Part shown: piece by piece, positions 1-64,000 of the stretch | Numbering within the stretch: position 1 is the stretch's first letter | Layout: every line of letters starts with the position of its first letter | Assembly (NCBI RefSeq): GCF_002843605.1 | Contig: NZ_CP025263.1 | Span: forward strand, 3,377,501 to 3,441,500 | Direction: 5' to 3' | Length of the DNA: 64,000 bases | Source of the DNA: Pseudomonas sp. S09G 359 | GTDB taxonomy: Bacteria > Pseudomonadota > Gammaproteobacteria > Pseudomonadales > Pseudomonadaceae | Notes under the pieces: generated by a model | The model's database searches: none | What the model was told of the DNA's origin: nothing | What the model saw: only the letters and a program-made list of their open reading frames with translations | Translations under genes and position numbers: made by a program

Positions 1-273
1 GCCATGCCCGCCGACGCGCCCGACGAAAAAGCCGGCTACGCGTTCATGAACTACCTGCTGCGCCCGGAAGTGATGGCCAGCATCACCAACTACGTGCATT
101 ACGCCAACGGTAACGAAGCCGCCGACAGCCTGGTGGACCCGGCGATCAAGGCGGATACCAAGGTGTACCCGAGCCCGGAAATGATGGGCAAGTTGTTCGC
201 GTTGGAGGCGATGCCGTTGAATATCGACCGGATCCGTACGCGAGTGTGGAACACCATCCGTACCGGCCGCTGA
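1..273 (+). CDS. Polyamine ABC transporter substrate-binding protein, C-terminal fragment
   Basis: Only the last 90 codons lie in the window; the frame is open from base 1, so the gene starts upstream. The fragment resembles the C-terminal lobe of PotF/SpuD-type periplasmic putrescine/spermidine-binding proteins: a helix with YAFMNYLLRPEVMASI, then NYVHYANGNEAA and a closing stretch with MPLNIDRIRTRVWNTIRTGR. In that family the product binds polyamines in the periplasm and delivers them to a PotGHI-type permease. No transporter partner is visible. The family call is good; the exact ligand cannot be read from this part. Confidence 0.8.
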   Translation, partial: AMPADAPDEKAGYAFMNYLLRPEVMASITNYVHYANGNEAADSLVDPAIKADTKVYPSPEMMGKLFALEAMPLNIDRIRTRVWNTIRTGR

Positions 274-291
274 AGAAAGGGCGTGGCTCTG

Positions 292-422
292 TGTGGCGAG
301 CGGGCTTGCCCGCGTTGGGCTGCGCAGCAGCCCCGAGACCTGCCACCGGGTTTACCTGACAAACCGCATTGGTCTTTGCTGGGGCCGCTTCGCGCCCCAA
401 CGCGGGCAAGCCCGCTCGCCAC
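292..422. repeat. REP/BIME-type inverted repeat pair
   Basis: TGTGGCGAGCGGGCTTGCCC at the left is matched in inverse orientation by GGGCAAGCCCGCTCGCCACA at the right, with a GC-rich centre. The same core recurs at 16284, 29029, 38434 and 46010. It lies just after the polyamine-binding gene and can form a long hairpin, so it may also act as a transcription stop. Confidence 0.85.
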
Positions 423-535
423 AAATAACATGGGTGTCCCGGTTATCGGGGGCAACTGTAATTATATTAGCCGTAGTGGCTGTTTAATGTTGCTAATGAC
501 ACCGTGACAATATATTGGATCCATTATTCAACTAG

Positions 536-554
536 GCCGCCCAACTTGGGCGGC
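536..554 (+). terminator. Short perfect hairpin, possible terminator
   Basis: GCCGCCCAA and TTGGGCGGC form a 9-bp perfect stem around one base, followed by CTTTACCTCTATTT. The T-tract is interrupted, so this is a weak intrinsic terminator at best. It separates the polyamine gene and REP from the protease promoter region. Nothing else recognisable lies between 423 and 648. Confidence 0.4.
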
Positions 555-648
555 TTTACCTCTATTTAATATTTAAATAAGTCCCGCTGTCTTTTGTCGG
601 ACAAAATTGAAGGCGCCCAATAGATACGGCCTCGTACTTCCTGATGTT

Positions 649-678
649 ATTTGCGCAGCATGTTTTTGCCGCGCAAAT
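649..678. promoter_or_regulatory. Inverted repeat upstream of aprA
   Basis: ATTTGCGC (649-656) and GCGCAAAT (671-678) are perfect 8-bp arms with a 14-base spacer, about 130 bp before the aprA start. The position fits an operator or an RNA hairpin in the aprA leader. No known binding-site consensus is recognised. Confidence 0.35.
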
Positions 679-783
679 AGATGTAGACGAATGATTTCAA
701 GTTGTGTCAGTTTTCTTACGCCTTCAAAAGAGGCGAGTGATAGGACGATCTCGCCCGCGGGGTTCCTATCGATCAAAGACTGA

Positions 784-2244
<1,461 letters not shown>

Positions 2245-2250
2245 TGCAAG

Positions 2251-2274
2251 AGCGCGGCGTTTCGGCGCCGCGCT
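2251..2274 (+). terminator. Hairpin between aprA and aprI (likely attenuator)
   Basis: AGCGCGGCG and CGCCGCGCT form a perfect 9-bp stem with a 6-base loop starting 7 bases after the aprA stop, followed by TTTGCCC. The T-run is short, so partial termination or 3'-end protection of aprA mRNA is more likely than a full stop. That would let protease exceed inhibitor and exporter. Confidence 0.55.
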
Positions 2275-2293
2275 TTGCCCAGGGAGCGTAAAG

Positions 2294-2662
2294 ATGCAGC
2301 GTTTTTTCAACTTGATCGCCTGCGTTTTGCAGGTGATGTTCGTGTCGGCAGGAGCCCACGTCATGGCGAGCAGTCTTGTTTTACCCACCAGCGCCCAGTT
2401 GGCCGGGCACTGGCAATTGCACCAGGCAGGCCAGGTATGTGCCGTGGACCTGCTGGAAGCGGCGAATGCCCTGGGCGGTGATGTGGCCTGTGTTGCGCAA
2501 TGGCTGGGGGACAAACCCCTGAGCTGGTCGCCGACACCCGATGGCATCTGGCTGATGAACGCCGAAGGCAGCGGCATTACCCATTTGAATCGGCAGAAAG
2601 AAGGTGAATACCAGGGGCGTACCCCGTCCGGCGCGGTAGTTGTATTGCAGCGCGTGCCTTAG
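2294..2662 (+). CDS. aprI: Alkaline protease inhibitor AprI/Inh
   Basis: A 122-residue periplasmic protein with an N-terminal signal peptide (hydrophobic residues to about 25, ending SAGAHVMA). The mature part begins SSLVLPTSAQLAGHW and contains two cysteines (C in QVCAVDLL and in VACVAQWL), the pattern of the Inh family, an eight-stranded barrel whose N-terminus plugs the serralysin active site. It protects the periplasm from any protease that leaks there. It sits between aprA and aprD as in related loci. GGGAG 11 bases upstream supports the ATG at 2294. Confidence 0.92.
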   Translation: MQRFFNLIACVLQVMFVSAGAHVMASSLVLPTSAQLAGHWQLHQAGQVCAVDLLEAANALGGDVACVAQWLGDKPLSWSPTPDGIWLMNAEGSGITHLNRQKEGEYQGRTPSGAVVVLQRVP

Positions 2663-2755
2663 TTAGCGTTAAACCGGTATTTATTAGTTGGCCGCCCCGC
2701 ATCAGGGGCCGGGGCAACTATTGCGCGTCGTTTGGTTCAAGGAAGATCATTAGAG

Positions 2756-4507
2756 ATGGCCAAGCCCACTGCCGTGGCGCCTTTATTCAAAGCGCTGGGT
2801 GAATATAAGAGTATCTTGATCAGTGTTGGCTGCTTCACGGCATTAATTAACCTGTTAATGCTGGTGCCCTCGATTTACATGCTGCAAGTGTACGATCGTG
2901 TACTGTCCTCGCAGAATGAAACCACCTTGGTGATGTTGACGCTGATGGTCGTGGGGTTCTTCGCGTTTATTGGTACCCTGGAAGTTATTCGCAGTTTTAT
3001 CGTGATCCGCATCGGCAGCCAGCTGGAGCGGCGTTTCAACTTGCGCGTGTACAAGGCCGCGTTTGAACGCAACCTGCAGCGCGGCCAGGGGCATGCCGGG
3101 CAGTCGCTCGGGGATTTGACCCATATTCGCCAATTCATCACCGGACCGGCACTGTTCGCGTTTTTCGATGCGCCGTGGTTTCCCATCTATCTGTTTGTGA
3201 TCTTCCTCTTCAACGTCTGGCTTGGCGTGTTGGCCACCGCCGGGGCGGTGCTGTTGATTGGCCTGGCGTGCCTCAATGAGTACCTGACCAAAAAGCCCCT
3301 GGGCGAAGCCAGCGGTTACTCCCAGCAATCGACCCAGCTGGCCACCAGCCATTTGCACAATGCCGAAACCATCCAGGCCATGGGCATGCTGGGCGCGTTG
3401 CGCGCCCGCTGGTTTGCCGTGCACTCGAAATTCCTGGGGTTGCAGAACACTGCCAGTGACACCGGCTCGGTGATCACCGCGTTGAGCAAGTCCCTGCGCC
3501 TGTGCCTGCAATCCCTGGTGCTGGGGCTGGGGGCGCTGCTGGTGATCAGGGGCGATATGACCGCCGGGATGATGATCGCCGGTTCCATCCTGATGGGCCG
3601 GGTGCTCAGCCCCATCGACCAGTTGATTGCGGTGTGGAAGCAATGGAGTTCGGCCAAGCTGGCTTACCAGCGCCTGGATGAGCTGCTGCGCGAGTGCCCG
3701 CCGGACAGTGCGCCGATGAAACTGCCGGCGCCGAAGGGCCAGGTTAGTTTCGAACAGGTCAGCGCGGGCCCGCCGGGGCGGCGCCTGGCCACCCTACAGC
3801 AGGTCAGCTTCAACCTTAGCGCTGGCGAAGTGCTGGGCGTGCTCGGCGCCTCGGGCTCCGGCAAATCGACCCTGGCCCGGGTGCTGGTGGGTGTGTGGCC
3901 AACCCTGGCCGGCACCGTACGCCTGGACGGTGCGGATATCCATCGCTGGGACCGCGACGACCTCGGCCCGCACATCGGCTATCTGCCCCAGGACATCGAA
4001 CTGTTCAGCGGCAGCATCGCCGACAACATCGCGCGTTTTCGCCAGGCTGACCCGGCATTAGTGGTGCAGGCCGCACAACAAGCCGGTGTGCATGAATTGA
4101 TCCTGCGTTTGCCCCAAGGCTACGACACGCTGCTGGGCGACAACGGCGGCGGCCTGTCCGGCGGGCAGAAACAACGCGTGGCACTGGCCCGTGCGTTATA
4201 CGACGGGCCGCGCCTGATCGTGCTGGATGAACCCAACTCCAACCTCGATACCGTCGGCGAAGCCGCACTGGCCAGCGCCATCGTGCAGATGAAGGCCCAG
4301 GGCAGCAGCGTGGTGTTGGTCACTCACCGCTCTTCGGCACTGGCCCAGGCCGACAAGCTGCTGGTCCTCAGCGAAGGGCACTTGCAGGCATTCGGGCCGA
4401 GCCAGGAGGTGCTGCGCGCGTTGTCCGGCCAGCAGGAGGCGCCCAAGGAAAAGACCGGGGTGAGTTTCAGTCGTCAGTATCAAGCCGGAAGGAATCCAGG
4501 CGCATGA
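2756..4507 (+). CDS. aprD: Type I secretion ABC transporter AprD
   Basis: Inner-membrane ATPase/permease that energises export of the protease and probably the lipase. The N-terminal half has membrane helices (for example the hydrophobic run after KALGEYKSIL, and a segment near residue 150). The nucleotide-binding domain shows Walker A GASGSGKST at 364-372, signature LSGGQKQR, Walker B LIVLDEP and the switch histidine in VTHR. A TTG at 2732 is possible, but ATG 2756 gives the expected MAKPT start behind AAGGAAG. Length 583, usual for PrtD/AprD. The stop overlaps the aprE start as ATGA, indicating translational coupling. Confidence 0.95.
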   Translation: MAKPTAVAPLFKALGEYKSILISVGCFTALINLLMLVPSIYMLQVYDRVLSSQNETTLVMLTLMVVGFFAFIGTLEVIRSFIVIRIGSQLERRFNLRVYKAAFERNLQRGQGHAGQSLGDLTHIRQFITGPALFAFFDAPWFPIYLFVIFLFNVWLGVLATAGAVLLIGLACLNEYLTKKPLGEASGYSQQSTQLATSHLHNAETIQAMGMLGALRARWFAVHSKFLGLQNTASDTGSVITALSKSLRLCLQSLVLGLGALLVIRGDMTAGMMIAGSILMGRVLSPIDQLIAVWKQWSSAKLAYQRLDELLRECPPDSAPMKLPAPKGQVSFEQVSAGPPGRRLATLQQVSFNLSAGEVLGVLGASGSGKSTLARVLVGVWPTLAGTVRLDGADIHRWDRDDLGPHIGYLPQDIELFSGSIADNIARFRQADPALVVQAAQQAGVHELILRLPQGYDTLLGDNGGGLSGGQKQRVALARALYDGPRLIVLDEPNSNLDTVGEAALASAIVQMKAQGSSVVLVTHRSSALAQADKLLVLSEGHLQAFGPSQEVLRALSGQQEAPKEKTGVSFSRQYQAGRNPGA

Positions 4508-5805
4508 GCAGCATCACTTTTGAGCAACGCGACGCGGGGTTTTTCGTGCGTTTGGGCTGGTGGCTGACGGTACTCGGCGCCGGTGGGTTTTTCCTCTGGG
4601 CCAGCCTGGCGCCACTGGACCAAGGCATTCCGGTGCAGGGTACGGTGGTGGTGTCGGGCAAACGCAAGGCGGTGCAAACCTTCAGCCCCGGCGTGGTCAG
4701 CCGGATACTGGTGAGGGAGGGCGAGGCGGTGAAGCAGGGCCAGCCATTGTTTCGTCTCGACCAGACCCAGAGCCAGGCCGACGTACAATCCCTGCAAGCC
4801 CAGTACCGCATGGCCTGGGCCAGTGTGGCCCGCTGGCAGAGCGAGCGTGACAACCACGCCAGCATCCGCTTTCCCGCTGAGCTGAGCGCCAACCCCGAGC
4901 CAGCCCTGGCGCTGGTGCTGGAAGGCCAACGCCAGTTGTTCAGCAGCCGCCGCGAAGCCTTTGCCCGTGAGCAGGGGGGCATCCGCGCCAATATCGACGG
5001 CGCCGCCGCGCAACTCGCTGGCATGCGCCGTGCCCGCAGCGACTTGAATGCCCAGGCCCAATCCCTGCGCGACCAACTGGCCAACCTGCAACCCCTCGCC
5101 GACAACGGCTACATCCCGCGCAACCGGCTGATGGAATACCAACGCCAGTTGTCCCAGGTGCAACAGGACCTGGCGCAGAACACCGGTGAAAGTGGCCGGG
5201 TGGAGCAGGGCATCCTTGAATCGCGGCTGAAATTGCAACAGCACAGTGAGGAATACCAGAAGGAGGTACGCAGCCAGCTCGCCGACGCGCAGTTGCGCAG
5301 CCTGACCCTGGAGCAGCAACTCACCTCGGCCGGCTTCGACCTGCAACACAGCGACATCAACGCCCCGGCTGATGGCATTGCAGTCAACCTCAGCGTGCAT
5401 ACCGAGGGCGCCGTGGTGCGCGCCGGTGAAACCCTGCTGGAGATTGTGCCCCAGGGCACCCAGCTGGAAGTGGAGGGGCATCTGCCGGTGCACCTGGTGG
5501 ATAAGGTCGGCACGCACCTGCCGGTGGATATCCTCTTCACCGCTTTCAACCAGAGCCGCACCCCGCGTGTGCCGGGTGAGGTCAGCCTGATTTCCGCCGA
5601 CCAGATGCTGGATGAGAAGACCGGCGCGCCGTATTACGTGCTGCGCACCACGGTGAGCGAAGCGGCGCTGGAGAAACTCCAGGGCCTGGTGATCAAGCCG
5701 GGCATGCCCGCCGAAATGTTCGTGCGCACCGGCGAGCGGTCGTTGCTCAATTACCTGTTCAAGCCGCTGCTGGATCGCGCCGGCTCCGCGTTGACCGAGG
5801 AATGA
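4504..5805 (+). CDS. aprE: Type I secretion membrane fusion protein AprE
   Basis: A 433-residue HlyD/PrtE-family periplasmic adaptor linking AprD to AprF. One transmembrane helix near residues 18-38 follows a short cytoplasmic tail. A biotinyl-lipoyl-like half (VVSRILVREGEAVKQGQPLFRLD) precedes long coiled-coil segments rich in Gln, Leu and Arg (about 75-290), then the second lipoyl half and a beta-barrel. It overlaps aprD and aprF by 4 bp each, so DEF are co-translated in the stoichiometric order of a type I system. Confidence 0.95.
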   Translation: MSSITFEQRDAGFFVRLGWWLTVLGAGGFFLWASLAPLDQGIPVQGTVVVSGKRKAVQTFSPGVVSRILVREGEAVKQGQPLFRLDQTQSQADVQSLQAQYRMAWASVARWQSERDNHASIRFPAELSANPEPALALVLEGQRQLFSSRREAFAREQGGIRANIDGAAAQLAGMRRARSDLNAQAQSLRDQLANLQPLADNGYIPRNRLMEYQRQLSQVQQDLAQNTGESGRVEQGILESRLKLQQHSEEYQKEVRSQLADAQLRSLTLEQQLTSAGFDLQHSDINAPADGIAVNLSVHTEGAVVRAGETLLEIVPQGTQLEVEGHLPVHLVDKVGTHLPVDILFTAFNQSRTPRVPGEVSLISADQMLDEKTGAPYYVLRTTVSEAALEKLQGLVIKPGMPAEMFVRTGERSLLNYLFKPLLDRAGSALTEE

Positions 5806-7145
5806 GCATGAAACCTGTGTTCATCGCCTTATTGCTGGTCAGCGCCAATGCCCAGGCGGCCATGGGCCCGTTCGATGTGTACGAGCAGGCCCTGCGCAAC
5901 GACCCGGTATTCCTCGGCGCCCTCAAGGCGCGCGACGCCGGCCTGGAAAACCGTGCTATCGGCCGCGCTGGCCTGTTGCCCAAGCTGTCCTACAACTACA
6001 ACAAGGGCCGCAACAACTCCCAGGCGACCTTGCCCGACGGGCGCGGCGGCAGTTACCACGACGACCGCAACTACAACAGCTACGGCTCGACCTTCAGCCT
6101 GCAACAGCCGCTGTTCGACTACGAGGCCTACGCCAACTACCGCAAGGGCGTGGCCCAGGCACTGTTCGCCGATGAAAGCTTTCGCGACAAGAGCCAGGCG
6201 CTGCTGGTGCGGGTGCTGAGCTATTACACCCAGGCGCTGTTTGCCCAGGACCAGATCGACATTGCCCGCGCCAAGAAAAAGGCATTCGAGCAGCAGTTCC
6301 AGCAGAACCGGCACCTGTTCGAGCAGGGCGAGGGCACGCGCACCGATATTCTCGAAGCCGAGTCGCGCTATGAACTGGCCACGGCCGAAGAGATCCAGGC
6401 GCTGGATGAGCAGGATGCTTCGCTACGTGAACTGGGCGCATTGATTGGCGTGCAGAGCGTCGACATCCATGACCTTGCGCCGTTGAACCAGGGTTTCGCC
6501 GCGTTCACCCTGGCACCGGCCAACTTCGACACTTGGCATGAGCTGGCGATCAGCAACAACCCCACGCTCGCGTCCCAACGCCAGGCGCTGGAAGTGGCGC
6601 GTTTTGAAGTGGAGCGCAACCGTGCCGGGCATTTGCCCAAGGTCACCGCCTATGCCAGCTCGCGCCAGCAGGAGTCTGACAGCGGCAACACCTACAACCA
6701 GCGTTATGACACCAATACCATTGGTGTCGAGGTCAGCCTGCCGCTGTACGCCGGTGGCGGTATTTCGGCCTCCACGCGCCAGGCCAGCCGCGCCATGGAG
6801 CAGGCCGAGTACGAGCTGGAAGGCAAGACCCGCGAAACCCTGATCGAGCTGCGCCGGCAGTTCAGCGCGTGCCTGTCGGGGGTGAGCAAATTGCGCGCTT
6901 ATCAAAAGGCCCTGGCGTCCGCGGAAGCGCTGGTGGTGTCGACCAAGCAAAGCATCCTCGGTGGCGAGCGCGTCAACCTTGATGCCTTGAACGCCGAGCA
7001 GCAGCTCTACAGCACCCGTCGCGACTTGGCCCAGGCGCGCTACGACTATTTGATGGCCTGGACCAAATTGCATTACTACGCCGGCAACCTGCGTGACACC
7101 GACCTGGCCAAGGTGGACGAGGCCTTTGGCCCGACACCGCACTGA
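5802..7145 (+). CDS. aprF: Type I secretion outer membrane protein AprF
   Basis: A 447-residue TolC-family trimeric outer membrane channel. A signal peptide ends near residue 18-20 (LLLVSANAQA). The mature protein has the repeated helical hairpins of the family, with FDVYEQALRNDPVFLGA near the start and the homologous DTWHELAISNNPTLASQ halfway, showing the internal duplication. It completes the AprDEF exporter. The start overlaps the aprE stop; a second Met at codon 3 is also possible. Confidence 0.95.
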   Translation: MSMKPVFIALLLVSANAQAAMGPFDVYEQALRNDPVFLGALKARDAGLENRAIGRAGLLPKLSYNYNKGRNNSQATLPDGRGGSYHDDRNYNSYGSTFSLQQPLFDYEAYANYRKGVAQALFADESFRDKSQALLVRVLSYYTQALFAQDQIDIARAKKKAFEQQFQQNRHLFEQGEGTRTDILEAESRYELATAEEIQALDEQDASLRELGALIGVQSVDIHDLAPLNQGFAAFTLAPANFDTWHELAISNNPTLASQRQALEVARFEVERNRAGHLPKVTAYASSRQQESDSGNTYNQRYDTNTIGVEVSLPLYAGGGISASTRQASRAMEQAEYELEGKTRETLIELRRQFSACLSGVSKLRAYQKALASAEALVVSTKQSILGGERVNLDALNAEQQLYSTRRDLAQARYDYLMAWTKLHYYAGNLRDTDLAKVDEAFGPTPH

Positions 7146-7181
7146 TTCGCTTCTTCGACCAATAACAAAAGAGGCAATACC

Positions 7182-8594
7182 ATGGGTGTGTTTGACTATA
7201 AAAACTTCGGGGCCGAGGGCTCCAAAGTGCTGTTCGCCGATGCCATGGCGATCACCTTGTATACCTACCACAACCTGGATAACGGCTTTGCCGTGGGCTA
7301 TCAGCACAACGGGTTGGGTCTCGGTCTGCCGGCCACGCTGGTCGGTGCGCTGCTCGGCAGCAGCGACTCACAGGGTGTAATTCCGGGTATCCCCTGGAAC
7401 CCCGATTCGGAAAAAGCCGCCCTCGACGCGGTGCAAAAAGCCGGCTGGACGCCCATCAGCGCCAGCGCCCTGGGCTACGCCGGTAAGGTTGACGCCAGGG
7501 GCACGTTCTTTGGTGAAAAGGCCGGCTACACCACGGCCCAGGTCGAGGTGCTGGGCAAGTACGATGACGCGGGCCAACTGTTGGAAATCGGCATTGGCTT
7601 TCGTGGCACCTCCGGCCCACGGGAAAGTTTGATCAGCGATTCCATCGGCGACCTGGTCAGCGACCTGCTCGCAGCGCTGGGGCCCAAGGATTATGCGCGG
7701 AACTACGCCGGTGAAGCCTTTGGCGGCTTGCTCAAAAACGTCGCCGACTATGCCACCGCCCATGGCCTGAGCGGTGCGGACGTGTTGGTCAGCGGCCACA
7801 GCCTGGGCGGCTTGGCTGTCAACAGCATGGCCGACTTGAGCAGCAGCCAATGGGCGGGTTTCTATAAGGATGCCCACTACGTGGCCTACGCCTCGCCGAC
7901 CCAGAGCGCCGGCGACAAGGTGTTCAATGTCGGCTATGAAAACGACCCGGTGTTTCGCGCGCTGGATGGCTCATCCTTCAATTGGTCATCCCTGGGCGTG
8001 CACGACACACCCCATGCCTCGACCACCGACAATATTGTCAGCTTCAACGACCACTACGCGTCGACGCTGTGGAATGTGCTGCCGTTTTCCATCACCAACC
8101 TGCCAACCTGGATTTCGCATTTGCCCAGCGGTTATGGCGACGGCATGACGCGCATCCTGGAGTCCGGGTTCTATGAGCAGATGACCCGCGACGCCACGAT
8201 TATCGTCGCCAACCTGTCCGACCCGGCCCGGGCCAACACCTGGGTGCAGGACCTCAACCGCAATGCCGAGCCGCACAAGGGCCCGACCTTTATCATCGGC
8301 AGCGACGGCAACGACCTGATCCAGGGCGGCAAGGGCGCGGACTTTATCGAGGGTGGCAAGGGTAATGACACGATTCGCGACAACAGCGGGCATAACACCT
8401 TGTTGTTCAGCGGCGATTTTGGCCAGGACCGGGTGATTGGCTATCAGCCCACGGACACGCTGGTGTTTAAAGATGTGCAGAGAAATATGGACGTGCGCGA
8501 ACACGGCTCGGATACGGTGATCAGCTTCGGCGCGGATACAGTGACGTTGGTGGGGGTGGTTGGGCTGACGGGGGAGGGGATTATCATCGGTTAA
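7182..8594 (+). CDS. lipA: Family I.3 extracellular lipase (LipA/TliA type)
   Basis: A 470-residue triacylglycerol lipase without signal peptide, secreted by a type I system. The nucleophile elbow GHSLG places Ser207; Asp255 (in ENDPVF) and His313 (in WISHLP) fall at the positions expected for the family I.3 triad. RTX repeats (GSDGNDLIQG, GGKGADFIEG, GGKGNDTIRD) lie near 365-395 and the C-terminus is hydrophobic. RBS AGAGG precedes ATG 7182. In several P. fluorescens strains lipA ends the aprX-inh-aprDEF locus, often after two autotransporter protease genes; here it follows aprF directly. At 470 residues it is lipase-sized, not the longer polyurethanase PueA. Confidence 0.93.
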   Translation: MGVFDYKNFGAEGSKVLFADAMAITLYTYHNLDNGFAVGYQHNGLGLGLPATLVGALLGSSDSQGVIPGIPWNPDSEKAALDAVQKAGWTPISASALGYAGKVDARGTFFGEKAGYTTAQVEVLGKYDDAGQLLEIGIGFRGTSGPRESLISDSIGDLVSDLLAALGPKDYARNYAGEAFGGLLKNVADYATAHGLSGADVLVSGHSLGGLAVNSMADLSSSQWAGFYKDAHYVAYASPTQSAGDKVFNVGYENDPVFRALDGSSFNWSSLGVHDTPHASTTDNIVSFNDHYASTLWNVLPFSITNLPTWISHLPSGYGDGMTRILESGFYEQMTRDATIIVANLSDPARANTWVQDLNRNAEPHKGPTFIIGSDGNDLIQGGKGADFIEGGKGNDTIRDNSGHNTLLFSGDFGQDRVIGYQPTDTLVFKDVQRNMDVREHGSDTVISFGADTVTLVGVVGLTGEGIIIG

Positions 8595-8598
8595 ACCT

Positions 8599-8641
8599 GT
8601 GGGAGGGGGCTAGTCGAGTCGTCGCACCGCCCCTCCCACAT
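8599..8641. terminator. REP-like hairpin terminator between lipA and the lipoprotein gene
   Basis: TGTGGGAGGGGC-type and GCCCCTCCCACA arms flank a short loop just after the lipase stop, followed by TTTGATT. It sits between convergent genes and can stop transcription from both sides. It is a single REP-derived unit of the GTGGGAGGGG class, unlike the GCGGGC class elsewhere. Confidence 0.7.
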
Positions 8642-8654
8642 TTGATTGGCTGAA

Positions 8655-8873
8655 TCAGTCTTCTTTGCGTACGGTGGCGACGTCGTCGGCCTTGACGCGG
8701 ATGCGCTTGCCGGCAATGTCAGTGAACTCGTAGAAACCGTCGGCGGTCTTGGTTTTTGGGGAATCCTTGGTCAAATACTGCGTGCCGTTTTGCAGTGTCA
8801 CTACGGTTTGCGTCGCGCAACCGGCCAATAGCAGAAAAGTGAGTGCAACCAGTGGCAGACCCAAATTCTTCAT
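8655..8873 (-). CDS. YgdI/YgdR-like small lipoprotein
   Basis: A 72-residue lipoprotein: signal MKNLGLPLVALTFLLLAGC with the lipobox LAGC, then a small SH3-like beta domain (VVTLQNGTQYLTKD, YEFTDIAGKRIRVKADDV) typical of the YgdI/YgdR (DUF903) family. Function unknown; E. coli homologues are small outer-envelope lipoproteins. A Met two codons upstream (8879) is equally possible; both have AAGG-type ribosome sites. It converges on lipA. Confidence 0.85.
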   Translation of the reverse strand: MKNLGLPLVALTFLLLAGCATQTVVTLQNGTQYLTKDSPKTKTADGFYEFTDIAGKRIRVKADDVATVRKED

Positions 8874-9065
8874 GTTCATAACCCTTACCTTTAACCCTGA
8901 AAAATCCCACGCCATGGGCGCGGGCCACAAATGTTACGCCATCGACTCACCCATCTGATCACTTTTATCCAGAAAGTTGCCTGCGCCATTTATCCATTAC
9001 CGATTGCAACAAGGCTTTTACGTCGTCACTCTGTATACATAACCAGTATTTGATCCTTGCGTACC

Positions 9066-10715
9066 ATGGCCAACCCCCTCGAAGACCCGCTCTATTACCT
9101 GCATAACTTCCGCCAGGTCCTGCATTGGCTGGGGCAACGCTATGCCGACCTGCTTGATCCTGAAGAAGTGCATTTCATTCAGCAATTTGACAGGTTGCCG
9201 CAAGCCTCCCAGGCCTTGCTGGTGCGCATGGTCATGCGCAAGGGCGTGCATTTTCGTGCGGGCAAACTCAATTACGCAGAGATCGGTTGCGCCCATACCG
9301 CAGCCGAACCGTTGTTGACGCAGGGCTGGGTTGAGGCACATTGCCCGCTGCCATTTGAAGTGCTCTTCGCTTTGCTGCAAAAGAGCGAGCTGCTGGGAGC
9401 CTTCAAACCCTGGATCGACCAGCCCAAGGGCAATAAAGCCGACTGGCTGGACGGCTTGGCCGCGCAGTTCACCGAGCAGCGCAGTTTTGCCGAGTGGTGC
9501 CCCGACCTCGCCGACAGCCTGTACAGCCTCACCATCATGGACTTGTGCGACCGCCTGCGGCTGATGTTTTTCGGCAATCTGTATCAGGATTGGTCCGAGT
9601 TTGTGTTGGCCGACCTGGGCATCTACACCTATGAAAAGGTCGACATTTGCGCCGAATCCCGTGGTTTGCGCAGCCGTGATGATGTGCACGGCTACCTGTT
9701 CCTGCACCAGTGCCAGCAAGCATTTGAAAGCGGCGAAGCGCTGGAAGACGTGCTGACGCGGATGGCAACACTGAATACGGACAACCCCTGGCTGGAAAAA
9801 CGCCGGGCCAAGCTGTTATTCCAGATCGGCCAGCATTGCGAGCGCATCGCCGAGCTGGCCCTGGCGCAGCAGATCTACCGCAACTGCGCTTACCCCGGCG
9901 CTCGAGCGCGGTTGATCCGCGTGCTGGAACGCCAGGAGGATTACGCCCAGGCGATGGCCCTGGCGAGCGCCGCGTACCTGGCACCGGAAACCCCCGCCGA
10001 GCAACAGCACCTGCAGCGGGTGTTGCCACGCCTGCGGCGCAAGCTCGGTGAGCCGGCGATGCCCAAGGCCAAGCCCCGGCCCGTCACACGCATTGACCTG
10101 GAAATCGCTTTGCTCGAACCGCTGGTATCGGTGGAATACTGCGTGCAGGCCCACCTCAGCGAACCCGAGGCGCCGGTGCACTATGTGGAAAATGGCCTGA
10201 TCAACTCGCTGTTCGGCCTGCTGTGCTGGGAGGCGATTTTCGCGCCATTGCCGGGGTCGTTTTTCCACCCGTTCCAGCGTGGGCCGGCGGATTTGCACAG
10301 CGAAGACTTCCATTCGCGGCGCGCACCGCTGTTTGCCGCGTGTTTCGAGCAACTGCAGGATGAGCGCTACAAGACCAGCATCCGCCAGCGGTTTGCCGAG
10401 AAATGGGGCATACAGTCGCCTTTCGTATTCTGGAACCTGCTCACCGAGGAGCTACTGGACCAGGCCTTGGACTGCCTGCCCGCCGAACACCTGCGCCACT
10501 GGTTCGAACGGCTGTTGCTGGACATCCGTGCCAACCGCGCCGGTATGCCGGACCTGATCCAGTTCTGGCCTGCGCAAAAGACCTACCGCATGATCGAGGT
10601 CAAGGGCCCCGGCGATCGCCTGCAAGACAACCAGCTGCGCTGGCTGGAGTTCTGCGGCGAATACCAGATGCCGGTCACTGTCTGCTATGTGCGCTGGGCG
10701 GAGCAGCCGGCTTGA
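9066..10715 (+). CDS. FAN1-like VRR-NUC structure-specific nuclease
   Basis: A 549-residue protein resembling bacterial FAN1, including the P. aeruginosa protein with a known structure. The first 380 residues are helical with TPR-like repeats (EDYAQAMALASAAYLAPETP). The C-terminal VRR-NUC domain holds the PD-(D/E)XK site: Asp in GMPDLIQFW and E511-V-K513 in MIEVKGPGDRLQDNQ. Known role: 5'-flap endo/exonuclease in interstrand crosslink repair. The start is ATG 9066 rather than an upstream TTG at 9057. Its stop overlaps the next gene's TTG, so the nuclease and helicase form a coupled pair. Confidence 0.9.
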   Translation: MANPLEDPLYYLHNFRQVLHWLGQRYADLLDPEEVHFIQQFDRLPQASQALLVRMVMRKGVHFRAGKLNYAEIGCAHTAAEPLLTQGWVEAHCPLPFEVLFALLQKSELLGAFKPWIDQPKGNKADWLDGLAAQFTEQRSFAEWCPDLADSLYSLTIMDLCDRLRLMFFGNLYQDWSEFVLADLGIYTYEKVDICAESRGLRSRDDVHGYLFLHQCQQAFESGEALEDVLTRMATLNTDNPWLEKRRAKLLFQIGQHCERIAELALAQQIYRNCAYPGARARLIRVLERQEDYAQAMALASAAYLAPETPAEQQHLQRVLPRLRRKLGEPAMPKAKPRPVTRIDLEIALLEPLVSVEYCVQAHLSEPEAPVHYVENGLINSLFGLLCWEAIFAPLPGSFFHPFQRGPADLHSEDFHSRRAPLFAACFEQLQDERYKTSIRQRFAEKWGIQSPFVFWNLLTEELLDQALDCLPAEHLRHWFERLLLDIRANRAGMPDLIQFWPAQKTYRMIEVKGPGDRLQDNQLRWLEFCGEYQMPVTVCYVRWAEQPA

Positions 10716-12967
10716 GTTATACCGTGGCCGTACGCGCGCTGTGTGAGTTTACGGCCAAGGTCGGCGACCTGGACCTGCGCTTCACGCCATCGCCCAGCGC
10801 TCAGGAAGGCATTGCCGGCCATCGCACCGTTGCCTCGCGGCGCAGTGCGCACTATCAACATGAAGTGGCCCTGGACGGCGAGTATCAGCAGCTCAAGGTG
10901 CGCGGCAGGGCAGACGGCTATGACCCCGACACCAACCGCCTGGAAGAAGTAAAGACCTATCGCGGCGACCTCGACGCCCAGCCGGCCAACCACCGACAAC
11001 TGCACTGGGCCCAGGCCCAGGTGTACGGCTGGTTGATGTGCCAGAAGCTCGGCCTCACGGAAATCAACTTGGCGCTGGTGTACTTCGACATCGTCGGCGA
11101 AGGCGAAACACAGCTCAACAGACACTTCCAGGCGGCCGAACTGGAAGCGTTCTTCAACAGGCAATGCGCGTTGTTCCTCGGCTGGGCCCAACAGGAAATG
11201 CAGCACCGCGAAGCGCGCAACGCTGCCGCGCAAACCTTGAGTTTTCCCCACGCTGACTTTCGCCCCGGCCAGCGCGCCCTCGCCGAGTCGGTGTACAAGG
11301 CCGCCTCCACCGGGCGCTGCCTGATGGCCCAGGCGCCCACCGGCATCGGCAAAACCATCGGCACGATCTTTCCGTTGCTCAAGGCCCTGGCGCCGCAACA
11401 ACTGGACAAGGTGTTGTTTCTTACCGCCAAGACGCCCGGGCGCAAGCTGGCCCTCGATGCCTCCCAGGTGCTCTTTACCAGCAGCCCCGAGCTGCAACTG
11501 CGGGTGCTGGAGCTGGTGGCGCGGGACAAAGCCTGCGAACACCTGGACAAAGCCTGCCACGGCGATTCCTGCCCGTTGGCCAAGGGTTTCTACGATCGCT
11601 TGCCCGCCGCACGGATCGCCGCGTCACAGGTGCGCCTGCTGAACCAGCGCAATCTGCGCGACGTGGCCCTGGCCCATGACGTGTGCCCCTATTACCTGAG
11701 CCAGGAAATGGCGCGCTGGGCCGACGTGGTGGTAGCCGACTACAACTACTATTTCGATTTTGGCGCCATGCTCTTCGGCCTCGCCCAGCTTAACCAGTGG
11801 CGCGCCGCCGTGCTGGTGGACGAAGCCCACAACCTGGTAGAACGCGCTCGTTCGATGTACAGCGCGAGCCTCGACCAGTACAGCCTCAAAACCCTGCGCG
11901 AGATGGCGCCCGAGCCCTTGAAGAAACCCTTGCAGCGCCTGAATCGCGAATGGAATGCGCTGCACAAGGATCAGCTGGCACCGTACCAGGCCTATGCTGC
12001 GCGCCCGGAAAAACTGCTGCAGGCCCTGAGCCTGTGCGCCAGCGCGATGGGCGACTACTTCAATGACCATCCCGAGGCGCTGGCGGGTGATCTGCAAGCC
12101 TTCTACTTTGAAGCGCTGCAGTTTGCCAAGGTGGCCGAGCTGTTCAATGAACACTTCATCTTCGATATCAGCAAGCGCCAGTTCAGTGGCAAGCGCAGTA
12201 GTTCAATCCTGTGCCTGCGCAATGTGGTGCCCGCCGAGTTCATCCGCCCGCGCTTGACCGCCGCACGCAGCAGCGTGCTGTTTTCTGCGACTTTAAGCCC
12301 GCGTCATTACTATGCCGATCTGTTGGGCCTGCCAGCGGACACGGCGTGGATCGATGTGGAATCGCCATTCAAGGCTGAGCAATTGCAGGTGCACATTGTC
12401 GATCAAGTCTCGACGCGCTTTGTGCATCGCCAGGCGTCATTGGCGCCCATCGTAGAACTGATCGCTCGCCAGTTCGCGCAACAACCGGGCAACTACCTGG
12501 CGTTTTTCTCAAGCTTTGACTACCTGCAACAGGTGGCGCAACTGCTGGCCGAGTGTTACCCGCAGATCCCGCTGTGGCAGCAGTCGCGCGGTATGGCCGA
12601 GGCCGAGCGCCAGGCCTTTCTCGACCAGTTCACCGAGCACAGCCAGGGTATTGGTTTTGCCGTGCTCGGCGGCGCCTTCGGCGAGGGCATCGATTTACCC
12701 GGCGCGCGCTTGATCGGCGCGTTCATCGCCACCTTGGGCTTGCCGCAACTGAACCCGGTCAACGAGCAAATGAAAGCGCGCATGGGTGCGATCTTTGGCG
12801 CCGGCTACGACTACACCTACCTGTATCCCGGCATCCAGAAGGTGGTGCAGGCCGCGGGCCGGGTGATCCGCAGCCAGCACGACCGCGGCGTGGTGCTGTT
12901 GATCGACGACCGTTTCGGCGAGGCGCGGGTGCGCCAGTTGCTGCCGCGCTGGTGGGTCGTAGATTGA
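10712..12967 (+). CDS. Nuclease-helicase fusion: PD-(D/E)XK-like N-terminus plus XPD/DinG-type Fe-S helicase
   Basis: A 751-residue SF2 helicase of the XPD/DinG class. Residues about 65-100 have RADGY...EEVKTYRG, a pattern fitting a PD-(D/E)XK nuclease core. Walker A PTGIGKT has Lys214; the DEAH box VDEAHN starts at Asp370. Between them lie four cysteines (CEHLDKACHGDSC and VCPYYL), as expected for a 4Fe-4S cluster. Later motifs include SATLSPRHYY and QAAGRVIRSQHDRG. The TTG start at 10712 overlaps the FAN1-like stop (TTGA); GTG 10724 is an alternative. The nearby longer reading frame from 10403 runs through the upstream gene and is not used. Context suggests joint processing of crosslinks or branched DNA. 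Confidence 0.88.
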   Translation: MSYTVAVRALCEFTAKVGDLDLRFTPSPSAQEGIAGHRTVASRRSAHYQHEVALDGEYQQLKVRGRADGYDPDTNRLEEVKTYRGDLDAQPANHRQLHWAQAQVYGWLMCQKLGLTEINLALVYFDIVGEGETQLNRHFQAAELEAFFNRQCALFLGWAQQEMQHREARNAAAQTLSFPHADFRPGQRALAESVYKAASTGRCLMAQAPTGIGKTIGTIFPLLKALAPQQLDKVLFLTAKTPGRKLALDASQVLFTSSPELQLRVLELVARDKACEHLDKACHGDSCPLAKGFYDRLPAARIAASQVRLLNQRNLRDVALAHDVCPYYLSQEMARWADVVVADYNYYFDFGAMLFGLAQLNQWRAAVLVDEAHNLVERARSMYSASLDQYSLKTLREMAPEPLKKPLQRLNREWNALHKDQLAPYQAYAARPEKLLQALSLCASAMGDYFNDHPEALAGDLQAFYFEALQFAKVAELFNEHFIFDISKRQFSGKRSSSILCLRNVVPAEFIRPRLTAARSSVLFSATLSPRHYYADLLGLPADTAWIDVESPFKAEQLQVHIVDQVSTRFVHRQASLAPIVELIARQFAQQPGNYLAFFSSFDYLQQVAQLLAECYPQIPLWQQSRGMAEAERQAFLDQFTEHSQGIGFAVLGGAFGEGIDLPGARLIGAFIATLGLPQLNPVNEQMKARMGAIFGAGYDYTYLYPGIQKVVQAAGRVIRSQHDRGVVLLIDDRFGEARVRQLLPRWWVVD

Positions 12968-13047
12968 ATTATTCCCCGCGTCAATGATGCTGGTGCCTGC
13001 GCCGTGAAACCCGCAGGCTAGGCAAAACCTTCAGAAAGGCCACGCCC

Positions 13048-13977
13048 ATGCGCCACATGATCGCTGTCAACGGTATTGAGCTGTGTGTTCACGTCGCCGG
13101 GCCGCAGGACGGGCCGGCGATTTGGCTGCTGCATGGCTTTCCGGAGTGCTGGCACTCCTGGCGCGAGCAGATCCCGGCATTGGTAGCGGCAGGCTATCGG
13201 GTGTTCGCCCCGCAAATGCGCGGCTATGGGCAGTCGAGCTCACCGGCCGAGGTTGCCGACTACGACCTGCTGACGCTGTGCGCCGATATCCAGCAGGCCA
13301 TGGATCACTTTGGCCACGAGCAGGTGGTGATGGTTGGGCATGACTGGGGCGCCGTGGTGGCCTGGCATTTGGCGTTGCTTGAGCCGGAGCGGGTCACGCG
13401 CTTGATCACACTGTCGGTGCCATTCGCCGGGCGGGCGCGGCGGCCAGTGATCGAGATTTTGCGCGAGCTGTACGCGGACCGCTTCAACTACATCCTGTAT
13501 TTCCAGGAGCCGGGCGTGGCCGAGCAGGAACTGAATGCGGATATCGAACGTACGCTGCGCCTGTTCATGCAGGACCAGGACGTGTTCTTGCAGAAGAAAC
13601 CGGCGGATGCGCGCTTGCTCGAAGGCACCTCACCCCCCGGCGCGTTGCCGCAATGGTGTTCGCCCGCTGACCTCGATGTGTATGTGCAGACCTTTGCCGA
13701 GCACGGCTTTCGTGGCCCGCTGAACTGGTACCGCAATTTCGACCGCAACTGGCAGCGCACCGAGATTCTGGCGGGGCGGCAGGTACTGCAGCCGACGCTG
13801 TTCCTGATCGGCGACCGTGACCCGGTCGGCGTATTTGAAGCGCATACCCTCAAGCGCATGCCGGAGGCGGTGCCAGACCTGGAGCAGCGGGTGCTCGCCA
13901 ACTGTGGTCACTGGATCCAGAACGAGAGAGGCCAGCAGGTCAACGCGTTGATGCTCGAGTTTCTAGGGAGAAGGTAA
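13048..13977 (+). CDS. Epoxide hydrolase-type alpha/beta hydrolase
   Basis: A 309-residue alpha/beta-hydrolase. The oxyanion motif HGFPECWHSW and nucleophile motif GHDWGAVVAW place Asp99 as nucleophile, with His288 in NCGHWIQNERG and an acid in IGDRDPVG. The cap has tyrosines (LYADRFNYILYFQEPGVAE) as in soluble epoxide hydrolases, which open epoxides to diols. AGAAAGG upstream supports ATG 13048. The 3' end overlaps the convergent kinase gene by 38 bp. Substrate unknown; haloalkane dehalogenase is less likely because the epoxide-hydrolase tyrosines are present. Confidence 0.85.
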   Translation: MRHMIAVNGIELCVHVAGPQDGPAIWLLHGFPECWHSWREQIPALVAAGYRVFAPQMRGYGQSSSPAEVADYDLLTLCADIQQAMDHFGHEQVVMVGHDWGAVVAWHLALLEPERVTRLITLSVPFAGRARRPVIEILRELYADRFNYILYFQEPGVAEQELNADIERTLRLFMQDQDVFLQKKPADARLLEGTSPPGALPQWCSPADLDVYVQTFAEHGFRGPLNWYRNFDRNWQRTEILAGRQVLQPTLFLIGDRDPVGVFEAHTLKRMPEAVPDLEQRVLANCGHWIQNERGQQVNALMLEFLGRR

Positions 13978-15406
13978 AGGTCGCGCCGCGACCCGGCCGG
14001 TCCACCAGGCGAATGCTGCGCCCGTGCAGTTGCAGGATGCGGTGCACGATGCGCAGGCCCAGGCCACCATCGCGGCGCGCGCCGCCGATGGTAAAGGCGC
14101 GCAGGAACAAGCCTTCGCGCAACTCGGCAGCAATGCCCGGGCCGCTGTCGGTGACGGTCACGGCCACCGCACCGGCTTCGGGGCTCAGGATTACTTCGAC
14201 TTCGCCATTTACCGGGGTGTGGCGCAGGGCGTTGTCCAGCAGGTTGGTGAGTACCCGTTCAATCAGCCCCAGGTCGGCCAGCACCGTCGGCACCTGCGGC
14301 GGCAGGGTGGCGGTGAGGGTGATGGCGCGGGCTTCGGCGGTCAGCTCGAATTTCTGGAAGATGTCCTGCACCAGGTCAGGCAGCGAGAAACCCTCGATTA
14401 CCGGCTGCACAAAACCATGTTCCAGGCGCACCAACTCCAACAGCGACTGGGCCAGGCCGCCGACCTTGCGGCTCTGGTCCAGGGCGATGCCAAGGTAGCG
14501 TCGGCGCTCTTCGGCGCTGAGGCTGGCGTCCTTGAGGGACAGGGTTTCGAGGTAGCCGTGTAGGGACGCCAGCGGCGTGCGCAGGTCGTGGGAGATATTG
14601 GCGACCATTTCCCGGCGTTCCTGGTCCTGATGGGTAATGGCGCGCCATTGCTCGCCGAGGCGGTTTTCCATTTGCACGAAGGCGTGGTCGAGCACGGCGA
14701 TCTCATCGCCGCTATCGAGTGCCGGCGTGGCCGGTTGCTGGGTTTTCGGCGCGCCGTTGATATCGAACTGGCCGACTTTATCGGTGAGCTGGCGCAACGG
14801 CCGGGTGATCCAGGCGAATGCGATCAAGCCCGCCAACAGGCACAACAGGGCGACCAGGCCGATGGACCACAGCGCGATCTTCAGGGCCATGCCCGTGGCG
14901 TCCTTGGCGTCGTACACATCATGGGCCTCGCCCAGCAGCACCACATAGAGGAAGCCGGTTTGCTCGCCGTTGGCCTTGAGCGGCGCCGCGCTGAACACCT
15001 TGCGCCCGTCCATGCTGCGGGGGTCATCGCCGAGGATCGGCAGCATGGCGCCGCTGAGGAAGCGCCGGATCGGTGCCAGGTCAACCTTATCGCGCAGCAG
15101 GTGCCCGCTGGGCGCTGCATTGCCGACCACGCGGCCGTTGATGTCGAGCAGGTACACCTCGACACTCGGGTTCACCAGCATCAACTGGCTGAACAGGTTG
15201 CGCACGGCGTCGGGCTTGAGGCCATCGGCGTCCATCAATTGGGTATCACGGGCAATATGCGCGGCCAGGTCACGGGACAGGCCTTGCACCACTTCCAGTT
15301 CGTGCATGCGGTTGGAGCGCACTTGCAGCCACGCCGAGGTGCCGCTGCAGATCACCAGCAACACGGCAAACACCACCGACAGGCGCTGGGTCAGGGTCAG
15401 CTTCAT
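13940..15406 (-). CDS. Two-component sensor histidine kinase
   Basis: A 488-residue membrane kinase. The first helix (LSVVFAVLLVICSGTSAWLQ) is followed by a periplasmic sensor to about residue 165, a second helix (LWSIGLVALLCLLAGLIAFAW), HAMP, the dimerisation/phosphoacceptor box NISHDLRTPLASLHGYLE, and an HATPase domain with NLLDNALRHTP, DSGPGI and GGLGLRIVHRI. Start ATG 15406 (MKLTLTQRL) overlaps the regulator stop as ATGA, so regulator and kinase are one operon. The adjacent methionine sulfoxide repair genes suggest, but do not prove, that it senses envelope oxidative stress. Confidence 0.92.
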   Translation of the reverse strand: MKLTLTQRLSVVFAVLLVICSGTSAWLQVRSNRMHELEVVQGLSRDLAAHIARDTQLMDADGLKPDAVRNLFSQLMLVNPSVEVYLLDINGRVVGNAAPSGHLLRDKVDLAPIRRFLSGAMLPILGDDPRSMDGRKVFSAAPLKANGEQTGFLYVVLLGEAHDVYDAKDATGMALKIALWSIGLVALLCLLAGLIAFAWITRPLRQLTDKVGQFDINGAPKTQQPATPALDSGDEIAVLDHAFVQMENRLGEQWRAITHQDQERREMVANISHDLRTPLASLHGYLETLSLKDASLSAEERRRYLGIALDQSRKVGGLAQSLLELVRLEHGFVQPVIEGFSLPDLVQDIFQKFELTAEARAITLTATLPPQVPTVLADLGLIERVLTNLLDNALRHTPVNGEVEVILSPEAGAVAVTVTDSGPGIAAELREGLFLRAFTIGGARRDGGLGLRIVHRILQLHGRSIRLVDRPGRGATFTFSLETRASTR

Positions 15407-16113
15407 GGTGGGCTCTCGGCAAACTTGTAGCCGCGGCCCCACACCGTAAGGATGCGCGCCGGGTTGGCCGGGTCGCTCTCGACCTTGGCGCGCAGGCGGT
15501 TGATATGGGTATTCACCGTATGTTCATAGCCTTCATGGCTGTAGCCCCATACGGCGTTGAGCAGGTCCATGCGAGAAAAGACCTTGCCCGGCTGGCGCGC
15601 GAAGAAGTAGAGCAGGTCGAATTCCCGTGGGGTGAGGTCCAGGCGTTGACCTTGCAGGGTCGCGTCACGGGTCAGCGGGTTGATGAACAGCTGGCCGAGG
15701 TCGAGGCTGCCGGCGTCCATCTTCAGGTTACGCGCCATCGCATCCACCCGGCGCAGCAGGGCCTTGACCCGCGCCACCAGCTCCGGCATGGAAAACGGCT
15801 TGGCCAGGTAGTCGTCGGCGCCCAGCTCAAGCCCGAGGATGCGGTGCAGTTCGCTGGAGCGCGCGCTGGTGATGATGATTGGCGTGTAGCGCGCCATGGC
15901 GCGGGCGCGGCGGCAGATTTCCAGGCCGTCGACGCCGGGCAGCATCAGGTCGAGGATCAACGCATCCCAGCCGCCTTGTTCCAGCAGGCGCAGGCCTTCG
16001 TTGCCGTCGGCGCTGTGGGTGACGTCGAACTGCTCGTCGCGCAGGTGCAGGCAGATGAGGTCGGCAATATGGGCATCGTCCTCGACCACCAGGACACGTT
16101 TGGGCTGATCCAT
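15403..16113 (-). CDS. OmpR/PhoB-family response regulator
   Basis: A 236-residue regulator with a receiver domain (VLVVEDDAHIADL, phosphoacceptor in DALILDLMLPGVDG, KPF at the conserved lysine) and a winged-helix DNA-binding domain (LTPREFDLLYFFARQPGKVFSR, HTVNTHINRLRAKVE, TVWGRGYKF). It is transcribed ahead of its kinase. The promoter lies in the gap to msrB, which also holds a REP. Targets are unknown; the divergent msrB-dipZ-msrA group is the obvious candidate. Confidence 0.94.
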   Translation of the reverse strand: MDQPKRVLVVEDDAHIADLICLHLRDEQFDVTHSADGNEGLRLLEQGGWDALILDLMLPGVDGLEICRRARAMARYTPIIITSARSSELHRILGLELGADDYLAKPFSMPELVARVKALLRRVDAMARNLKMDAGSLDLGQLFINPLTRDATLQGQRLDLTPREFDLLYFFARQPGKVFSRMDLLNAVWGYSHEGYEHTVNTHINRLRAKVESDPANPARILTVWGRGYKFAESPP

Positions 16114-16283
16114 GTAGAGAAACCTTGCTTTGGAGTTCGCGCATTGTGCGGCTTTTGCCGCAGTGTAGTTATCACGAATTGTTTAACTCTGCGTGAGGAT
16201 TCCGCGACCGGCCAAGGCTCAAGATGGGCTCATTGCTTGTGGTTGATGTGGTGGTTATTGGGCTGTTGTGGTGCACCAGCTTG

Positions 16284-16379
16284 TGTGGCGAGCGGGCTTG
16301 CCCGCGTTGGGCTGCGTAGCGGCCCCCAAAAAAAGCGGGAGCGCTGCGCACTCCAACGCGGGCAAGCCCGCTCGCCACA
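16284..16379. repeat. REP/BIME inverted repeat
   Basis: TGTGGCGAGCGGGCTTGCCC at the left and GGGCAAGCCCGCTCGCCACA at the right enclose a GC-rich core with an A-run. The copy at 29029-29139 is nearly the same through the centre. It lies between the regulator and msrB, upstream of the msrB ribosome site. Confidence 0.85.
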
Positions 16380-16414
16380 CAAGATCGTTGGCTCGTCATC
16401 TATAGGAGGCAATT

Positions 16415-16915
16415 ATGTACTCACGTCGACAAATACTCCTGGCCGGTGGTGGCCTGGGTGTCGCCGTCCTGGCCGGTGGCTTGCTGAGGCAAGTCAACAT
16501 GCTCAGCGCGGCCGAGGCCGCCGAGACCTTCGAGGTCAGCCACACCGATGCCGAGTGGCGCAGCCTGCTCAGTGAGGCGCAATACAGCATCCTGCGCGAG
16601 GAGGGCACCGAACGGCCCTACACCAGCGCCCTCAACGACGAACACCGCACCGGCACCTTTGCCTGTGCCGGCTGCGCGTTGCCGCTGTTTTCCTCGGCGA
16701 CCAAGTTTGACAGCCATACCGGCTGGCCGAGCTTCTGGCAGCCGCTGGAGAACGCGGTGGCCAGCCATGTCGACACCTCCTACGGCGTGGTCCGCAAGGA
16801 AATCCATTGCCGGCGCTGCGGTGGTCACCAGGGGCATGTGTTCGATGACGGCCCGGCACCTACCGGCCTGCGCTATTGCATGAACGGCGCAGCCATGACG
16901 TTTACGGCGGCTTAA
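16415..16915 (+). CDS. msrB: Tat-exported methionine-R-sulfoxide reductase B
   Basis: A 166-residue MsrB with a twin-arginine signal (SRRQILLAGGGLGVAVLAGG), so it acts in the periplasm. Zinc cysteine pairs CAGC and CRRCGG are present, with GWPSFW, GHVFDDGP and the catalytic Cys155 in RYCMNG. It reduces the R-epimer of protein methionine sulfoxide. AGGAGG lies 8-10 bases before the ATG. It is followed by dipZ after 35 bp, suggesting an operon. MsrB enzymes are usually cytoplasmic; Tat export plus the reductant carrier next door points to envelope protein repair. Confidence 0.93.
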   Translation: MYSRRQILLAGGGLGVAVLAGGLLRQVNMLSAAEAAETFEVSHTDAEWRSLLSEAQYSILREEGTERPYTSALNDEHRTGTFACAGCALPLFSSATKFDSHTGWPSFWQPLENAVASHVDTSYGVVRKEIHCRRCGGHQGHVFDDGPAPTGLRYCMNGAAMTFTAA

Positions 16916-16950
16916 GCCGATGTTTATTTATTCTTATAAGGGTTCATCTC

Positions 16951-18711
16951 ATGTGGCTTCTGGTTCTCGCGTACCTGGGCGGCGTGCTGACAATCGTCAG
17001 CCCGTGCATCCTGCCGGTTCTGCCTTTTGTCTTCGCTCGCACCGGGCAGCCGTTTTTGCGCAGTGGCTTGCCGCTGTTGGCGGGGATGGCGGTGACATTC
17101 GCCCTGGTCGCCTCGCTGGCGGCGGTGGGCGGCGGCTGGGTGGTGCAAGTCAATCAATACGGGCGTTGGCTCGCGTTGCTGTGCGTTGCCCTGTTCGGCT
17201 TAACGCTGTTGCTGCCGCAGCTGTCGGAACGCCTGACACGGCCATTGGTGGCCGCCGGCAGTCGCCTGTCGGAAGCAGCCGGCGCGCACGCAAAGCCGCG
17301 GCCGGGCGCCTCGTTCCTCATTGGCGTGGCCACCGGGCTGCTCTGGGCACCGTGCGCGGGGCCCATCCTCGGCTTGGTGCTGACCGGCGCCGCGCTGCAA
17401 GGCGCCAGTATCGGTACTACCTTGCTGTTGCTGGCCTACGCCGCCGGTGCTGCCACATCCCTGGCCTTGGCGCTGCTGGTCGGCGGTAAAGTCTTTGGGT
17501 TTATGAAGCGCTCCCTCGGCGCCGGTGAATGGCTGCGCCGTGGCCTGGGCGCACTGATGCTGGCCGGTGTGGCCGCGATTGCCCTGGGCCTGGACACCGG
17601 TGTGCTGGCACGGCTGTCGACCGCTTCCACCGGCGGCATTGAACAACGCCTGGTGGACACCCTCAGCGCCAAGCCGCAGCAGAAGAGTGGGGCGATGATG
17701 GCTGGGGGCGCGATGATGGCCGCCGCCAACCACAGTGACGCACTGCCGATTGAAGGTGCGTTGCCGTCCTTGGACGGCGCCGTGCAGTGGCTCAACAGCC
17801 CGCCGCTGAGCGCCGAAGCGCTCAAAGGCAAGGTGGTGCTGGTGGATTTCTGGACTTACTCCTGCATCAACTGCCTGCGCAGCCTGCCGTACGTGAAGGC
17901 CTGGGCCGAGAAGTATCACGACCAGGGCCTGGTGGTGATTGGTGTGCACGCCCCGGAATTTGCCTTTGAACGCGACGTGAACAATGTCACCCAGGCGATG
18001 CGGGACCTGGGCATCACCTACCCGGTGGCCATCGACAATAACTACAAGGTCTGGCGCGCTTTCAACAACCAGTACTGGCCGGCGCATTACTTTGCCGATG
18101 CCAAGGGCCAGATTCGCTACCACCACTTTGGCGAGGGCGACCACGCCGAGTCGGAGCGGGTGATCCAGCAGCTGCTGCGTGAAGCCGGGGCGAAAAACGT
18201 CGCCGGAGGCTTGATCGAAGCCGACGCCAAGGGCGTGCAGCAGGCGCCGGACATGAATGAAGCGCAGTCGCCGGAAACCTACCTGGGCTTCCAGCGCGCG
18301 GAAAACTTCGTCACCACCGCCACCCTGGCCACCAACCAGGTAGTGAATTACCCGGCGGCCGGCAACCTGGCCCTGAACAACTGGACCCTGGAAGGCCAAT
18401 GGAACGTCGGCGGCCAGCAAGCCACCCTCGACGGGGCCGGCGGGCGCATTGTCTACCGCTTCCATGCCCGCGACCTGCACCTGGTGCTCGGCCCCGCTGC
18501 AGACGGCAAGCCGGTGCGCTTCAAGGTGATGATTGACGGCCAGGCCCCGGGCGATGCCCACGGCACCGACGTGGCCCCGGATGGCAGCGGCACCGTGACT
18601 GAGCAGCGCCTGTACCAGCTTGTGCGTCAGCCGGGTGCCGTGCAGGACCGCACGTTCACCATCGAGTTTCTTGATCCGCATGTGTCGGCGTATGCCTTCA
18701 CCTTCGGCTAA
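16951..18711 (+). CDS. dipZ: DipZ-like thiol reductant transporter (CcdA + thioredoxin + C-terminal domain)
   Basis: A 586-residue protein. Residues 1-230 form a CcdA/DsbD-type membrane domain with the paired cysteines Cys19 (SPCILP) and Cys135 (APCAGP). Residues about 265-425 are a periplasmic thioredoxin/TlpA domain with C305-I-N-C308. The last 150 residues are beta-rich, like the C-terminal carbohydrate-binding-type domain of mycobacterial DipZ. Role inferred: carry electrons from cytoplasmic thioredoxin to periplasmic partners, here MsrB and MsrA. ATG 16951 (MWLLVLAYLGG) has AAGGG upstream; the frame is open further upstream but lacks a better start. Confidence 0.88.
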   Translation: MWLLVLAYLGGVLTIVSPCILPVLPFVFARTGQPFLRSGLPLLAGMAVTFALVASLAAVGGGWVVQVNQYGRWLALLCVALFGLTLLLPQLSERLTRPLVAAGSRLSEAAGAHAKPRPGASFLIGVATGLLWAPCAGPILGLVLTGAALQGASIGTTLLLLAYAAGAATSLALALLVGGKVFGFMKRSLGAGEWLRRGLGALMLAGVAAIALGLDTGVLARLSTASTGGIEQRLVDTLSAKPQQKSGAMMAGGAMMAAANHSDALPIEGALPSLDGAVQWLNSPPLSAEALKGKVVLVDFWTYSCINCLRSLPYVKAWAEKYHDQGLVVIGVHAPEFAFERDVNNVTQAMRDLGITYPVAIDNNYKVWRAFNNQYWPAHYFADAKGQIRYHHFGEGDHAESERVIQQLLREAGAKNVAGGLIEADAKGVQQAPDMNEAQSPETYLGFQRAENFVTTATLATNQVVNYPAAGNLALNNWTLEGQWNVGGQQATLDGAGGRIVYRFHARDLHLVLGPAADGKPVRFKVMIDGQAPGDAHGTDVAPDGSGTVTEQRLYQLVRQPGAVQDRTFTIEFLDPHVSAYAFTFG

Positions 18712-18740
18712 CTGATCTTCTGAGTTGATAACCCAACCAA

Positions 18741-18829
18741 TGTGGGAGCGGGCTTGCTCGCGAATGCGCTAAACCAGTCACCAATGCTTCAACTGACACA
18801 CCGCATTCGCGAGCAAGCCCGCTCCCACA
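18741..18829. repeat. REP/BIME inverted repeat (GTGGGAGCGGGC class)
   Basis: TGTGGGAGCGGGCTTGCTCG and its inverse end the element, with arms of about 29 bp (to GAATGCG/CGCATTC) and a central loop. It lies between dipZ and msrA and may modulate the dipZ transcript end. Confidence 0.85.
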
Positions 18830-18868
18830 GGTTGACCCCGTTTATTCCGTAGCACTGGAGTGACTGTG

Positions 18869-19564
18869 ATGAAATTCTTCAAATTTTTACCGGTGCTGGT
18901 TTTCGCCGCTTTCGTCGGTCAAAGCTCAGCGTTTTCCTTTGGATCGTCCGAGGAGGGCGTCACGATAGCCCCGCCGGCCATGGACCTGCCCGGCGAGCCT
19001 GGCAACCTGCAAACCGCGGTGTTCGCCGGCGGCTGCTTCTGGGGTGTACAGGGGGTGTTCCAGCATGTGCAAGGGGTGAAAAACGCGGTGTCCGGCTACG
19101 ACGGCGGTGCGGCGGGTACGGCCCAGTATGAGGCCGTCAGCGAAGGCGACACCGGCCACGCCGAGTCAGTGTCAGTGACATACGACCCGGCCACGGTCAG
19201 CTACGGCAAGCTGTTGCAGATCTACTTCTCGGTGGCCCACAACCCCACCGAACTCAACCGCCAGGGCCCGGACACCGGCACCCAGTACCGGTCGGCGATC
19301 TTTGCGCAGAATGCCGAGCAACAGAAAGTCGCCCAGGCCTATATCGCCCAGCTCGACGCCGCCAAGGCCTTCGACAAACCCATCGTGACTAAAATCGAGA
19401 TGGGCAAGGCGTTCTACCCGGCGGAGGCCTATCACCAGGATTTCCTCACCGAGAACCCGTCCTACCCGTACATCGTGATCAATGATTTGCCGAAGGTGGC
19501 GCAGCTCAAAAAACTCTTCCCCGACAGATACCGCGCAGAGCCCGTCCTGGTCAAAAACCAATAA
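18869..19564 (+). CDS. msrA: Secreted methionine-S-sulfoxide reductase A
   Basis: A 231-residue MsrA with a Sec signal peptide ([21 protein letters not shown]). The catalytic motif GGCFWG gives Cys56; [21 protein letters not shown]-like [25 protein letters not shown] and YHQDF are family features. It reduces the S-epimer of protein methionine sulfoxide. TGGAG 8 bases before ATG 18869 decides the start over a GTG at 18860. Being exported, it complements the periplasmic MsrB and could share the DipZ reductant. Confidence 0.94.
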
Positions 19565-19579
19565 ACGCCACAAACCCAA

Positions 19580-19650
19580 TGTAGGAGGGGGCTTGCCCCG
19601 ATTGCGGTGTGTCAGTCACCACCGCCATCGGGGGCAAGCCCCCTCCCACA
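19580..19650. terminator. REP hairpin between convergent genes
   Basis: TGTAGGAGGGGGCTTGCCCC and GGGGCAAGCCCCCTCCCACA arms form a long hairpin between msrA and the convergent alpha-E gene. Both transcripts end here, so it probably acts as a bidirectional stop. Confidence 0.75.
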
Positions 19651-19669
19651 GTTGAGTCCTCAGTCTGGC

Positions 19670-20620
19670 CTAGACCACTTCCAGGTAGGAACTATGTATC
19701 GCTCGCGCCAGCTCGCGCACGGTGTCGATAAAGTCCGTGAGGCGGCTGTGCAAGCCGTCTTCAAGAATCTCATCAATCCCCGTATACCTGAGCCGCGCCT
19801 CGAACTCTGCCGCCAGCCGTTGCGCCGTGCGGCCGTAGCTGCCCGGCAGGTCGGCGAGGATATGGCTCAGTTCCTCGATACACGCATGCAACGAACGCGG
19901 CACGTCGCTGCGCAGCAGCAGCAGTTCCGAAACCGAGCGCGCATTCAAGGCATTCGGATACAGCTCGGTATACGCCTCGAACGACGACAACGCGCGGAGC
20001 AGGGCGCTCCACTGGTAGTAGCCGCGTGCCGACAAGTCGCTGACTTCTTCAGATTCTTCGCCGAACATCTCATAACGTGCATCCAGCAGGCGCAAGGTGT
20101 TGTCCGCGCGCTCGACAAAGGTGCCCAGGCGGATAAACCGATACGCGTCATTGCGCATGATGGTGCCGGACGTGGCGCCACGGAACAGGTGTGAACGCTG
20201 CTTGACCCAATCACAGAAGTGGCTGATGCCATGCCGCGCCAGGCCGCCGGCGGCGATGCTGCGCATTTCCAGCCAGGTGGCGTTGAGGTTTTCCCACATG
20301 TCGGCGGTGATGCGCCCACGCACGGCGTGGGCATTGCCCCGCGCGGCGCGCAGGCAGTTGTAGATGCTGGCGGGGTTTTCTTCGTCGAGGGCGAAAAAAT
20401 GCAGCATGCGCTCGGCATCCAACTGCTGGTGGCGCTCGAGGTAACTGTCCAGCGTGCCGCTGCTGAGCAACGACATGGCCAATTCATCCAGGCCATCGCT
20501 GCGCCCGGCCTGGGGCATCAACGACAGCGAATAACTGACTTCAAGCATGCGCGCCAGGTTTTCGGCGCGCTCCAGGTAACGGGACATCCAGTACAGATCT
20601 GCTGCGGTTCTACTCAACAT
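19670..20620 (-). CDS. Alpha-E domain protein (DUF403)
   Basis: A 316-residue, almost wholly helical protein starting MLSRTAADLYWMSRYLERAENLARML, the hallmark of the alpha-E family. No catalytic motif is known. It is almost always encoded beside a circularly permuted ATP-grasp protein, as here (2-bp gap), and often a transglutaminase-like protease, which is absent. The pair is thought to make or modify a peptide or amide product; the substrate is unknown. Confidence 0.9.
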   Translation of the reverse strand: MLSRTAADLYWMSRYLERAENLARMLEVSYSLSLMPQAGRSDGLDELAMSLLSSGTLDSYLERHQQLDAERMLHFFALDEENPASIYNCLRAARGNAHAVRGRITADMWENLNATWLEMRSIAAGGLARHGISHFCDWVKQRSHLFRGATSGTIMRNDAYRFIRLGTFVERADNTLRLLDARYEMFGEESEEVSDLSARGYYQWSALLRALSSFEAYTELYPNALNARSVSELLLLRSDVPRSLHACIEELSHILADLPGSYGRTAQRLAAEFEARLRYTGIDEILEDGLHSRLTDFIDTVRELARAIHSSYLEVV

Positions 20621-20622
20621 AC

Positions 20623-22032
20623 TCAGCCCTCCACCACCCAGGTGTCCTTGGTTCCGCCGCCTTGGGACGAGTTGACGATCAACGAGCCTTCACGCAGCGC
20701 CACCCGCGTGAGGCCGCCGGGTACCAGGCGGGTTTCCTTGCCAGAGAGCACGAAGGGCCGCAGGTCGATGTGCCGGGGCGCGATGCCGTTTTCGACAAAA
20801 GTCGGGCAGGTGGACAGGCTCAGGGTGGGTTGCGCGATGTACGCGTGGGGGCGGGCCTTGATGCGCTGGCGGAAGTCTTCGATCTCGGCCGCCGTGGACG
20901 CCGGGCCGACCAGCATGCCGTAGCCGCCGGAGCCTTGGGTTTCCTTGACCACCAGCTCTGCCAGGTTGGCCAGCACATGGGACAGCTCGTCGGGTTTGCG
21001 GCATTGGAAGGTCGGCACGTTTTGCAGAATCGGCGCTTCATCCAGGTAGAACTTGATCATCGCCGGCACGTAGGGGTAGATCGATTTGTCATCAGCCACG
21101 CCGGTGCCGATGGCATTGGCCAGCACCACATTGCCGGCGCAGTAGGCGGCCACCAGGCCGGGCACGCCAAGCATGGAGTCGGGGTTGAAGGCTTTCGGGT
21201 CGAGGAAGGCGTCGTCGATACGCCGATAAATCACGTCCACCGGCTTCGGCCCGTCGGTGGTGCGCATGAATACCTTGAGGTCGTGCACGAACAGGTCGGC
21301 GCCCTCCACCAGTTCCACGCCCATTTCACGGGCCAGGAATGCGTGCTCGAAAAACGCGCTGTTAAAGCGGCCCGGGGTCAGCACCACCACATTGGGGTTG
21401 TCCAAGCGGCTGGAGCTTTTCAGGGTTTTGAGCAGCAGGTTGGGGTAGTGGTCCACCGGTGCGATGCGCTGCTTGGCGAACACTTCCGGAAACAGGCGCA
21501 TCATCATCTTGCGGTCTTCAAGCATGTAGCTCACGCCGCTGGGAGTGCGCAGGTTGTCTTCGAGCACGTAATAGGTGCCGTCGCCGTCGCGTACCAGGTC
21601 GACACCGGAGATGTGCGAGTAGATGTCGCGGTGCAGGTCCAGGCCGACCATGGCCTTCTGGTAACCCTCGTTGCCCAGCACCTGGTCTGCGGGAATGATC
21701 CCGGCCTTGATGATGCGCTGGTCGTGGTAGATGTCGGCGAGGAACATGTTCAGCGCGTTGACGCGCTGGATACAGCCACGTTCGATCACGCTCCATTCAC
21801 TGGCGGGGATGCTGCGCGGGATGATGTCGAAGGGGATCAGGCGCTCGGTGTCTTGCTCGTCGCCATAAAGGGTGAAGGTGATCCCGGCGCGATGGAACAG
21901 CAAATCGGCTTCGCGTCGACGCTGGGCCAGCAGTTCCGGCGGCGTGTTGGCCAGCCAGCGGGAGAAATCCTGATAGTGCGCACGGCACTCGCCGTTTGCA
22001 TCATTCATTTCATCAAAGAAAGATCGAGCCAT
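20623..22032 (-). CDS. Circularly permuted ATP-grasp protein
   Basis: A 469-residue protein of the DUF404/DUF407 ATP-grasp group. Visible features: ERGCIQRVNALNMFLADIYH, DLVRDGDGTYYVLEDNLRTPSG, DVIYRRIDDAFLDP, LANAIGTGVADDKSIYPYVP, and KETQGSGGYGMLVGP with the ATP-binding glycine-rich loop. The fold suggests carboxylate-amine ligase chemistry, related to glutathionylspermidine synthase. It is first in an operon with the alpha-E gene. Confidence 0.9.
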   Translation of the reverse strand: MARSFFDEMNDANGECRAHYQDFSRWLANTPPELLAQRRREADLLFHRAGITFTLYGDEQDTERLIPFDIIPRSIPASEWSVIERGCIQRVNALNMFLADIYHDQRIIKAGIIPADQVLGNEGYQKAMVGLDLHRDIYSHISGVDLVRDGDGTYYVLEDNLRTPSGVSYMLEDRKMMMRLFPEVFAKQRIAPVDHYPNLLLKTLKSSSRLDNPNVVVLTPGRFNSAFFEHAFLAREMGVELVEGADLFVHDLKVFMRTTDGPKPVDVIYRRIDDAFLDPKAFNPDSMLGVPGLVAAYCAGNVVLANAIGTGVADDKSIYPYVPAMIKFYLDEAPILQNVPTFQCRKPDELSHVLANLAELVVKETQGSGGYGMLVGPASTAAEIEDFRQRIKARPHAYIAQPTLSLSTCPTFVENGIAPRHIDLRPFVLSGKETRLVPGGLTRVALREGSLIVNSSQGGGTKDTWVVEG

Positions 22033-22424
22033 TCCAGTACCTTGTCAGTGCCGAGGGGTGCGTGGGGTGGCACTGCCGCTTTAAAAAACGCATTTTTTTA
22101 TGAGCCCGTGGCTGATGGTGCCAACAGACCTGGTCCTTACTTTCTTATGGGGTCGGCTCTGGGTCGGGGGGTAACGAATGCTCCTGTATCCGGGCAGATG
22201 AATGGATAAAGCAATGCTTGTGCCGGAATGAGCATGTAACGCTGATTAAGCCCTTAGGGTAGGCCGCTTCAGCGCTTGATCGCGAAAGTGAGCTTGCTTG
22301 CGCTGGGCTACGCACTGAGCGCGAGGCAAGGCCGCACCATCTTGGGTTGCTGAGAGCGCCCCAAGATAGGGCATTGATGGGTTCGAGCCGACGCCTTTTT
22401 ACCTTGATTTACCGCCAGGGGGAT
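22033..22424. other. Intergenic stretch, no gene seen
   Basis: A 392-bp gap between the ATP-grasp start and the toxin-like stop, both on the minus strand. It includes an AAAAAACGCATTTTTTT element at about 22084-22100 that could fold into a short hairpin and end the upstream minus-strand transcript. No ORF, REP or known RNA is recognised. Confidence 0.5.
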
Positions 22425-25400
22425 TTAGCTGAAATGCACCGGTTTGTATTCAATTTTGAGTGTTTCAAACACGGGCGTTTTGCCTTGAGCTGCGACGTTG
22501 ATCTGTATTTGGGTACCGTTGTTTTTTTCGATGTGTTGGACCTTTTGCCCGCTATACATATTCTGGATTCTGCTATCTACCAATAGATGGATTTCGTTTT
22601 CAGCTAGGCTGGGAAACTCACCGCGAACTTGCGTCTCTAGGTAGTCACGGATTTTTTCCATACTTGTCGAGCCGAATTTTAACGTCACCGTACCTTCATA
22701 GGCTTTTACAGTCTTACCCACCTCTTTTTGAAATTCTTTGGCAAACGAGTTATCTGCGCCATCTGCGGAGTAACAGATCAAAAGCCGGATATTGCTATAA
22801 CGCGAGTCTGCCGGATCAATGCCTTTACTCCTCAAATGAGCAACCAACTCTTTTGCGGTGTAATGCTTGTCGTCAACCTCCACCAGAGCGGGCTTTTTCT
22901 GCAGCCTGTCCAGTATCCCGCGGTCAACGCCGTGAGCAACCACATTAAGTCGCGTGCCGCCCTTGTGGGCATCCGTATAGGTGTGAACTGCGCCACCCAG
23001 CACGTGAACCTCATTCATCGCTCCGCCCATCTGTGCAAAGGTGCTTTGACTGATGACAGTATTCGGTTTTGCCCCTTCGCCGGGCTTTACACTGCTCTGC
23101 GACTTCAGGCCGATCCTTTGCCGACTGGATGCCGACTTACTAGGGTGGGCCACGGCACCCAAGCTGTCGGGGGCGTTTGCCGAGGGGGTGTCGCTGACAA
23201 AGTTATCCAGCGCCTTGCCGTAAGTCTGCTGCGTGATCGGATCATAGGCGTACCACTTGTTGGTCGCCTCATCTAATTTAGCCAGGGTTTTGCTTTCAGC
23301 GGCGCCATTGGCGGCTTTATACGAGCCTTCGGCGATATCACGCCGCTTCGACAGTTCAAGCAGATTTACACTCTGGTAGGAACCGCGCAGGCTTTTGACG
23401 CCTTTGTAGGCAGTTCCCGTCGCCACACGACCGAGTTTAAGGGCGCCACGCCCCAGATCATCCACACCGTCCAACGGGTTGAGCGCGCCAAGCGCCGCCC
23501 GCCCAACGATCCTGCCAACCTTACCTATTTTTGACAGTGCGGACGCTGTGCTCGCAACGACTTTGGCGCCCTTGGCGAAGGCACTGCCGAAGCCGACCGC
23601 GAAACCGAAGATATCGAGGGTCAAATCGAAAGTGCCTCCGCCAATATTGCCCGATTTGAAATTTTTGATGGCTGAATAGAATGGGATAAAATCAAGTGCA
23701 ACTTTCGAGACTTTTTCATGCACTGGCACTTCGGTGTCAAAGGTGGTTGCGCCTTTGGCATAACGTTCTACTGCGGGGAAGTTCATGTCCGCGATCAGTG
23801 TATTGACAATGTACTGGGTCCTGGCACTTCCGAAACAATTCTGTACGGTTGGCATACCGGTTTTTTCATCCAGTAATCCAGGTGAGTGCTCTCCCTCACG
23901 TTGTACTCTTTCGACCAATATCCCGGTGTGGCTAGGTCTAGCAACAAGGTCTGCGTGCCGTATGTAATCTTTTTCTGGAAGCTTTGAAATGGAACCCTTT
24001 GTTCGATCAAACTCGTAGTAGGTGGCCTTGCCATTTCGCTCAGTCTGAAATATCAACACGCCATCTGCCACTCGATCGCGTTGATTGGTTTCAGGGTATC
24101 TAACTTCTTCGAGGGGGGTTAATTTACCATGCTCCAAATTCTCACGGTCTTCCGGCGGCAGCTTGGAAATAAGGTACTTGAAGTGTGCGGCAGTGGTTTT
24201 TTTGACCGCATTGGCGTAGTTGCTAAACGGTTCCTGGAACAGTGCATCCGGGCGTGGCAGCTGTTTAAGCTTTTCCAGGATATTCGGTACGTCTATCTCG
24301 CTCGATGAGGAGACCCACGCAGTCGGTTTTCCATCTGCATCAATTTTTTTTACACCTAAAGTTGTTACCTGCACAAAAGTACGACCAAATTTACCCCAGT
24401 TATCCGCCGACGCGGGAGAACCCTGGAGCGCTCGACCATCGATATAGAGATCCAGTATCGAGTAGGGCCCAGGGTAATGCCGGTTTGAAGGATGCAACGT
24501 TATATTTTTTTGCTCGAACAGTACCGGGTCCATGTCTGGAAAGGCGTTCTTCAGCTGTTCCAAAGCAATGGACTCGACAGTCGGCATTTCTGTGACGTGG
24601 GTTTCGGCTGCGGCTTTCAGTTCGCTTACTTGTGCCGTGAATTGCTCGCGCACGGCCTTTATCGCAGTTTCCGTCACCGGATAACTCATGCCGTTGGCGA
24701 CCCCCCATTGCTTGATAGCCTCGTTCTGAGCCGCATATTCGACAGCGCGCTCTGTTTCGGTGATCGGTGCTATGTCGGCTTCGAGCATGATTTGCGCGTA
24801 GCTCGCCATCGCTGTCGAGCCTGGCACTTTTGCTTCCATACGGGCGACCGCCGTGGTGAAGCTGACCCAGCTGTGGGTGCCCACTGACACTTGTTCCGGA
24901 ATGTCCTTGACCAGGAACTCCGGTGCCTGGCTAGCCAGTAAAATGTGTGCCTGGATCACAGCATTCTCGGGAGATGACGCTTTGCTTGTGGCGACCAGGT
25001 GGTTAGCCAACTGCTGAATGACCGTCGCTGGAGGTTTACCCATGTTGTCGGCCGAGACCGGCCGGTAACCTTCAATAACGCCCGGTGTACGGCTATACGC
25101 CGGGGTGCCGACGCCTTTGCTGCTCGTCACGTTCAAGGCCGCCAGCAACCAGTCGGTGGCACTGCCCTTAACCGAACGGGCCTCGAAGGTCGCCTGAATG
25201 GCCTGGCCCAATGCCTTGCCCCTGGGTGAATTGATTAATTCGTTGATCAACTTGCGCGGATCACGTTGCTCCTCTGGAGAAATTTGCCTGCCGTTCAGCA
25301 GGTAGTCCAACACGTTGCCAAAGGGGCTCAACACCAGATCGCCGAACTTGCCCGCACGTACATCCGCCTGCAATTGTTGCTGGCTGTTCTGGTCAAGCGG

Positions 25401-26390
25401 TACGGGCCAGTTCAACGCGCCACCCAGGTTGCCATCCGGTGGTGCGTTGGAGGCCGGAGTCGACAGGGATTTTGCGAGGTTCAACACCTCTTCGCGAGTG
25501 GTGGGGATATCCCAGCCATGATCCTCCAGCAGTTGCTGAAGGCTTGCGTGGGTTTTGACAGGATAGGTACTGTCGGAGGCCAGGTTGACCCTCTTGGTCT
25601 TGAGTTGATCCTCAATGGACCCTGCGTCTGCGTTGGCGGCCAAGTGTTGCAGTTCTACAACGATTTGTTGCCGGTTGACCAGGTCGCCCAAATGCGATTT
25701 CTGGTCTTGAAGGGCGCTCTCGCTGCGCGATGCGATCAAACTTGTATCAGTGGTCGGGTCGAGAGCGGTAAACGTCTTGGTTTCGGCGAGTTCCTCAGCA
25801 CGTTTGCGCATTGCCGGTTCCGTCAGGCCCAACCTCTCTTTATAAAAACGCCCCACCAGCTCATATGGAACAGGCTCAGCGATATCGCTTACCGGCGGCG
25901 CGAATGTCGTGTCGAGGTGTCCTGCAGCGAGCACCCGTGCGGCCTGGAGGATAGGCCCGCTGATCGCGCGCCAGTGCGGATCGTCTTGCCCGAGGGTATG
26001 GATCGTTTGTTTTGCATCCAGCGAGCGTTGAAGCGAAAACGAGATTTGACCCGTTTCCGGGTTGAGTCTGATCGACCCAACGGCGATGCCTTTGTCTTGA
26101 ATCCACTGCTTAACGTCGGGTGACTGGAAAGCGCCGTGCAACTGGGCCCACCACTGGCCGAATGTGGAGTGGGGAGGGATGGGATGGATCTTGGCATCCG
26201 GCCGGTGATCGGCAGTGCTTAACAGCGCATTTCGATACTCGCGTGTCAGCTCGCGATCACCCTCGATGCGCGAGCCCGCTGGTGGCGCTGGGGCGTAGGA
26301 AGCCTCACGCTCTTGTGGGGGCGTGGCGGGCATGCTCTGTGGGAGCGAAAACTGCGGTTTTGTAGGGGGCTGACTGGAAACAGTGTTCAT
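22425..26390 (-). CDS. Large toxin-like protein with putative C80/clan CD peptidase C-terminus
   Basis: A 1,321-residue protein I cannot name. The N-terminus (about 1-45) is Pro/Ser-rich and probably disordered. A long helical region follows. About residues 930-1000 hold a hydrophobic, Gly/Ala-rich stretch (KVALDFIPFYSAIKNF, LDIFGFAVGFGSAFAKGAKV) like the membrane-active part of large Pseudomonas toxins, then WYAYDPITQQTYGKAL. The C-terminal 200 residues have a beta strand ending in His1153 (NVVAHGVDRG) and another ending in Cys1206 (LLICYSADG), 53 residues apart, as in the C80 autoprocessing domain of MARTX and clostridial toxins. No signal peptide. ATG 26390 is preferred to TTG 26402. No partner gene is evident. 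Confidence 0.6.
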   Translation of the reverse strand: MNTVSSQPPTKPQFSLPQSMPATPPQEREASYAPAPPAGSRIEGDRELTREYRNALLSTADHRPDAKIHPIPPHSTFGQWWAQLHGAFQSPDVKQWIQDKGIAVGSIRLNPETGQISFSLQRSLDAKQTIHTLGQDDPHWRAISGPILQAARVLAAGHLDTTFAPPVSDIAEPVPYELVGRFYKERLGLTEPAMRKRAEELAETKTFTALDPTTDTSLIASRSESALQDQKSHLGDLVNRQQIVVELQHLAANADAGSIEDQLKTKRVNLASDSTYPVKTHASLQQLLEDHGWDIPTTREEVLNLAKSLSTPASNAPPDGNLGGALNWPVPLDQNSQQQLQADVRAGKFGDLVLSPFGNVLDYLLNGRQISPEEQRDPRKLINELINSPRGKALGQAIQATFEARSVKGSATDWLLAALNVTSSKGVGTPAYSRTPGVIEGYRPVSADNMGKPPATVIQQLANHLVATSKASSPENAVIQAHILLASQAPEFLVKDIPEQVSVGTHSWVSFTTAVARMEAKVPGSTAMASYAQIMLEADIAPITETERAVEYAAQNEAIKQWGVANGMSYPVTETAIKAVREQFTAQVSELKAAAETHVTEMPTVESIALEQLKNAFPDMDPVLFEQKNITLHPSNRHYPGPYSILDLYIDGRALQGSPASADNWGKFGRTFVQVTTLGVKKIDADGKPTAWVSSSSEIDVPNILEKLKQLPRPDALFQEPFSNYANAVKKTTAAHFKYLISKLPPEDRENLEHGKLTPLEEVRYPETNQRDRVADGVLIFQTERNGKATYYEFDRTKGSISKLPEKDYIRHADLVARPSHTGILVERVQREGEHSPGLLDEKTGMPTVQNCFGSARTQYIVNTLIADMNFPAVERYAKGATTFDTEVPVHEKVSKVALDFIPFYSAIKNFKSGNIGGGTFDLTLDIFGFAVGFGSAFAKGAKVVASTASALSKIGKVGRIVGRAALGALNPLDGVDDLGRGALKLGRVATGTAYKGVKSLRGSYQSVNLLELSKRRDIAEGSYKAANGAAESKTLAKLDEATNKWYAYDPITQQTYGKALDNFVSDTPSANAPDSLGAVAHPSKSASSRQRIGLKSQSSVKPGEGAKPNTVISQSTFAQMGGAMNEVHVLGGAVHTYTDAHKGGTRLNVVAHGVDRGILDRLQKKPALVEVDDKHYTAKELVAHLRSKGIDPADSRYSNIRLLICYSADGADNSFAKEFQKEVGKTVKAYEGTVTLKFGSTSMEKIRDYLETQVRGEFPSLAENEIHLLVDSRIQNMYSGQKVQHIEKNNGTQIQINVAAQGKTPVFETLKIEYKPVHFS

Positions 26391-26559
26391 AGTACTTGCC
26401 AATGGAAGGGTTCGGCGGGGCTCCTGCTCTGAAGTGCCTCCGTGGCGCTGACCCTATGTCGCTCTGGCTCTTGAATTGGTTCCTTCACGGCGCAGTTCAT
26501 TATCTGGCTGTTATCACGACAACGTCTTACGCAAGTCGCAGCAGGTTTCCTATCGGCGC

Positions 26560-27174
26560 ATGAACAAACTTGAACTTCACCCCAGCCCGATTCTTCTAAG
26601 GTATCTCAGCCCAGCAGGGAGCACGGATGTGCCCAGAATCATTTCACCCGACACCCCGGAAGCGAACCTGACCGATCACAGCGAACACAACGCGAAAATC
26701 TTCGGCTCGCCCAAGGACCGCCTGGATTTTTACCGGCGCGAAATCCAATACGAAACCACCATCCTGGCCAACCGCACCGACGCCTACCTCACGGCGCAGT
26801 CATTCCTGGTGATCGCCTTCGTTTCCGGCATGGGCAACCTGAACCCGGAGTGGGGCAAGTTGTTCACCCTGATAGTGCCGGTGTTCCTGGCCTTGCTCGG
26901 TATTCTCAGCTCGTTGAACGCCTGGCCGGGTATTCGCGCCGCGTACGAAATCATCGACCATTGGCACTATAAGCAGAGCGAACTGCTGCGTAGCGAGCCG
27001 GTGATGGGCATGGCCTACGATGAATCGCCGTTGTTTGCCGAGATGGAGTCCTCCCACAAGGGCTATCGCAAGTCGCTGCTGTTCTCAATGCGCGCGCCCT
27101 GGTTGTTCATGGTGTTCTGGGTGCTGCTGGGCGCCTATGCGTTTTACATTCAGGTGGATAACCCCGGTTCTTAA
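26560..27174 (+). CDS. Predicted three-helix membrane protein, unknown
   Basis: A 204-residue protein with a soluble N-terminal part (residues 1-75), two helices close together (AQSFLVIAFVSGMGNL and LFTLIVPVFLALLGILSSL) and one near the C-terminus (LFMVFWVLLGAYAFYIQV). No catalytic motif is seen. The open frame extends upstream to 26476, but ATG 26560 begins the plausible protein; the ribosome site is weak (GCAGG). It is divergent from the large toxin-like gene, so a link between them is possible but unsupported. Confidence 0.7.
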   Translation: MNKLELHPSPILLRYLSPAGSTDVPRIISPDTPEANLTDHSEHNAKIFGSPKDRLDFYRREIQYETTILANRTDAYLTAQSFLVIAFVSGMGNLNPEWGKLFTLIVPVFLALLGILSSLNAWPGIRAAYEIIDHWHYKQSELLRSEPVMGMAYDESPLFAEMESSHKGYRKSLLFSMRAPWLFMVFWVLLGAYAFYIQVDNPGS

Positions 27175-27245
27175 GCAATTGGAACTTCACCCCCGAGCGC
27201 GCGACCTTACTTGAACGCAGGTTGCGTTTTCGAAAGAGGTGACCC

Positions 27246-27458
27246 ATGAGCACAGATAAAGATCCCCAAGTCAGTGACCGTAACGACCCCGCCATCGATG
27301 GCGGCGAGCCGGCGCCCGGCACGGCGGCCGATGCGCCGAAAGACCCGAAGCCCGCCACCGACCCCAAGGCGCGCGAAAACGACTACAGTCCGGACTTCAA
27401 GCCCGAGCGCGAGCCCAAGCCTGAAACCGATGCCGATATCGACACCCAAGGCGGTTAG
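27246..27458 (+). CDS. Small hydrophilic acidic protein, unknown
   Basis: A 70-residue protein dominated by Asp, Pro, Lys and Ala (DPQVSDRNDPAIDGGEPAPG, DFKPEREPKPETDADIDT), with no hydrophobic core and probably intrinsically disordered. GAGGTG lies 6 bases before the ATG. Followed after 11 bp by another small acidic gene, probably on one transcript. Confidence 0.6.
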   Translation: MSTDKDPQVSDRNDPAIDGGEPAPGTAADAPKDPKPATDPKARENDYSPDFKPEREPKPETDADIDTQGG

Positions 27459-27469
27459 AGGAGACGGTC

Positions 27470-27604
27470 ATGTCCAAAGAACTGGAAGAAGAACTCAACG
27501 ATCCCGGCAATGAAGACCCAGGATCGTTGATGGACGATGCAACAGTGCCACTCAATGATCTGGATGAGGCGGCGGATGTAGGCAATACCGAGGATCAGGA
27601 CTGA
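27470..27604 (+). CDS. Very small acidic protein, unknown
   Basis: A 44-residue reading frame (begins MSKELEEELNDPGNEDPG, ends NTEDQD) with a strong GAGGAG ribosome site 7 bases upstream. It is highly acidic and probably disordered, like its upstream neighbour. Its last 10 bases overlap the convergent antiporter gene. Supported by RBS, spacing and composition only. Confidence 0.5.
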   Translation: MSKELEEELNDPGNEDPGSLMDDATVPLNDLDEAADVGNTEDQD

Positions 27605-28947
27605 ATATTCACCTTGGCACGTCGTTCATACCACACCAGCATCGGCTGGGTACTGAGGCCATGAACGACGATGCTCAAGGCGATCACCGAAAGCGTCAGG
27701 TTCACCGCCACTGCGCTGCTGGTGCCAATCAGCCCATGGTTGAGCGCGTAGAACAGGTAGTAGATGCTGCCGATCCCACGAATCCCGAACCAACTGATCA
27801 GCCCGCGCTGCTGACGATCGATCAGGCGTCCCCAAGGCATGGCAAACACGCTGAGTGGGCGGATCACCCAGAACAGCAACGCCGCCACCGGCAGCGCGCG
27901 CCAATCCCAGTGGCTGGCCAGCACCACCCCCAGCACCGTTACCAGAAACACTTCCATTGAGCGCTCCACCAGGCTGCCGAACGAGAGCATGTCGCCCATC
28001 ATCACGCCCGCGGCGATCTGGGTGTCTTGAAGTTCGCTCACATCGCCCTGCAGGGCGTGCTCCGGCTCGACTTCCAGGTGGCCCACCACCGGCAGTGCCA
28101 GGTGCTCTGCGGGGGTCTGTGAATTGCCGGTGGACCGGAACTCCGCCTGGCGCAGGCCGAGCCCGGCGGCGAACACCGACAGAAAGCCATAGCCGCCAAC
28201 AGCCTCGGCAGCCACGTAGGCGAGGGCGATCAGGGCAAGCGTCAGGTAGTCGTTCGGTGACAGGGTGCTGTCACTGTTGGTGATGCGCAGCCACAGGGTC
28301 ATGCGGCCGATGCCCCGGCCCATCCAGTAACCTGTCAACAACCCGGCAGGCACCGCCCAGAGTAGATGCTTGAACACCCAGCCGCTGAACCAGTCACCGT
28401 CAAACCCGCCGTGCTGCATAAACAACAGCGCAAAAATCACAAAGGGAAACGCCGTGCCGTCGTTCAGGCCCGCTTCACCGGACAGGCCGAACCGCAGCGC
28501 GTCATAGTCCTGGGCGTTGTTGACCTGAACCAGCCCGGCCAGCACCGGGTCGGTCGGCGCCAGAATGGCACCGACCAATAGCGACACGCCCCAGGACAAC
28601 TCGAACAGGTAATGCAGCACGCCGCAGATACCGAGGATGGTCAGCAGCATGACTGGTCCCGCCATGCCGAACGCAATGCGCCAAGTGCGGTGCTTGAGGG
28701 GCAGACGCAGCTTGAGCCCACTGACGAACAGCGAAAACAGCACCGCCACTTCGGTGAGGTGCTCCATCCAGCGCGCGGAGCCTTTGATATCCAGATGCAA
28801 CAGGTCCACGCCCAACGGGCCTATGCCGATGCCCAGCAACAGGCACACCGCCGAGGTGGTTACCGGCATCCAGCGCAGGTAGGAGGAGGTGAGGGCGAGG
28901 GTCAGCAACACTGCACCCAGTACGGCCAACCATAGGATAAATGTCAT
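27595..28947 (-). CDS. Cation:proton antiporter (CPA family)
   Basis: A 450-residue integral membrane protein with about 12 hydrophobic segments. Motifs fit Na+/H+ exchangers: GPLGVDLLHLD, LVGAILAPTDPVLAGLVQV, GLSGEAGLNDGTAFPFVIFALL with the acidic transport residues, and RPLSVFAMPWGRL near the end. Such proteins exchange Na+ or K+ for protons in pH and salt balance. It stands alone. The ion specificity cannot be read. Confidence 0.88.
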   Translation of the reverse strand: MTFILWLAVLGAVLLTLALTSSYLRWMPVTTSAVCLLLGIGIGPLGVDLLHLDIKGSARWMEHLTEVAVLFSLFVSGLKLRLPLKHRTWRIAFGMAGPVMLLTILGICGVLHYLFELSWGVSLLVGAILAPTDPVLAGLVQVNNAQDYDALRFGLSGEAGLNDGTAFPFVIFALLFMQHGGFDGDWFSGWVFKHLLWAVPAGLLTGYWMGRGIGRMTLWLRITNSDSTLSPNDYLTLALIALAYVAAEAVGGYGFLSVFAAGLGLRQAEFRSTGNSQTPAEHLALPVVGHLEVEPEHALQGDVSELQDTQIAAGVMMGDMLSFGSLVERSMEVFLVTVLGVVLASHWDWRALPVAALLFWVIRPLSVFAMPWGRLIDRQQRGLISWFGIRGIGSIYYLFYALNHGLIGTSSAVAVNLTLSVIALSIVVHGLSTQPMLVWYERRAKVNIQS

Positions 28948-29028
28948 CGAACGTGCCCCGGGCCGTGGTCTATCGACGTTGGAGGACCACGGCCGGGCAC
29001 AGGTTCAATCACAACTTACTCATTCCCG

Positions 29029-29139
29029 GTGGCGAGCGGGCTTGTCCGCGTTGGGCTGCGTAGCGGCCCCAAAAAAAGCGGGAGCGCTGCGCACTCCAAC
29101 GCGGGCAAGCCCGCTCGCCACACTAGCCCGCTCGCCACA
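29029..29139. repeat. REP/BIME inverted repeat with an extra half unit
   Basis: GGTGGCGAGCGGGCTTG at the left pairs with GGGCAAGCCCGCTCGCCACA at the right, and a further half unit TAGCCCGCTCGCCACAA is appended. The core is nearly identical to the one at 16284. It lies between the antiporter start and the EAL gene stop. Confidence 0.85.
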
Positions 29140-29165
29140 ACAGTTCATCTGCCGGCATCGAGTTG

Positions 29166-30425
29166 TCACGGCCCGACTAAACCGCTTTTTTCCAGCAGCA
29201 ACCGCTCAAGCTCGGCCATCGGCAATGGCCGGCTGAACAGGTAGCCCTGGATCTGGTCGCAGCCGGCCGTTTTCAGGAACGCCAGCTGCGCCTGGGTTTC
29301 GACGCCCTCGGCGACCACGCGCAGGTCCAGGCTATGGGCCAGTTCGATGATGGTGCGGGTGATCGCTGCGTCCTGCGGGTTGCTGGTGACTTCGCGGATA
29401 AACGCGATATCGATCTTCAGCGTGTCGATGGGAAAGCGCCGCAAGTACGCCAGGCTGGAATAGCCGGTGCCGAAATCGTCGATGGAGATTTTCACGCCCA
29501 TGGCACGCAAGCGTTGCAGACCGGTGATGGTGTGCTCGGTGTTTTCCATCAGTGAGCTTTCGGTCAGTTCCACCTCCAACCAATGCGGGTCAACGCCATG
29601 GTGTGCCAGGCTCTGCGCGATATCGGCGATCAGGTCACCCTCGATCAGTTGATGGCCGGAGACATTCACCGAGACTTCAATCGCACCGATAGCACTGCAT
29701 TGCCATGCAGCGATCTGCTGACACACGCGATCGATCACCCAGCGTCCCACCGGCACGATCAGCCCCAGGCTTTCCAGCACCGGCACAAACACTGCCGGCG
29801 ATATCGCGCCATAACCGGGGCGGTCCCAGCGCAGCAGCGCTTCCAGGGCACACACGGCGCCGCCGGCCAACTCGACCTTGGGTTGGTAATGCAGGGCGAA
29901 TTCATCCCGCTCGACCGCCAGGCGCAGGGCTTTTTCCAGCTCGAGGCGGGTCAGGTCCTGCACGTCCAGTCGCGCGTGTTCGTCGCTGCGTTGTTGCAAC
30001 TGCTGTTCGAGCATCTGGCTGTGCTTGTGCAACTGGTCACCATGGGCCTTGAGCCGCAGCAGGTTACGTACCCGCAGCCAGAGTTCGACGCGTTCGATCG
30101 GCTTGCTGATAAATTCCTCGGCGCCGGTTTCCAGGCCACTGACCCGCGCGCTGGGTTCGCTCAAGGCCGAAAGCATGATGATCGGGATATTCGCCGTGGC
30201 GGGGTTGCCCTTGAGCTGGCTGGCGACTTCATAGCCGTCCATGCCGGGCATCATGATGTCCAGCAGCACCAGGTCCGGTGGCTGCTGCGCGACCAACCGC
30301 AAGGCTTCTTCACCGTTGCTTGCGCTCAGGGTCTGGTAGCCCTCATGGCGCAGCAGGGTTTCCAACAACTTGCGAACCTGGGGTTCGTCATCAACGATCA
30401 ACAGCGTTGCGGGTGAGCTGGCCAT
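29166..30425 (-). CDS. Response regulator with REC and EAL domains (c-di-GMP phosphodiesterase)
   Basis: A 419-residue cytoplasmic protein. The receiver has [14 protein letters not shown], the phosphoacceptor in [15 protein letters not shown] and the conserved lysine near SKPI. A coiled linker ([19 protein letters not shown]) leads to an EAL domain with [44 protein letters not shown] and EGVET. The first motif reads EALLRW, matching active enzymes that cleave c-di-GMP to pGpG. It is the last gene of a kinase-REC-EAL operon, so phosphorylation probably sets its activity. Confidence 0.93.
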
Positions 30426-30434
30426 GGAGAGGAC

Positions 30435-30818
30435 TCATGTGGGCGGTGTAATGGAAGGGTTCAGCAGGGTGTCGATAACCTCGTACAGCTCCTTGTAGCG
30501 CAGGGGTTTGATCACATAGGCATCACAACCGGCCAGGCGGGTTTTTTCGCGGTCTTCCTTCATGGCCATGGCGGTCAGCGCGATCACGGGGATATGCGCG
30601 GTGTGGGGGTCTCGTTTGAGCAGCCGGGTTGCCGCCAGGCCGTCCATGCCAGGCAATTGAATGTCCATCAGGATCAGCGCCGGTTGTTTTTCGCGCGCCA
30701 GGGTCAGCCCGCATTCAGCGTCGGCAGCCCACAGCACGCTATGCCCGGCATTCATCAGCAGCAGGCGGGCCAGGCGCATATTCGCCTCGTTGTCTTCGAC
30801 AATCAGGATTTCGGCCAT
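30435..30818 (-). CDS. Single-domain response regulator
   Basis: A 127-residue stand-alone receiver: ILIVEDNEANMRLARLLLM, phosphoacceptor in LILMDIQLPGMDGLA, and the switch region ALTAMAMKEDREK with IKPLRYKEL. ATG 30818 (MAEILIVED) is chosen because the frame upstream lies within the kinase gene; overlap with the kinase is 16 bp. Such DivK/CheY-like proteins relay phosphate between kinases and effectors. Confidence 0.92.
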   Translation of the reverse strand: MAEILIVEDNEANMRLARLLLMNAGHSVLWAADAECGLTLAREKQPALILMDIQLPGMDGLAATRLLKRDPHTAHIPVIALTAMAMKEDREKTRLAGCDAYVIKPLRYKELYEVIDTLLNPSITPPT

Positions 30819-32146
30819 GTGGCAACCTCCGTCGCCCGATGCAGCGGCAGCCACACCAAAAACCGTGCGCCAAGGTCTTCACGACTGGCCACCGCGACAC
30901 TGCCACCGTGCAGGTCGGTGAGTTGCTTGACCATCGCCAGGCCCAGCCCGGTGCCTTCGAATTTGCGCGCCAGGCTGCTGTCGATCTGGCTGAAGGCCTT
31001 GAACAGCTTGCCCATGTCGTCCGGGGCAATGCCGATGCCGGTGTCGCTGACGCTCAATTCGAGGAACTGCTGGTGCGCGCTGGGCGGCAGGGCAAAGCTG
31101 TGCACCGGCCAGTCGCCGGGAACCAGGCCAACCTGGTCGCGGCTGACCTCGCGCACGGCCAGGGTCACCGAGCTGCCGTGCTCGCTGAACTTCACCGCAT
31201 TGGCCAGCAGGTTGTAGACGATCTGCTTGGTCTTGCGCAGGTCCAGCTCCAGGCAGCCGAAGTCGCCCTGGCTGTCGAGCTTCAGTTGGATACGCTGCAG
31301 CGCGGCCTTTTCGCGCACGATCAGCAGGCTGTTGGCCAACAGGCCTGCCAGCTCTACGGCCTCCAGCTCCAGGTCCATCATCCCGGCCTCGACCTTGGAC
31401 AAGTCGAGAATGTCGTTGATCAGTGACAGCAGGTGCTGGCCGCTGGTGAAGATGTCGCCGATATATTCGCGCTGCACCTCGCTCATATCGCCCACCAGGC
31501 CGTCCTTGAGCGCCTCGGAAAACCCGATCACCGCATTCAGCGGCGTGCGCAGTTCATGGGACATGGTGGCCAGGAACTCCGACTTCATATGGTTGGCGTG
31601 TTCCAGCTCCAGGTTCTTTTCTTCCAATGCGCGTTCAAAGCCCTTGCGCTCGGCTTCTTCCTGTTTGCGCGCAGTGTTGTCGGTGCCGATCAGCAGGTAG
31701 CCGATGATGGTGTCGTTGCGGTTGCGCAAGGCCGTCACCGAGACCATCGCCGACAACCGGCTGCCGTCCTTGCGGATATAGGTCAGCTCGTAAATGTCTT
31801 CGATGCCACGTGAGGCCTTGAACACCAGGGCTTCGAAGCCCGGGGTGATGGGGGTGTCGAGTTCCAGGCTGAGGGCGGCGGCGCGGGTGATCAGCTCAAC
31901 GGGGTCGGAGATGTCGGCGGGCGTGATGCGGTTGACCACATCGGCGGCGGCATAGCCGAGCATTCGTTCGGCGCCGACGTTGAATATCTGGATCACGCCT
32001 TTTTCGTCGGTGGCGATGCTGGAGAAGTAGGCGCTGTTGAAAATCGCGTCCTGCAGTGCACCGGTCTTGAGCAGGGTTTTCTGGCGCTTGAACTCGACGA
32101 TTTTTTCAGCGCGCGATTGAGTCGGGGGCGGTAAGGGTGTGTCCAT
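30803..32146 (-). CDS. PAS-domain histidine kinase, cytoplasmic
   Basis: A 447-residue kinase without membrane helices. A PAS domain (residues about 35-160, IFNSAYFSSIATDEKGVIQIF with GYLLIGTDNTARKQ at its end) precedes a coiled coil, HisKA (FLATMSHELRTPLNAVIGF) and HATPase (NLLANAVKFSEHG, SDTGIGIAP, FEGTGLGLAMVKQL). It starts the operon that ends with the EAL regulator, so it probably controls c-di-GMP breakdown in response to a PAS-sensed cue. Confidence 0.93.
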   Translation of the reverse strand: MDTPLPPPTQSRAEKIVEFKRQKTLLKTGALQDAIFNSAYFSSIATDEKGVIQIFNVGAERMLGYAAADVVNRITPADISDPVELITRAAALSLELDTPITPGFEALVFKASRGIEDIYELTYIRKDGSRLSAMVSVTALRNRNDTIIGYLLIGTDNTARKQEEAERKGFERALEEKNLELEHANHMKSEFLATMSHELRTPLNAVIGFSEALKDGLVGDMSEVQREYIGDIFTSGQHLLSLINDILDLSKVEAGMMDLELEAVELAGLLANSLLIVREKAALQRIQLKLDSQGDFGCLELDLRKTKQIVYNLLANAVKFSEHGSSVTLAVREVSRDQVGLVPGDWPVHSFALPPSAHQQFLELSVSDTGIGIAPDDMGKLFKAFSQIDSSLARKFEGTGLGLAMVKQLTDLHGGSVAVASREDLGARFLVWLPLHRATEVATWPKS

Positions 32147-32347
32147 CGCTTGGGCGTTCCGTGACGTTCAGGCCCGCCGTCGTCTTGAGGCGATGGCGCA
32201 GAGCATGCTCACAGAAGATCGCTCGGAAGCGATGAGGAGGAGATGAGGTAGTTGGACAATAGCAGAGATTATGGCGTTTGGATGGCACCACACACTCTTT
32301 TGAAGGGGTTGGCACTCATTTAGGTGCAAATCACGATTCTTCGTTGA

Positions 32348-32359
32348 TGAAACGTTTCA
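32348..32359. promoter_or_regulatory. LacI-type operator palindrome 1
   Basis: TGAAACGTTTCA, a perfect 12-bp palindrome with the central CG typical of LacI/GalR-family operators, 103 bp before the ABC operon start. A LacI-family gene lies in the same operon. Confidence 0.7.
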
Positions 32360-32378
32360 CTAATCGATTATTGGTAGG

Positions 32379-32392
32379 CGCAAGCGCTTGCG
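32379..32392. promoter_or_regulatory. LacI-type operator palindrome 2
   Basis: CGCAAGCGCTTGCG, a perfect 14-bp palindrome with the AAGCGCTT core common to sugar LacI-family operators. It lies 20 bp after palindrome 1 and 70 bp before the first gene. Two adjacent sites suggest cooperative repression. Confidence 0.7.
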
Positions 32393-32461
32393 TAAGCAAA
32401 TATATCTGCATTAGAGTCGGCGGCACTCGATTACAAAAATAATAAATCCAGGAGCTCATCC

Positions 32462-33994
32462 ATGAGCCTTGAACCCTTGCTTGAGATGCAGGGCATCAGC
32501 AAAACCTTCAACGGTCTGCGCGTGCTCAAATCTGTCGGCCTGAAGGTCTACCCCGGCGAAATCCACGCCTTGATGGGGGAGAACGGTGCCGGCAAATCCA
32601 CCTTGATGAAAATCCTCTCCGGCGCCTACCAGGCCGATCCAGGCGGTGAAATCCGCATCGGCGGCCAACCCATCGCTACCTACAACCCTGCCACCGCCAA
32701 AGCCCTCGGCATCGCCGTGATCTATCAGGAACTGAGCCTGTGCCCGAACCTGAGCGTGGCCGAAAACATCTACCTGGGCCGCGAACTGCGCCGCGGCTGG
32801 ACCATCGACCGCAAGGGCATGCAGGCCGGTTGCGTGGAGGTGCTGCAACGCCTGGGCGCCGAGTTCACGCCTGGGACCACGGTCAGCAGCCTGTCGATTG
32901 CCGAACGCCAACTGGTGGAGATCGCCCGCGCATTGCATGCCCACGCCAAGATCCTGGTGATGGACGAACCGACCACGCCGTTATCGTCGCGTGAGACCGA
33001 CCGGCTGTTCACGCTGATCAAGCAACTGCGCAGCCAGGGCCTGGCGATCATCTATATCAGCCATCGCATGGCGGAGATCTACGAGCTGTCGGACCGCGTC
33101 TCGGTGCTGCGCGACGGCCAATACATCGGCGAACTGACCCGCGACGCGCTGTCGGCCGAAGTGCTGGTGAAAATGATGGTGGGCCGCGACCTGTCCGGCT
33201 TCTACAAGAAGGAACACGCCGCGTACAACCCCGGCAACGTAGTGATGCGCGTGCGCGACATGGCCGACGGCAAACGCGTGCGCAACTGCAGTTTCGACCT
33301 GCACGCCGGTGAAGTGTTGGGCATTGCCGGGCTGGTGGGGGCAGGGCGCACCGAGCTGGCACGGCTGATCTTCGCCGCCGACCCACGCACCAGCGGCACC
33401 CTCGAAGTGGTGGGCAAGACGGTCACCCAACTGCGCACCCCGGCGGATGCGATTCGGGCGGGCGTGGTGTACCTCACCGAAGACCGCAAGGCCCAGGGGC
33501 TGTTCCTTGACATGAGCGTGGCGGACAACATCAACGTCTGCGCCTGCGTACCGGACGCGCATGCCGGTGGCGTGCTGGACCGCAGCCATGCCGCGCAACG
33601 CGCGAATGACGCAATCAAGTCACTGTCGATTCGGGTGGCGTCGGGCAAGGTCAATGTCGGTGCGCTATCCGGTGGCAATCAACAGAAGGTGCTGCTGGCG
33701 CGGCTGCTGGAGGTCAAGCCGCATGTGTTGATCCTCGACGAACCGACACGCGGCGTGGACATCGGCTCCAAGTCCGAAATCTACCGCATCATCAATCAAC
33801 TGGCCCAGGCCGGCGTGGGCATTGTAGTGATCTCCAGCGAGCTGCCGGAAATCATTGGTACATGCGACCGCGTGTTGATCATGCGCGAAGGCCAGTTGGT
33901 GGCCGAAGTCGGCGGGGCCTCGGGCCACGTCATTTCCCAGGAACGTATTATTGACCTCGCCACCGGTGGCGATCAGGTGGTTAACCATGGCTGA
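32462..33994 (+). CDS. Sugar ABC transporter ATPase, RbsA-like
   Basis: A 510-residue protein with two fused nucleotide-binding domains, as in RbsA/XylG. The first has Walker [10 protein letters not shown], signature LSIAERQ and Walker B LVMDEPT; the second has GLVGAGRTE, signature SGGNQQK and [15 protein letters not shown]. It powers import of a pentose or related sugar. GGAG lies 9 bases upstream. It is first of five co-directional genes and overlaps the permease by 8 bp. Confidence 0.93.
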
Positions 33995-34964
33995 TTCGAT
34001 GATTGCGACAACCGGCAAGGCTGAACGCGCGCGAGAGCTGATGCGCACAGTCGGCATGCTGCCGGTGCTGATATTGCTGCTGGTGGGCTTTGCCCTGGCG
34101 AGTGAAAACTTTTTGACCGTACAGAACCTGTCGATCATCACCCAGCAAGCCTCGGTGAATGTGGTATTGGCGGCGGGCATGACCTTTGTGATCCTCACGG
34201 CCGGCATCGACTTGTCGGTGGGCGCGATTCTGGCGGCGTCGGCAGTGGTGGCCTTGCAGGCCTCGATGTCGCCACAATTCGGCATGTTCGGGATCGCCGC
34301 CGGGATCGGCTTTGGCCTGTTACTGGGCCTGGTCAACGGCGGCTTGATCGCCTTTATGCGCCTGCCGCCGTTTATCGTCACCCTCGGCGCGCTGACCGCC
34401 ATGCGCGGTCTGGCACGCCTGTTGGCCGACGACAAAACCGTGTTCAACCCCGACCTGCCGTTTGCCTTTATCGGCAATGACTCGATCCTCGGCGTGCCCT
34501 GGCTGGTGGTGATCGCCGTGGCGGTGGTGGGGTTGTCGTGGTTCATCCTGCGGCGCACGGTGATGGGCGTGCAGATTTACTCGGTGGGCGGCAACCCGGA
34601 GGCCGCGCGGCTGTCGGGGATCAAGGTGTGGAAGGTGCTGCTGTTTGTCTACGCGATGTCCGGCGCGTTGGCCGGGCTGGGCGCGGTGATGAGTGCTTCG
34701 CGCCTGTTCGCCGCCAATGGCCTGCAACTCGGGCAATCCTACGAGCTGGACGCGATTGCCGCTGTGATCCTCGGCGGCACCAGCTTTACCGGCGGTGTCG
34801 GCACCATCGGCGGCACGCTGATCGGCGCGCTGATTATTGCGGTACTCACCAATGGCCTGGTGCTGCTGGGGGTGTCGGATATCTGGCAATACATCATCAA
34901 GGGCATTGTGATCATTGGCGCGGTCGCGCTGGATCGCTATCGCCAGTCCGGTGCACGGACCTGA
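33987..34964 (+). CDS. Sugar ABC transporter permease, RbsC-like
   Basis: A 325-residue membrane protein of the RbsC/XylH type with 8-10 hydrophobic helices. [21 protein letters not shown] and [15 protein letters not shown] match the family, as does [24 protein letters not shown] near the end. ATG 33987 overlaps the ATPase stop; an upstream start would lie within that gene. Confidence 0.93.
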
Positions 34965-34998
34965 TTTCACTCCAACAACAATCACAAGAGAGACCGGC

Positions 34999-35931
34999 AT
35001 GAACTTCAAACGCATCTTTCCCGTTATTGCCTTGGCTGCCCTGATGTCCCAAGCCGTCGAAGCCCGTGAGCTCAAAGCCCTCGGCATCAGCATGGGCTCG
35101 CTGGGCAACCCGTATTTCGTGACCCTGGCCGATGGCGCAACTGCCCGGGCCAAGGAGTTGAACCCCAACGTCAAGGTCACGTCGGTGTCGGCCGACTATG
35201 ACTTGAGCAAGCAGTTTTCGCAGATCGATAACTTTATTTCGTCCAAGGTCGACCTGATCCTGATCAATGCCGTCGACCCATCGGCGATGGCCTCGGCGAT
35301 CAAAAAAGCCCGGGATGCGGGGATTGTCGTGGTCGCTGTGGACGTGGAAGCCAAGGGCGTGAATGCCACCGTGCAGACCGACAACGTCGAAGCCGGCAAA
35401 CTCGCCTGCCAATACCTGGTGGACAAGCTCTCGGGCAAAGGCAATGTGATTATCCAGAACGGCCCGCAAGTCACCGCCGTGACCGATCGCGTCAAAGGCT
35501 GCAAGGCCGCCTTGGCCGGTGCACCGGAGATCAAGGTGCTGTCCGACGACCAGGATGGCAAAGGCTCGCGCGAAGGCGGCTTGAACGTGATGCAGGGTTA
35601 CCTCACACGCTTCCCGAAAATCGACGGCCTGTTTGCGATCAACGACCCGCAAGCCATCGGCAGTGACCTGGCGGCCAAGCAGCTCAAGCGCAGCGGCATC
35701 ATCATTACCTCGGTGGACGGCGCGCCGGATATCGAGAATGCCCTGAAAACCGATACGCAGATCCAGGCCTCGTCCAGCCAGGACCCGTGGGCCATGGCCC
35801 AGACTGCCGTGAACGTCGGCAATGACATCCTCAATGACAAAGCCCCGGCCGAAGCGGTTACCCTGCTCACGCCAAAACTGATCACCCGCGATAACGTCGG
35901 TACCTACAGCGGCTGGTCGAGTAAACATTGA
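34999..35931 (+). CDS. Sugar ABC transporter periplasmic binding protein, RbsB-like
   Basis: A 310-residue type I periplasmic binding protein with a signal peptide (MNFKRIFPVIALAALMSQAVEA). The mature part has the ribose-binding-protein pattern: MGSLGNPYFVTLADGA, SQIDNFISSKVDLILINAVDP, VVVAVDVEAKG, GLFAINDPQAIGSDLAAKQ. The ligand is probably a pentose or pentitol given the xylulokinase downstream. ATG 34999 has AAGAGAGA upstream. Confidence 0.92.
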   Translation: MNFKRIFPVIALAALMSQAVEARELKALGISMGSLGNPYFVTLADGATARAKELNPNVKVTSVSADYDLSKQFSQIDNFISSKVDLILINAVDPSAMASAIKKARDAGIVVVAVDVEAKGVNATVQTDNVEAGKLACQYLVDKLSGKGNVIIQNGPQVTAVTDRVKGCKAALAGAPEIKVLSDDQDGKGSREGGLNVMQGYLTRFPKIDGLFAINDPQAIGSDLAAKQLKRSGIIITSVDGAPDIENALKTDTQIQASSSQDPWAMAQTAVNVGNDILNDKAPAEAVTLLTPKLITRDNVGTYSGWSSKH

Positions 35932-35952
35932 TTCAGTGAGAGGAAACGCGCC

Positions 35953-36945
35953 GTGGTCACCATGGATGACGTGGCAAGCAGGGCGGGGGTGTCGTCGTCG
36001 ACCGTGTCACATGTGTTGAACGGCACACGCAAGGTCAGCCCGGCCACGGTGCAGGCGGTACAGCGCGCGATCCAGGAGTTGGGGTATATCCCCAACACCC
36101 TGGCGCGCTCGCTGGCCCGCTCCAGTACCAACACGATTGGCGTGGCGATCTCGGCGTTGTCCAACCATTACTTCAGCGAAACGGTGCACGCGATTGAAAC
36201 CGCGTGCGCCAAGCACGGCTACATGATGTTGTTTGTCGACACCCACGATGACCCGGAGCAGGAGCTGCGGGTGGTCACGGCGCTGCACCACCGGCGCGTC
36301 GACGGCATTGTGCTGGCACCGTCGAATGGCTCGATGGCCCTGGAATATCTGCAGGCCAACGAGATGCCTGCGGTGCTGGTTGATCGGATGATGAGTGAGC
36401 AGTTCGATCAGGTCGGAGTGGAAAACGCCCAGGCCACCCAGGCCCTGATTGAACACCTGATCGGCCACGGGCATCGGCGTATCGGCTTTATCGCCGGGCG
36501 CACGGGGTTCAGTACCACCGACGAGCGCGTTGCCGGCTACCGCGCGGCGTTGCAAGCGGCGGGGTTGGCGTTTGACCCGCAACTGGTGGTCAACGGCGGC
36601 TCCAACACCGAGCCGGCGCGGCAGGCCACTGTGCAATTGCTGGGCCTGGCTGCGCCGCCGACGGCGATCATGGCCGGTAATAACCTGATGACCCTTGGCG
36701 CGATGCACGCCTTGCGTGACGCGCAACTCGACGTACCGGGGCAGATGGCCCTGGTGGGCTTCGACGATTTTGACTGGGCGGATTTTTTTGTCCCACGCCT
36801 GACGTTGATCGCGCAGCCAGTGCAGGCGCTGGGCGCGCAAGCGGTGGAACTGTTGCTGCAACGCATGGCGTTGCCAACCGCGCCCGCCCGTAGTGTGCGC
36901 CTGGCGCCGACCTTGCAACTGCGTAATTCATGTGGCTGTCTCTGA
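35953..36945 (+). CDS. LacI-family transcriptional regulator
   Basis: A 330-residue regulator: helix-turn-helix and hinge helix at the start (MDDVASRAGVSSSTVSHVLN), then a sugar-binding core (FVDTHDDPEQELRVVTALHH, RRIGFIAGRTGFSTTDERVAGY, LVGFDDFDWADFFVPRLTLI). The GTG at 35953 follows AGAGG at a good distance and completes the helix-turn-helix; ATG 35962 would shorten it. It lies between the binding-protein and kinase genes and probably represses the operon through the palindromes at 32348 and 32379. Confidence 0.92.
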   Translation: MVTMDDVASRAGVSSSTVSHVLNGTRKVSPATVQAVQRAIQELGYIPNTLARSLARSSTNTIGVAISALSNHYFSETVHAIETACAKHGYMMLFVDTHDDPEQELRVVTALHHRRVDGIVLAPSNGSMALEYLQANEMPAVLVDRMMSEQFDQVGVENAQATQALIEHLIGHGHRRIGFIAGRTGFSTTDERVAGYRAALQAAGLAFDPQLVVNGGSNTEPARQATVQLLGLAAPPTAIMAGNNLMTLGAMHALRDAQLDVPGQMALVGFDDFDWADFFVPRLTLIAQPVQALGAQAVELLLQRMALPTAPARSVRLAPTLQLRNSCGCL

Positions 36946-36961
36946 TTGGAATGACCCGCGT

Positions 36962-38422
36962 ATGAGCAATCCTGTATCCCTCGGCATCGACCTCGGCACC
37001 TCGGAACTCAAGGCCATCCTGATGGATGCAGACGGCCAAATATTGGCCCATGCCGGTGTGCGCTTGAGCGTATCCCGGCGCCACAGCGGCTGGTCGGAGC
37101 AGGCGCCGCAGGACTGGTGGCAAGCCTGCCTGCAGGCACTCGACCAGTTGCGCGGCCACGCGGCCTATGCCCGTGTGGCGTGTATCGGCCTGTCGGGGCA
37201 GATGCACGGCGCGGTGGTGCTGGGTGACGACGACCAGGTGTTGTACCCGGCGATCCTGTGGGACGACTCGCGCGCCATGGCCGAGGCGCAAACCCTCGGG
37301 GTCGGCTTTGCCGAGGTCACCGGCAGCTTGCCGATGGCCGGGCTGACCGCGCCGAAACTGCTGTGGTTGCAACGCCACGAGCCCGAGGTGTTCGCGGCGA
37401 TTGACTGTGTACTGTCACCCAAGGACTACCTGCGCTTACGCCTGAGTGGTGAGCGCATCAGCGAGATGTCCGACGCGGCCGGCACGTTGTGGCTGGATGT
37501 GGCGCAGCGCGAATGGTTCAGCCCTATGCTGCACGCCACCGGGCTTGCGCCCGGGCAAATGCCGCGCCTGGTGGAGGGCGGCGCGGCAAGCGCGATGCTG
37601 AGTGCAAGCATTGCGGCGCGCCTGGGCTTGTCGCCTGGGGTGGTGATTGCCGGCGGCGGCGGCGATAACCCGGTGGCGGCGGTGGGCATCGGCGCGATCA
37701 ACGCCGGAGACGGTTTTATTACCCTGGGCACCAGCGCGGCGATTGTCGCGATCACCGACCACGCAGCCGGCAACCCGACCAGCGCGGTGCACAGCTTCTG
37801 CCACGCGCTGCCCAATCGCTGGTACACCATGGGCGCCATGCTGGCCGGCGCCAGTTGCCTGCGTTGGGTCACCCGGCTGACCGGCATGCCGGACGAACAA
37901 ACATTGTTGGATCACGTCCAGGCGCAGTGGCCGATCAGTCAGCCAGTACCGTTGGATGCGCCGTTGTTCCTGCCGTACCTCGCCGGCGAACGCACGCCGC
38001 ACAACGACCCGTTGCTGCGCGGCGGCTTTATGGGCCTGGGCCATGATTGCACCCCGGCCATGCTCGGTTACGCAGTGATGGAAGGCGTGGGTTTCGGCCT
38101 GCTCGACGCGTTGCGCGCGGTGCAATCCACCGGTGCGGATGTCAGTTCATGTGCCCTGGTGGGCGGCGGCGCGCGCAGTGAATATTGGGCGCAGTTGCTG
38201 GCGAATATCCTGCAACGGGAAATCTTCACCTTGCAGGGCAGCGAGTTGAGCGCGTGTATAGGCGCGGCAAAGCTGGGGTTCATGGCGATAAGCGTGGATT
38301 CGGCGGCAGGCCTGCCAGTGAAGGCGCGGTACCTGCCAGATGGGCTACAACAGCCGATGCTGGAAGCGCGGTATGGCAAGTTCCAGGGACTGCTGTGCGC
38401 CGCGAAAGCACTGCACGGCTAA
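36962..38422 (+). CDS. xylB: Xylulokinase-like FGGY carbohydrate kinase
   Basis: A 486-residue FGGY kinase closest to xylulokinase: GIDLGTSELKAILMDADG (phosphate 1), SRRHSGWSEQAPQDWW, GLSGQMHGAVVL, PAILWDDSRA, DAAGTLWLDVAQREW and the ATP site GGGARSEYWAQLLANIL. It would phosphorylate D-xylulose from an imported pentose or pentitol. No isomerase or dehydrogenase is encoded nearby, so the sugar may arrive as xylulose or be converted elsewhere. ATG 36962 is chosen over the upstream open frame, which lies inside the regulator gene. Confidence 0.88.
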   Translation: MSNPVSLGIDLGTSELKAILMDADGQILAHAGVRLSVSRRHSGWSEQAPQDWWQACLQALDQLRGHAAYARVACIGLSGQMHGAVVLGDDDQVLYPAILWDDSRAMAEAQTLGVGFAEVTGSLPMAGLTAPKLLWLQRHEPEVFAAIDCVLSPKDYLRLRLSGERISEMSDAAGTLWLDVAQREWFSPMLHATGLAPGQMPRLVEGGAASAMLSASIAARLGLSPGVVIAGGGGDNPVAAVGIGAINAGDGFITLGTSAAIVAITDHAAGNPTSAVHSFCHALPNRWYTMGAMLAGASCLRWVTRLTGMPDEQTLLDHVQAQWPISQPVPLDAPLFLPYLAGERTPHNDPLLRGGFMGLGHDCTPAMLGYAVMEGVGFGLLDALRAVQSTGADVSSCALVGGGARSEYWAQLLANILQREIFTLQGSELSACIGAAKLGFMAISVDSAAGLPVKARYLPDGLQQPMLEARYGKFQGLLCAAKALHG

Positions 38423-38433
38423 TATAGCCGACA

Positions 38434-38718
38434 CGCCTTGACTGGGGCCGCTTCGCGTCCCAACGCGGGCAAGCCCGCTCGCCACATAAGCCGTGCTGGG
38501 CCTTCAGCAGGTGCTGGAAGTGCGGTATCGCGCGTTCCAGGGACTGCTGTGCGCCCGACGCACCTTTCGTGGCGAGCGGGCTTGCCCGCGTTGGGCTGCG
38601 AAGCGGCCCCAAGCCAGGCGCCTCAACCTACCTGGCACACCGCAGCGCCTTGACTGGGGCCGCTTCGCGTCCCAACGCGGGCAAGCCCGCTCGCCACATA
38701 AGCCGTGCTGGGCCTTCA
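38434..38718. repeat. REP cluster with duplicated 73-bp unit and xylB tail copy
   Basis: Bases 38434-38506 and 38646-38718 are identical over 73 bp and each contains a REP half unit (CGGGCAAGCCCGCTCGCCACA). Between them, 38512-38556 is a diverged copy of the xylB 3' end at 38358-38402, and an inverted REP unit lies at about 38569-38610. The arrangement is a direct duplication with a REP gained in the second copy. Confidence 0.85.
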
Positions 38719-38726
38719 ATAAGGCT

Positions 38727-39167
38727 CTAGCCGGCCAGAGGCGGCAGGCGCCGTTTTACCGGGGTTTTCTTGACAATCGCGGTGTTGGTTTCGGCATAGA
38801 CGTTGATCCGGTCGAGCAGGGTATCCAGCTGATCCATGGTGCGCACGTGCAGACGGGCGATAAAGCAGTCTTCGCCGGTGACCTTGTCGCATTCGGTGAA
38901 CTCGGGGATCGCCTGGATCTGGCGCTCCACCTCCTGCAATTTGCCCGGCAAGGGGCGGATGCGCACGATGGCCTGCAGCAGGTAGCCGAAGTGGCTGGGG
39001 TCGATATCAACGGTGTAGTGGGTGAGTACACCACGCTCTTCGAGGCGGCGCAGGCGCTCACCCACACTCGGCGAAGACAACCCGGTGATAGCCGCCAGGG
39101 CCTTGAGCGATAATCGCGAGTCATCCATCAAGGCGCTAATCAGTTGCTGGTCGATAGTGTCAATCAT
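38727..39167 (-). CDS. Lrp/AsnC-family transcriptional regulator
   Basis: A 146-residue regulator: helix-turn-helix (LISALMDDSRLSLKALAAITGLSSPSVGERLRRLEE) and a RAM ligand-binding domain (FTECDKVTGEDCFIARLHVR). Members sense amino acids as octamers. It is divergent from an EamA exporter 110 bp away, a common pairing in which the regulator controls amino acid export. Confidence 0.92.
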   Translation of the reverse strand: MIDTIDQQLISALMDDSRLSLKALAAITGLSSPSVGERLRRLEERGVLTHYTVDIDPSHFGYLLQAIVRIRPLPGKLQEVERQIQAIPEFTECDKVTGEDCFIARLHVRTMDQLDTLLDRINVYAETNTAIVKKTPVKRRLPPLAG

Positions 39168-39276
39168 GCTGGCTGCCTAATTAATAAAGGTCATTTGGCC
39201 TGCTGGCCTATTTTAGGCGCTGGAGCCGCTGCCCATCAGATTGCCATACTTGAGCCTCACTTGAGGAGCATGAAAC

Positions 39277-40182
39277 ATGGACACATCCATCCGTCGCGGG
39301 TCGTGGGAAATGGTTGCCGCGATGCTGATCTCGGGCACCATCGGCTGGTTTGTGCTGGTGTCGGGCGTATCGGTGATCGAAGTGGTGTTCTGGCGCTGTG
39401 TGATCGGTGCGCTGACGCTGCTGCTGGTGTGCGCGCTGCTCGGTTACCTGCGGCTGGACCTGCTCAGTTGGGCTAAGCTCGGGCTGGCGATGCTCAGCGG
39501 CGTGGCCATCGTGGGCAACTGGCTGCTGCTGTTTGAGTCCTATTCGCGGGCTTCGATTGCCATCAGTACGGCGGTGTACAACGTGCAGCCGTTCATGCTG
39601 GTGATGCTGGCCGCGTTGTTTCTCGGCGAGAAAATCACCCTACAGAAGCTCGCGTGGTTGAGCGTGGCGTTCCTGGGGATGCTGGCGATTGTCACCGCTC
39701 ATGGCGACCAGTCGGCCAGCAGTGGGGATTACCTGGCAGGGATTGCGTTGGCGTTGGGTGCGGCATTTTTGTATGCGATTGCCGCGCTGATCATCAAGCG
39801 CTTGAAGGACGTGCCGCCGCACTTGATGGCGTTGATCCAGGTGACAACCGGCGCAGTGCTGCTCGCGCCACTGGTGCCCTGGAACAGCCTGCCGGTGTCA
39901 GCCAATGCCTGGGCGGCACTGGTGACGCTTGGGGTGGTACACACCGGTTTGATGTACGTCTTGCTGTATGGCGCAATACAGAAACTGCCAACGGCGATTA
40001 CCGGGGCACTGTCGTTTATCTACCCGATTGCGGCGATTTTTGTCGACTGGATTGCGTTCGGGCATCGCCTGGGTTGGCTGCAATGGCTGGGTGTGGCGGC
40101 CATCCTGCTGGCGGCAGCGGGGTTGCAGCGGGGCTGGTGGTGGCCCCGCTCCCCAAGGGCTAGTGCGTACCCTGAAAGATGA
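39277..40182 (+). CDS. EamA/DMT-superfamily transporter
   Basis: A 301-residue membrane protein with ten predicted helices and the internal duplication of EamA proteins (AISTAVYNVQPFMLVMLAALFLGEKIT in the first half, LPTAITGALSFIYPIAAIFVDWIAFGHRL in the second). Probable amino acid or metabolite exporter; substrate unknown. TTGAGGAG upstream of ATG 39277 is a strong ribosome site. Its 3' end overlaps convergent rlhA by 23 bp. Confidence 0.88.
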   Translation: MDTSIRRGSWEMVAAMLISGTIGWFVLVSGVSVIEVVFWRCVIGALTLLLVCALLGYLRLDLLSWAKLGLAMLSGVAIVGNWLLLFESYSRASIAISTAVYNVQPFMLVMLAALFLGEKITLQKLAWLSVAFLGMLAIVTAHGDQSASSGDYLAGIALALGAAFLYAIAALIIKRLKDVPPHLMALIQVTTGAVLLAPLVPWNSLPVSANAWAALVTLGVVHTGLMYVLLYGAIQKLPTAITGALSFIYPIAAIFVDWIAFGHRLGWLQWLGVAAILLAAAGLQRGWWWPRSPRASAYPER

Positions 40183-42139
40183 TGTTTTCCGGGTTGAAAT
40201 GCTCCACGGTACTGCCCGGCTGCGGCAGGCCAAGGATATGCCCCTTGATCTTGCCCACCACATGCATCTCGCAGGGCTTGCAGTCGAACTTCAAGGTCAG
40301 CACTTCATCGCCATGGATCAGTTGCATCGGCGCCACCTTGGTTTTGACCCCCGTCACACCCTTGGCCTGTTTTGGGCACAGGTTGAACGAGAAGCGCAGG
40401 CAATGCTTGGTGATCATCACCGGCACTTCGCCGGTTTCTTCATGGGCTTCGAAGGCTGCGTCGATCAGCTTGACGCCGTGGCGGTGGTAGAAGTCGCGGG
40501 CCTTTTGGTTGTACACGTTGGCCAGGAACGACAGGTGCGCGTCCGGGTACACCGGCGGCGGTGAGGTTTCGGCCTTGCGCCCACCACGTGGGTGCTGGGC
40601 CACGCGGGCGGCGGTCAGGGCTTCGATCACTTCGCGGCGCAAGGCCTTGAGCTGCGAGTTGGGGATAAAAAACGCCTGCGGCGCGTCCAGTTCGATGTTT
40701 GTCGCGTGGTATTCGGTAGTACCCAATTGGCCGAGCAGGTCGCGCAGGGTGTCCAGCGCCTGTTCCGGCTTGTTGGCCACGCCGAACGGGCCGGGCAGGG
40801 TAACGCTGGCGCTGATGCCTTCTTCGCTGGTCGCAGTGACTTCCAACTGTTCTTCACGCAGACGGGCAACCCAGGTCAGCCCGATACGGCGCTCGGAGGA
40901 CGTTTTGAGCAGCGCCTGTTGCCAGTTATGGTCGAGGTTGCGGTTCAGCGGATGGTTCGGGCGCAGCTGGTGCAGGCCGGCGGGCATTTCATTCGGCTCG
41001 ACGCGGTAGCGGTAACGCTTCTGGCCGTCTTCCTCGAACTCGCCCTTGGCTTCGGCGATGTTGGCGCGGAAACCCACCACTTCGCGCTTGATCAGCACAT
41101 TCAGGCCATCGCCGTTGGACAGCGGCTCATGGGTGATGACTTGCAGGTCGCGCTTGCCGGCTTTTTCCACCACACCTACCGGCAGGCCGGTGAATGTCGG
41201 CGTGTCGAAGGCGCCGATGTCGATCTTACGGTCAGTGACGAAATAATCGGTGCTGCCACGGTGAAAGGTTTTTTCCGGGTCGGGCAGGAAGAAATGCGCG
41301 GTGCGCCCGCTCGAGGCGCGCGCCAGGTCCGGGCGGTCTTCGAGCACGTCGTCGAGGCGCTGGCGGTAATAGGCGGTGATGTTTTTCACATAGCCCATGT
41401 CCTTGTAGCGGCCCTCGATCTTGAACGAACGCACGCCGGCTTCGACCAGGGCGCGGATGTTGGCGCTCTGGTTGTTGTCTTTCATCGACAGCAGGTGCTT
41501 TTCAAAGGCCACGACGCGGCCCTGGTCATCCTTCAAGGTGTACGGCAGACGGCAGGCCTGGGAGCAATCGCCACGGTTGGCGCTGCGGCCGTTCTGCGCG
41601 TGGGAGATATTGCACTGCCCGGAGAACGCCACGCACAGGGCGCCGTGGATGAAGAACTCGATGGCAGCATCGGTCTCGTCGGCAATCGCGCGGATCTCTT
41701 GCAGGTTCAGCTCACGGGCCAGCACCAGCTGTGAGAAACCGGCCTGGTCGAGGAACTTGGCGCGGGCCAGGGTGCGGATATCGGTCTGAGTGCTGGCGTG
41801 CAGCTCGATCGGCGGGATATCCAACTCCATCACGCCCAGGTCTTGCACGATCAACGCGTCGACACCTGCGTCGTAGAGCTGATGGATCAGCTTGCGCGCA
41901 GGTTCCAGTTCGTTGTCATGCAAGATGGTGTTGATGGTGGTGAACACCCGCGCGTGGTAACGGCGCGCGAATTCGACCAGTTGAGCAATGTCGCTCACGT
42001 CGTTGCACGCGTTATGGCGCGCGCCGAAACTTGGGCCGCCGATGTAGATGGCATCGGCGCCATGCAGGATCGCCTCGCGCGCGATGGCCACATCGCGGGC
42101 AGGGCTGAGCAATTCCAGGTGGTGCTTGGGCAAGGACAT
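40160..42139 (-). CDS. rlhA: 23S rRNA C2501 hydroxylase RlhA (peptidase U32 family)
   Basis: A 659-residue U32-family protein that matches E. coli YdcP/RlhA over its length as I remember it: LELLSPARDVAIAREAILHGAD, NTILHDDELEP-like text, ELHASTQTDIRT, FIHGALCVAFSGQCNISH, NRGDCSQACRLPYTL and a C-terminal region with LCPKQAKGV and DCKPCEMHVVGKI. In E. coli it makes 5-hydroxycytidine 2501 of 23S rRNA with prephenate-dependent chemistry. The length separates it from the shorter TrhP/YegQ. ATG 42139 gives MSLPKHHLELL. Confidence 0.9.
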   Translation of the reverse strand: MSLPKHHLELLSPARDVAIAREAILHGADAIYIGGPSFGARHNACNDVSDIAQLVEFARRYHARVFTTINTILHDNELEPARKLIHQLYDAGVDALIVQDLGVMELDIPPIELHASTQTDIRTLARAKFLDQAGFSQLVLARELNLQEIRAIADETDAAIEFFIHGALCVAFSGQCNISHAQNGRSANRGDCSQACRLPYTLKDDQGRVVAFEKHLLSMKDNNQSANIRALVEAGVRSFKIEGRYKDMGYVKNITAYYRQRLDDVLEDRPDLARASSGRTAHFFLPDPEKTFHRGSTDYFVTDRKIDIGAFDTPTFTGLPVGVVEKAGKRDLQVITHEPLSNGDGLNVLIKREVVGFRANIAEAKGEFEEDGQKRYRYRVEPNEMPAGLHQLRPNHPLNRNLDHNWQQALLKTSSERRIGLTWVARLREEQLEVTATSEEGISASVTLPGPFGVANKPEQALDTLRDLLGQLGTTEYHATNIELDAPQAFFIPNSQLKALRREVIEALTAARVAQHPRGGRKAETSPPPVYPDAHLSFLANVYNQKARDFYHRHGVKLIDAAFEAHEETGEVPVMITKHCLRFSFNLCPKQAKGVTGVKTKVAPMQLIHGDEVLTLKFDCKPCEMHVVGKIKGHILGLPQPGSTVEHFNPENIIFQGTH

Positions 42140-42209
42140 AGTTTTTTTAGTCAGGCTTGTCACGGTTGAGGCGCGCATTGTAGCTGTGAAATGCCTGACC
42201 GGCATCACT

Positions 42210-42590
42210 TCAGGCTTGGGCGGCCATTGCGGTGACTTCCACGCGCATGCCTTCTACCGCCAGCGCAGCCACGCCAAGTGCAGCGCGCACGGGCCAGGGC
42301 TTGGCAAAGAAGCGTTTGTAGACCTCGTTGAAGGCGGCGCGGTCGGCCATGTCGGTCAGATAAATGGTCAGGTGCATGACCCGGTCCATGGAGCTGCCGG
42401 CCTTTTCCAGGGCGACTTTCAGTGCTTGCAGGGTACATTCGCTTTGCGCGGTGATATCGCCCAGTTCCAGGCTGCCGTCGGCGCGGGTCGGGATCTGGGT
42501 GGAGACGAGGATGCCGTTGAAACCGATCACGTCGGAGGAAATCGAATCGGCATCCGGGTCGGGGGTGTAGTGCAGGTCGTGGTTGGCCAT
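42210..42590 (-). CDS. RidA-family deaminase
   Basis: A 126-residue RidA/YjgF/UK114 protein. The family arginine lies in VRAALGVAALAVEGM and the glutamate in VEVTAMAA, consistent with hydrolysis of reactive imines or enamines from amino acid metabolism. LTIYLTDMADRAAFNEVYKRFF is a typical central segment. It stands between rlhA and the FabF-like gene, all on the minus strand. Confidence 0.9.
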   Translation of the reverse strand: MANHDLHYTPDPDADSISSDVIGFNGILVSTQIPTRADGSLELGDITAQSECTLQALKVALEKAGSSMDRVMHLTIYLTDMADRAAFNEVYKRFFAKPWPVRAALGVAALAVEGMRVEVTAMAAQA

Positions 42591-42655
42591 GGGCGCCTCT
42601 GGTTGGCAATAACAGAAAGGCGCCCATGGTCCCCGAAAATTACCCCAGGGGCAAA

Positions 42656-43924
42656 CTACTGCCAGCGGCGGAAGAGCACGCTGGCATTCACGCCGCCAAA
42701 GCCGAAGCCGTTGGACAGCGCGTATTCAATCGCCATGGGCCGCGCCGTGCCGCGCAGCAGGTCGAGACCCTCGGCGAGGGCGTCCGGGTGTTCCAGGTTG
42801 AGCGTCACCGGCGCGATCTGATCGCGCAGGGCAAGCACGGTGAAGATCGCCTCGATGCCACCCGCTGCGCCGAGCAAGTGGCCGGTGGCGGACTTGGTCG
42901 AACTGATCGCCGGGCTGCCACTGGCGCCGAACACGGTTTTGATGGCGGCCAATTCACCTTTGTCACCCACCGGAGTCGAGGTGGCATGGGCATTCAGGTA
43001 CTGCACCTGTGAGGCCTCGATACCAGCCTGACGTAACGCTTGCTGCATCGCCCGGCGCGCACCGTCGCCGTCTTCCGGGCCGGCCGTCATGTGGTAGGCG
43101 TCGGCACTGGTGCCATAGCCCACCAGCTCGGCAATCGGTTGTGCACCGCGAGCCAAGGCGTGTTCGAGTTCTTCGATGACCAGGATACCGGCGCCTTCGC
43201 CCATGACAAAACCATCGCGGGCCTGGTCGAACGGCCGCGAGGCGCGTTCGGGGCTGTCGTTGAAGTCGCTGGACAAGGCGCGCGCCGCCGCAAACCCGGC
43301 CAGGCTGACCCGGTGAATCGCCGCTTCGGCACCGCCGCACACCGCCACATCGACCTCGCCGGCACGGATCATCCGCGCGGCATCGCCAATCGCCTGCACG
43401 CCTGCCGCACACGCGGTCACCGGCGCGCCCAGCGGGCCTTTCAAACCGTAGTTGATCGACACATGCCCGGCGGCCATGTTGCTCAGGAATGACGGGATGG
43501 TGAACGGCGACAGGCGTCGCGGGCCTTTGCTGTCGGTGGTGCGCACCGCGTCGGCAATGGCCGGGAAACCGCCGACGCCGGAGGCGATGATGGTGGCGGT
43601 GCGCTCCTGCTCTTCGAGGGTTTTTGGCGCCCAGCCGGCTTGTTTCAAGGCTTCATCCGCTGCAGCCAGGGCGAACAGGATAAACCGGTCCATTTTGCGC
43701 TGCTCCTTGGCGGCCAGCAGCAGGTCCGGGTCAAAGCCAGCCTGTGGGTCTTGCAGCGCGCTTTGCACTTGGCCGCCGACGCTCACGGCCAAGTCGCCGA
43801 TCAGGTCTTCCGGCAGGCGGCGGATGCCCGACTGCCCGTTCAACAAGCGCTGCCAGGTAGATGCCACGTTGGCGCCCAAGGGCGTCAGCGCGCCCATGCC
43901 TGTTACCACGATACGTTTACTCAT
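42656..43924 (-). CDS. fabF: Beta-ketoacyl-ACP synthase II (FabF-like)
   Basis: A 422-residue condensing enzyme with the Cys-His-His site: Cys in VTACAAGVQAIGDA, His in NAHATSTPVGDKGE and His in KSATGHLLGAAGGIEA. It elongates acyl-ACP chains with malonyl-ACP. It is not beside acpP or other fab genes, so it is probably a second FabF copy. The HxlR regulator divergent from it, 108 bp away, is a likely controller. ATG 43924 is preferred to the Met two codons upstream. Confidence 0.9.
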   Translation of the reverse strand: MSKRIVVTGMGALTPLGANVASTWQRLLNGQSGIRRLPEDLIGDLAVSVGGQVQSALQDPQAGFDPDLLLAAKEQRKMDRFILFALAAADEALKQAGWAPKTLEEQERTATIIASGVGGFPAIADAVRTTDSKGPRRLSPFTIPSFLSNMAAGHVSINYGLKGPLGAPVTACAAGVQAIGDAARMIRAGEVDVAVCGGAEAAIHRVSLAGFAAARALSSDFNDSPERASRPFDQARDGFVMGEGAGILVIEELEHALARGAQPIAELVGYGTSADAYHMTAGPEDGDGARRAMQQALRQAGIEASQVQYLNAHATSTPVGDKGELAAIKTVFGASGSPAISSTKSATGHLLGAAGGIEAIFTVLALRDQIAPVTLNLEHPDALAEGLDLLRGTARPMAIEYALSNGFGFGGVNASVLFRRWQ

Positions 43925-44032
43925 GATCAATCGACTCCGCTTGCGTTGAGGGATACAGACTCAGTGGACGTCACTATCATCATGAAAGTAACATGGCACC
44001 CCACAACTTTGCACCGGCGTATAGGAACCTTC

Positions 44033-44521
44033 ATGCAACGCAAGTCCCTCATCAGCGACGAATGCCCCATCGCCCGCAGCCTTGAGCGGGTAGGGGAGTG
44101 GTGGAGCATCCTGATCATGCGCGACGCGCTGCACGGTTTGCGCCGCTTCGACGAGTTCTCGCGCAGCCTGGGGATTGCGCCGAACATGCTCACACGCCGC
44201 CTCACGGCGTTGGTGGAGGCGGGGATGCTCGAGCGCAGGGCCTACAGCGAACGCCCGCCGCGCCATGAATACGTACCCACGGCCAAGGGCGAGGATTTCC
44301 GCATGGTCCTGATGGCATTGGTGGCGTGGGGCAATCGGCATTACGCCGAGGAGGGCGCCAGTGTCGAGGTGGTGGAGCGTGACACCGGCCGCGCGCTGCA
44401 ACCGGTGATGGCAAACGCCGAAGGGCAAGTCGTGCCGTGGGATGCGTGCCTGATACAGGCGGGCCCGGCGGCCAGCGAGGGCATGCGCGAACGCTTCGCG
44501 TCGCACGATTTGAAGCCCTGA
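44033..44521 (+). CDS. HxlR-family transcriptional regulator
   Basis: A 162-residue winged helix-turn-helix protein. CPIARSLERVGEWWSILIMRDALHGLRRFDEFSRSLGIAPNML-type text, split here by length, marks the HxlR family; Cys in DECPIARS is the conserved one used for redox or aldehyde sensing. ATG 44033 follows AGGA by 7 bases; an open frame upstream has no good start. Divergent from the FabF-like gene. Confidence 0.9.
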   Translation: MQRKSLISDECPIARSLERVGEWWSILIMRDALHGLRRFDEFSRSLGIAPNMLTRRLTALVEAGMLERRAYSERPPRHEYVPTAKGEDFRMVLMALVAWGNRHYAEEGASVEVVERDTGRALQPVMANAEGQVVPWDACLIQAGPAASEGMRERFASHDLKP

Positions 44522-44634
44522 ATGATCGACTAATTGACGCCAGAAAATAATCATTTTTAACGCGTAAAGTCGCGTATTCAACAGCCGATAGCGATAAGAG
44601 ATACAGGGTTCTCCGCAAGGCTGAGGGTACGTCC

Positions 44635-45990
44635 ATGTTCAATAAGACACTCAAGACAGAATTGACGGCCAGGACGGCCGAAGTCACCGAGTACAAAGGA
44701 CTGATAGCCGCACTGGAGCGCTCGATGGCCGTGGTCGAATTCGACCTGAACGGCAAGGTGCTGCGTGCCAACGACAACTTCCTGAACACCCTGGGATACC
44801 GCAGCGAACAGCTGGCGGGTAAAACCCACCGTGACTTTTGCTTGCCCGCGTTGACCAACAGCCCGGCCTACAGCCAGTTCTGGAGCGAGCTCAAAGCCGG
44901 CAAATTTGTCTCGGGCACCTTCAAGCGCGTGGACGCCAACGGCAAGACCATTTGGCTTGAAGCCAGCTACAACCCCGTGCTCGATGAACGTGGCCAGGTG
45001 TTGAAAGTGGTCAAGTACGCGCTGGACGTCACCGAGAAGGTCGAACAAGAGGCTGCCACTCGCAGCAAGCTGGTCGCACTGGACCGAGCAATGGCGGTGA
45101 TCGAATTCGACTTGCGTGGCCAGGTGCTGGATGCCAACCCGAACTTCTTGAACGTGATGGGCTATTCACTGGCGGAGATCAAAGGCAAACATCACCAGGT
45201 GTTCTGCGAACCGGTGTTGGTCAACAGCAACGAATACGCCGACTTCTGGCGCCGCCTGAATAACGGTGAATTCTTCACCGGGCAATTCAAGCGCCTGGGC
45301 AAACATGGCCGTGTGGTGTGGCTGGAAGCCAGCTACAACCCGGTGTACGACGGCGACGGCAAGTTGATCAAGATCGTCAAGTTTGCCAGCGATATCACCG
45401 AGCGCGTCGAGAAGTTCGAAGAGGACTCCCGCGGCGCTTCGCGGGCCTATCACATATCATCCGAAACCGAGCGCTTCGCCGAGCATGGCACCCAGGTTAT
45501 CCAGGAGACTGCCAGCGAGATGCGCCGCATTGCCGACAACATTGGCGCTTCCGCACGGCTGGTCGGGCAACTGGGCGACCGTTCCGAGCAGATCACTGCC
45601 ATCGTCAATACCATTCGCGGGATCGCCGACCAGACCAACCTGCTGGCACTCAACGCCGCTATCGAAGCCGCGCGGGCGGGCGATCAAGGCCGTGGTTTTG
45701 CGGTGGTGGCCGATGAAGTGCGGCAATTGGCCGGGCGTACCAGCCGTTCCACCACGGAAATCGCCGAGATGATCGGCTTGATCCTGTCGGAAACCCGCGA
45801 CGCGGTGACCAGCATGAATGCCACCCAGGAAGGCGCGCAACGTGGCGTGAACCTGGCCGACCAGGCCGGGTCGGTGATCCTGCAGATTCGCACCAGTACC
45901 AGCGATGCAGTGCAGGCGGTGAGCATGTTTGCGTCGAAGCTGGATGAATCGGAAGTGATCCCTAAAGCCGCCATAGGCTGGGTTGGGTAA
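44635..45990 (+). CDS. BdlA-like cytoplasmic chemoreceptor (PAS-PAS-MCP)
   Basis: A 451-residue protein without membrane helices. Two PAS domains repeat the same text ([20 protein letters not shown] at about 28 and [20 protein letters not shown] at about 150; each later WLEASYNPV), followed by a short MCP signalling domain with the hairpin tip [23 protein letters not shown]. This is the architecture of P. aeruginosa BdlA, which mediates biofilm dispersal with c-di-GMP signalling. The last dozen residues ([10 protein letters not shown]) do not look like family sequence; a small frameshift near the end is possible. Confidence 0.88.
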
Positions 45991-46009
45991 CCCTTGTAGA
46001 CACTGCACC

Positions 46010-46102
46010 TGTGGCGAGGGAGCTTGCTCCCGTAGGACTGCGTAGCAGTCCCCTCTTTTGGGGCCGCTGCGCGACCCAACGGGAGCAAGCTCCCTCGCCA
46101 CA
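46010..46102. repeat. REP-like inverted repeat (GTGGCGAGGGAGC class)
   Basis: TGTGGCGAGGGAGCTTGCTC and GAGCAAGCTCCCTCGCCACA bracket a GC-rich loop, followed directly by nine G residues (46103-46111). It separates the chemoreceptor from the convergent porin gene and can act as a terminator for both. Confidence 0.85.
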
Positions 46103-46115
46103 GGGGGGGGGCGGT

Positions 46116-47438
46116 TTATAGCAGGGTGAACGGGTAGTCGACGATCAGCCGCAGCTCGTTCAAGTCACCGTCACGCTGGTCGGCATTCGACGCCACGATG
46201 GCATCGCGCACGCGCAGCGAGAGGTTCTTTGCCGGGCCGCTCTGGATCACGTACTTGGCCTCCACATCGGTTTCATGGTGGGCGCCATCGGCACCGTAGT
46301 CGCCGCTGTAGGCGCTGTGGTCCGGGGTGTGCGTGCCATTGATGTCCGACCCGTTGATGTAGCGGGTCATAAAGCTCAGCCCCGGCACGCCATAGCTGGC
46401 CAGGTTGAGGTCATAGCGAATGCCCCAGGACTGTTCGCCCGGGCCGTTGAAGTCGCCCCACTGCACCGAGTTGGCCAGTAACACCGAGTCGCCGCCTTCG
46501 CCCGCGCCGTTATTGCCGGTGCCGATGTAGTCAAAGGGCGTGTCGCCGTGCACTTTCTGGAACGACAGCGTCAGCGTATGGGCCTGCAGGAACGAGTACG
46601 CCGCCGCCACCGAATACGTGGTGTTGTTGATCGCACCGGCCTTGGCGCTGCCGGTGTCGAGGGTGCGGTACAGGTTGCCGTCCAGGGCCAGCGATTGGTC
46701 ATGCCCCAGTGGGATCACGTAGTTGAGGTTGGTGTAGTACTGGCGCCAGATGTCTTCCAGTTCGCCGGCGTACAGCGTCGCACTCAGGGACGGCGTGAAG
46801 GTGTATTTGCCGCCGACAAAACTTGCGCTGTTGGCTGGGATATTCGCGTAGGTGGCGTAGATATCGTGGTCATGGTTACTGGTCATGCCACTGTTGGTGC
46901 TGGTGAAGTGCCCGGCTTCCAGGTCCAGGCCGGCGATTTCGCTGCTGGTCAGGTCAAAGCCGGTGGCAGTCTGCGGCAACAGGCGGGTGCCGCCGGTGGC
47001 GAAGACGGGCGCGGTGGGCTGCATGTCACCGAATTTCAGCTGAGTCTTGGAGACCTTGATTTTTACCGCCGCGCCGACGGAGCCGTAGGCATCCTCCGGG
47101 TCGCCGTGCCGGTCGGTCGGCAGGTTACCGGTGCCGGCATCCGCATGGGTGGCGTCGAGTTTCAGCCCGCCGTAGGCGTAGGCATCCACGCCGAAGCCGA
47201 TGGTGCCCTGGGTGAAGCCCGAGGCGTAGTTGAGCATCGCGCCTTGGGTCCAGTCGATGTTATCGGCCCGGCCACCTTCGCGGTTGCGGTTCATGTAGTA
47301 GTTGCGCAACAACCCGGTGACGCTGCTGCCCTCGATAAAACCCTTGGAGTCGGCTTGGTCTGTAACGGCGTCGGCAAACGCGATTTGGCTGATACTGGCG
47401 CACACCGCCAGCGCTAACAGGCTGCACTGTTTGATCAT
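46116..47438 (-). CDS. OprD-family outer membrane porin
   Basis: A 440-residue porin with a signal peptide (MIKQCSLLALAVCASISQIAFA). FIEGSSVTGLLRNYYMNRNREG is the OprD-family start; internal beta-strand patterns and the C-terminal LRLIVDYPFTLL with terminal aromatic/hydrophobic residues fit. Such channels take up amino acids or small carboxylates across the outer membrane. Substrate not readable. GGGGAAG upstream supports ATG 47438. Confidence 0.92.
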   Translation of the reverse strand: MIKQCSLLALAVCASISQIAFADAVTDQADSKGFIEGSSVTGLLRNYYMNRNREGGRADNIDWTQGAMLNYASGFTQGTIGFGVDAYAYGGLKLDATHADAGTGNLPTDRHGDPEDAYGSVGAAVKIKVSKTQLKFGDMQPTAPVFATGGTRLLPQTATGFDLTSSEIAGLDLEAGHFTSTNSGMTSNHDHDIYATYANIPANSASFVGGKYTFTPSLSATLYAGELEDIWRQYYTNLNYVIPLGHDQSLALDGNLYRTLDTGSAKAGAINNTTYSVAAAYSFLQAHTLTLSFQKVHGDTPFDYIGTGNNGAGEGGDSVLLANSVQWGDFNGPGEQSWGIRYDLNLASYGVPGLSFMTRYINGSDINGTHTPDHSAYSGDYGADGAHHETDVEAKYVIQSGPAKNLSLRVRDAIVASNADQRDGDLNELRLIVDYPFTLL

Positions 47439-47825
47439 GTTGTTACTTCCCCGGAATAATTAACGCGCACAGAAATACCGCACATATTGGATGCTGCATA
47501 AAGTTGTATGGCAGGGTTTTTCAGGTGAGGCGTTACACGTTTTTATTGTGTTCGACATGTTTGCCGAGGCTGATTCTAAGCACAGTTCACGCGGCCTGCA
47601 GCCAGGCAGAGGATGAAACTCGATTAATTAAACTTCACACTGTTTAATCGGCGAGGGGTGTAACGTTGGGTCTGTCTTAGCCGCTCTGCTTCGACAAAAT
47701 CCTTTGGTTGCCGCCGCAGACTCTGCGGCGGATTTTTTCGTTGGCGGGGTTTTTAGTTCGCGGGTTAGTTTAACTAACAAGGAGGAGGGCAGCCGGGTTG
47801 ATTGCCCTCGGGTATTGCCAAGGTA
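47439..47825. other. 387-bp intergenic region with operator-like repeat and possible small RNA
   Basis: It contains an inverted repeat ATTAAAC (47627-47633) and GTTTAAT (47642-47648), and a plus-strand hairpin with T-run at 47711-47738 although no plus-strand gene precedes it. A short RNA ending at 47738 is possible. No conserved RNA family is recognised. Confidence 0.4.
47711..47738 (+). terminator. Strong intrinsic terminator on the plus strand
   Basis: CCGCCGCAGA and TCTGCGGCGG form a perfect 10-bp stem around one base (8 bp with a realistic loop), followed by ATTTTTTC. It is a textbook terminator for rightward transcription, but both flanking genes run leftward, so the transcript it ends is unannotated. 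Confidence 0.8.
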
Positions 47826-48695
47826 TTACTCTTTTACGTCCATGAACTCTTCAGCCCAAGCGACATAGCTTTCCGGCAACGTATAGGTATGCGTCAGTTC
47901 GGTGGCGCTGAGGTTCGACGTGCTGTGGGTCAATTGGCGCTGGGCGCGCAGGCTATCGTAGGTGGCCTTGATCGCGGCAAAGTAAGCGCCGTGGCCAGCA
48001 ACGACCACACGCACGCCCAGGCTGGCCAGGCGCTGGCTATCATTGAGTTTGGGGTTGCCGTAGGTCACCAGCATCAGCGGTACGCTGAGGTTTTCGGCGA
48101 TCTTTTCCAGGTGTTCGAAGTCGCTGACACCGACCATGCAAATCCCGTCGGCACCGGCTTTTTGATAGGCCAGGGTGCGCTCGATCACCGCTTCGGTGGG
48201 CAGCACGCCGGCGTTGGTGCGCGCGATGATCGACAGCTCAGGGTCGACACGGGCCTCTAGGGCCGCCCGCACTTTGCCGATGCCTTCGCCGATAGAAATC
48301 AGATCAGTGGATTTGCGCCCGAATTGCGCGGGCAGCAGGGTGTCTTCAATGGTCAGTGCCGCAACACCGGCGCGCTCAAGCTCTTCCACAGTGCGCATCA
48401 CGTTGAGGGCATTGCCGTAGCCGTGGTCGGCGTCGGCAATAAACGGCAACTGGGCGACACGCCCAATGCGGGTGGCCTGCTCAACGAACTCACTCAGCGT
48501 GATCAATGCAAAGTCAGGTGCAGCCAGTACCTGCAACGAGGCAACGGAGCCCCCCAGGATGCCAACCTCAAACCCCAGGTCGGCGGCAATACGCGCCGAC
48601 ATCGGGTCAAATACGGAAGCGGTTTCAACGCATGCGGGTGTTGCAAGCAATTCACGGAAATTACGGCGCAGCGCTGAGTGAGATTTTTTCGGCAT
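47826..48695 (-). CDS. Oxaloacetate decarboxylase (PA4872-like, isocitrate lyase/PEP mutase superfamily)
   Basis: A 289-residue enzyme nearly collinear with P. aeruginosa PA4872, a characterised oxaloacetate decarboxylase, as I recall it: [81 protein letters not shown]. It converts oxaloacetate to pyruvate and CO2 with Mg2+. The family's flexible loop lacks the Cys of isocitrate lyase (LLPAQFGR in its place). AGGAAAG precedes the ATG. Confidence 0.92.
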
Positions 48696-48934
48696 GTTCT
48701 TTCCTGGCTCTGGTCATCGTCATGTGACGATCTATGTCTATTCGTGGTCGAGCGAGATTACCACGCAGGCGGGCCGGGGATTATGACGTTTGAGAATGGG
48801 GTATGCGTTTATCACATACTCGTGCACTTTATTTGTGCAGCCGCTCTAAGCCGCCGTGTCGAGCCATACCGGCAAGCCTGGAATTCAGGCGGGTCAATCA
48901 ACAATCAGGTTAGAGTACTCATCACTCTCTGCTC

Positions 48935-49564
48935 ATGATGCGAACAATGACTCGCACGCTGTTTGTTTCTCTGGATGGGCCCAAAGGCGTCGGCAAAACC
49001 ACACTGTTGGAGGCCGTTACGAAAGTACTGAGGGCCGACGATAAAAAGGTCATCCGACTGAGCGAGAGCAAACGCGATCCCTATAGAGAGCAAACAATGG
49101 CTCTGGTTAATCAGTTCGTGAGAAATTCCATCCGCGAATTGGAGTTGCGGGTGTGTGAGCGCTTTGCTGATAGCCGCGCCTGGATCTCCCAACACGTGCT
49201 GCCGGAACAGCCACCCGGCAGCATTATCTTGATCGATCGCTGGTACCCATCTGATGCAGCGTTTCGGCGGGCAATCCCGTTTGCAGAGATTCTGCAGATG
49301 AACCTGGATCGAAACGTGCGAGTGCCAGACCTGCATGTTGGCGTGGTGACTGCGCCGGATATTTCGTGGATGAGGGCCGCGGCACGACGTCGTGGGCTGA
49401 GCAGTACAGTGATCCATGCAGTGGAGCAGCATGTGGCGTGTACTGAAGCGTTCGAGCGAGCGGCTGCCGATCAGGGTTGGTTTTTATGCCGCAATGAGGG
49501 AACGCTTGAGGACGCAACAGTGCAGGTGGTTTGTGACGGTCACCAGTTAATAGGATTTCCGTAG
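48935..49564 (+). CDS. Thymidylate kinase-like P-loop kinase
   Basis: A 209-residue P-loop protein with Walker A GPKGVGKTT near the N-terminus, an IDRWYPSDAAFRR motif resembling the DR(Y/W) motif of thymidylate kinases, and an arginine-rich lid (MRAAARRRGLS). Probably a deoxynucleotide or related kinase, divergent from the housekeeping tmk. No ribosome site is clear; a start at ATG 48947 (MTRTLFVSLDG) is equally good. It lies at the border of the accessory region and may belong to it. Confidence 0.7.
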   Translation: MMRTMTRTLFVSLDGPKGVGKTTLLEAVTKVLRADDKKVIRLSESKRDPYREQTMALVNQFVRNSIRELELRVCERFADSRAWISQHVLPEQPPGSIILIDRWYPSDAAFRRAIPFAEILQMNLDRNVRVPDLHVGVVTAPDISWMRAAARRRGLSSTVIHAVEQHVACTEAFERAAADQGWFLCRNEGTLEDATVQVVCDGHQLIGFP

Positions 49565-50727
49565 GAGATTGATTCTATTGACTAAAATCAGTCTCGGCAG
49601 TCCTTGGCTGGAAAACAGATTTCTCGATTCCAATTAAGTGCTGCAATTACAGCTGTTTTCCACTCAAAGACTGCACGTAACGGGCGCAAGCATAGGCAGT
49701 TGTACGATAACTCGCGACCCGGCTGTGTACCGTGCAACGTTCATCTACCACTCGCGCTTTCCAGAAGGGCGAATGCGTTCAAAGGTGCCTGCTTCTCACA
49801 AGTGCACAAGCCTCATACCGTCTTAATGACAGCGATCGCCCAGAGGCTGGGGCAACCGGAGCAAACTGCATCACACCGTATCACCACGACTACCCGGCTT
49901 CTACCATATGGGATCTGCTCCCATGAGGCGTGAACCTGTAAAGAAGCATGTGCGCATTATTAGGCCCGGCTATGGCAACCTCCTTCCTTCGTTATCGTAT
50001 AGCACTCAACGCGATCGCGTTTCTGGGCGCCTACCTGCATCGAGAAGCCTTAACAGGCGAGCGTTGGGGAAGCGCTGTCAGTATTTATGAGCGCGTCGAT
50101 CGACAGGTGTCATAAGCTTAGAATCGAGGATATGGTCTCGCAGCAGGGACTGCGAATTCTACTCGGGCGCATCAGAGGCGCGACGTGACAGAACAAAAAA
50201 CATCGAACTTCGTTTGTGGCTATAACTAAAATCACTAGGCTTTAAACTTCGATTAACGCACTTATTGTAGAATTCAATTTGTGATTAAACAATTTCCTGT
50301 CTCGCAACTGACTGTTTTGACTTGCAAAATAAATCGCAAGAAAGGTTAGATTAATTGCGCTCTTTTCCTATCAATTAATCAGTTAATCATGCTGTCAGTT
50401 TGTTGGCGGTTTAGGGTGTGAAAAAAATTGTTGTGGCCATCGGGACGCTGAGCTACCTTCAGTCATTAGTAACTGACGCCAGATATTAACAGCACCTCCA
50501 GAACTCGCTCACCCATTAACGCCAACCATGCACGATGATGCCAAATGATCATGAATAGAATTTTCCGCAGCTGTTGTTTCAGTGGAGTGTTTCTGATAAG
50601 GAGAGCCGCGCCTAGATCCTACAAAGCCGACTCACCATTTTGGTGAAGTTAACTATTACTGTTACCAGTACGCATGTAGGGATCGATACCATACCCAGTG
50701 GTATTTGCTATTGCTTCGACATAATAG
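49565..50727. other. 1.16-kb gene-free AT-richer stretch at the island border
   Basis: No credible gene: the open frames are short and lack ribosome sites. Base composition shifts, and 50190-50420 is notably AT-rich (for example AACAATTTCCTG and GCAAAATAAATCGCAAG). It lies just upstream of the transposase gene, where the end and transposase-binding sites of a Tn7/Tn5053-type element should be. I cannot identify the terminal repeat with confidence. Confidence 0.45.
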
Positions 50728-52533
50728 GTGGCGAGAAAGGTGAGCAAAGAAATTCGCACGGCCGTATCAATCCATACCTCCAAGCCGATTCGAGTTAAGG
50801 TGTCACCCCTGAGGATCCCAGCACCCTGGAAACCCGCAAACGTTACCGTTACTCAATCCGCAGTACCGTATGAAGCTCTAGATGTGAGTGATGCAGAGTT
50901 GCGTCTTGCCCGGAAGCGAGATGCCATTTTCAAGCAAGTTAGGGATGGCATGATAGGTCAAGCTAAAGCGATGGAGCTATTGGAAGTAAAAAAAAGTCAA
51001 TTCTACAATCTGTATAAATCCTTCTCAGAATCTAATAGCTATCTTGACTTGGCGAGAAAGAAGAGGGGAACGAAGCCGGGCAGCCATAAGCTAACGCCCG
51101 GGCAGCTAAGTGCTCTTGAACTTTCGTTTCAGGAGAAATACAACGGGCCGAGTGCATCATCAGCTAAAGTCTGGAAGTACGCTCAAGGGCTAGTTCCTGA
51201 AGATGAGTTGCCGCCCAGTAAGTATCAGTGTAGGAAATTTGTAGCTGCAAAGCCCGAAAAAGTTAAATACTACAAAAAATATGGAAAGGAGGCTGGTGAT
51301 AATAAGTATATAGCTAAACCTAAGAAAAAGATCATGGAACGTGTGCTTCAGCAAGTGCAGATGGATCACACTATGGTCGACATCATGTTGGTCGACGAAT
51401 TTGATCGTGATGTATTGGTAGGCCGTCCTTGGTTGACGATAATAATGTGCGCCCTTACCAGGGTGATACTTGGTCTGCATCTGAGCCTCCGCCCCCCTAG
51501 TTTAAGAACAGTTGCAAGTGCGTTGGCTTTTGCAGTTCTGGATAAATGTACTTTTTTAGAGTCCTGGGGGCTTGACTCCAGAGTTTACCCATATTACGGG
51601 ATACCCTTCCTAATTTACACAGACAATGCTGCTGAGTTCACTAGCCCTAGGTTCATTGCAATGTGCAAAAGATGGGGGATGGATTGGGATCATCGCCCAA
51701 TCGGCAAGAAGTGGTACGGTGGCTTGATCGAACGCGTTATAGGCACATTTATGAACGAAATACATTTTCTGCCAGGAAATACAGGCAGCAATGTGATTCA
51801 GCGGGCGGGGTTAACCCCAGAACTTGATGCTAAGTATGATATTGCGCAATGCGCTAAATACCTGTTTGATCAAGCGATTATTTACCACGGGACGCATCAT
51901 GAAGGTCTGGGGAGTACTCCGCGTCAGGCGTGGAATTCTTACGATTCGCAGGGGGCTCTAGACCATGAAAGAGTGATCCTGCAAGATCAGAGGGAACGCT
52001 TCGAAATTGAGTTTTTGGCTCCATCTTATAATCATACAATTCAGATATATGGAATAAATTTTTCAGGCAGAAGATATCACAGTCCCGAACTAGATCCTTA
52101 CATCGGCGCAAGAAATGTTGAGATACGGTATCAGTCCGGCGACCTGAGCTCGATATGGGTATTGGTTCCTGGAAGATTTCTACATGTTCCGTGCACCTAC
52201 ACTAAAAACCGCCTCTCCAACAACTGGGAGTCTTATTGCAGCCATAAGGCTTTGTCTAGTGCCAGGCATGTCGGCCACCGCGCGCCAGCGGGGCTCATTG
52301 ATGATGAGCATGCTCTGGAAGCCCAGAGGCGACAGCGCGAACTAGCAATTGAAGTGGAGACTCAGCCTAACAAAAAGCCGAGACCACCTAAAGATATCAC
52401 GGCGCAGACAGAGCGGCTACCCACCCCCCCGGCGATCCAGCCAGTAATTGGCGCGCCGCGTATCATCCAAAGCAGTCGGGGCGTTCCGGAGATTATGCAA
52501 CCTACGCTAATAATTGACAGGTTCAAAAAATGA
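50728..52533 (+). CDS. TniA/TnsB-type DDE transposase
   Basis: A 601-residue transposase of the Mu/TnsB/TniA group. Catalytic residues in the RNase H-like core: Asp213 (VQMDHTMVD), Asp299 (IYTDNAAEF) and Glu335 (GGLIERVIG), a DD(35)E spacing. The N-terminal 150 residues hold helix-turn-helix-like DNA-binding regions (GMIGQAKAMELLEVKKSQFYN-type text); the beta-barrel follows the core (GINFSGRRYHSPELDPYIG). A Pro/Arg-rich tail from about 530 may contact the ATPase. The start is GTG 50728 or GTG 50740; neither has a clear ribosome site. Its stop overlaps the ATPase start as ATGA. Confidence 0.9.
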   Translation: MARKVSKEIRTAVSIHTSKPIRVKVSPLRIPAPWKPANVTVTQSAVPYEALDVSDAELRLARKRDAIFKQVRDGMIGQAKAMELLEVKKSQFYNLYKSFSESNSYLDLARKKRGTKPGSHKLTPGQLSALELSFQEKYNGPSASSAKVWKYAQGLVPEDELPPSKYQCRKFVAAKPEKVKYYKKYGKEAGDNKYIAKPKKKIMERVLQQVQMDHTMVDIMLVDEFDRDVLVGRPWLTIIMCALTRVILGLHLSLRPPSLRTVASALAFAVLDKCTFLESWGLDSRVYPYYGIPFLIYTDNAAEFTSPRFIAMCKRWGMDWDHRPIGKKWYGGLIERVIGTFMNEIHFLPGNTGSNVIQRAGLTPELDAKYDIAQCAKYLFDQAIIYHGTHHEGLGSTPRQAWNSYDSQGALDHERVILQDQRERFEIEFLAPSYNHTIQIYGINFSGRRYHSPELDPYIGARNVEIRYQSGDLSSIWVLVPGRFLHVPCTYTKNRLSNNWESYCSHKALSSARHVGHRAPAGLIDDEHALEAQRRQRELAIEVETQPNKKPRPPKDITAQTERLPTPPAIQPVIGAPRIIQSSRGVPEIMQPTLIIDRFKK

Positions 52534-53441
52534 CTATGGACGCATCTTCAGATTACGATCACGTTTTGCTAGAGCATCGCTATAAGCTTGATCTCTCTGC
52601 AACTCAACGTATCGAAATTTGCAGGCATGACTTTTGGATCGATACTCCAAAGTTTGCTTTGATGTTCGAATGTATAGGCCATATGTTGTATACAAGGAAC
52701 CAGATTCAAGCATCTTGCATATTTATACACGGAGAAGGGGGGGACGGAAAAACGGCCGCGTGGCATCGCCTGAAGTTTCTAAGCGCGAACTCCGATAAAA
52801 AAATGGTCTTTGTTGAGCTGTCCGAAAATACGAGTCGCCATAAACTCCTTGATCGGATCTGTGAGGCCTTTGGCATTGAGGTCGGTGGCCGCAACACAGC
52901 CAGGAAGGAAGACTTAATACTAAATTACATAAGGGTTAACAACGTATGTGCCATCGTCCTTGATGAGCTGAATGATGCCCTTCTACAGCCATATGCTCAA
53001 AAACGTACGCTTCTTTCGCTGATGCGTAATCTGTCGGGTACTCTGAAATTGTGTGTAATCGCCTTTGGCAATACGGAGGCACGCGACATCGTTATGCTGG
53101 ATCGAATCATCGACCGTCGTTTTGTGCAGTTTGTTGTCAAAGATTGGGAGATGGGGCAGGATTTTGTTAATTTCATAGCAACCTATGAGGCTCATCTCCC
53201 GCTTAAGCTCAAATCCGACCTCGCATCCCCGGAGCTTAGAACGTTAATCCATACCGAGTCGTTAGGGATCATGGATAACGTCGTCAAGATCATGAAATGT
53301 CTAGCCATGGATGCTATTGACTCAGGAGCAGAGCGCATCGCGCCGGAGCAGTTCCCTCGTTTGCGTGATATTGCGATGCGGTTCGGATTTAACTTGCATA
53401 TTCCCAAGGTAGATCGCAATGCAGATAAATCGAAGAAGTAG
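52530..53441 (+). CDS. TniB/TnsC-type AAA+ transposition ATPase
   Basis: A 303-residue AAA+ protein. Walker A GEGGDGKT follows the strand SCIFIH; Walker B is CAIVLDELND; a sensor region GNTEARDIV and arginine-rich RIIDRRF follow. Residues 28-45 (EICRHDFWIDTPKFALMFEC) match the TniB N-terminal pattern. In Tn5053 and Tn7 this ATPase links target selection by TniQ/TnsD to the transposase. It is translationally coupled to the transposase and overlaps the next gene by 23 bp. Confidence 0.88.
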   Translation: MTMDASSDYDHVLLEHRYKLDLSATQRIEICRHDFWIDTPKFALMFECIGHMLYTRNQIQASCIFIHGEGGDGKTAAWHRLKFLSANSDKKMVFVELSENTSRHKLLDRICEAFGIEVGGRNTARKEDLILNYIRVNNVCAIVLDELNDALLQPYAQKRTLLSLMRNLSGTLKLCVIAFGNTEARDIVMLDRIIDRRFVQFVVKDWEMGQDFVNFIATYEAHLPLKLKSDLASPELRTLIHTESLGIMDNVVKIMKCLAMDAIDSGAERIAPEQFPRLRDIAMRFGFNLHIPKVDRNADKSKK

Positions 53442-54114
53442 TTTGACCCCATGCCAGCAAGATATCCATGATGCGATATCAGCTCAGCTGGCCTTGGCTC
53501 AGCCGACCATAATTATAATTAACGCTGAGCCAGGATCAGGCCTTTCGACATTAATGGAATGTCTTGGGGAAGATATGGGGTCAGCATGTCTTAAATTCGT
53601 ATCAAGACCAGCGATGAGTGACCTCAACTTGCTTGAGACGTTTTACCATCACTTGGGGCTGGGCGGTGAGGGTATCTCACACCGGGCACCGATTCCAGCC
53701 TTTATATATCCTCTCATTGAACTGCAGTCGATTATGAGACTGCTTGTTGAGGATATCGATGATTTTGCTGTGACTATTCCAATGAGAAAAATGACTATAG
53801 GGCACCTTAGTAAAATTGCCTCGGCACTGCCGGGCATGAGCTTTATCATTTCTCAGACATTGTCTAGATGGGATCACGATCGCAGTATCCAGCATAGTGA
53901 TATTAAGGGGGTTCAGGGGCGTGACGAATATCATTTGCGTAGCTTCGCAGACCTTGGTCAGTATATTGCTCACTTTAAGAGCTTCGCCGCCTCAATTGGA
54001 TTAAACAATGTTTCTAGCTCAGCATTAGGGGAGCTCTATAAAAGAACAGGAGGTAATCTGGCTTCCACCATGTTGCATCTCTGCCATCCTCTTTACATGC
54101 GCCAATGGAAATAA
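53419..54114 (+). CDS. Second ATPase-like protein of the transposition operon, Walker A lysine missing
   Basis: A 231-residue protein with the outline of a TniB-like AAA domain. The P-loop position reads NAEPGSGLST, with Leu42 where the Walker A lysine should be (codon CTT, no sign of a frame problem). The Walker B-like strand is RLLVEDIDDF, followed by LPGMSFIISQT. C-terminal RTGGNLASTMLHLC resembles the AAA lid. It probably cannot hydrolyse ATP normally and may be a structural partner of the upstream ATPase. It overlaps both neighbours (23 bp and, with the alternative TniQ start, 10 bp). Confidence 0.75.
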   Translation: MQINRRSSLTPCQQDIHDAISAQLALAQPTIIIINAEPGSGLSTLMECLGEDMGSACLKFVSRPAMSDLNLLETFYHHLGLGGEGISHRAPIPAFIYPLIELQSIMRLLVEDIDDFAVTIPMRKMTIGHLSKIASALPGMSFIISQTLSRWDHDRSIQHSDIKGVQGRDEYHLRSFADLGQYIAHFKSFAASIGLNNVSSSALGELYKRTGGNLASTMLHLCHPLYMRQWK

Positions 54115-54131
54115 GGACGCAGGCATTTCAT

Positions 54132-55106
54132 ATGAGTGTACCAGTCCAGAACGAGCTGTTTTCATCTTGGTTGTACCGCCAAGGAGCCGTTTCCATCTAC
54201 AGTGATTTATCCATCCACCAGCTTTTGGGGATGTATCAACGCTGCATGCAAAACGATGATTTTGATCCCGACTTTAATTTTTCCAGCGAGTTCAGCAGGT
54301 GCGCTCTGAAGCAGTTGGGCCTGGTAGATTCTGACGTTTCGTTCTTCGCCCCGAAAAGCACTTGGCTGATACCACGCTATTATCGTGGAGCCTTTTGCTA
54401 TGAGTGCTTTTGTGATCATATTCGATCATTCAAGCTTCCTACAATGCTTACTGAGTGGTGCTCAGTCACACAAACTGTTTGCCCTGTGCACCTTGTTTCA
54501 TTGGTCGACACGCCAGGAAAACACAATTATAAACTTAATATGGCGGTGAGGCTTTTTTCTGACTACCATTCACAGTCAAGTTTTTTGGCATTCCCCCATC
54601 CTAATCTGACCCCGCAAGTGATAGATGCATTACTGTCGATACAGTCCTTTATTTCCAGCGTTGAGGCTAGAGCCTTAGATAGTGGATTTGACTCTGAGTG
54701 GCGGTTGATTCGGACGATAATACAAATATTTCTTTATCCTCGACATGGCATAATTGCCTCTCTGTTTCCCAAGAAGTCCGTTGGGGCTGAGGTTCAACTC
54801 TTTCGATACAATCTGCATTTGGGCCCCTTAACAAACCCGGTTACCCGCAGGCAGTTGGCGATACTGCTGACGGGCTTGGTTTTGGATGTTTTGGAGGACA
54901 GTCAACGCTCAGAAGCTGAGCAGTACCTCAAGTTTTTTGACCAACGTTATTATTTTTTTAATAGCACCGCCGGGCTAGGTCGATCCGCTAACGTCTTTAT
55001 TCCTGAGCATGGGAGATCACTTTTTGCCCAACTGGCTGAGCTTTCAACCAAAATCCGCAGCCCTTATCTAGCAGAATTTGTTGCTGGGTTTGGTGGCAGG
55101 CACTGA
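54132..55106 (+). CDS. TniQ/TnsD-family target-selection protein
   Basis: A 324-residue TniQ protein. The N-terminus PVQNELFSSWLYRQGA is the family hallmark; a zinc finger follows (AFCYECFCDHIRSF with EWCSVTQTVCPVHL, the spaced Cys and Cys-Pro-x-His pattern). TniQ binds target DNA or a partner and recruits the ATPase. ATG 54132 has GCAGG 8 bases upstream; ATG 54105, overlapping the previous gene, is the alternative. At this length it is closer to short TniQ than to full TnsD. Confidence 0.87.
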   Translation: MSVPVQNELFSSWLYRQGAVSIYSDLSIHQLLGMYQRCMQNDDFDPDFNFSSEFSRCALKQLGLVDSDVSFFAPKSTWLIPRYYRGAFCYECFCDHIRSFKLPTMLTEWCSVTQTVCPVHLVSLVDTPGKHNYKLNMAVRLFSDYHSQSSFLAFPHPNLTPQVIDALLSIQSFISSVEARALDSGFDSEWRLIRTIIQIFLYPRHGIIASLFPKKSVGAEVQLFRYNLHLGPLTNPVTRRQLAILLTGLVLDVLEDSQRSEAEQYLKFFDQRYYFFNSTAGLGRSANVFIPEHGRSLFAQLAELSTKIRSPYLAEFVAGFGGRH

Positions 55107-55127
55107 TAGTTATCATTTGGAGGAAAT

Positions 55128-55604
55128 ATGCTGTTCCAGTTCGTGACTCAAGTACGCTTCTCTTTGCCGCTTGCGGTCAGCGAAAATGGTGCTGTTTTTG
55201 GTGCACAAGCAAATCTAGGGATGTTCGTTTCATTCCCTTCGAGGCGAATACTCGCGTGGTTTCACGCGGCTGAGCGGCTCAGGAGCAAGGAGGGCGCACT
55301 ACGGCTCATGCTTCCCGGCCCGGTGCCCTCATTCGTCACCAAACTTGTGTGGATCAATGCACATGGTCTCACCGAAACGCACCGAACCGCTGATTTGATC
55401 GACGCATTTATGGAGCTCTTCTTTGACTACCCCGTTTCCGTCTATGGAAGCCAGGCACTAGTACGGCATATCCCCAGGCCTGTCTTTGACTTGCTCATCA
55501 ACGATACTGTGTCTCGTTACAACCGATATTTTATGGTAGCGGCTGGGAGCAATAGTGCAGGCGTCCTTGACAAGTTGGATTCGGCCCCACGGCTATTCAG
55601 TTGA
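55128..55604 (+). CDS. Unknown protein, fifth gene of the transposition operon
   Basis: A 158-residue protein I do not recognise. It begins MLFQFVTQVRFSLPLAVS and includes WFHAAERLRSKEGALRLMLPG, TKLVWINAHGLTETHRTADL and MELFFDYPVSVYG. No membrane segment, signal or catalytic motif. A strong ribosome site (GGAGGA) 6 bases upstream and a 21-bp gap from tniQ argue that it is made with the transposition proteins. It might be an accessory target or regulatory factor; that is inference from position only. Confidence 0.65.
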   Translation: MLFQFVTQVRFSLPLAVSENGAVFGAQANLGMFVSFPSRRILAWFHAAERLRSKEGALRLMLPGPVPSFVTKLVWINAHGLTETHRTADLIDAFMELFFDYPVSVYGSQALVRHIPRPVFDLLINDTVSRYNRYFMVAAGSNSAGVLDKLDSAPRLFS

Positions 55605-55667
55605 TTGTGTCTTTCATAGCATTTGTCACGTGCCAGAAGTCTTGTACTTTTAGATAGTGCCATTACC

Positions 55668-55713
55668 GACATCCCTTCTTGGAGGGATCACCTAGCGCAG
55701 GGCTAGTGATCCG
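55668..55713. terminator. Double hairpin between convergent genes
   Basis: ATCCCT/AGGGAT (about 55672-55690) and GGATCAC/GTGATCC (about 55686-55713) form two overlapping hairpins between the transposition operon and the XRE gene stop. No long T-run follows, so they may be alternative structures or a protein-binding site. Confidence 0.4.
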
Positions 55714-55727
55714 TCAACCCGAAATAA

Positions 55728-56201
55728 TCATTCTGGCTCACGCCAGTAACGACTGACCGTCATCTTGTTCACATCCAGATTCTGAGACGCCTGCGCCTGG
55801 GTTAAGCCCTGGGCTTTGCACTCCTGAATAGCGGTCTTCAAATCTCGATCAATCACTCGGCCGGCTGGCCTGCTGCGTAGCCCATTGTCATCCAACTCTG
55901 CCCGCGCTGCCGCGAGTGTGCCGGCGGCATCCAGTTCGCGCATCTGGTCTGCGAATCTCTCCACGAGCGCATCAACAGTTATGCCTTCCTGGATCAGCGT
56001 GGCTGCGCCGACTAGCAATAGGGGAGACGCCCCGTAGGCTTCCGACAAGTCCTGCAGCTTGTCCAATGTGGGGCTCGACTTGCCGTGCTCAAGCTGACTC
56101 AGGTACTGACGATTGCTCCCCTCGGGGATTGACTCTTGGGTCAACCCTTTGTGAGCTCGCAGCGCGCGAAGGATCGCGGCTAAAGGTACCTTCATCGACA
56201 C
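55728..56201 (-). CDS. XRE-type regulator with C-terminal second helix-turn-helix
   Basis: A 157-residue protein. The N-terminal HTH (LAAILRALRAHKGLTQESIP then NRQYLSQLEHGKSSPTLDKL) is XRE type. The C-terminus (DLKTAIQECKAQGLTQAQAS then QNLDVNKMTVSRYWREPE) looks like a second HTH of resolvase/recombinase type. Start: GTG 56201 has GAGGA 6 bases upstream; ATG 56207 and ATG 56195 are alternatives. It probably represses its own promoter, which contains an inverted repeat at 56238-56279. Confidence 0.8.
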   Translation of the reverse strand: MSMKVPLAAILRALRAHKGLTQESIPEGSNRQYLSQLEHGKSSPTLDKLQDLSEAYGASPLLLVGAATLIQEGITVDALVERFADQMRELDAAGTLAAARAELDDNGLRSRPAGRVIDRDLKTAIQECKAQGLTQAQASQNLDVNKMTVSRYWREPE

Positions 56202-56237
56202 AGGCATTCCTCAAAACCGAGGATGTAGCCATGTTGT

Positions 56238-56279
56238 GCCGTAACACTCTACCGTATATAGTAGTCGTACAGTTACGGC
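56238..56279. promoter_or_regulatory. Inverted repeat at the XRE gene promoter
   Basis: GCCGTAAC (56238-56245) and GTTACGGC (56272-56279) are perfect 8-bp arms; the 26 bases between include TATATAC-type -10 text read on the minus strand and a smaller CTAC...GTAG repeat. A likely operator for the adjacent XRE regulator. Confidence 0.5.
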
Positions 56280-56599
56280 GTTGGCGCGTGGCTCGACCTG
56301 CCTCGACATGGGTACAGGCAGGCGTGTGAGGGCAGCAGCTCAGGGCGACATCTCTCTACCAGATATCAATTTAGCCCTAAACCGTCGATTGTGATTTTTA
56401 TCCTCTACCCCTGGGCGAGCTGCAGAGCCTAGGTCAGCCGAGGTGACGTCGGATGTTGGTAATCAGCTGCAGAGGCGGCCTCGGAACCGGATGAAGGGCT
56501 CAAAGCGCGAAGTCGATAGCGGTGGTCTCCGGAATCGGTGTGCAGCGAACAGAACAGCGTGATGTGCCGAGAGGCCTGGATTTAAGCGAGGAACCACCT

Positions 56600-56965
56600 G
56601 TGAGCCACACAGCATTGCCAGACCCTTCGGCTTTCATGGTCAAAACCTTCGGGTCGACGATAAGAGACCTCAGCTTCAACAGGCTACCAACGGTGATTCA
56701 AAAGGCGAAAGCGGCGATACCAGATGACGACGTGGTGGGTTTTTTTTTATGCGCGCTGTATCGACCTCCGCGGATGACCGGGTTGATCTTCTGTAACCGC
56801 ATAAGCCTCCTGCCTCCGGGTCTGCCAGCTCATACGCCGCCAGTTGTAAGGCGGTTTCACCGCAACGGTTACCTGGTGGTGGAGGCGGACACGGGCGGAT
56901 TGTTTGTGGTGGCCCACCATTACTTCGAAAACGGTGCTATCAGGCCTTTTTTCGAAGTGCATTGA
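56600..56965 (+). CDS. Small paralogue A of the island family, unknown
   Basis: A 121-residue protein. Its core GFFLCALYRPPRMTGLIFCN, then GYLVVEADTGGLFVVAHHYF and ENGAIRPFFEVH, matches the protein at 60950 residue by residue in many places and the proteins at 57018, 58283 and 58608 more distantly. GTG 56600 has GAGGAA 6 bases upstream; ATG 56636 would give a 109-residue form. Small alpha/beta protein, no catalytic residues evident. Function unknown. Confidence 0.65.
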   Translation: MSHTALPDPSAFMVKTFGSTIRDLSFNRLPTVIQKAKAAIPDDDVVGFFLCALYRPPRMTGLIFCNRISLLPPGLPAHTPPVVRRFHRNGYLVVEADTGGLFVVAHHYFENGAIRPFFEVH

Positions 56966-57017
56966 ACACAGGTCATCAACACAGGACATCACGCTGGGAC
57001 AGATCGAGTGAATTGCT

Positions 57018-57368
57018 ATGCCTGCAGACTATAAATCCTTGAACAGCTTGCAGACCGCCGCGGAGGTCAAGCCGACCTCGATTCCCGCGAGTGTCGAGCG
57101 TGCTATAGCCGTGCAGTTTGAATTTTCGGCCACCGCTTACATGTGCTGCGCGAGCGTGGATCACGAAATCAACTGCTTGGTAGGTGTGGTTTACCAGGAA
57201 CAACGCGGGCGTTTTCGAGATGGAGCGACCGTTCGGACGTCCTCGCTACGTCGAAGGTTCGAGAGCCACGGATACCACGTCTTCGAAACAAGCAATGGCA
57301 GCTCATACGTTGTTTGCGAGTGGGCGCCGGACGGAATGAGCCCACGATTTTCTGGCGTACGCCACTAG
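57018..57368 (+). CDS. Small paralogue B of the island family, unknown
   Basis: A 116-residue protein. After a variable N-terminus it shows AYMCCASVDHEINCLVGVVY, then GRFRDGATVRTSSLRRRFES and HGYHVFETSNGSSYVVCEWA. The order strand, DG-x-V-(R/Q)TS-x-L helix, GY strand, YVV strand is shared with paralogues A, C, D and E. I believe small Pseudomonas proteins annotated DUF6957 share this pattern, but I could not check. It lies 52 bp after paralogue A. Confidence 0.65.
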   Translation: MPADYKSLNSLQTAAEVKPTSIPASVERAIAVQFEFSATAYMCCASVDHEINCLVGVVYQEQRGRFRDGATVRTSSLRRRFESHGYHVFETSNGSSYVVCEWAPDGMSPRFSGVRH

Positions 57369-57548
57369 GCATTTGGGACACGAATCCCGCAAGTAAAGAC
57401 GTTACAGGCCACATGAACGATCAAACGTATTCGGAAACAGCAAAGCTCATAACGGTGCCGGCGAGGTGGTCAAACAGGTGTGCGAATACTCACACCGAGC
57501 AATCTCTAAACCACCTTGAAACACAGCAAATTCATAAGTGACCGAGCG

Positions 57549-58283
57549 ATGAAGCTACGAATTTACTCAGACCTGCATAACGAATTTCACCGCTTTGATC
57601 CGCCGGCGCTCGATCCCGACGTCGACTTGGTCATTCTTGCGGGTGACATCGACAAGAAGGCCCGTGGCGTGAAGTGGGCAAATGAAACGTTCAGTTGCCC
57701 AACCGTGTACATCAGCGGCAACCACGAATTTTATGACGGCCACTTCGATCGAACTCTTCAAAAAATGCGAGACGCCGCTGAGCCCCATGTCCATCTGCTC
57801 GAGAACCAAAGCATCATCATCAACGGCACTCGCATCTTGGGCACCGCAGCGTGGACGGACTTTTCCGCAACGGGCGACCAGGTGGCTGCGAGCAGGATGG
57901 CTTGGGAGTGGATGAACGACTTCAACTACATCCGGGCTGATGCGGGATACCGACGCCTGAGACCCGATGACCTCGTCACTCGCAACCATGCCGCCAAGGC
58001 CTGGCTGGCCCAGCAGCTTGCCCAGCCTTTTGAAGGCAAAACGATCGTCGTCACTCACCACGCCCCATCACCTGTAGTTGTGGGAACGAAGCATGACGGG
58101 CATCTGAATGCGGCTTACACCAACGACTGGCCCAGACTCATCGAGAAGGCGGATTTGTGGGTCTTTGGCCATACGCACCAAGCTGTGGACGTCGAGCTGG
58201 CAGGCTGCAGAGTGGTCTCCAATCCCCGGGGTTATCCCAACGAGCAGACTGGCTTTGACCCGTTTTTTGAGATTTCGATTTGA
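57549..58283 (+). CDS. Calcineurin-like metallophosphoesterase
   Basis: A 244-residue phosphoesterase with the full dimetal motif set: YSDLHNEF (D-x-H), LAGDIDKKA (GD), SGNHEFYDG (GNH), TIVVTHHAPSP (H) and VFGHTHQAVD (GHTH). Members hydrolyse phosphodiesters of nucleotides or nucleic acids; the substrate here is unknown. ATG 57549 is preferred to 57516 because it gives the MKLRIYSDLH start; AGCG-type RBS is weak. Its stop overlaps the next small gene as TGATG, so it is co-translated with paralogue C. Confidence 0.88.
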   Translation: MKLRIYSDLHNEFHRFDPPALDPDVDLVILAGDIDKKARGVKWANETFSCPTVYISGNHEFYDGHFDRTLQKMRDAAEPHVHLLENQSIIINGTRILGTAAWTDFSATGDQVAASRMAWEWMNDFNYIRADAGYRRLRPDDLVTRNHAAKAWLAQQLAQPFEGKTIVVTHHAPSPVVVGTKHDGHLNAAYTNDWPRLIEKADLWVFGHTHQAVDVELAGCRVVSNPRGYPNEQTGFDPFFEISI

Positions 58284-58624
58284 TGACCAATTTTTCCCAT
58301 AAGCGTGTCGCGGAGAAGGAAGCCGTCGAGCGTCAGAGCCAGGAGATTCCTAGTGCCGTCATCCGAGCTCAAGCCATGGATTGGGGTGTGACCGTTGATG
58401 CTTATCTATACGATGCGGCAAGGGTAGGGCAGCGATATGCAGCGATCGTGTATGGGGATAAAGCCGGGGCTAGTCTCGACGGCATGACCGTTGCCACCCC
58501 ACCGCTGGAACTTGTGAAAGCCCGGTCGGGATATAAGCTGATGCGTACTCCAGGCGGGGATCAGCACTTTCTGATCGTGAGTGAGCTGGGCGCCGAGGGA
58601 CATGCTAATGACATCCAGCATTGA
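58283..58624 (+). CDS. Small paralogue C, coupled to the phosphoesterase, unknown
   Basis: A 113-residue protein: a charged helical start (EKEAVERQSQEIPSAVIRAQ), then VDAYLYDAARVGQRYAAIVY, LDGMTVATPPLELV, SGYKLMRTPGGDQHFLIVSE. The second half keeps the strand/DG/GY/G-x-x-(Y/F)(V/L)(V/I)V order of its neighbours. Start ATG 58283 overlaps the phosphoesterase stop; its own end overlaps paralogue D by 17 bp. The tight coupling suggests a shared function with the phosphoesterase. Confidence 0.65.
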   Translation: MTNFSHKRVAEKEAVERQSQEIPSAVIRAQAMDWGVTVDAYLYDAARVGQRYAAIVYGDKAGASLDGMTVATPPLELVKARSGYKLMRTPGGDQHFLIVSELGAEGHANDIQH

Positions 58625-58931
58625 GGTTCCTACCGAACTTGTTCAAGCTGCATCGCTGAGCTTCAAATTTAGGATCAGTGGATTTCTATGGCGCGCGTTC
58701 CCTCACGGGGCGTGCCTGGCTGGTGAGATTCACGGGGATTCGAGTGAGCGCTTTCTGGAGGGTGGTCTGATACAGACCTCAGCCATCATGCAACTGACTA
58801 GGGAGCATGGGTATTTGCTTGCCCATACGTTCACGGGCAGCTGCTATGTGCTCGTCCAGCCGGCCGGCGCCGTGGAACAGTATTTTGGACACCTCTATAC
58901 GCACGAGGTACCACAGGGATTGGAGGATTGA
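58608..58931 (+). CDS. Small paralogue D, unknown
   Basis: A 107-residue protein: FRISGFLWRAFPHGACLAGE, then FLEGGLIQTSAIMQLTREHG and YLLAHTFTGSCYVLVQ. GAGGGA 7 bases before ATG 58608 decides the start within the end of paralogue C. The stop overlaps the next start as TGATG. Pattern shared with A, B, C and E; function unknown. Confidence 0.65.
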   Translation: MTSSIEVPTELVQAASLSFKFRISGFLWRAFPHGACLAGEIHGDSSERFLEGGLIQTSAIMQLTREHGYLLAHTFTGSCYVLVQPAGAVEQYFGHLYTHEVPQGLED

Positions 58932-59335
58932 TGCATCGACTACATATTGCGGAGGCCATCGCGCTCGACGGCGAGCCTCTGTCTGGGGCGTCCGAAGCGG
59001 AAGCCGAGCTTATCAAGACACGTGTCGCAGAAACGGGTAAAGCATACTGTGCTGCGGTTGCTTGGGTCATTATTGATGTACTCGATGTGGATGCCGACCA
59101 GTTGGCTGCCATAGGACGGTTACCCATTGTCTTGTTCACCCATAGTGTGCTGCTTCACAGTTCCGGAGATTATGAGAACAACGAGCGCATCAAGACCGGC
59201 TACGCGACCAGCTACGATGGCCGGGGCATCTTTGAAACCAGTGACACGATTTTTGTGCTCGTGGGCCAGGGCTTCAGAAAGTCTGTCTCGATCGAGCTTC
59301 TGAATCAGGTTCCCTCTAGATCTTGGGCACCTTAA
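58931..59335 (+). CDS. Small protein F, possible distant relative of the paralogue family
   Basis: A 134-residue protein: an acidic N-terminal half (GASEAEAELIKTRVAETGKAY, split by length), VIIDVLDVDADQL, then LFTHSVLLHSSGD, RIKTGYATSYDG and GIFETSDTIFVLVGQGF. The end resembles the I-(Q/R)T ... ET-x-(N/D)T-x-(Y/F)VL-x-G pattern I associate with Pseudomonas DUF6957 proteins. TGATG coupling to paralogue D places C, D and F in one translation unit with the phosphoesterase. Confidence 0.6.
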   Translation: MHRLHIAEAIALDGEPLSGASEAEAELIKTRVAETGKAYCAAVAWVIIDVLDVDADQLAAIGRLPIVLFTHSVLLHSSGDYENNERIKTGYATSYDGRGIFETSDTIFVLVGQGFRKSVSIELLNQVPSRSWAP

Positions 59336-59458
59336 CTCAATTGCCTTCATGCGGCGTTTAAGAATCGAAGGACGAGATGCCCGTGTGGCCCCCATAGAGC
59401 TCCTGCTTTAAAGGATAAGAAAGCGATACTCAAAGGAAGACGTCCCAGTGAGGTCAAT

Positions 59459-60796
59459 ATGAATACGGATATTCTCGATGCTTTAAAGAGGCTATGGGAG
59501 CTCCAGCAGCTTGGGCCTGACGGGCTATGGAAGGAACCCGCCTTCGATGAGTTGCGAAAGGCGTGTGCGGCCAAGTATCAGCAAGGTAAGGGAACGTTCG
59601 GGCTCACATTCGCCTTGGATCATGCGCTGAAATCGTTGGGCCTGGCGTGCTTGTCTCCATCGTCAAGGCAGTCCAGCTCGTTTGACCCAACCCTCGCCTC
59701 GAGCATGCTTGAAGCTGCGTTCACCCAGAAGACGATACGACGTCGTTACCTGTGCCCGCTCGACTTGGCTGAGCAGATTCCACCAATGACTTTCGGAAAT
59801 GCTAGGGTCGCGGTGCTCACTGCTGCGGAGCTAGAGGTGCTCTTCGATAGGTCGCGACTCGCCAGGTACTATCCCAATCAGGATCTCAATTTCGAGGGTT
59901 TCTCTCAATTTCACTGGCTCATAGTTGAAGAGATTGTAGCGACGGGAAAGGATGCTGGTGATCGAGCTGTGCCTGCCTTCTCGATGATGATGAGTAGAGA
60001 CTTCGGTGAGATTGATCCTCATAAAAGCCGTTTCCCAGCTGCTGTAGAGAAAGCGCTTTTTTTCTTGCTGCTCGCGCGGTGGGAGGAGTGGGCGATGATG
60101 CCCGAGGTCGATTGGCGAGGTTTTCGGATCCCTTGGATTTATCAGCTAGACGATGACTTATTTGTCGCGCCATCAATCCCGCGAAGCCCAGACAGCCTGT
60201 CTTGGGAACCGTATATTTACCAGGATCAATGGGGAGAGCCTGAGGAGATTCAGAGACCGGTAGAGCTAAGGCTTACTGATGCCGCCACCGAATTCCTTGC
60301 GGGCCTAGGAGATGCCCACTGGCAAGCCTTCCAGTCTGCCTTGGACTCTGAGCTGTTCGAAACTCCGGTCATGCATTTTCTGGTTCGAGGATTTCTGTCG
60401 GATGGCATCGACGAGTTCATGGCCCACTTGACCACCGTCGAGGCGGCCCTGGGGTTGCAAGATGACCATGATTTCAACAACCGTCGCAATTTCCCAAAAA
60501 TAAGTGCCACCAAGAGGGTCGCTAGGCGTTTAGCCGCGGCCCTGAATGATGCCGGTGCTGCTGACGTCTATGACGTGCTTTTCAACGTTAGGAGCGCGTT
60601 CATTCATGGCCGTGGGGGCATGAACAAAATACCCACCGCGCAGCGCGTTCAGGCACGAACGATTGCATCAAAAGCCTGTGCAGCCTTGGTTGATTTGGCG
60701 AGTCAGTCGAGGCAGTCCCGCGACGAAATTCTCGACGATTTATTGGAAAAAGGGGTGAGGCTCGTCGGTATGCACCAGCCCAAGCGCTCCCGGTGA
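59459..60796 (+). CDS. Large unknown protein with C-terminal HEPN-like R-x4-H motif
   Basis: A 445-residue protein with no signal or membrane segment. The N-terminal 300 residues are unrecognised. The last 140 residues are helical (DEFMAHLTTVEAALG, ATKRVARRLAAALNDAG) and contain R378-SAFI-H383 in NVRSAFIHGRGG, the R-x4-6-H signature of HEPN domains, of the Apea type. HEPN proteins are often RNases in phage defence or toxin systems. It follows the small-paralogue operon by 123 bp. The catalytic role is inference; a non-enzymatic HEPN is possible. Confidence 0.65.
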   Translation: MNTDILDALKRLWELQQLGPDGLWKEPAFDELRKACAAKYQQGKGTFGLTFALDHALKSLGLACLSPSSRQSSSFDPTLASSMLEAAFTQKTIRRRYLCPLDLAEQIPPMTFGNARVAVLTAAELEVLFDRSRLARYYPNQDLNFEGFSQFHWLIVEEIVATGKDAGDRAVPAFSMMMSRDFGEIDPHKSRFPAAVEKALFFLLLARWEEWAMMPEVDWRGFRIPWIYQLDDDLFVAPSIPRSPDSLSWEPYIYQDQWGEPEEIQRPVELRLTDAATEFLAGLGDAHWQAFQSALDSELFETPVMHFLVRGFLSDGIDEFMAHLTTVEAALGLQDDHDFNNRRNFPKISATKRVARRLAAALNDAGAADVYDVLFNVRSAFIHGRGGMNKIPTAQRVQARTIASKACAALVDLASQSRQSRDEILDDLLEKGVRLVGMHQPKRSR

Positions 60797-60949
60797 CTTC
60801 GCCCCGGCAAGGTGAGAGGTTGCGCAGGATGAGAATCAAACTTGCCGGCCTCGCGTCAAACGTATGGAGTCTACGATCAGACACTCAACTCCTGCTATGA
60901 GTGAGCGCTTCGCGCTCTAAGCCGAACACCTAGACACAAGCCTATTCAA

Positions 60950-61252
60950 ATGAGCGAATTCTGGTTCAACAAGCTACCCGACGCCATTGCAAAAGCACGA
61001 TCAGCTGTCGATCCTGAAGGGATTGCAGGGTACCTGCTGTGTGCCTTGGAGCGACGGGGAAGGGTGACGGGTATGCTGTTTTGCGATCTAAGCGGCGGCT
61101 TGCGCGACGGATCTCCTATTCAGACCGGCGTCATCGAAGACCGTGCCTGGGTAGAGGATTACGAGCTCGTCATCGCAGCTGACGGTGTCTATGTTGTCGC
61201 GCATCGTTCGCACGAGAACGGTGCTATGGATCCCGTCGTCTGCTGGCACTGA
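60950..61252 (+). CDS. Small paralogue E of the island family, unknown
   Basis: A 100-residue protein, the closest relative of paralogue A: FWFNKLPDAIAKARSAVD matches FNRLPTVIQKAKAAIP, and GYLLCALERRGRVTGMLFCD matches GFFLCALYRPPRMTGLIFCN, ending VYVVAHRSHENGAMDPVVCW against LFVVAHHYFENGAIRPFFEV. Small, soluble, no motif. The two copies flank the other paralogues, the phosphoesterase and the HEPN-like gene. Confidence 0.68.
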   Translation: MSEFWFNKLPDAIAKARSAVDPEGIAGYLLCALERRGRVTGMLFCDLSGGLRDGSPIQTGVIEDRAWVEDYELVIAADGVYVVAHRSHENGAMDPVVCWH

Positions 61253-61661
61253 CCTAGGCATGGATCGCACCGGCCTCCCGCGGCTGCTTACCTTATCCAC
61301 CTCGGCTATACGGACAGTATGAGTCCACCTGGAGAATTGCATTCCACTTGCCCACCCGTTTGCATCGCAACTGACCAGCCATTTGCATTCGACTTGCCCA
61401 GTTAATTGCCTCGGATCTGCCCAGCTCACTGGACGCGTCTTGACCGGCAGTAATCGGCCAAAAGCGGCCATTCGACTTGGTTTCCGTTCTGATTGAAATA
61501 CCATCGGTCTCAGCAGGTGCCCATGTATAGGCATGGCACCCGGAGGCCATCATGTTCGTCTCATCATTGAAGACCGATGTGACTACAGCTACCCTATTCC
61601 GTATAGGCATAGATATCCGGGCTAGATAACGCCTTCTTTTTCCGTCCACCACCACTAAATG
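61253..61661. other. 409-bp gap with tandem repeats and insertion sequence debris
   Basis: No gene. It holds the 23-bp-period repeats at 61337-61428 and a 25-codon frame at 61552-61629 ending LFRIGIDIRAR, vaguely like the N-terminus of an IS110-type transposase but too short to claim. Confidence 0.45.
61337..61428. repeat. Four tandem 23-bp-period repeats, probable insertion sequence end
   Basis: Units begin at 61337, 61360, 61383 and 61406, exactly 23 bp apart: TTGCATTCCACTTGCCCACC, TTGCATCGCAACTGACCAGC, TTGCATTCGACTTGCCCAGT, TTGCCTCGGATCTGCCCAGC. A weaker fifth may start at 61429. Regular direct repeats of this kind occur at transposase-binding ends, for example of IS21-family elements. 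No transposase gene adjoins. Confidence 0.65.
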
Positions 61662-62213
61662 TTACAACTCGGATAGCCTAACTATCATTTTATAAGCGTC
61701 TTCACGAGCAATGGGGATTACTGATCGATGAAGGATGATTCCTTCAATCAAAGCGTCTAGCGCGACTGCTGACAAAGGGGAGAAATAGAGTTCGAGTGAA
61801 ACTCTGATTTCGAGCATCCAGTCTCTCATAACATTCTTCATGACAGGGTTACGGCCCGCAAAAATATAGAGTTCGCAAGTCAGTTGGATCGTTCTAGTGC
61901 CGAATGTGGATCTTTCAAAGATTACATCCACTATCGCATGGCAAGCGTCTTCTTTAGTCTTTGCTTTTCGAATTGCTGCTGCAAATCGAGTAGATACGCA
62001 TTGAGCCAACAGCTGAAATGCCTCTAGCAGCAGCTCCTGCATGCTCGGAAAATAGTGTGTAAGTGAACCGAGAGGCACGCCCGACAGTTCGGAAATTTTT
62101 CGGTACGTTGTGCATGCAACCCCGTGCAGCTCGATGCAGTCTAGGGTTGCGTTGAGGATATGCTCCCTACGATGAGGGTCTTGCCGCCAAGTCTTCCGTT
62201 TCTCGTTCGTCAT
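61662..62213 (-). CDS. TetR-family transcriptional regulator
   Basis: A 183-residue regulator: HTH near the N-terminus (REHILNATLDCIELHGVACT then YRKISELSGVPLGSLTHYFP), then a helical ligand-binding domain. It probably represses itself and the MFS gene through the perfect palindromes at 62256 and 62308, which lie just upstream of its start. The effector is unknown. Confidence 0.92.
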   Translation of the reverse strand: MTNEKRKTWRQDPHRREHILNATLDCIELHGVACTTYRKISELSGVPLGSLTHYFPSMQELLLEAFQLLAQCVSTRFAAAIRKAKTKEDACHAIVDVIFERSTFGTRTIQLTCELYIFAGRNPVMKNVMRDWMLEIRVSLELYFSPLSAVALDALIEGIILHRSVIPIAREDAYKMIVRLSEL

Positions 62214-62255
62214 GCATGCTCCTATCTCAGCCAGCTGACATTAGCATAGGACGTA

Positions 62256-62277
62256 AAATCGTACAACTGTACGATTT
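62256..62277. promoter_or_regulatory. TetR-type operator palindrome 1
   Basis: Arms AAATCGTACA and TGTACGATTT, perfect 10-bp inverted repeats with a 2-base spacer, 43 bp upstream of the TetR gene start. Confidence 0.8.
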
Positions 62278-62307
62278 CATTGACCTTGATTAGCGCTCAC
62301 AGTAGGA

Positions 62308-62335
62308 TAGAAACCGTACATCTGTACGGTTTCTA
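62308..62335. promoter_or_regulatory. TetR-type operator palindrome 2
   Basis: Arms TAGAAACCGTACA and TGTACGGTTTCTA, perfect 13-bp inverted repeats with a 2-base spacer. It shares the CGTACA/TGTACG core with palindrome 1, 52 bp away, marking one regulator's site. Confidence 0.8.
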
Positions 62336-62777
62336 GTGCTCAGCATGAGACCGAGCCTAATAGCTGCTGCATAGGAAATTTTCGGATGAACAAATTGACC
62401 GGTGTTGTTGATGGTTTTTTGTATGACGCAAATTTCGACGAATCTCTTATTAGTTTGAGGTAGAAGACGAAGGCACTATGCGCTCAGTTCAACGCCACAG
62501 CGCAAGATGAAGACCTTGCTAGGTCAGAACCCATCAATGCTACTGGTCGTGGGGACAGGTGATCTCTCTTGGCACAGGGAGGCTGCGCGCTGACTCGTAT
62601 CGGCTAAGATTCCGGAGAAAAATTCGGCTACTCACCGGGCGTCTTCACTGTCGAGCGCTACATCCCTGAGAAATGGGCATAGCTCTCAAGATCGGATGCG
62701 TCAGCAAAATTCTTATTATCGGTCTGCGACATATGTTACAGGCACGGTGTGCGTTTGCTAACAACAGGCTTTATTAG
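62336..62777. pseudogene. Decayed coding DNA between operators and MFS gene
   Basis: No intact gene. A short frame from ATG 62386 (MNKLTGVVDGFLYDANFDES) ends after 25 codons, and near 62618-62690 another frame reads GEKFGYSPGVFTVERYIPEK before a stop. These look like remains of a gene once controlled by the TetR operators, but the family cannot be named and chance frames are possible. Confidence 0.3.
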
Positions 62778-63923
62778 ATGAATAGTACGGAACAAGCTTT
62801 TTTTACCTCTAATACGCTACCTGCTTCCAGATATGCATTCTTCCTGGCCGGATGTGGCATGGGCGCATGGGCACCTTTGGTTCCATTTGCTAAGGAAAGG
62901 GCGCAGATAGGTGAGGCGGAACTTGGTCTGCTGCTTCTGGGCCTTGGGACGGGAGCAATGTGCATGATGCCGTTTGTGGCCCGTTTAGCAAACCGAGTTG
63001 GCTGCAGAAGTACTGTCTATCTTGTAAGCGCTTTTACCGCTATTGGCTTGGTTGGCCTGGCAACAGCCACTTCATATTGGATGCTCTTGGCTTTTCTGCT
63101 TCTGTTTGGGGCCGCCATCGCTACAGCCGATGTAAACATGAACCTTCAAGGCTCGCTTGTTGAGCGCCACCACGGCAAGCAGATGATGTCTGGCTTTCAT
63201 GGGCTGTTCAGCGTCGGAAATATTTTCAGCGCGGGCACGATAAGCTTGCTGCTTTGGCTTGGCCTCAATCCCGTCCAGTCAATCGTTATTTTGGCTCTTG
63301 GATTGGGCGCGGCGCTCTTGTCTTTTGGTCGTCACATGCTCCCGTTCGCGGAGCTGGAGGGAGCGCCGGCCAAAAAGAAGCCAACCAAGCTGGTGTTGCT
63401 GCTGGGGGCGCTGTGCTTCATCGCTTTTCTGGTTGAAGGTTCAATGCTCGATTGGAGTGCCGTCTATCTCACTTCGAATCGGGACATGGAGCCTAATATT
63501 GCGGGCATCGGTTACGCCGCGTTTTCCGTGACCATGGCAGTAGGGAGACTGTCAGGCGATTGGATCGTAAGCAAGCTCGGATCGCGAGCAGTGCTACTGG
63601 CAGGAAGTGTATTGGCGATGGGAGGCATGGCGTTGGCGGTGGGCATCGACCATTGGATAGTTTCGGTTTTGGGGTTCGTACTCGTCGGATTAGGGATCTC
63701 GAATCTCGTTCCGATATTTTGCTCCAAGGCCGGGCATCAGACTGTTATGCCCGTCGCTCAAGCTCTGGCAATCATCAATGCGATCGGCTACCTAGGCATA
63801 CTGATGGGCCCGGCTGCAATTGGATTTATCGCTCATGCTACGTCCCTAAGCTTCTCTTTGCTGTTCACCTCTGCGTTACTGATCCTCGTCCTCTGCAGCG
63901 CCAAGTTCGCATCATACAAATAG
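62778..63923 (+). CDS. MFS transporter, YbjJ-like
   Basis: A 381-residue major facilitator with 12 hydrophobic segments. ASRYAFFLAGCGMGAWAPLV, LGLLLLGLGTGAMCMMPFVA and FGAAIATADVNMNLQGSLVE resemble the YbjJ group, whose substrates are unknown. No ribosome site stands out before ATG 62778. It is separated from the TetR operators by 440 bp of decayed DNA, so it may have been the distal gene of the regulated unit. Nothing recognisable follows to the window end. Confidence 0.85.
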   Translation: MNSTEQAFFTSNTLPASRYAFFLAGCGMGAWAPLVPFAKERAQIGEAELGLLLLGLGTGAMCMMPFVARLANRVGCRSTVYLVSAFTAIGLVGLATATSYWMLLAFLLLFGAAIATADVNMNLQGSLVERHHGKQMMSGFHGLFSVGNIFSAGTISLLLWLGLNPVQSIVILALGLGAALLSFGRHMLPFAELEGAPAKKKPTKLVLLLGALCFIAFLVEGSMLDWSAVYLTSNRDMEPNIAGIGYAAFSVTMAVGRLSGDWIVSKLGSRAVLLAGSVLAMGGMALAVGIDHWIVSVLGFVLVGLGISNLVPIFCSKAGHQTVMPVAQALAIINAIGYLGILMGPAAIGFIAHATSLSFSLLFTSALLILVLCSAKFASYK

Positions 63924-64000
63924 CGCTGGGCCTGGCAGGTGGTCGTCATCTCGGGGCTCAGGTGGCGATCACCTTTCATCTCCCTAGATTACCCTGCTGC

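What the first reader, a model, noticed from the sequence alone, without database searches (positions are those of the whole stretch)
56600..61252. Array of small divergent paralogues around a phosphoesterase and a HEPN-like protein
Five proteins of 100-121 residues (56600, 57018, 58283, 58608, 60950), and perhaps the one at 58931, share the order: hydrophobic strand, (R/D)DG or EGG with T/S and a helix, GY strand, (Y/F)VV strand. The first and last are clearly homologous and bracket the set. C, D and F are start-stop coupled to the phosphoesterase. Such arrays of diverging copies are typical of immunity or conflict loci, so this is the best candidate here for an undescribed system.
Basis: partly seen in the sequence, partly recalled or inferred. 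Interest (0 to 1): 0.75.

Follow-up and report, generated by a model that had tools for sequence, protein, structure and literature searches.

The report
Mobile Pseudomonas phosphoesterase and small-protein operon
Five small related proteins beside an enzyme gene turn out to belong to a recurring, apparently undescribed gene set that travels on mobile DNA in many Pseudomonas species, with its own switch gene and swappable parts, and whose purpose, perhaps in conflicts between bacteria and mobile elements, is still unknown.

Summary
The array is real. A, B, C, D and F are homologous. The sixth, E, is DUF6957 (74.5 bits, cut-off 27), probably a remote relative. They belong to a recurrent module: divergent XRE regulator, metallophosphoesterase with intact active site, one to five small proteins, often DUF6957, sometimes a HAD hydrolase. 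Of 80 loci picked by the phosphoesterase alone (best of 253), 76 have a small protein and 75 the regulator. The small-protein family is in 69 of 199 Pseudomonas genomes and none of 368 others of the class. An operator-like dyad lies between regulator and operon. The HEPN-like protein is an occasional neighbour (3 of 199 genomes, one a fragment). The 'diverging immunity copies' reading fails: the paralogues form old subfamilies shared across species, and blocks swap at gene borders. Best functional guess, low confidence: a repressor-controlled counter-defence or takeover operon of mobile elements, with phage relatives; a defence role or element upkeep is not excluded. My searches of the held open-access library showed no paper on it.

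The parts
55728..56207 (-). divergent XRE-type regulator (159 aa; N-terminal HTH_3, weak C-terminal HTH_23 match)
   Evidence: Pfam HTH_3 54.1 bits; a homologue on the strand opposite to the enzyme in 75 of 80 phosphoesterase loci
56366..56385 (.). operator-like dyad TCAATTTA-N4-TAAACCGT between regulator and operon
   Evidence: motif TCRATTTA-N4-TAAATYGA within 3 mismatches in 42 of 48 regions before a phosphoesterase or small-protein gene, 0 of 48 stretches 300 bases on, 0 of 18 regions before DUF6957 or c5; with a pattern fitted to this site, the only match in the 6.77 Mb genome at <=1 mismatch
56600..56965 (+). small protein A (121 aa, A/F subfamily)
   Evidence: phmmer to F 9e-21; tree
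57018..57368 (+). small protein B (116 aa, B subfamily); modelled
   Evidence: AlphaFold2 mean pLDDT 81.0, blocks 21-100 at 90-97
57549..58283 (+). calcineurin-like metallophosphoesterase (244 aa), metal-site motifs intact
   Evidence: PF00149 50 bits; SDLH, GD, GNHE, H170, GHTH invariant in 20 of 20
58283..58624 (+). small protein C (113 aa), overlaps the phosphoesterase stop by 1 base
58608..58931 (+). small protein D (107 aa), overlaps C by 17 bases
58931..59335 (+). E, DUF6957 protein (134 aa), overlaps D by 1 base
   Evidence: PF22275 74.5 bits, cut-off 27; AlphaFold2 mean pLDDT 90.9
59459..60796 (+). HEPN-like protein H (445 aa): occasional neighbour, not core
   Evidence: 3 of 199 genomes, one a fragment; RSAFIHG invariant in 4 of 4; no Pfam family
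60950..61252 (+). small protein F (100 aa, A/F subfamily), last of the array
50728..55106 (+). Tn7/Tn5053-like transposition genes just upstream (setting, not part of the module)
   Evidence: Mu-transpos_C and TniB; 54105 clusters with a 670-aa homologue that reaches TniQ 25.9 bits, below its cut-off of 27

Best explanation
It is a mobile, repressor-controlled operon found almost only in Pseudomonas: XRE regulator (divergent), metallophosphoesterase, then small beta-fold proteins, commonly C-type, D-type, DUF6957, optionally a HAD hydrolase, with extra A/F and B copies in this locus. Shown by computation: membership, usual order, coupling, intact enzyme site, operator-like dyad, old paralogue classes of which three are largely tied to a place, block exchange at gene borders, setting in a roughly 73 kb accessory island beside Tn7-like transposition genes. 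Inferred: the regulator binds the dyad and holds the operon shut in a settled host; on entry into a new cell, before repressor builds up, the operon is read; the phosphoesterase hydrolyses a phosphodiester (nucleotide signal or nucleic acid) and the small proteins, in which I see no enzyme motif, bind partners or ligands, each class its own, to blunt the host's or a rival element's defences. Least certain is this last step (counter-defence/takeover rather than defence or upkeep).
For: Recurrence: 76 of 80 phosphoesterase-picked loci have a small protein, 75 the regulator, 57 DUF6957, 21 HAD; 107 of 112 small-protein hits in 199 genomes lie within 3 kb of DUF6957, a close phosphoesterase or the regulator, while 0 of 18 distant phosphoesterases lie near a small protein (2 of 18 near DUF6957). 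Dyad. Mobility: two related plasmids, transposition genes within about 6 kb in 6 of 43 loci and in MT835554; relative G004 lacks the island at this site. Phage kinship: enzyme relatives in 148 of 50,697 phage records and PHROG 1649, 151 bits; the model of B matches 17 viral-library proteins at Foldseek E <= 0.001; B and D match small phage PHROGs (5e-7 to 8e-4 and 9e-5 to 2e-4); a KIL1 protein and a Bitten ORF match both profiles. Block exchange after the phosphoesterase and after E. A phage metallophosphoesterase with phosphodiesterase activity that subverts host defence is reported (PMC12287305, abstract and section 10 read); kinship to ours was not tested.
Against: No member is a known counter-defence protein; no sequence match in the PDB, none of the six small proteins in PADLOC. 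Only 1 of 67 viral contigs with a relative of the enzyme carries the rest, so it is not a phage operon as such. At sequence level the phage link of the small proteins is thin: best tblastn of B 0.02 (12 records at E <= 0.1); A, C, E and F match no PHROG better than 0.01. Known defence genes also lie nearby, which fits defence equally. 26 clusters hold DUF6957 alone and 32 the regulator alone; the regulator itself is only 75% identical in L069, against 86% for the enzyme. Substrate, repression and timing are untested. Profile comparison of small proteins with DUF6957 gives only 5-18% probability, though its p-value (0.0017) beats 13 unrelated neighbour clusters (0.046-0.87).
Confidence: 0.38

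Rival explanations
1. A defence system: the operon protects the host and its element against phages or other elements, the phosphoesterase being effector or signal regulator and the small proteins sensors with swappable specificity.
For: Accessory island, Tn7-like setting; 3 of 7 neighbours that I chose matched PADLOC families (LeoABC-like in L077, DrmD-like and PDC-S68/RecD-like in L078), and L068 has an AAA_21 + HNH gene pair; C-D-E block exchanged among close relatives; phosphoesterase reaches PADLOC PDC-S10 at 44 bits, but over 105 of 223 positions only.
Against: No effector-like nuclease, pore or NADase recognised in the core; relatives of the enzyme and of the fold are carried by phages themselves; no background rate of defence genes was computed.
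Confidence: 0.25
2. Element upkeep or metabolism: a repressor-controlled salvage or regulatory operon (phosphoesterase plus HAD phosphatase) that helps the element or host under some condition, unrelated to conflict.
For: Two phosphatase-type genes in one operon (HAD in 21 of 80 loci); strong purifying selection on regulator, B and enzyme (dN/dS 0.06-0.14).
Against: Patchy presence (69 of 199 genomes), absence from the sampled rest of the class, block exchange and phage relatives are unusual for metabolism.
Confidence: 0.27
3. A polyimmunity array: small immunity proteins protecting against a polymorphic secreted toxin.
For: Several diverged small paralogues in tandem.
Against: Subfamilies shared across species, C, B and D largely tied to place; one or two copies in 82 of 87 clusters; the constant partners are an enzyme and a regulator; no toxin noticed among recurrent neighbours (mostly unannotated).
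Confidence: 0.05
4. The small proteins are alternative subunits of the phosphoesterase (one complex, with the small proteins setting substrate or place).
For: Translational coupling PE-C-D-E; most C-type copies sit directly after the enzyme.
Against: Many clusters hold small proteins without a close phosphoesterase within reach (19 with DUF6957 only, 13 with DUF6957 and regulator), and L099-L101 pair a C-type protein with c12 and no enzyme; C-D-E is exchanged against a constant enzyme.
Confidence: 0.15

Closest known systems
DUF6957 (Pfam PF22275)
   Same: E is a member over the cut-off; broadly similar order of helix and strands in the models of B and E
   Different: A-D and F are not members (B 15.4 bits against 27); 0 papers in the library hold the name
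Calcineurin-like metallophosphoesterases, PF00149 / PHROG 1649 of large phages
   Same: all metal-site motifs; 39% identity to Caulobacter phage CcrColossus
   Different: fixed operon with regulator and small proteins; none of the four phage neighbourhoods inspected has a convincing small-protein gene beside the enzyme (one weak hit of 13.7 bits 5.5 kb away)
Small uncharacterised phage proteins (PHROGs 8840, 13035, 11960, 2063)
   Same: B matches these four at 5e-7 to 8e-4, D two of them at 9e-5 and 2e-4; fold matches for B
   Different: function unknown there too; A, C, E and F match none better than 0.01
Nucleotide-signal sponges and nucleases (Acb2, Tad1, Tad2, Acb4, Acb1, Apyc1; PMC11722364, passages read)
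   Same: works-like idea only: small phage-type binders plus a phosphodiesterase
   Different: no sequence match to PDB chains; Acb4 is PF13876 by that paper, which none of ours matches
Tn7-like transposon cargo (PMC8649781, passages read)
   Same: TnsB/TniB/TniQ-like genes directly upstream
   Different: ends not identified; module also on plasmids and in loci without such genes in reach
SANTA / DNMT1 RFTS beta folds

Membership tests
DUF6957 (PF22275) | score over the curated cut-off of 27 bits | tested here: met
   E 74.5 bits; B 15.4 bits fails; no DUF6957 row for A, C, D, F
Calcineurin-like metallophosphoesterase | profile score and the metal-site motifs | tested here: met
   50 bits against 21.5; motifs invariant in 20 of 20
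Calcineurin-like metallophosphoesterase | phosphodiesterase or phosphomonoesterase activity | not testable with these tools
   -
HEPN | R-x4-6-H motif | tested here: met
   RSAFIHG in 4 of 4 homologues of H aligned
HEPN | match to a HEPN profile | tested here: not met
   no Pfam family for H at E <= 1, none for its 472-aa homologue at 0.1
Polyimmunity array | copies diverging within a locus rather than subfamilies shared across species | tested here: not met
   tree of 62 proteins: copies of one locus fall in different clades, the window's A and F excepted, which share the A/F clade
Polyimmunity array | a toxin gene in company | tested here: inconclusive
   none among recurrent neighbours noticed, but most neighbours were not annotated
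Known anti-phage system (PADLOC) | complete set of system proteins | tested here: inconclusive
   of 8 proteins only the enzyme matches, PDC-S10, half the profile
Nucleotide sponge (Acb2, Tad1, Tad2) | sequence kinship to solved sponges | tested here: not met
   0 PDB chains at E <= 1 for A2 and A3
Nucleotide sponge (Acb2, Tad1, Tad2) | oligomer that binds a cyclic nucleotide | not testable with these tools
   -
Tn7-like transposon cargo | transposition genes adjacent | tested here: met
Tn7-like transposon cargo | between the two transposon ends | tested here: inconclusive
   no convincing end pair found

The most novel reading that the evidence does not exclude
A Pseudomonas-specific conflict system in which a phosphodiesterase destroys, and a set of specialised small beta-fold binders captures, nucleotide immune signals (or inhibits several defences), with the binder block C-D-DUF6957 exchanged as a specificity cassette behind a constant enzyme; the binder fold would be a new, very widespread phage counter-defence fold.
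Probability: 0.2. Interest if true: 0.85.

Novelty: new variant of a known kind. Interest (0 to 1): 0.6.

Why it matters
About a third of sampled Pseudomonas genomes (69 of 199) carry members of this family, yet the name DUF6957 occurs in no paper of the searched library and my other searches listed none on the operon. A constant enzyme with exchangeable small-protein blocks and a candidate operator makes testable predictions (repressor, operator, substrate, specificity). If the small proteins prove to block defences, a fold that recurs among uncharacterised phage proteins gets a function.

Tried and rejected
HEPN-like gene as a core component: rejected (3 of 199 genomes; missing from L123 and L126). 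Polyimmunity: see rivals. Known families: PADLOC gave nothing for the six small proteins; Pfam and NCBIfam gave nothing over a curated cut-off for A, B, C, D, F or H, only sub-threshold rows. Solved homologues: none for enzyme or small proteins; the wider profile A4 gave four rows at E 0.6-1.3; Foldseek against the PDB gave no E <= 0.001 for either model. RNA families: none at the gathering threshold in 55000-62300. Sigma-70 promoter and terminator scans: no more than in shuffles. tRNA: none in the window. Transposon ends: no convincing inverted pair. Small proteins next to phage phosphoesterases: nothing convincing in four phages (one weak hit, 13.7 bits, E 0.0019, 5.5 kb from the enzyme in phage DLP_6). 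Papers: full-text searches were judged from listings of 0 of 0, 15 of 79, 15 of 35, 12 of 21, 0 of 0 and 6 of 6 papers; PMC12629846 on Pseudomonas island hotspots does not use the word phosphoesterase (passages).

Limits of counts. The genome scans score only part of the first-look candidates (for the window's genome 23 of 62, 12 of 43), so absences are less sure than presences. The dyad motif was derived from the same regions, so its count is partly circular; a first control with stretches directly behind the gene start gave 6 of 66, all six inside the annotated ORF start, five of them upstream of the aligned enzyme start, hence the cleaner control. One search counted 102 regions from two overlapping sets (56 within 3 mismatches, 0.4 expected from shuffles). 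Rows dropped: two of the 76 phosphoesterase rows were left out as second pieces of split genes (G045, G183); L037 was left out of the tree as a near copy of L036. Alignments A4 and A5 hold 60 and 61 proteins that I chose from the lists (26 listed; best 120 of 190; best 120 of 248) besides the window's own. One search shows 15 loci and nine, chosen by me; seven proteins chosen by me.
Full report
OBSERVATION. A, B, C, D and F are homologous: phmmer of six against six gives A-F 9e-21, B-D 1e-11, B-C 3e-8, C-D 4e-8 to 8e-8, A-B 1e-6, with weaker links from A and F to C and D (0.001-0.006) and none to E (best 0.31). E is Pfam DUF6957 (74.5 bits). The phosphoesterase, C, D and E are translationally coupled (overlaps of 1, 17 and 1 bases).

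THE MODULE. In 199 Pseudomonas genomes DUF6957 is in 67, the small-protein family in 69, a homologue of the window's regulator in 69, a homologue of the phosphoesterase in 56, of which 45 have one below E 1e-50, H in 3, one of them a fragment. Within 3 kb: 107 of 112 small-protein hits have DUF6957, a close phosphoesterase or the regulator; 44 of 56 close phosphoesterases have a small protein, 0 of 18 distant ones do (2 of 18 have DUF6957). Of 160 clusters, 21 hold all four, 17 lack only DUF6957, 13 lack only the phosphoesterase, 19 hold small protein and DUF6957 only; 26 are DUF6957 alone, 32 regulator alone, 8 phosphoesterase alone, 5 small protein alone. Small proteins per cluster that has any: one in 71, two in 11, three in 2, four in 2, five in 1; the window is the only five of 87. 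A second, named set picked by the phosphoesterase alone (the best 80 of 253 relatives, all 80 titled Pseudomonas) gives small protein 76, regulator 75, DUF6957 57, HAD hydrolase 21 of 80; the commonest order, in 12, is regulator<, phosphoesterase>, small>, DUF6957>. A second layout starts with DUF6957 or the c5 family. The HAD name rests on Pfam for two members. Outside the genus: small proteins in 0 of 368 other genomes of the class, DUF6957 in 1 of 368. The class search used A2 at 1e-5, the genus search A1 at 0.01, and both scored only part of the first-look candidates.

REGULATION. Between regulator and operon lies a dyad, TCRATTTA-N4-TAAATYGA. Within 3 mismatches it is in 42 of 48 regions where the phosphoesterase or a small protein comes first (6 of these inside the annotated ORF start), in 0 of 48 stretches starting 300 bases into the gene, and in 0 of 18 regions where DUF6957 or c5 comes first. 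In the window it is at 56366-56385, two mismatches; a slightly looser pattern finds only this site in the window, and a pattern fitted to it finds nothing else in 6.77 Mb at one mismatch or fewer. The motif came from these regions, so the first count is partly circular. That the regulator binds it is inference.

HISTORY. In a tree of 62 small proteins the copies of one locus fall in different clades, except that the window's A and F share one: C-type 1.00, B-type 1.00 (three members), A/F 0.99, D-type 0.90. C-, B- and D-type copies mostly keep their place in the operon; A/F copies occur at several places. So these are old, specialised paralogues rather than fresh copies. Regulator, B, enzyme and F evolve under purifying selection (dN/dS 0.06-0.24). 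Against two loci with an enzyme 86-91% identical, C, D and E are only 35-61% identical with high to saturated synonymous change; the regulator is 96% and 75% identical in the same two. P. asturiensis (L126) matches the window at 92.9% over 55738-58274 and then stops, at the end of the enzyme gene; L123 and L124 match to 59331, the end of E. Blocks are exchanged at gene borders.

SETTING. The window's copy follows Mu-type transposase, TniB and TniQ-like genes. Relative G004 runs from the left flank (window 48818) to G000 position 3,499,942 with about 1.4 kb between, so the window's copy lies in an accessory island of about 73 kb, which need not be one element. Other copies are on plasmids of Pseudomonas sp. 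NY11382 and P. asiatica, within about 6 kb of transposition genes in 6 of 43 loci, the window included, and in MT835554, labelled 'Bacteriophage sp.' but carrying such genes. Defence-like genes lie near several (3 of 7 chosen proteins), without a background rate.

MECHANISM. Enzyme: all metal-site motifs invariant in 20 of 20, so probably active; substrate unknown. Relatives occur in 148 of 50,697 phage records. The fold of B matches 17 viral-library proteins at E <= 0.001, while by sequence only B and D reach phage families. A phage metallophosphoesterase with phosphodiesterase activity that helps evade host defence has been published (PMC12287305; abstract and section 10 read), kinship to ours untested. 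I therefore put counter-defence or takeover first, at low confidence, with defence, upkeep and a plain enzyme complex as live rivals. Presence, order, coupling, dyad, exchange and island are shown; repression, induction on entry, substrate and targets are inferred.

VERDICT. Its purpose is open.

Noticed in passing
window:61337-61428: Three imperfect direct repeats with 23-base spacing (TTGCATTCCACTTGCCC-like) just after F, perhaps the end of a transposon or insertion element; one 11-base word recurs at 50302.
   Followed up: partly
L095:6458-7258 and L096:6339-7220: A small-protein domain fused to a further unknown domain of about 180 residues; no Pfam match for the L096 protein.
   Followed up: no
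L108 (MT835554.1): A record labelled Bacteriophage sp. carries TnsB/TnsC/TniQ-like genes, this module and a caspase-like ORF (the last by eye only); it looks like a transposon-bearing contig.
   Followed up: partly
L068:9017-10814 and 6189-7516: Same framework as the window with a different, unknown 318-aa gene in the slot between DUF6957 and the F-type protein; in G056 (L069) a C92 peptidase-like gene and the HEPN-like gene follow DUF6957.
   Followed up: partly
L070, L084, L088, L103, L104, L106, L107 (c5); L036, L037, L098 (c23): Two further small families, c5 (140-156 aa) and c23 (126-139 aa), sit in the same operons and look alike by eye.
   Followed up: no
L123:9421-9793: A second, partial copy of the DUF6957 gene (88% DNA identity) downstream of the intact one.
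   Followed up: no
window:62778-63923: An MFS-like gene (by eye) that G001 carries at 91% DNA identity about 15 kb from its own copy of the module, suggesting a shared island backbone.
   Followed up: no
window:60350-60453: A 104-base stretch of H matches 11 Agrobacterium plasmid records at 75%, so H has relatives beyond Pseudomonas; these records were not fetched.
   Followed up: no
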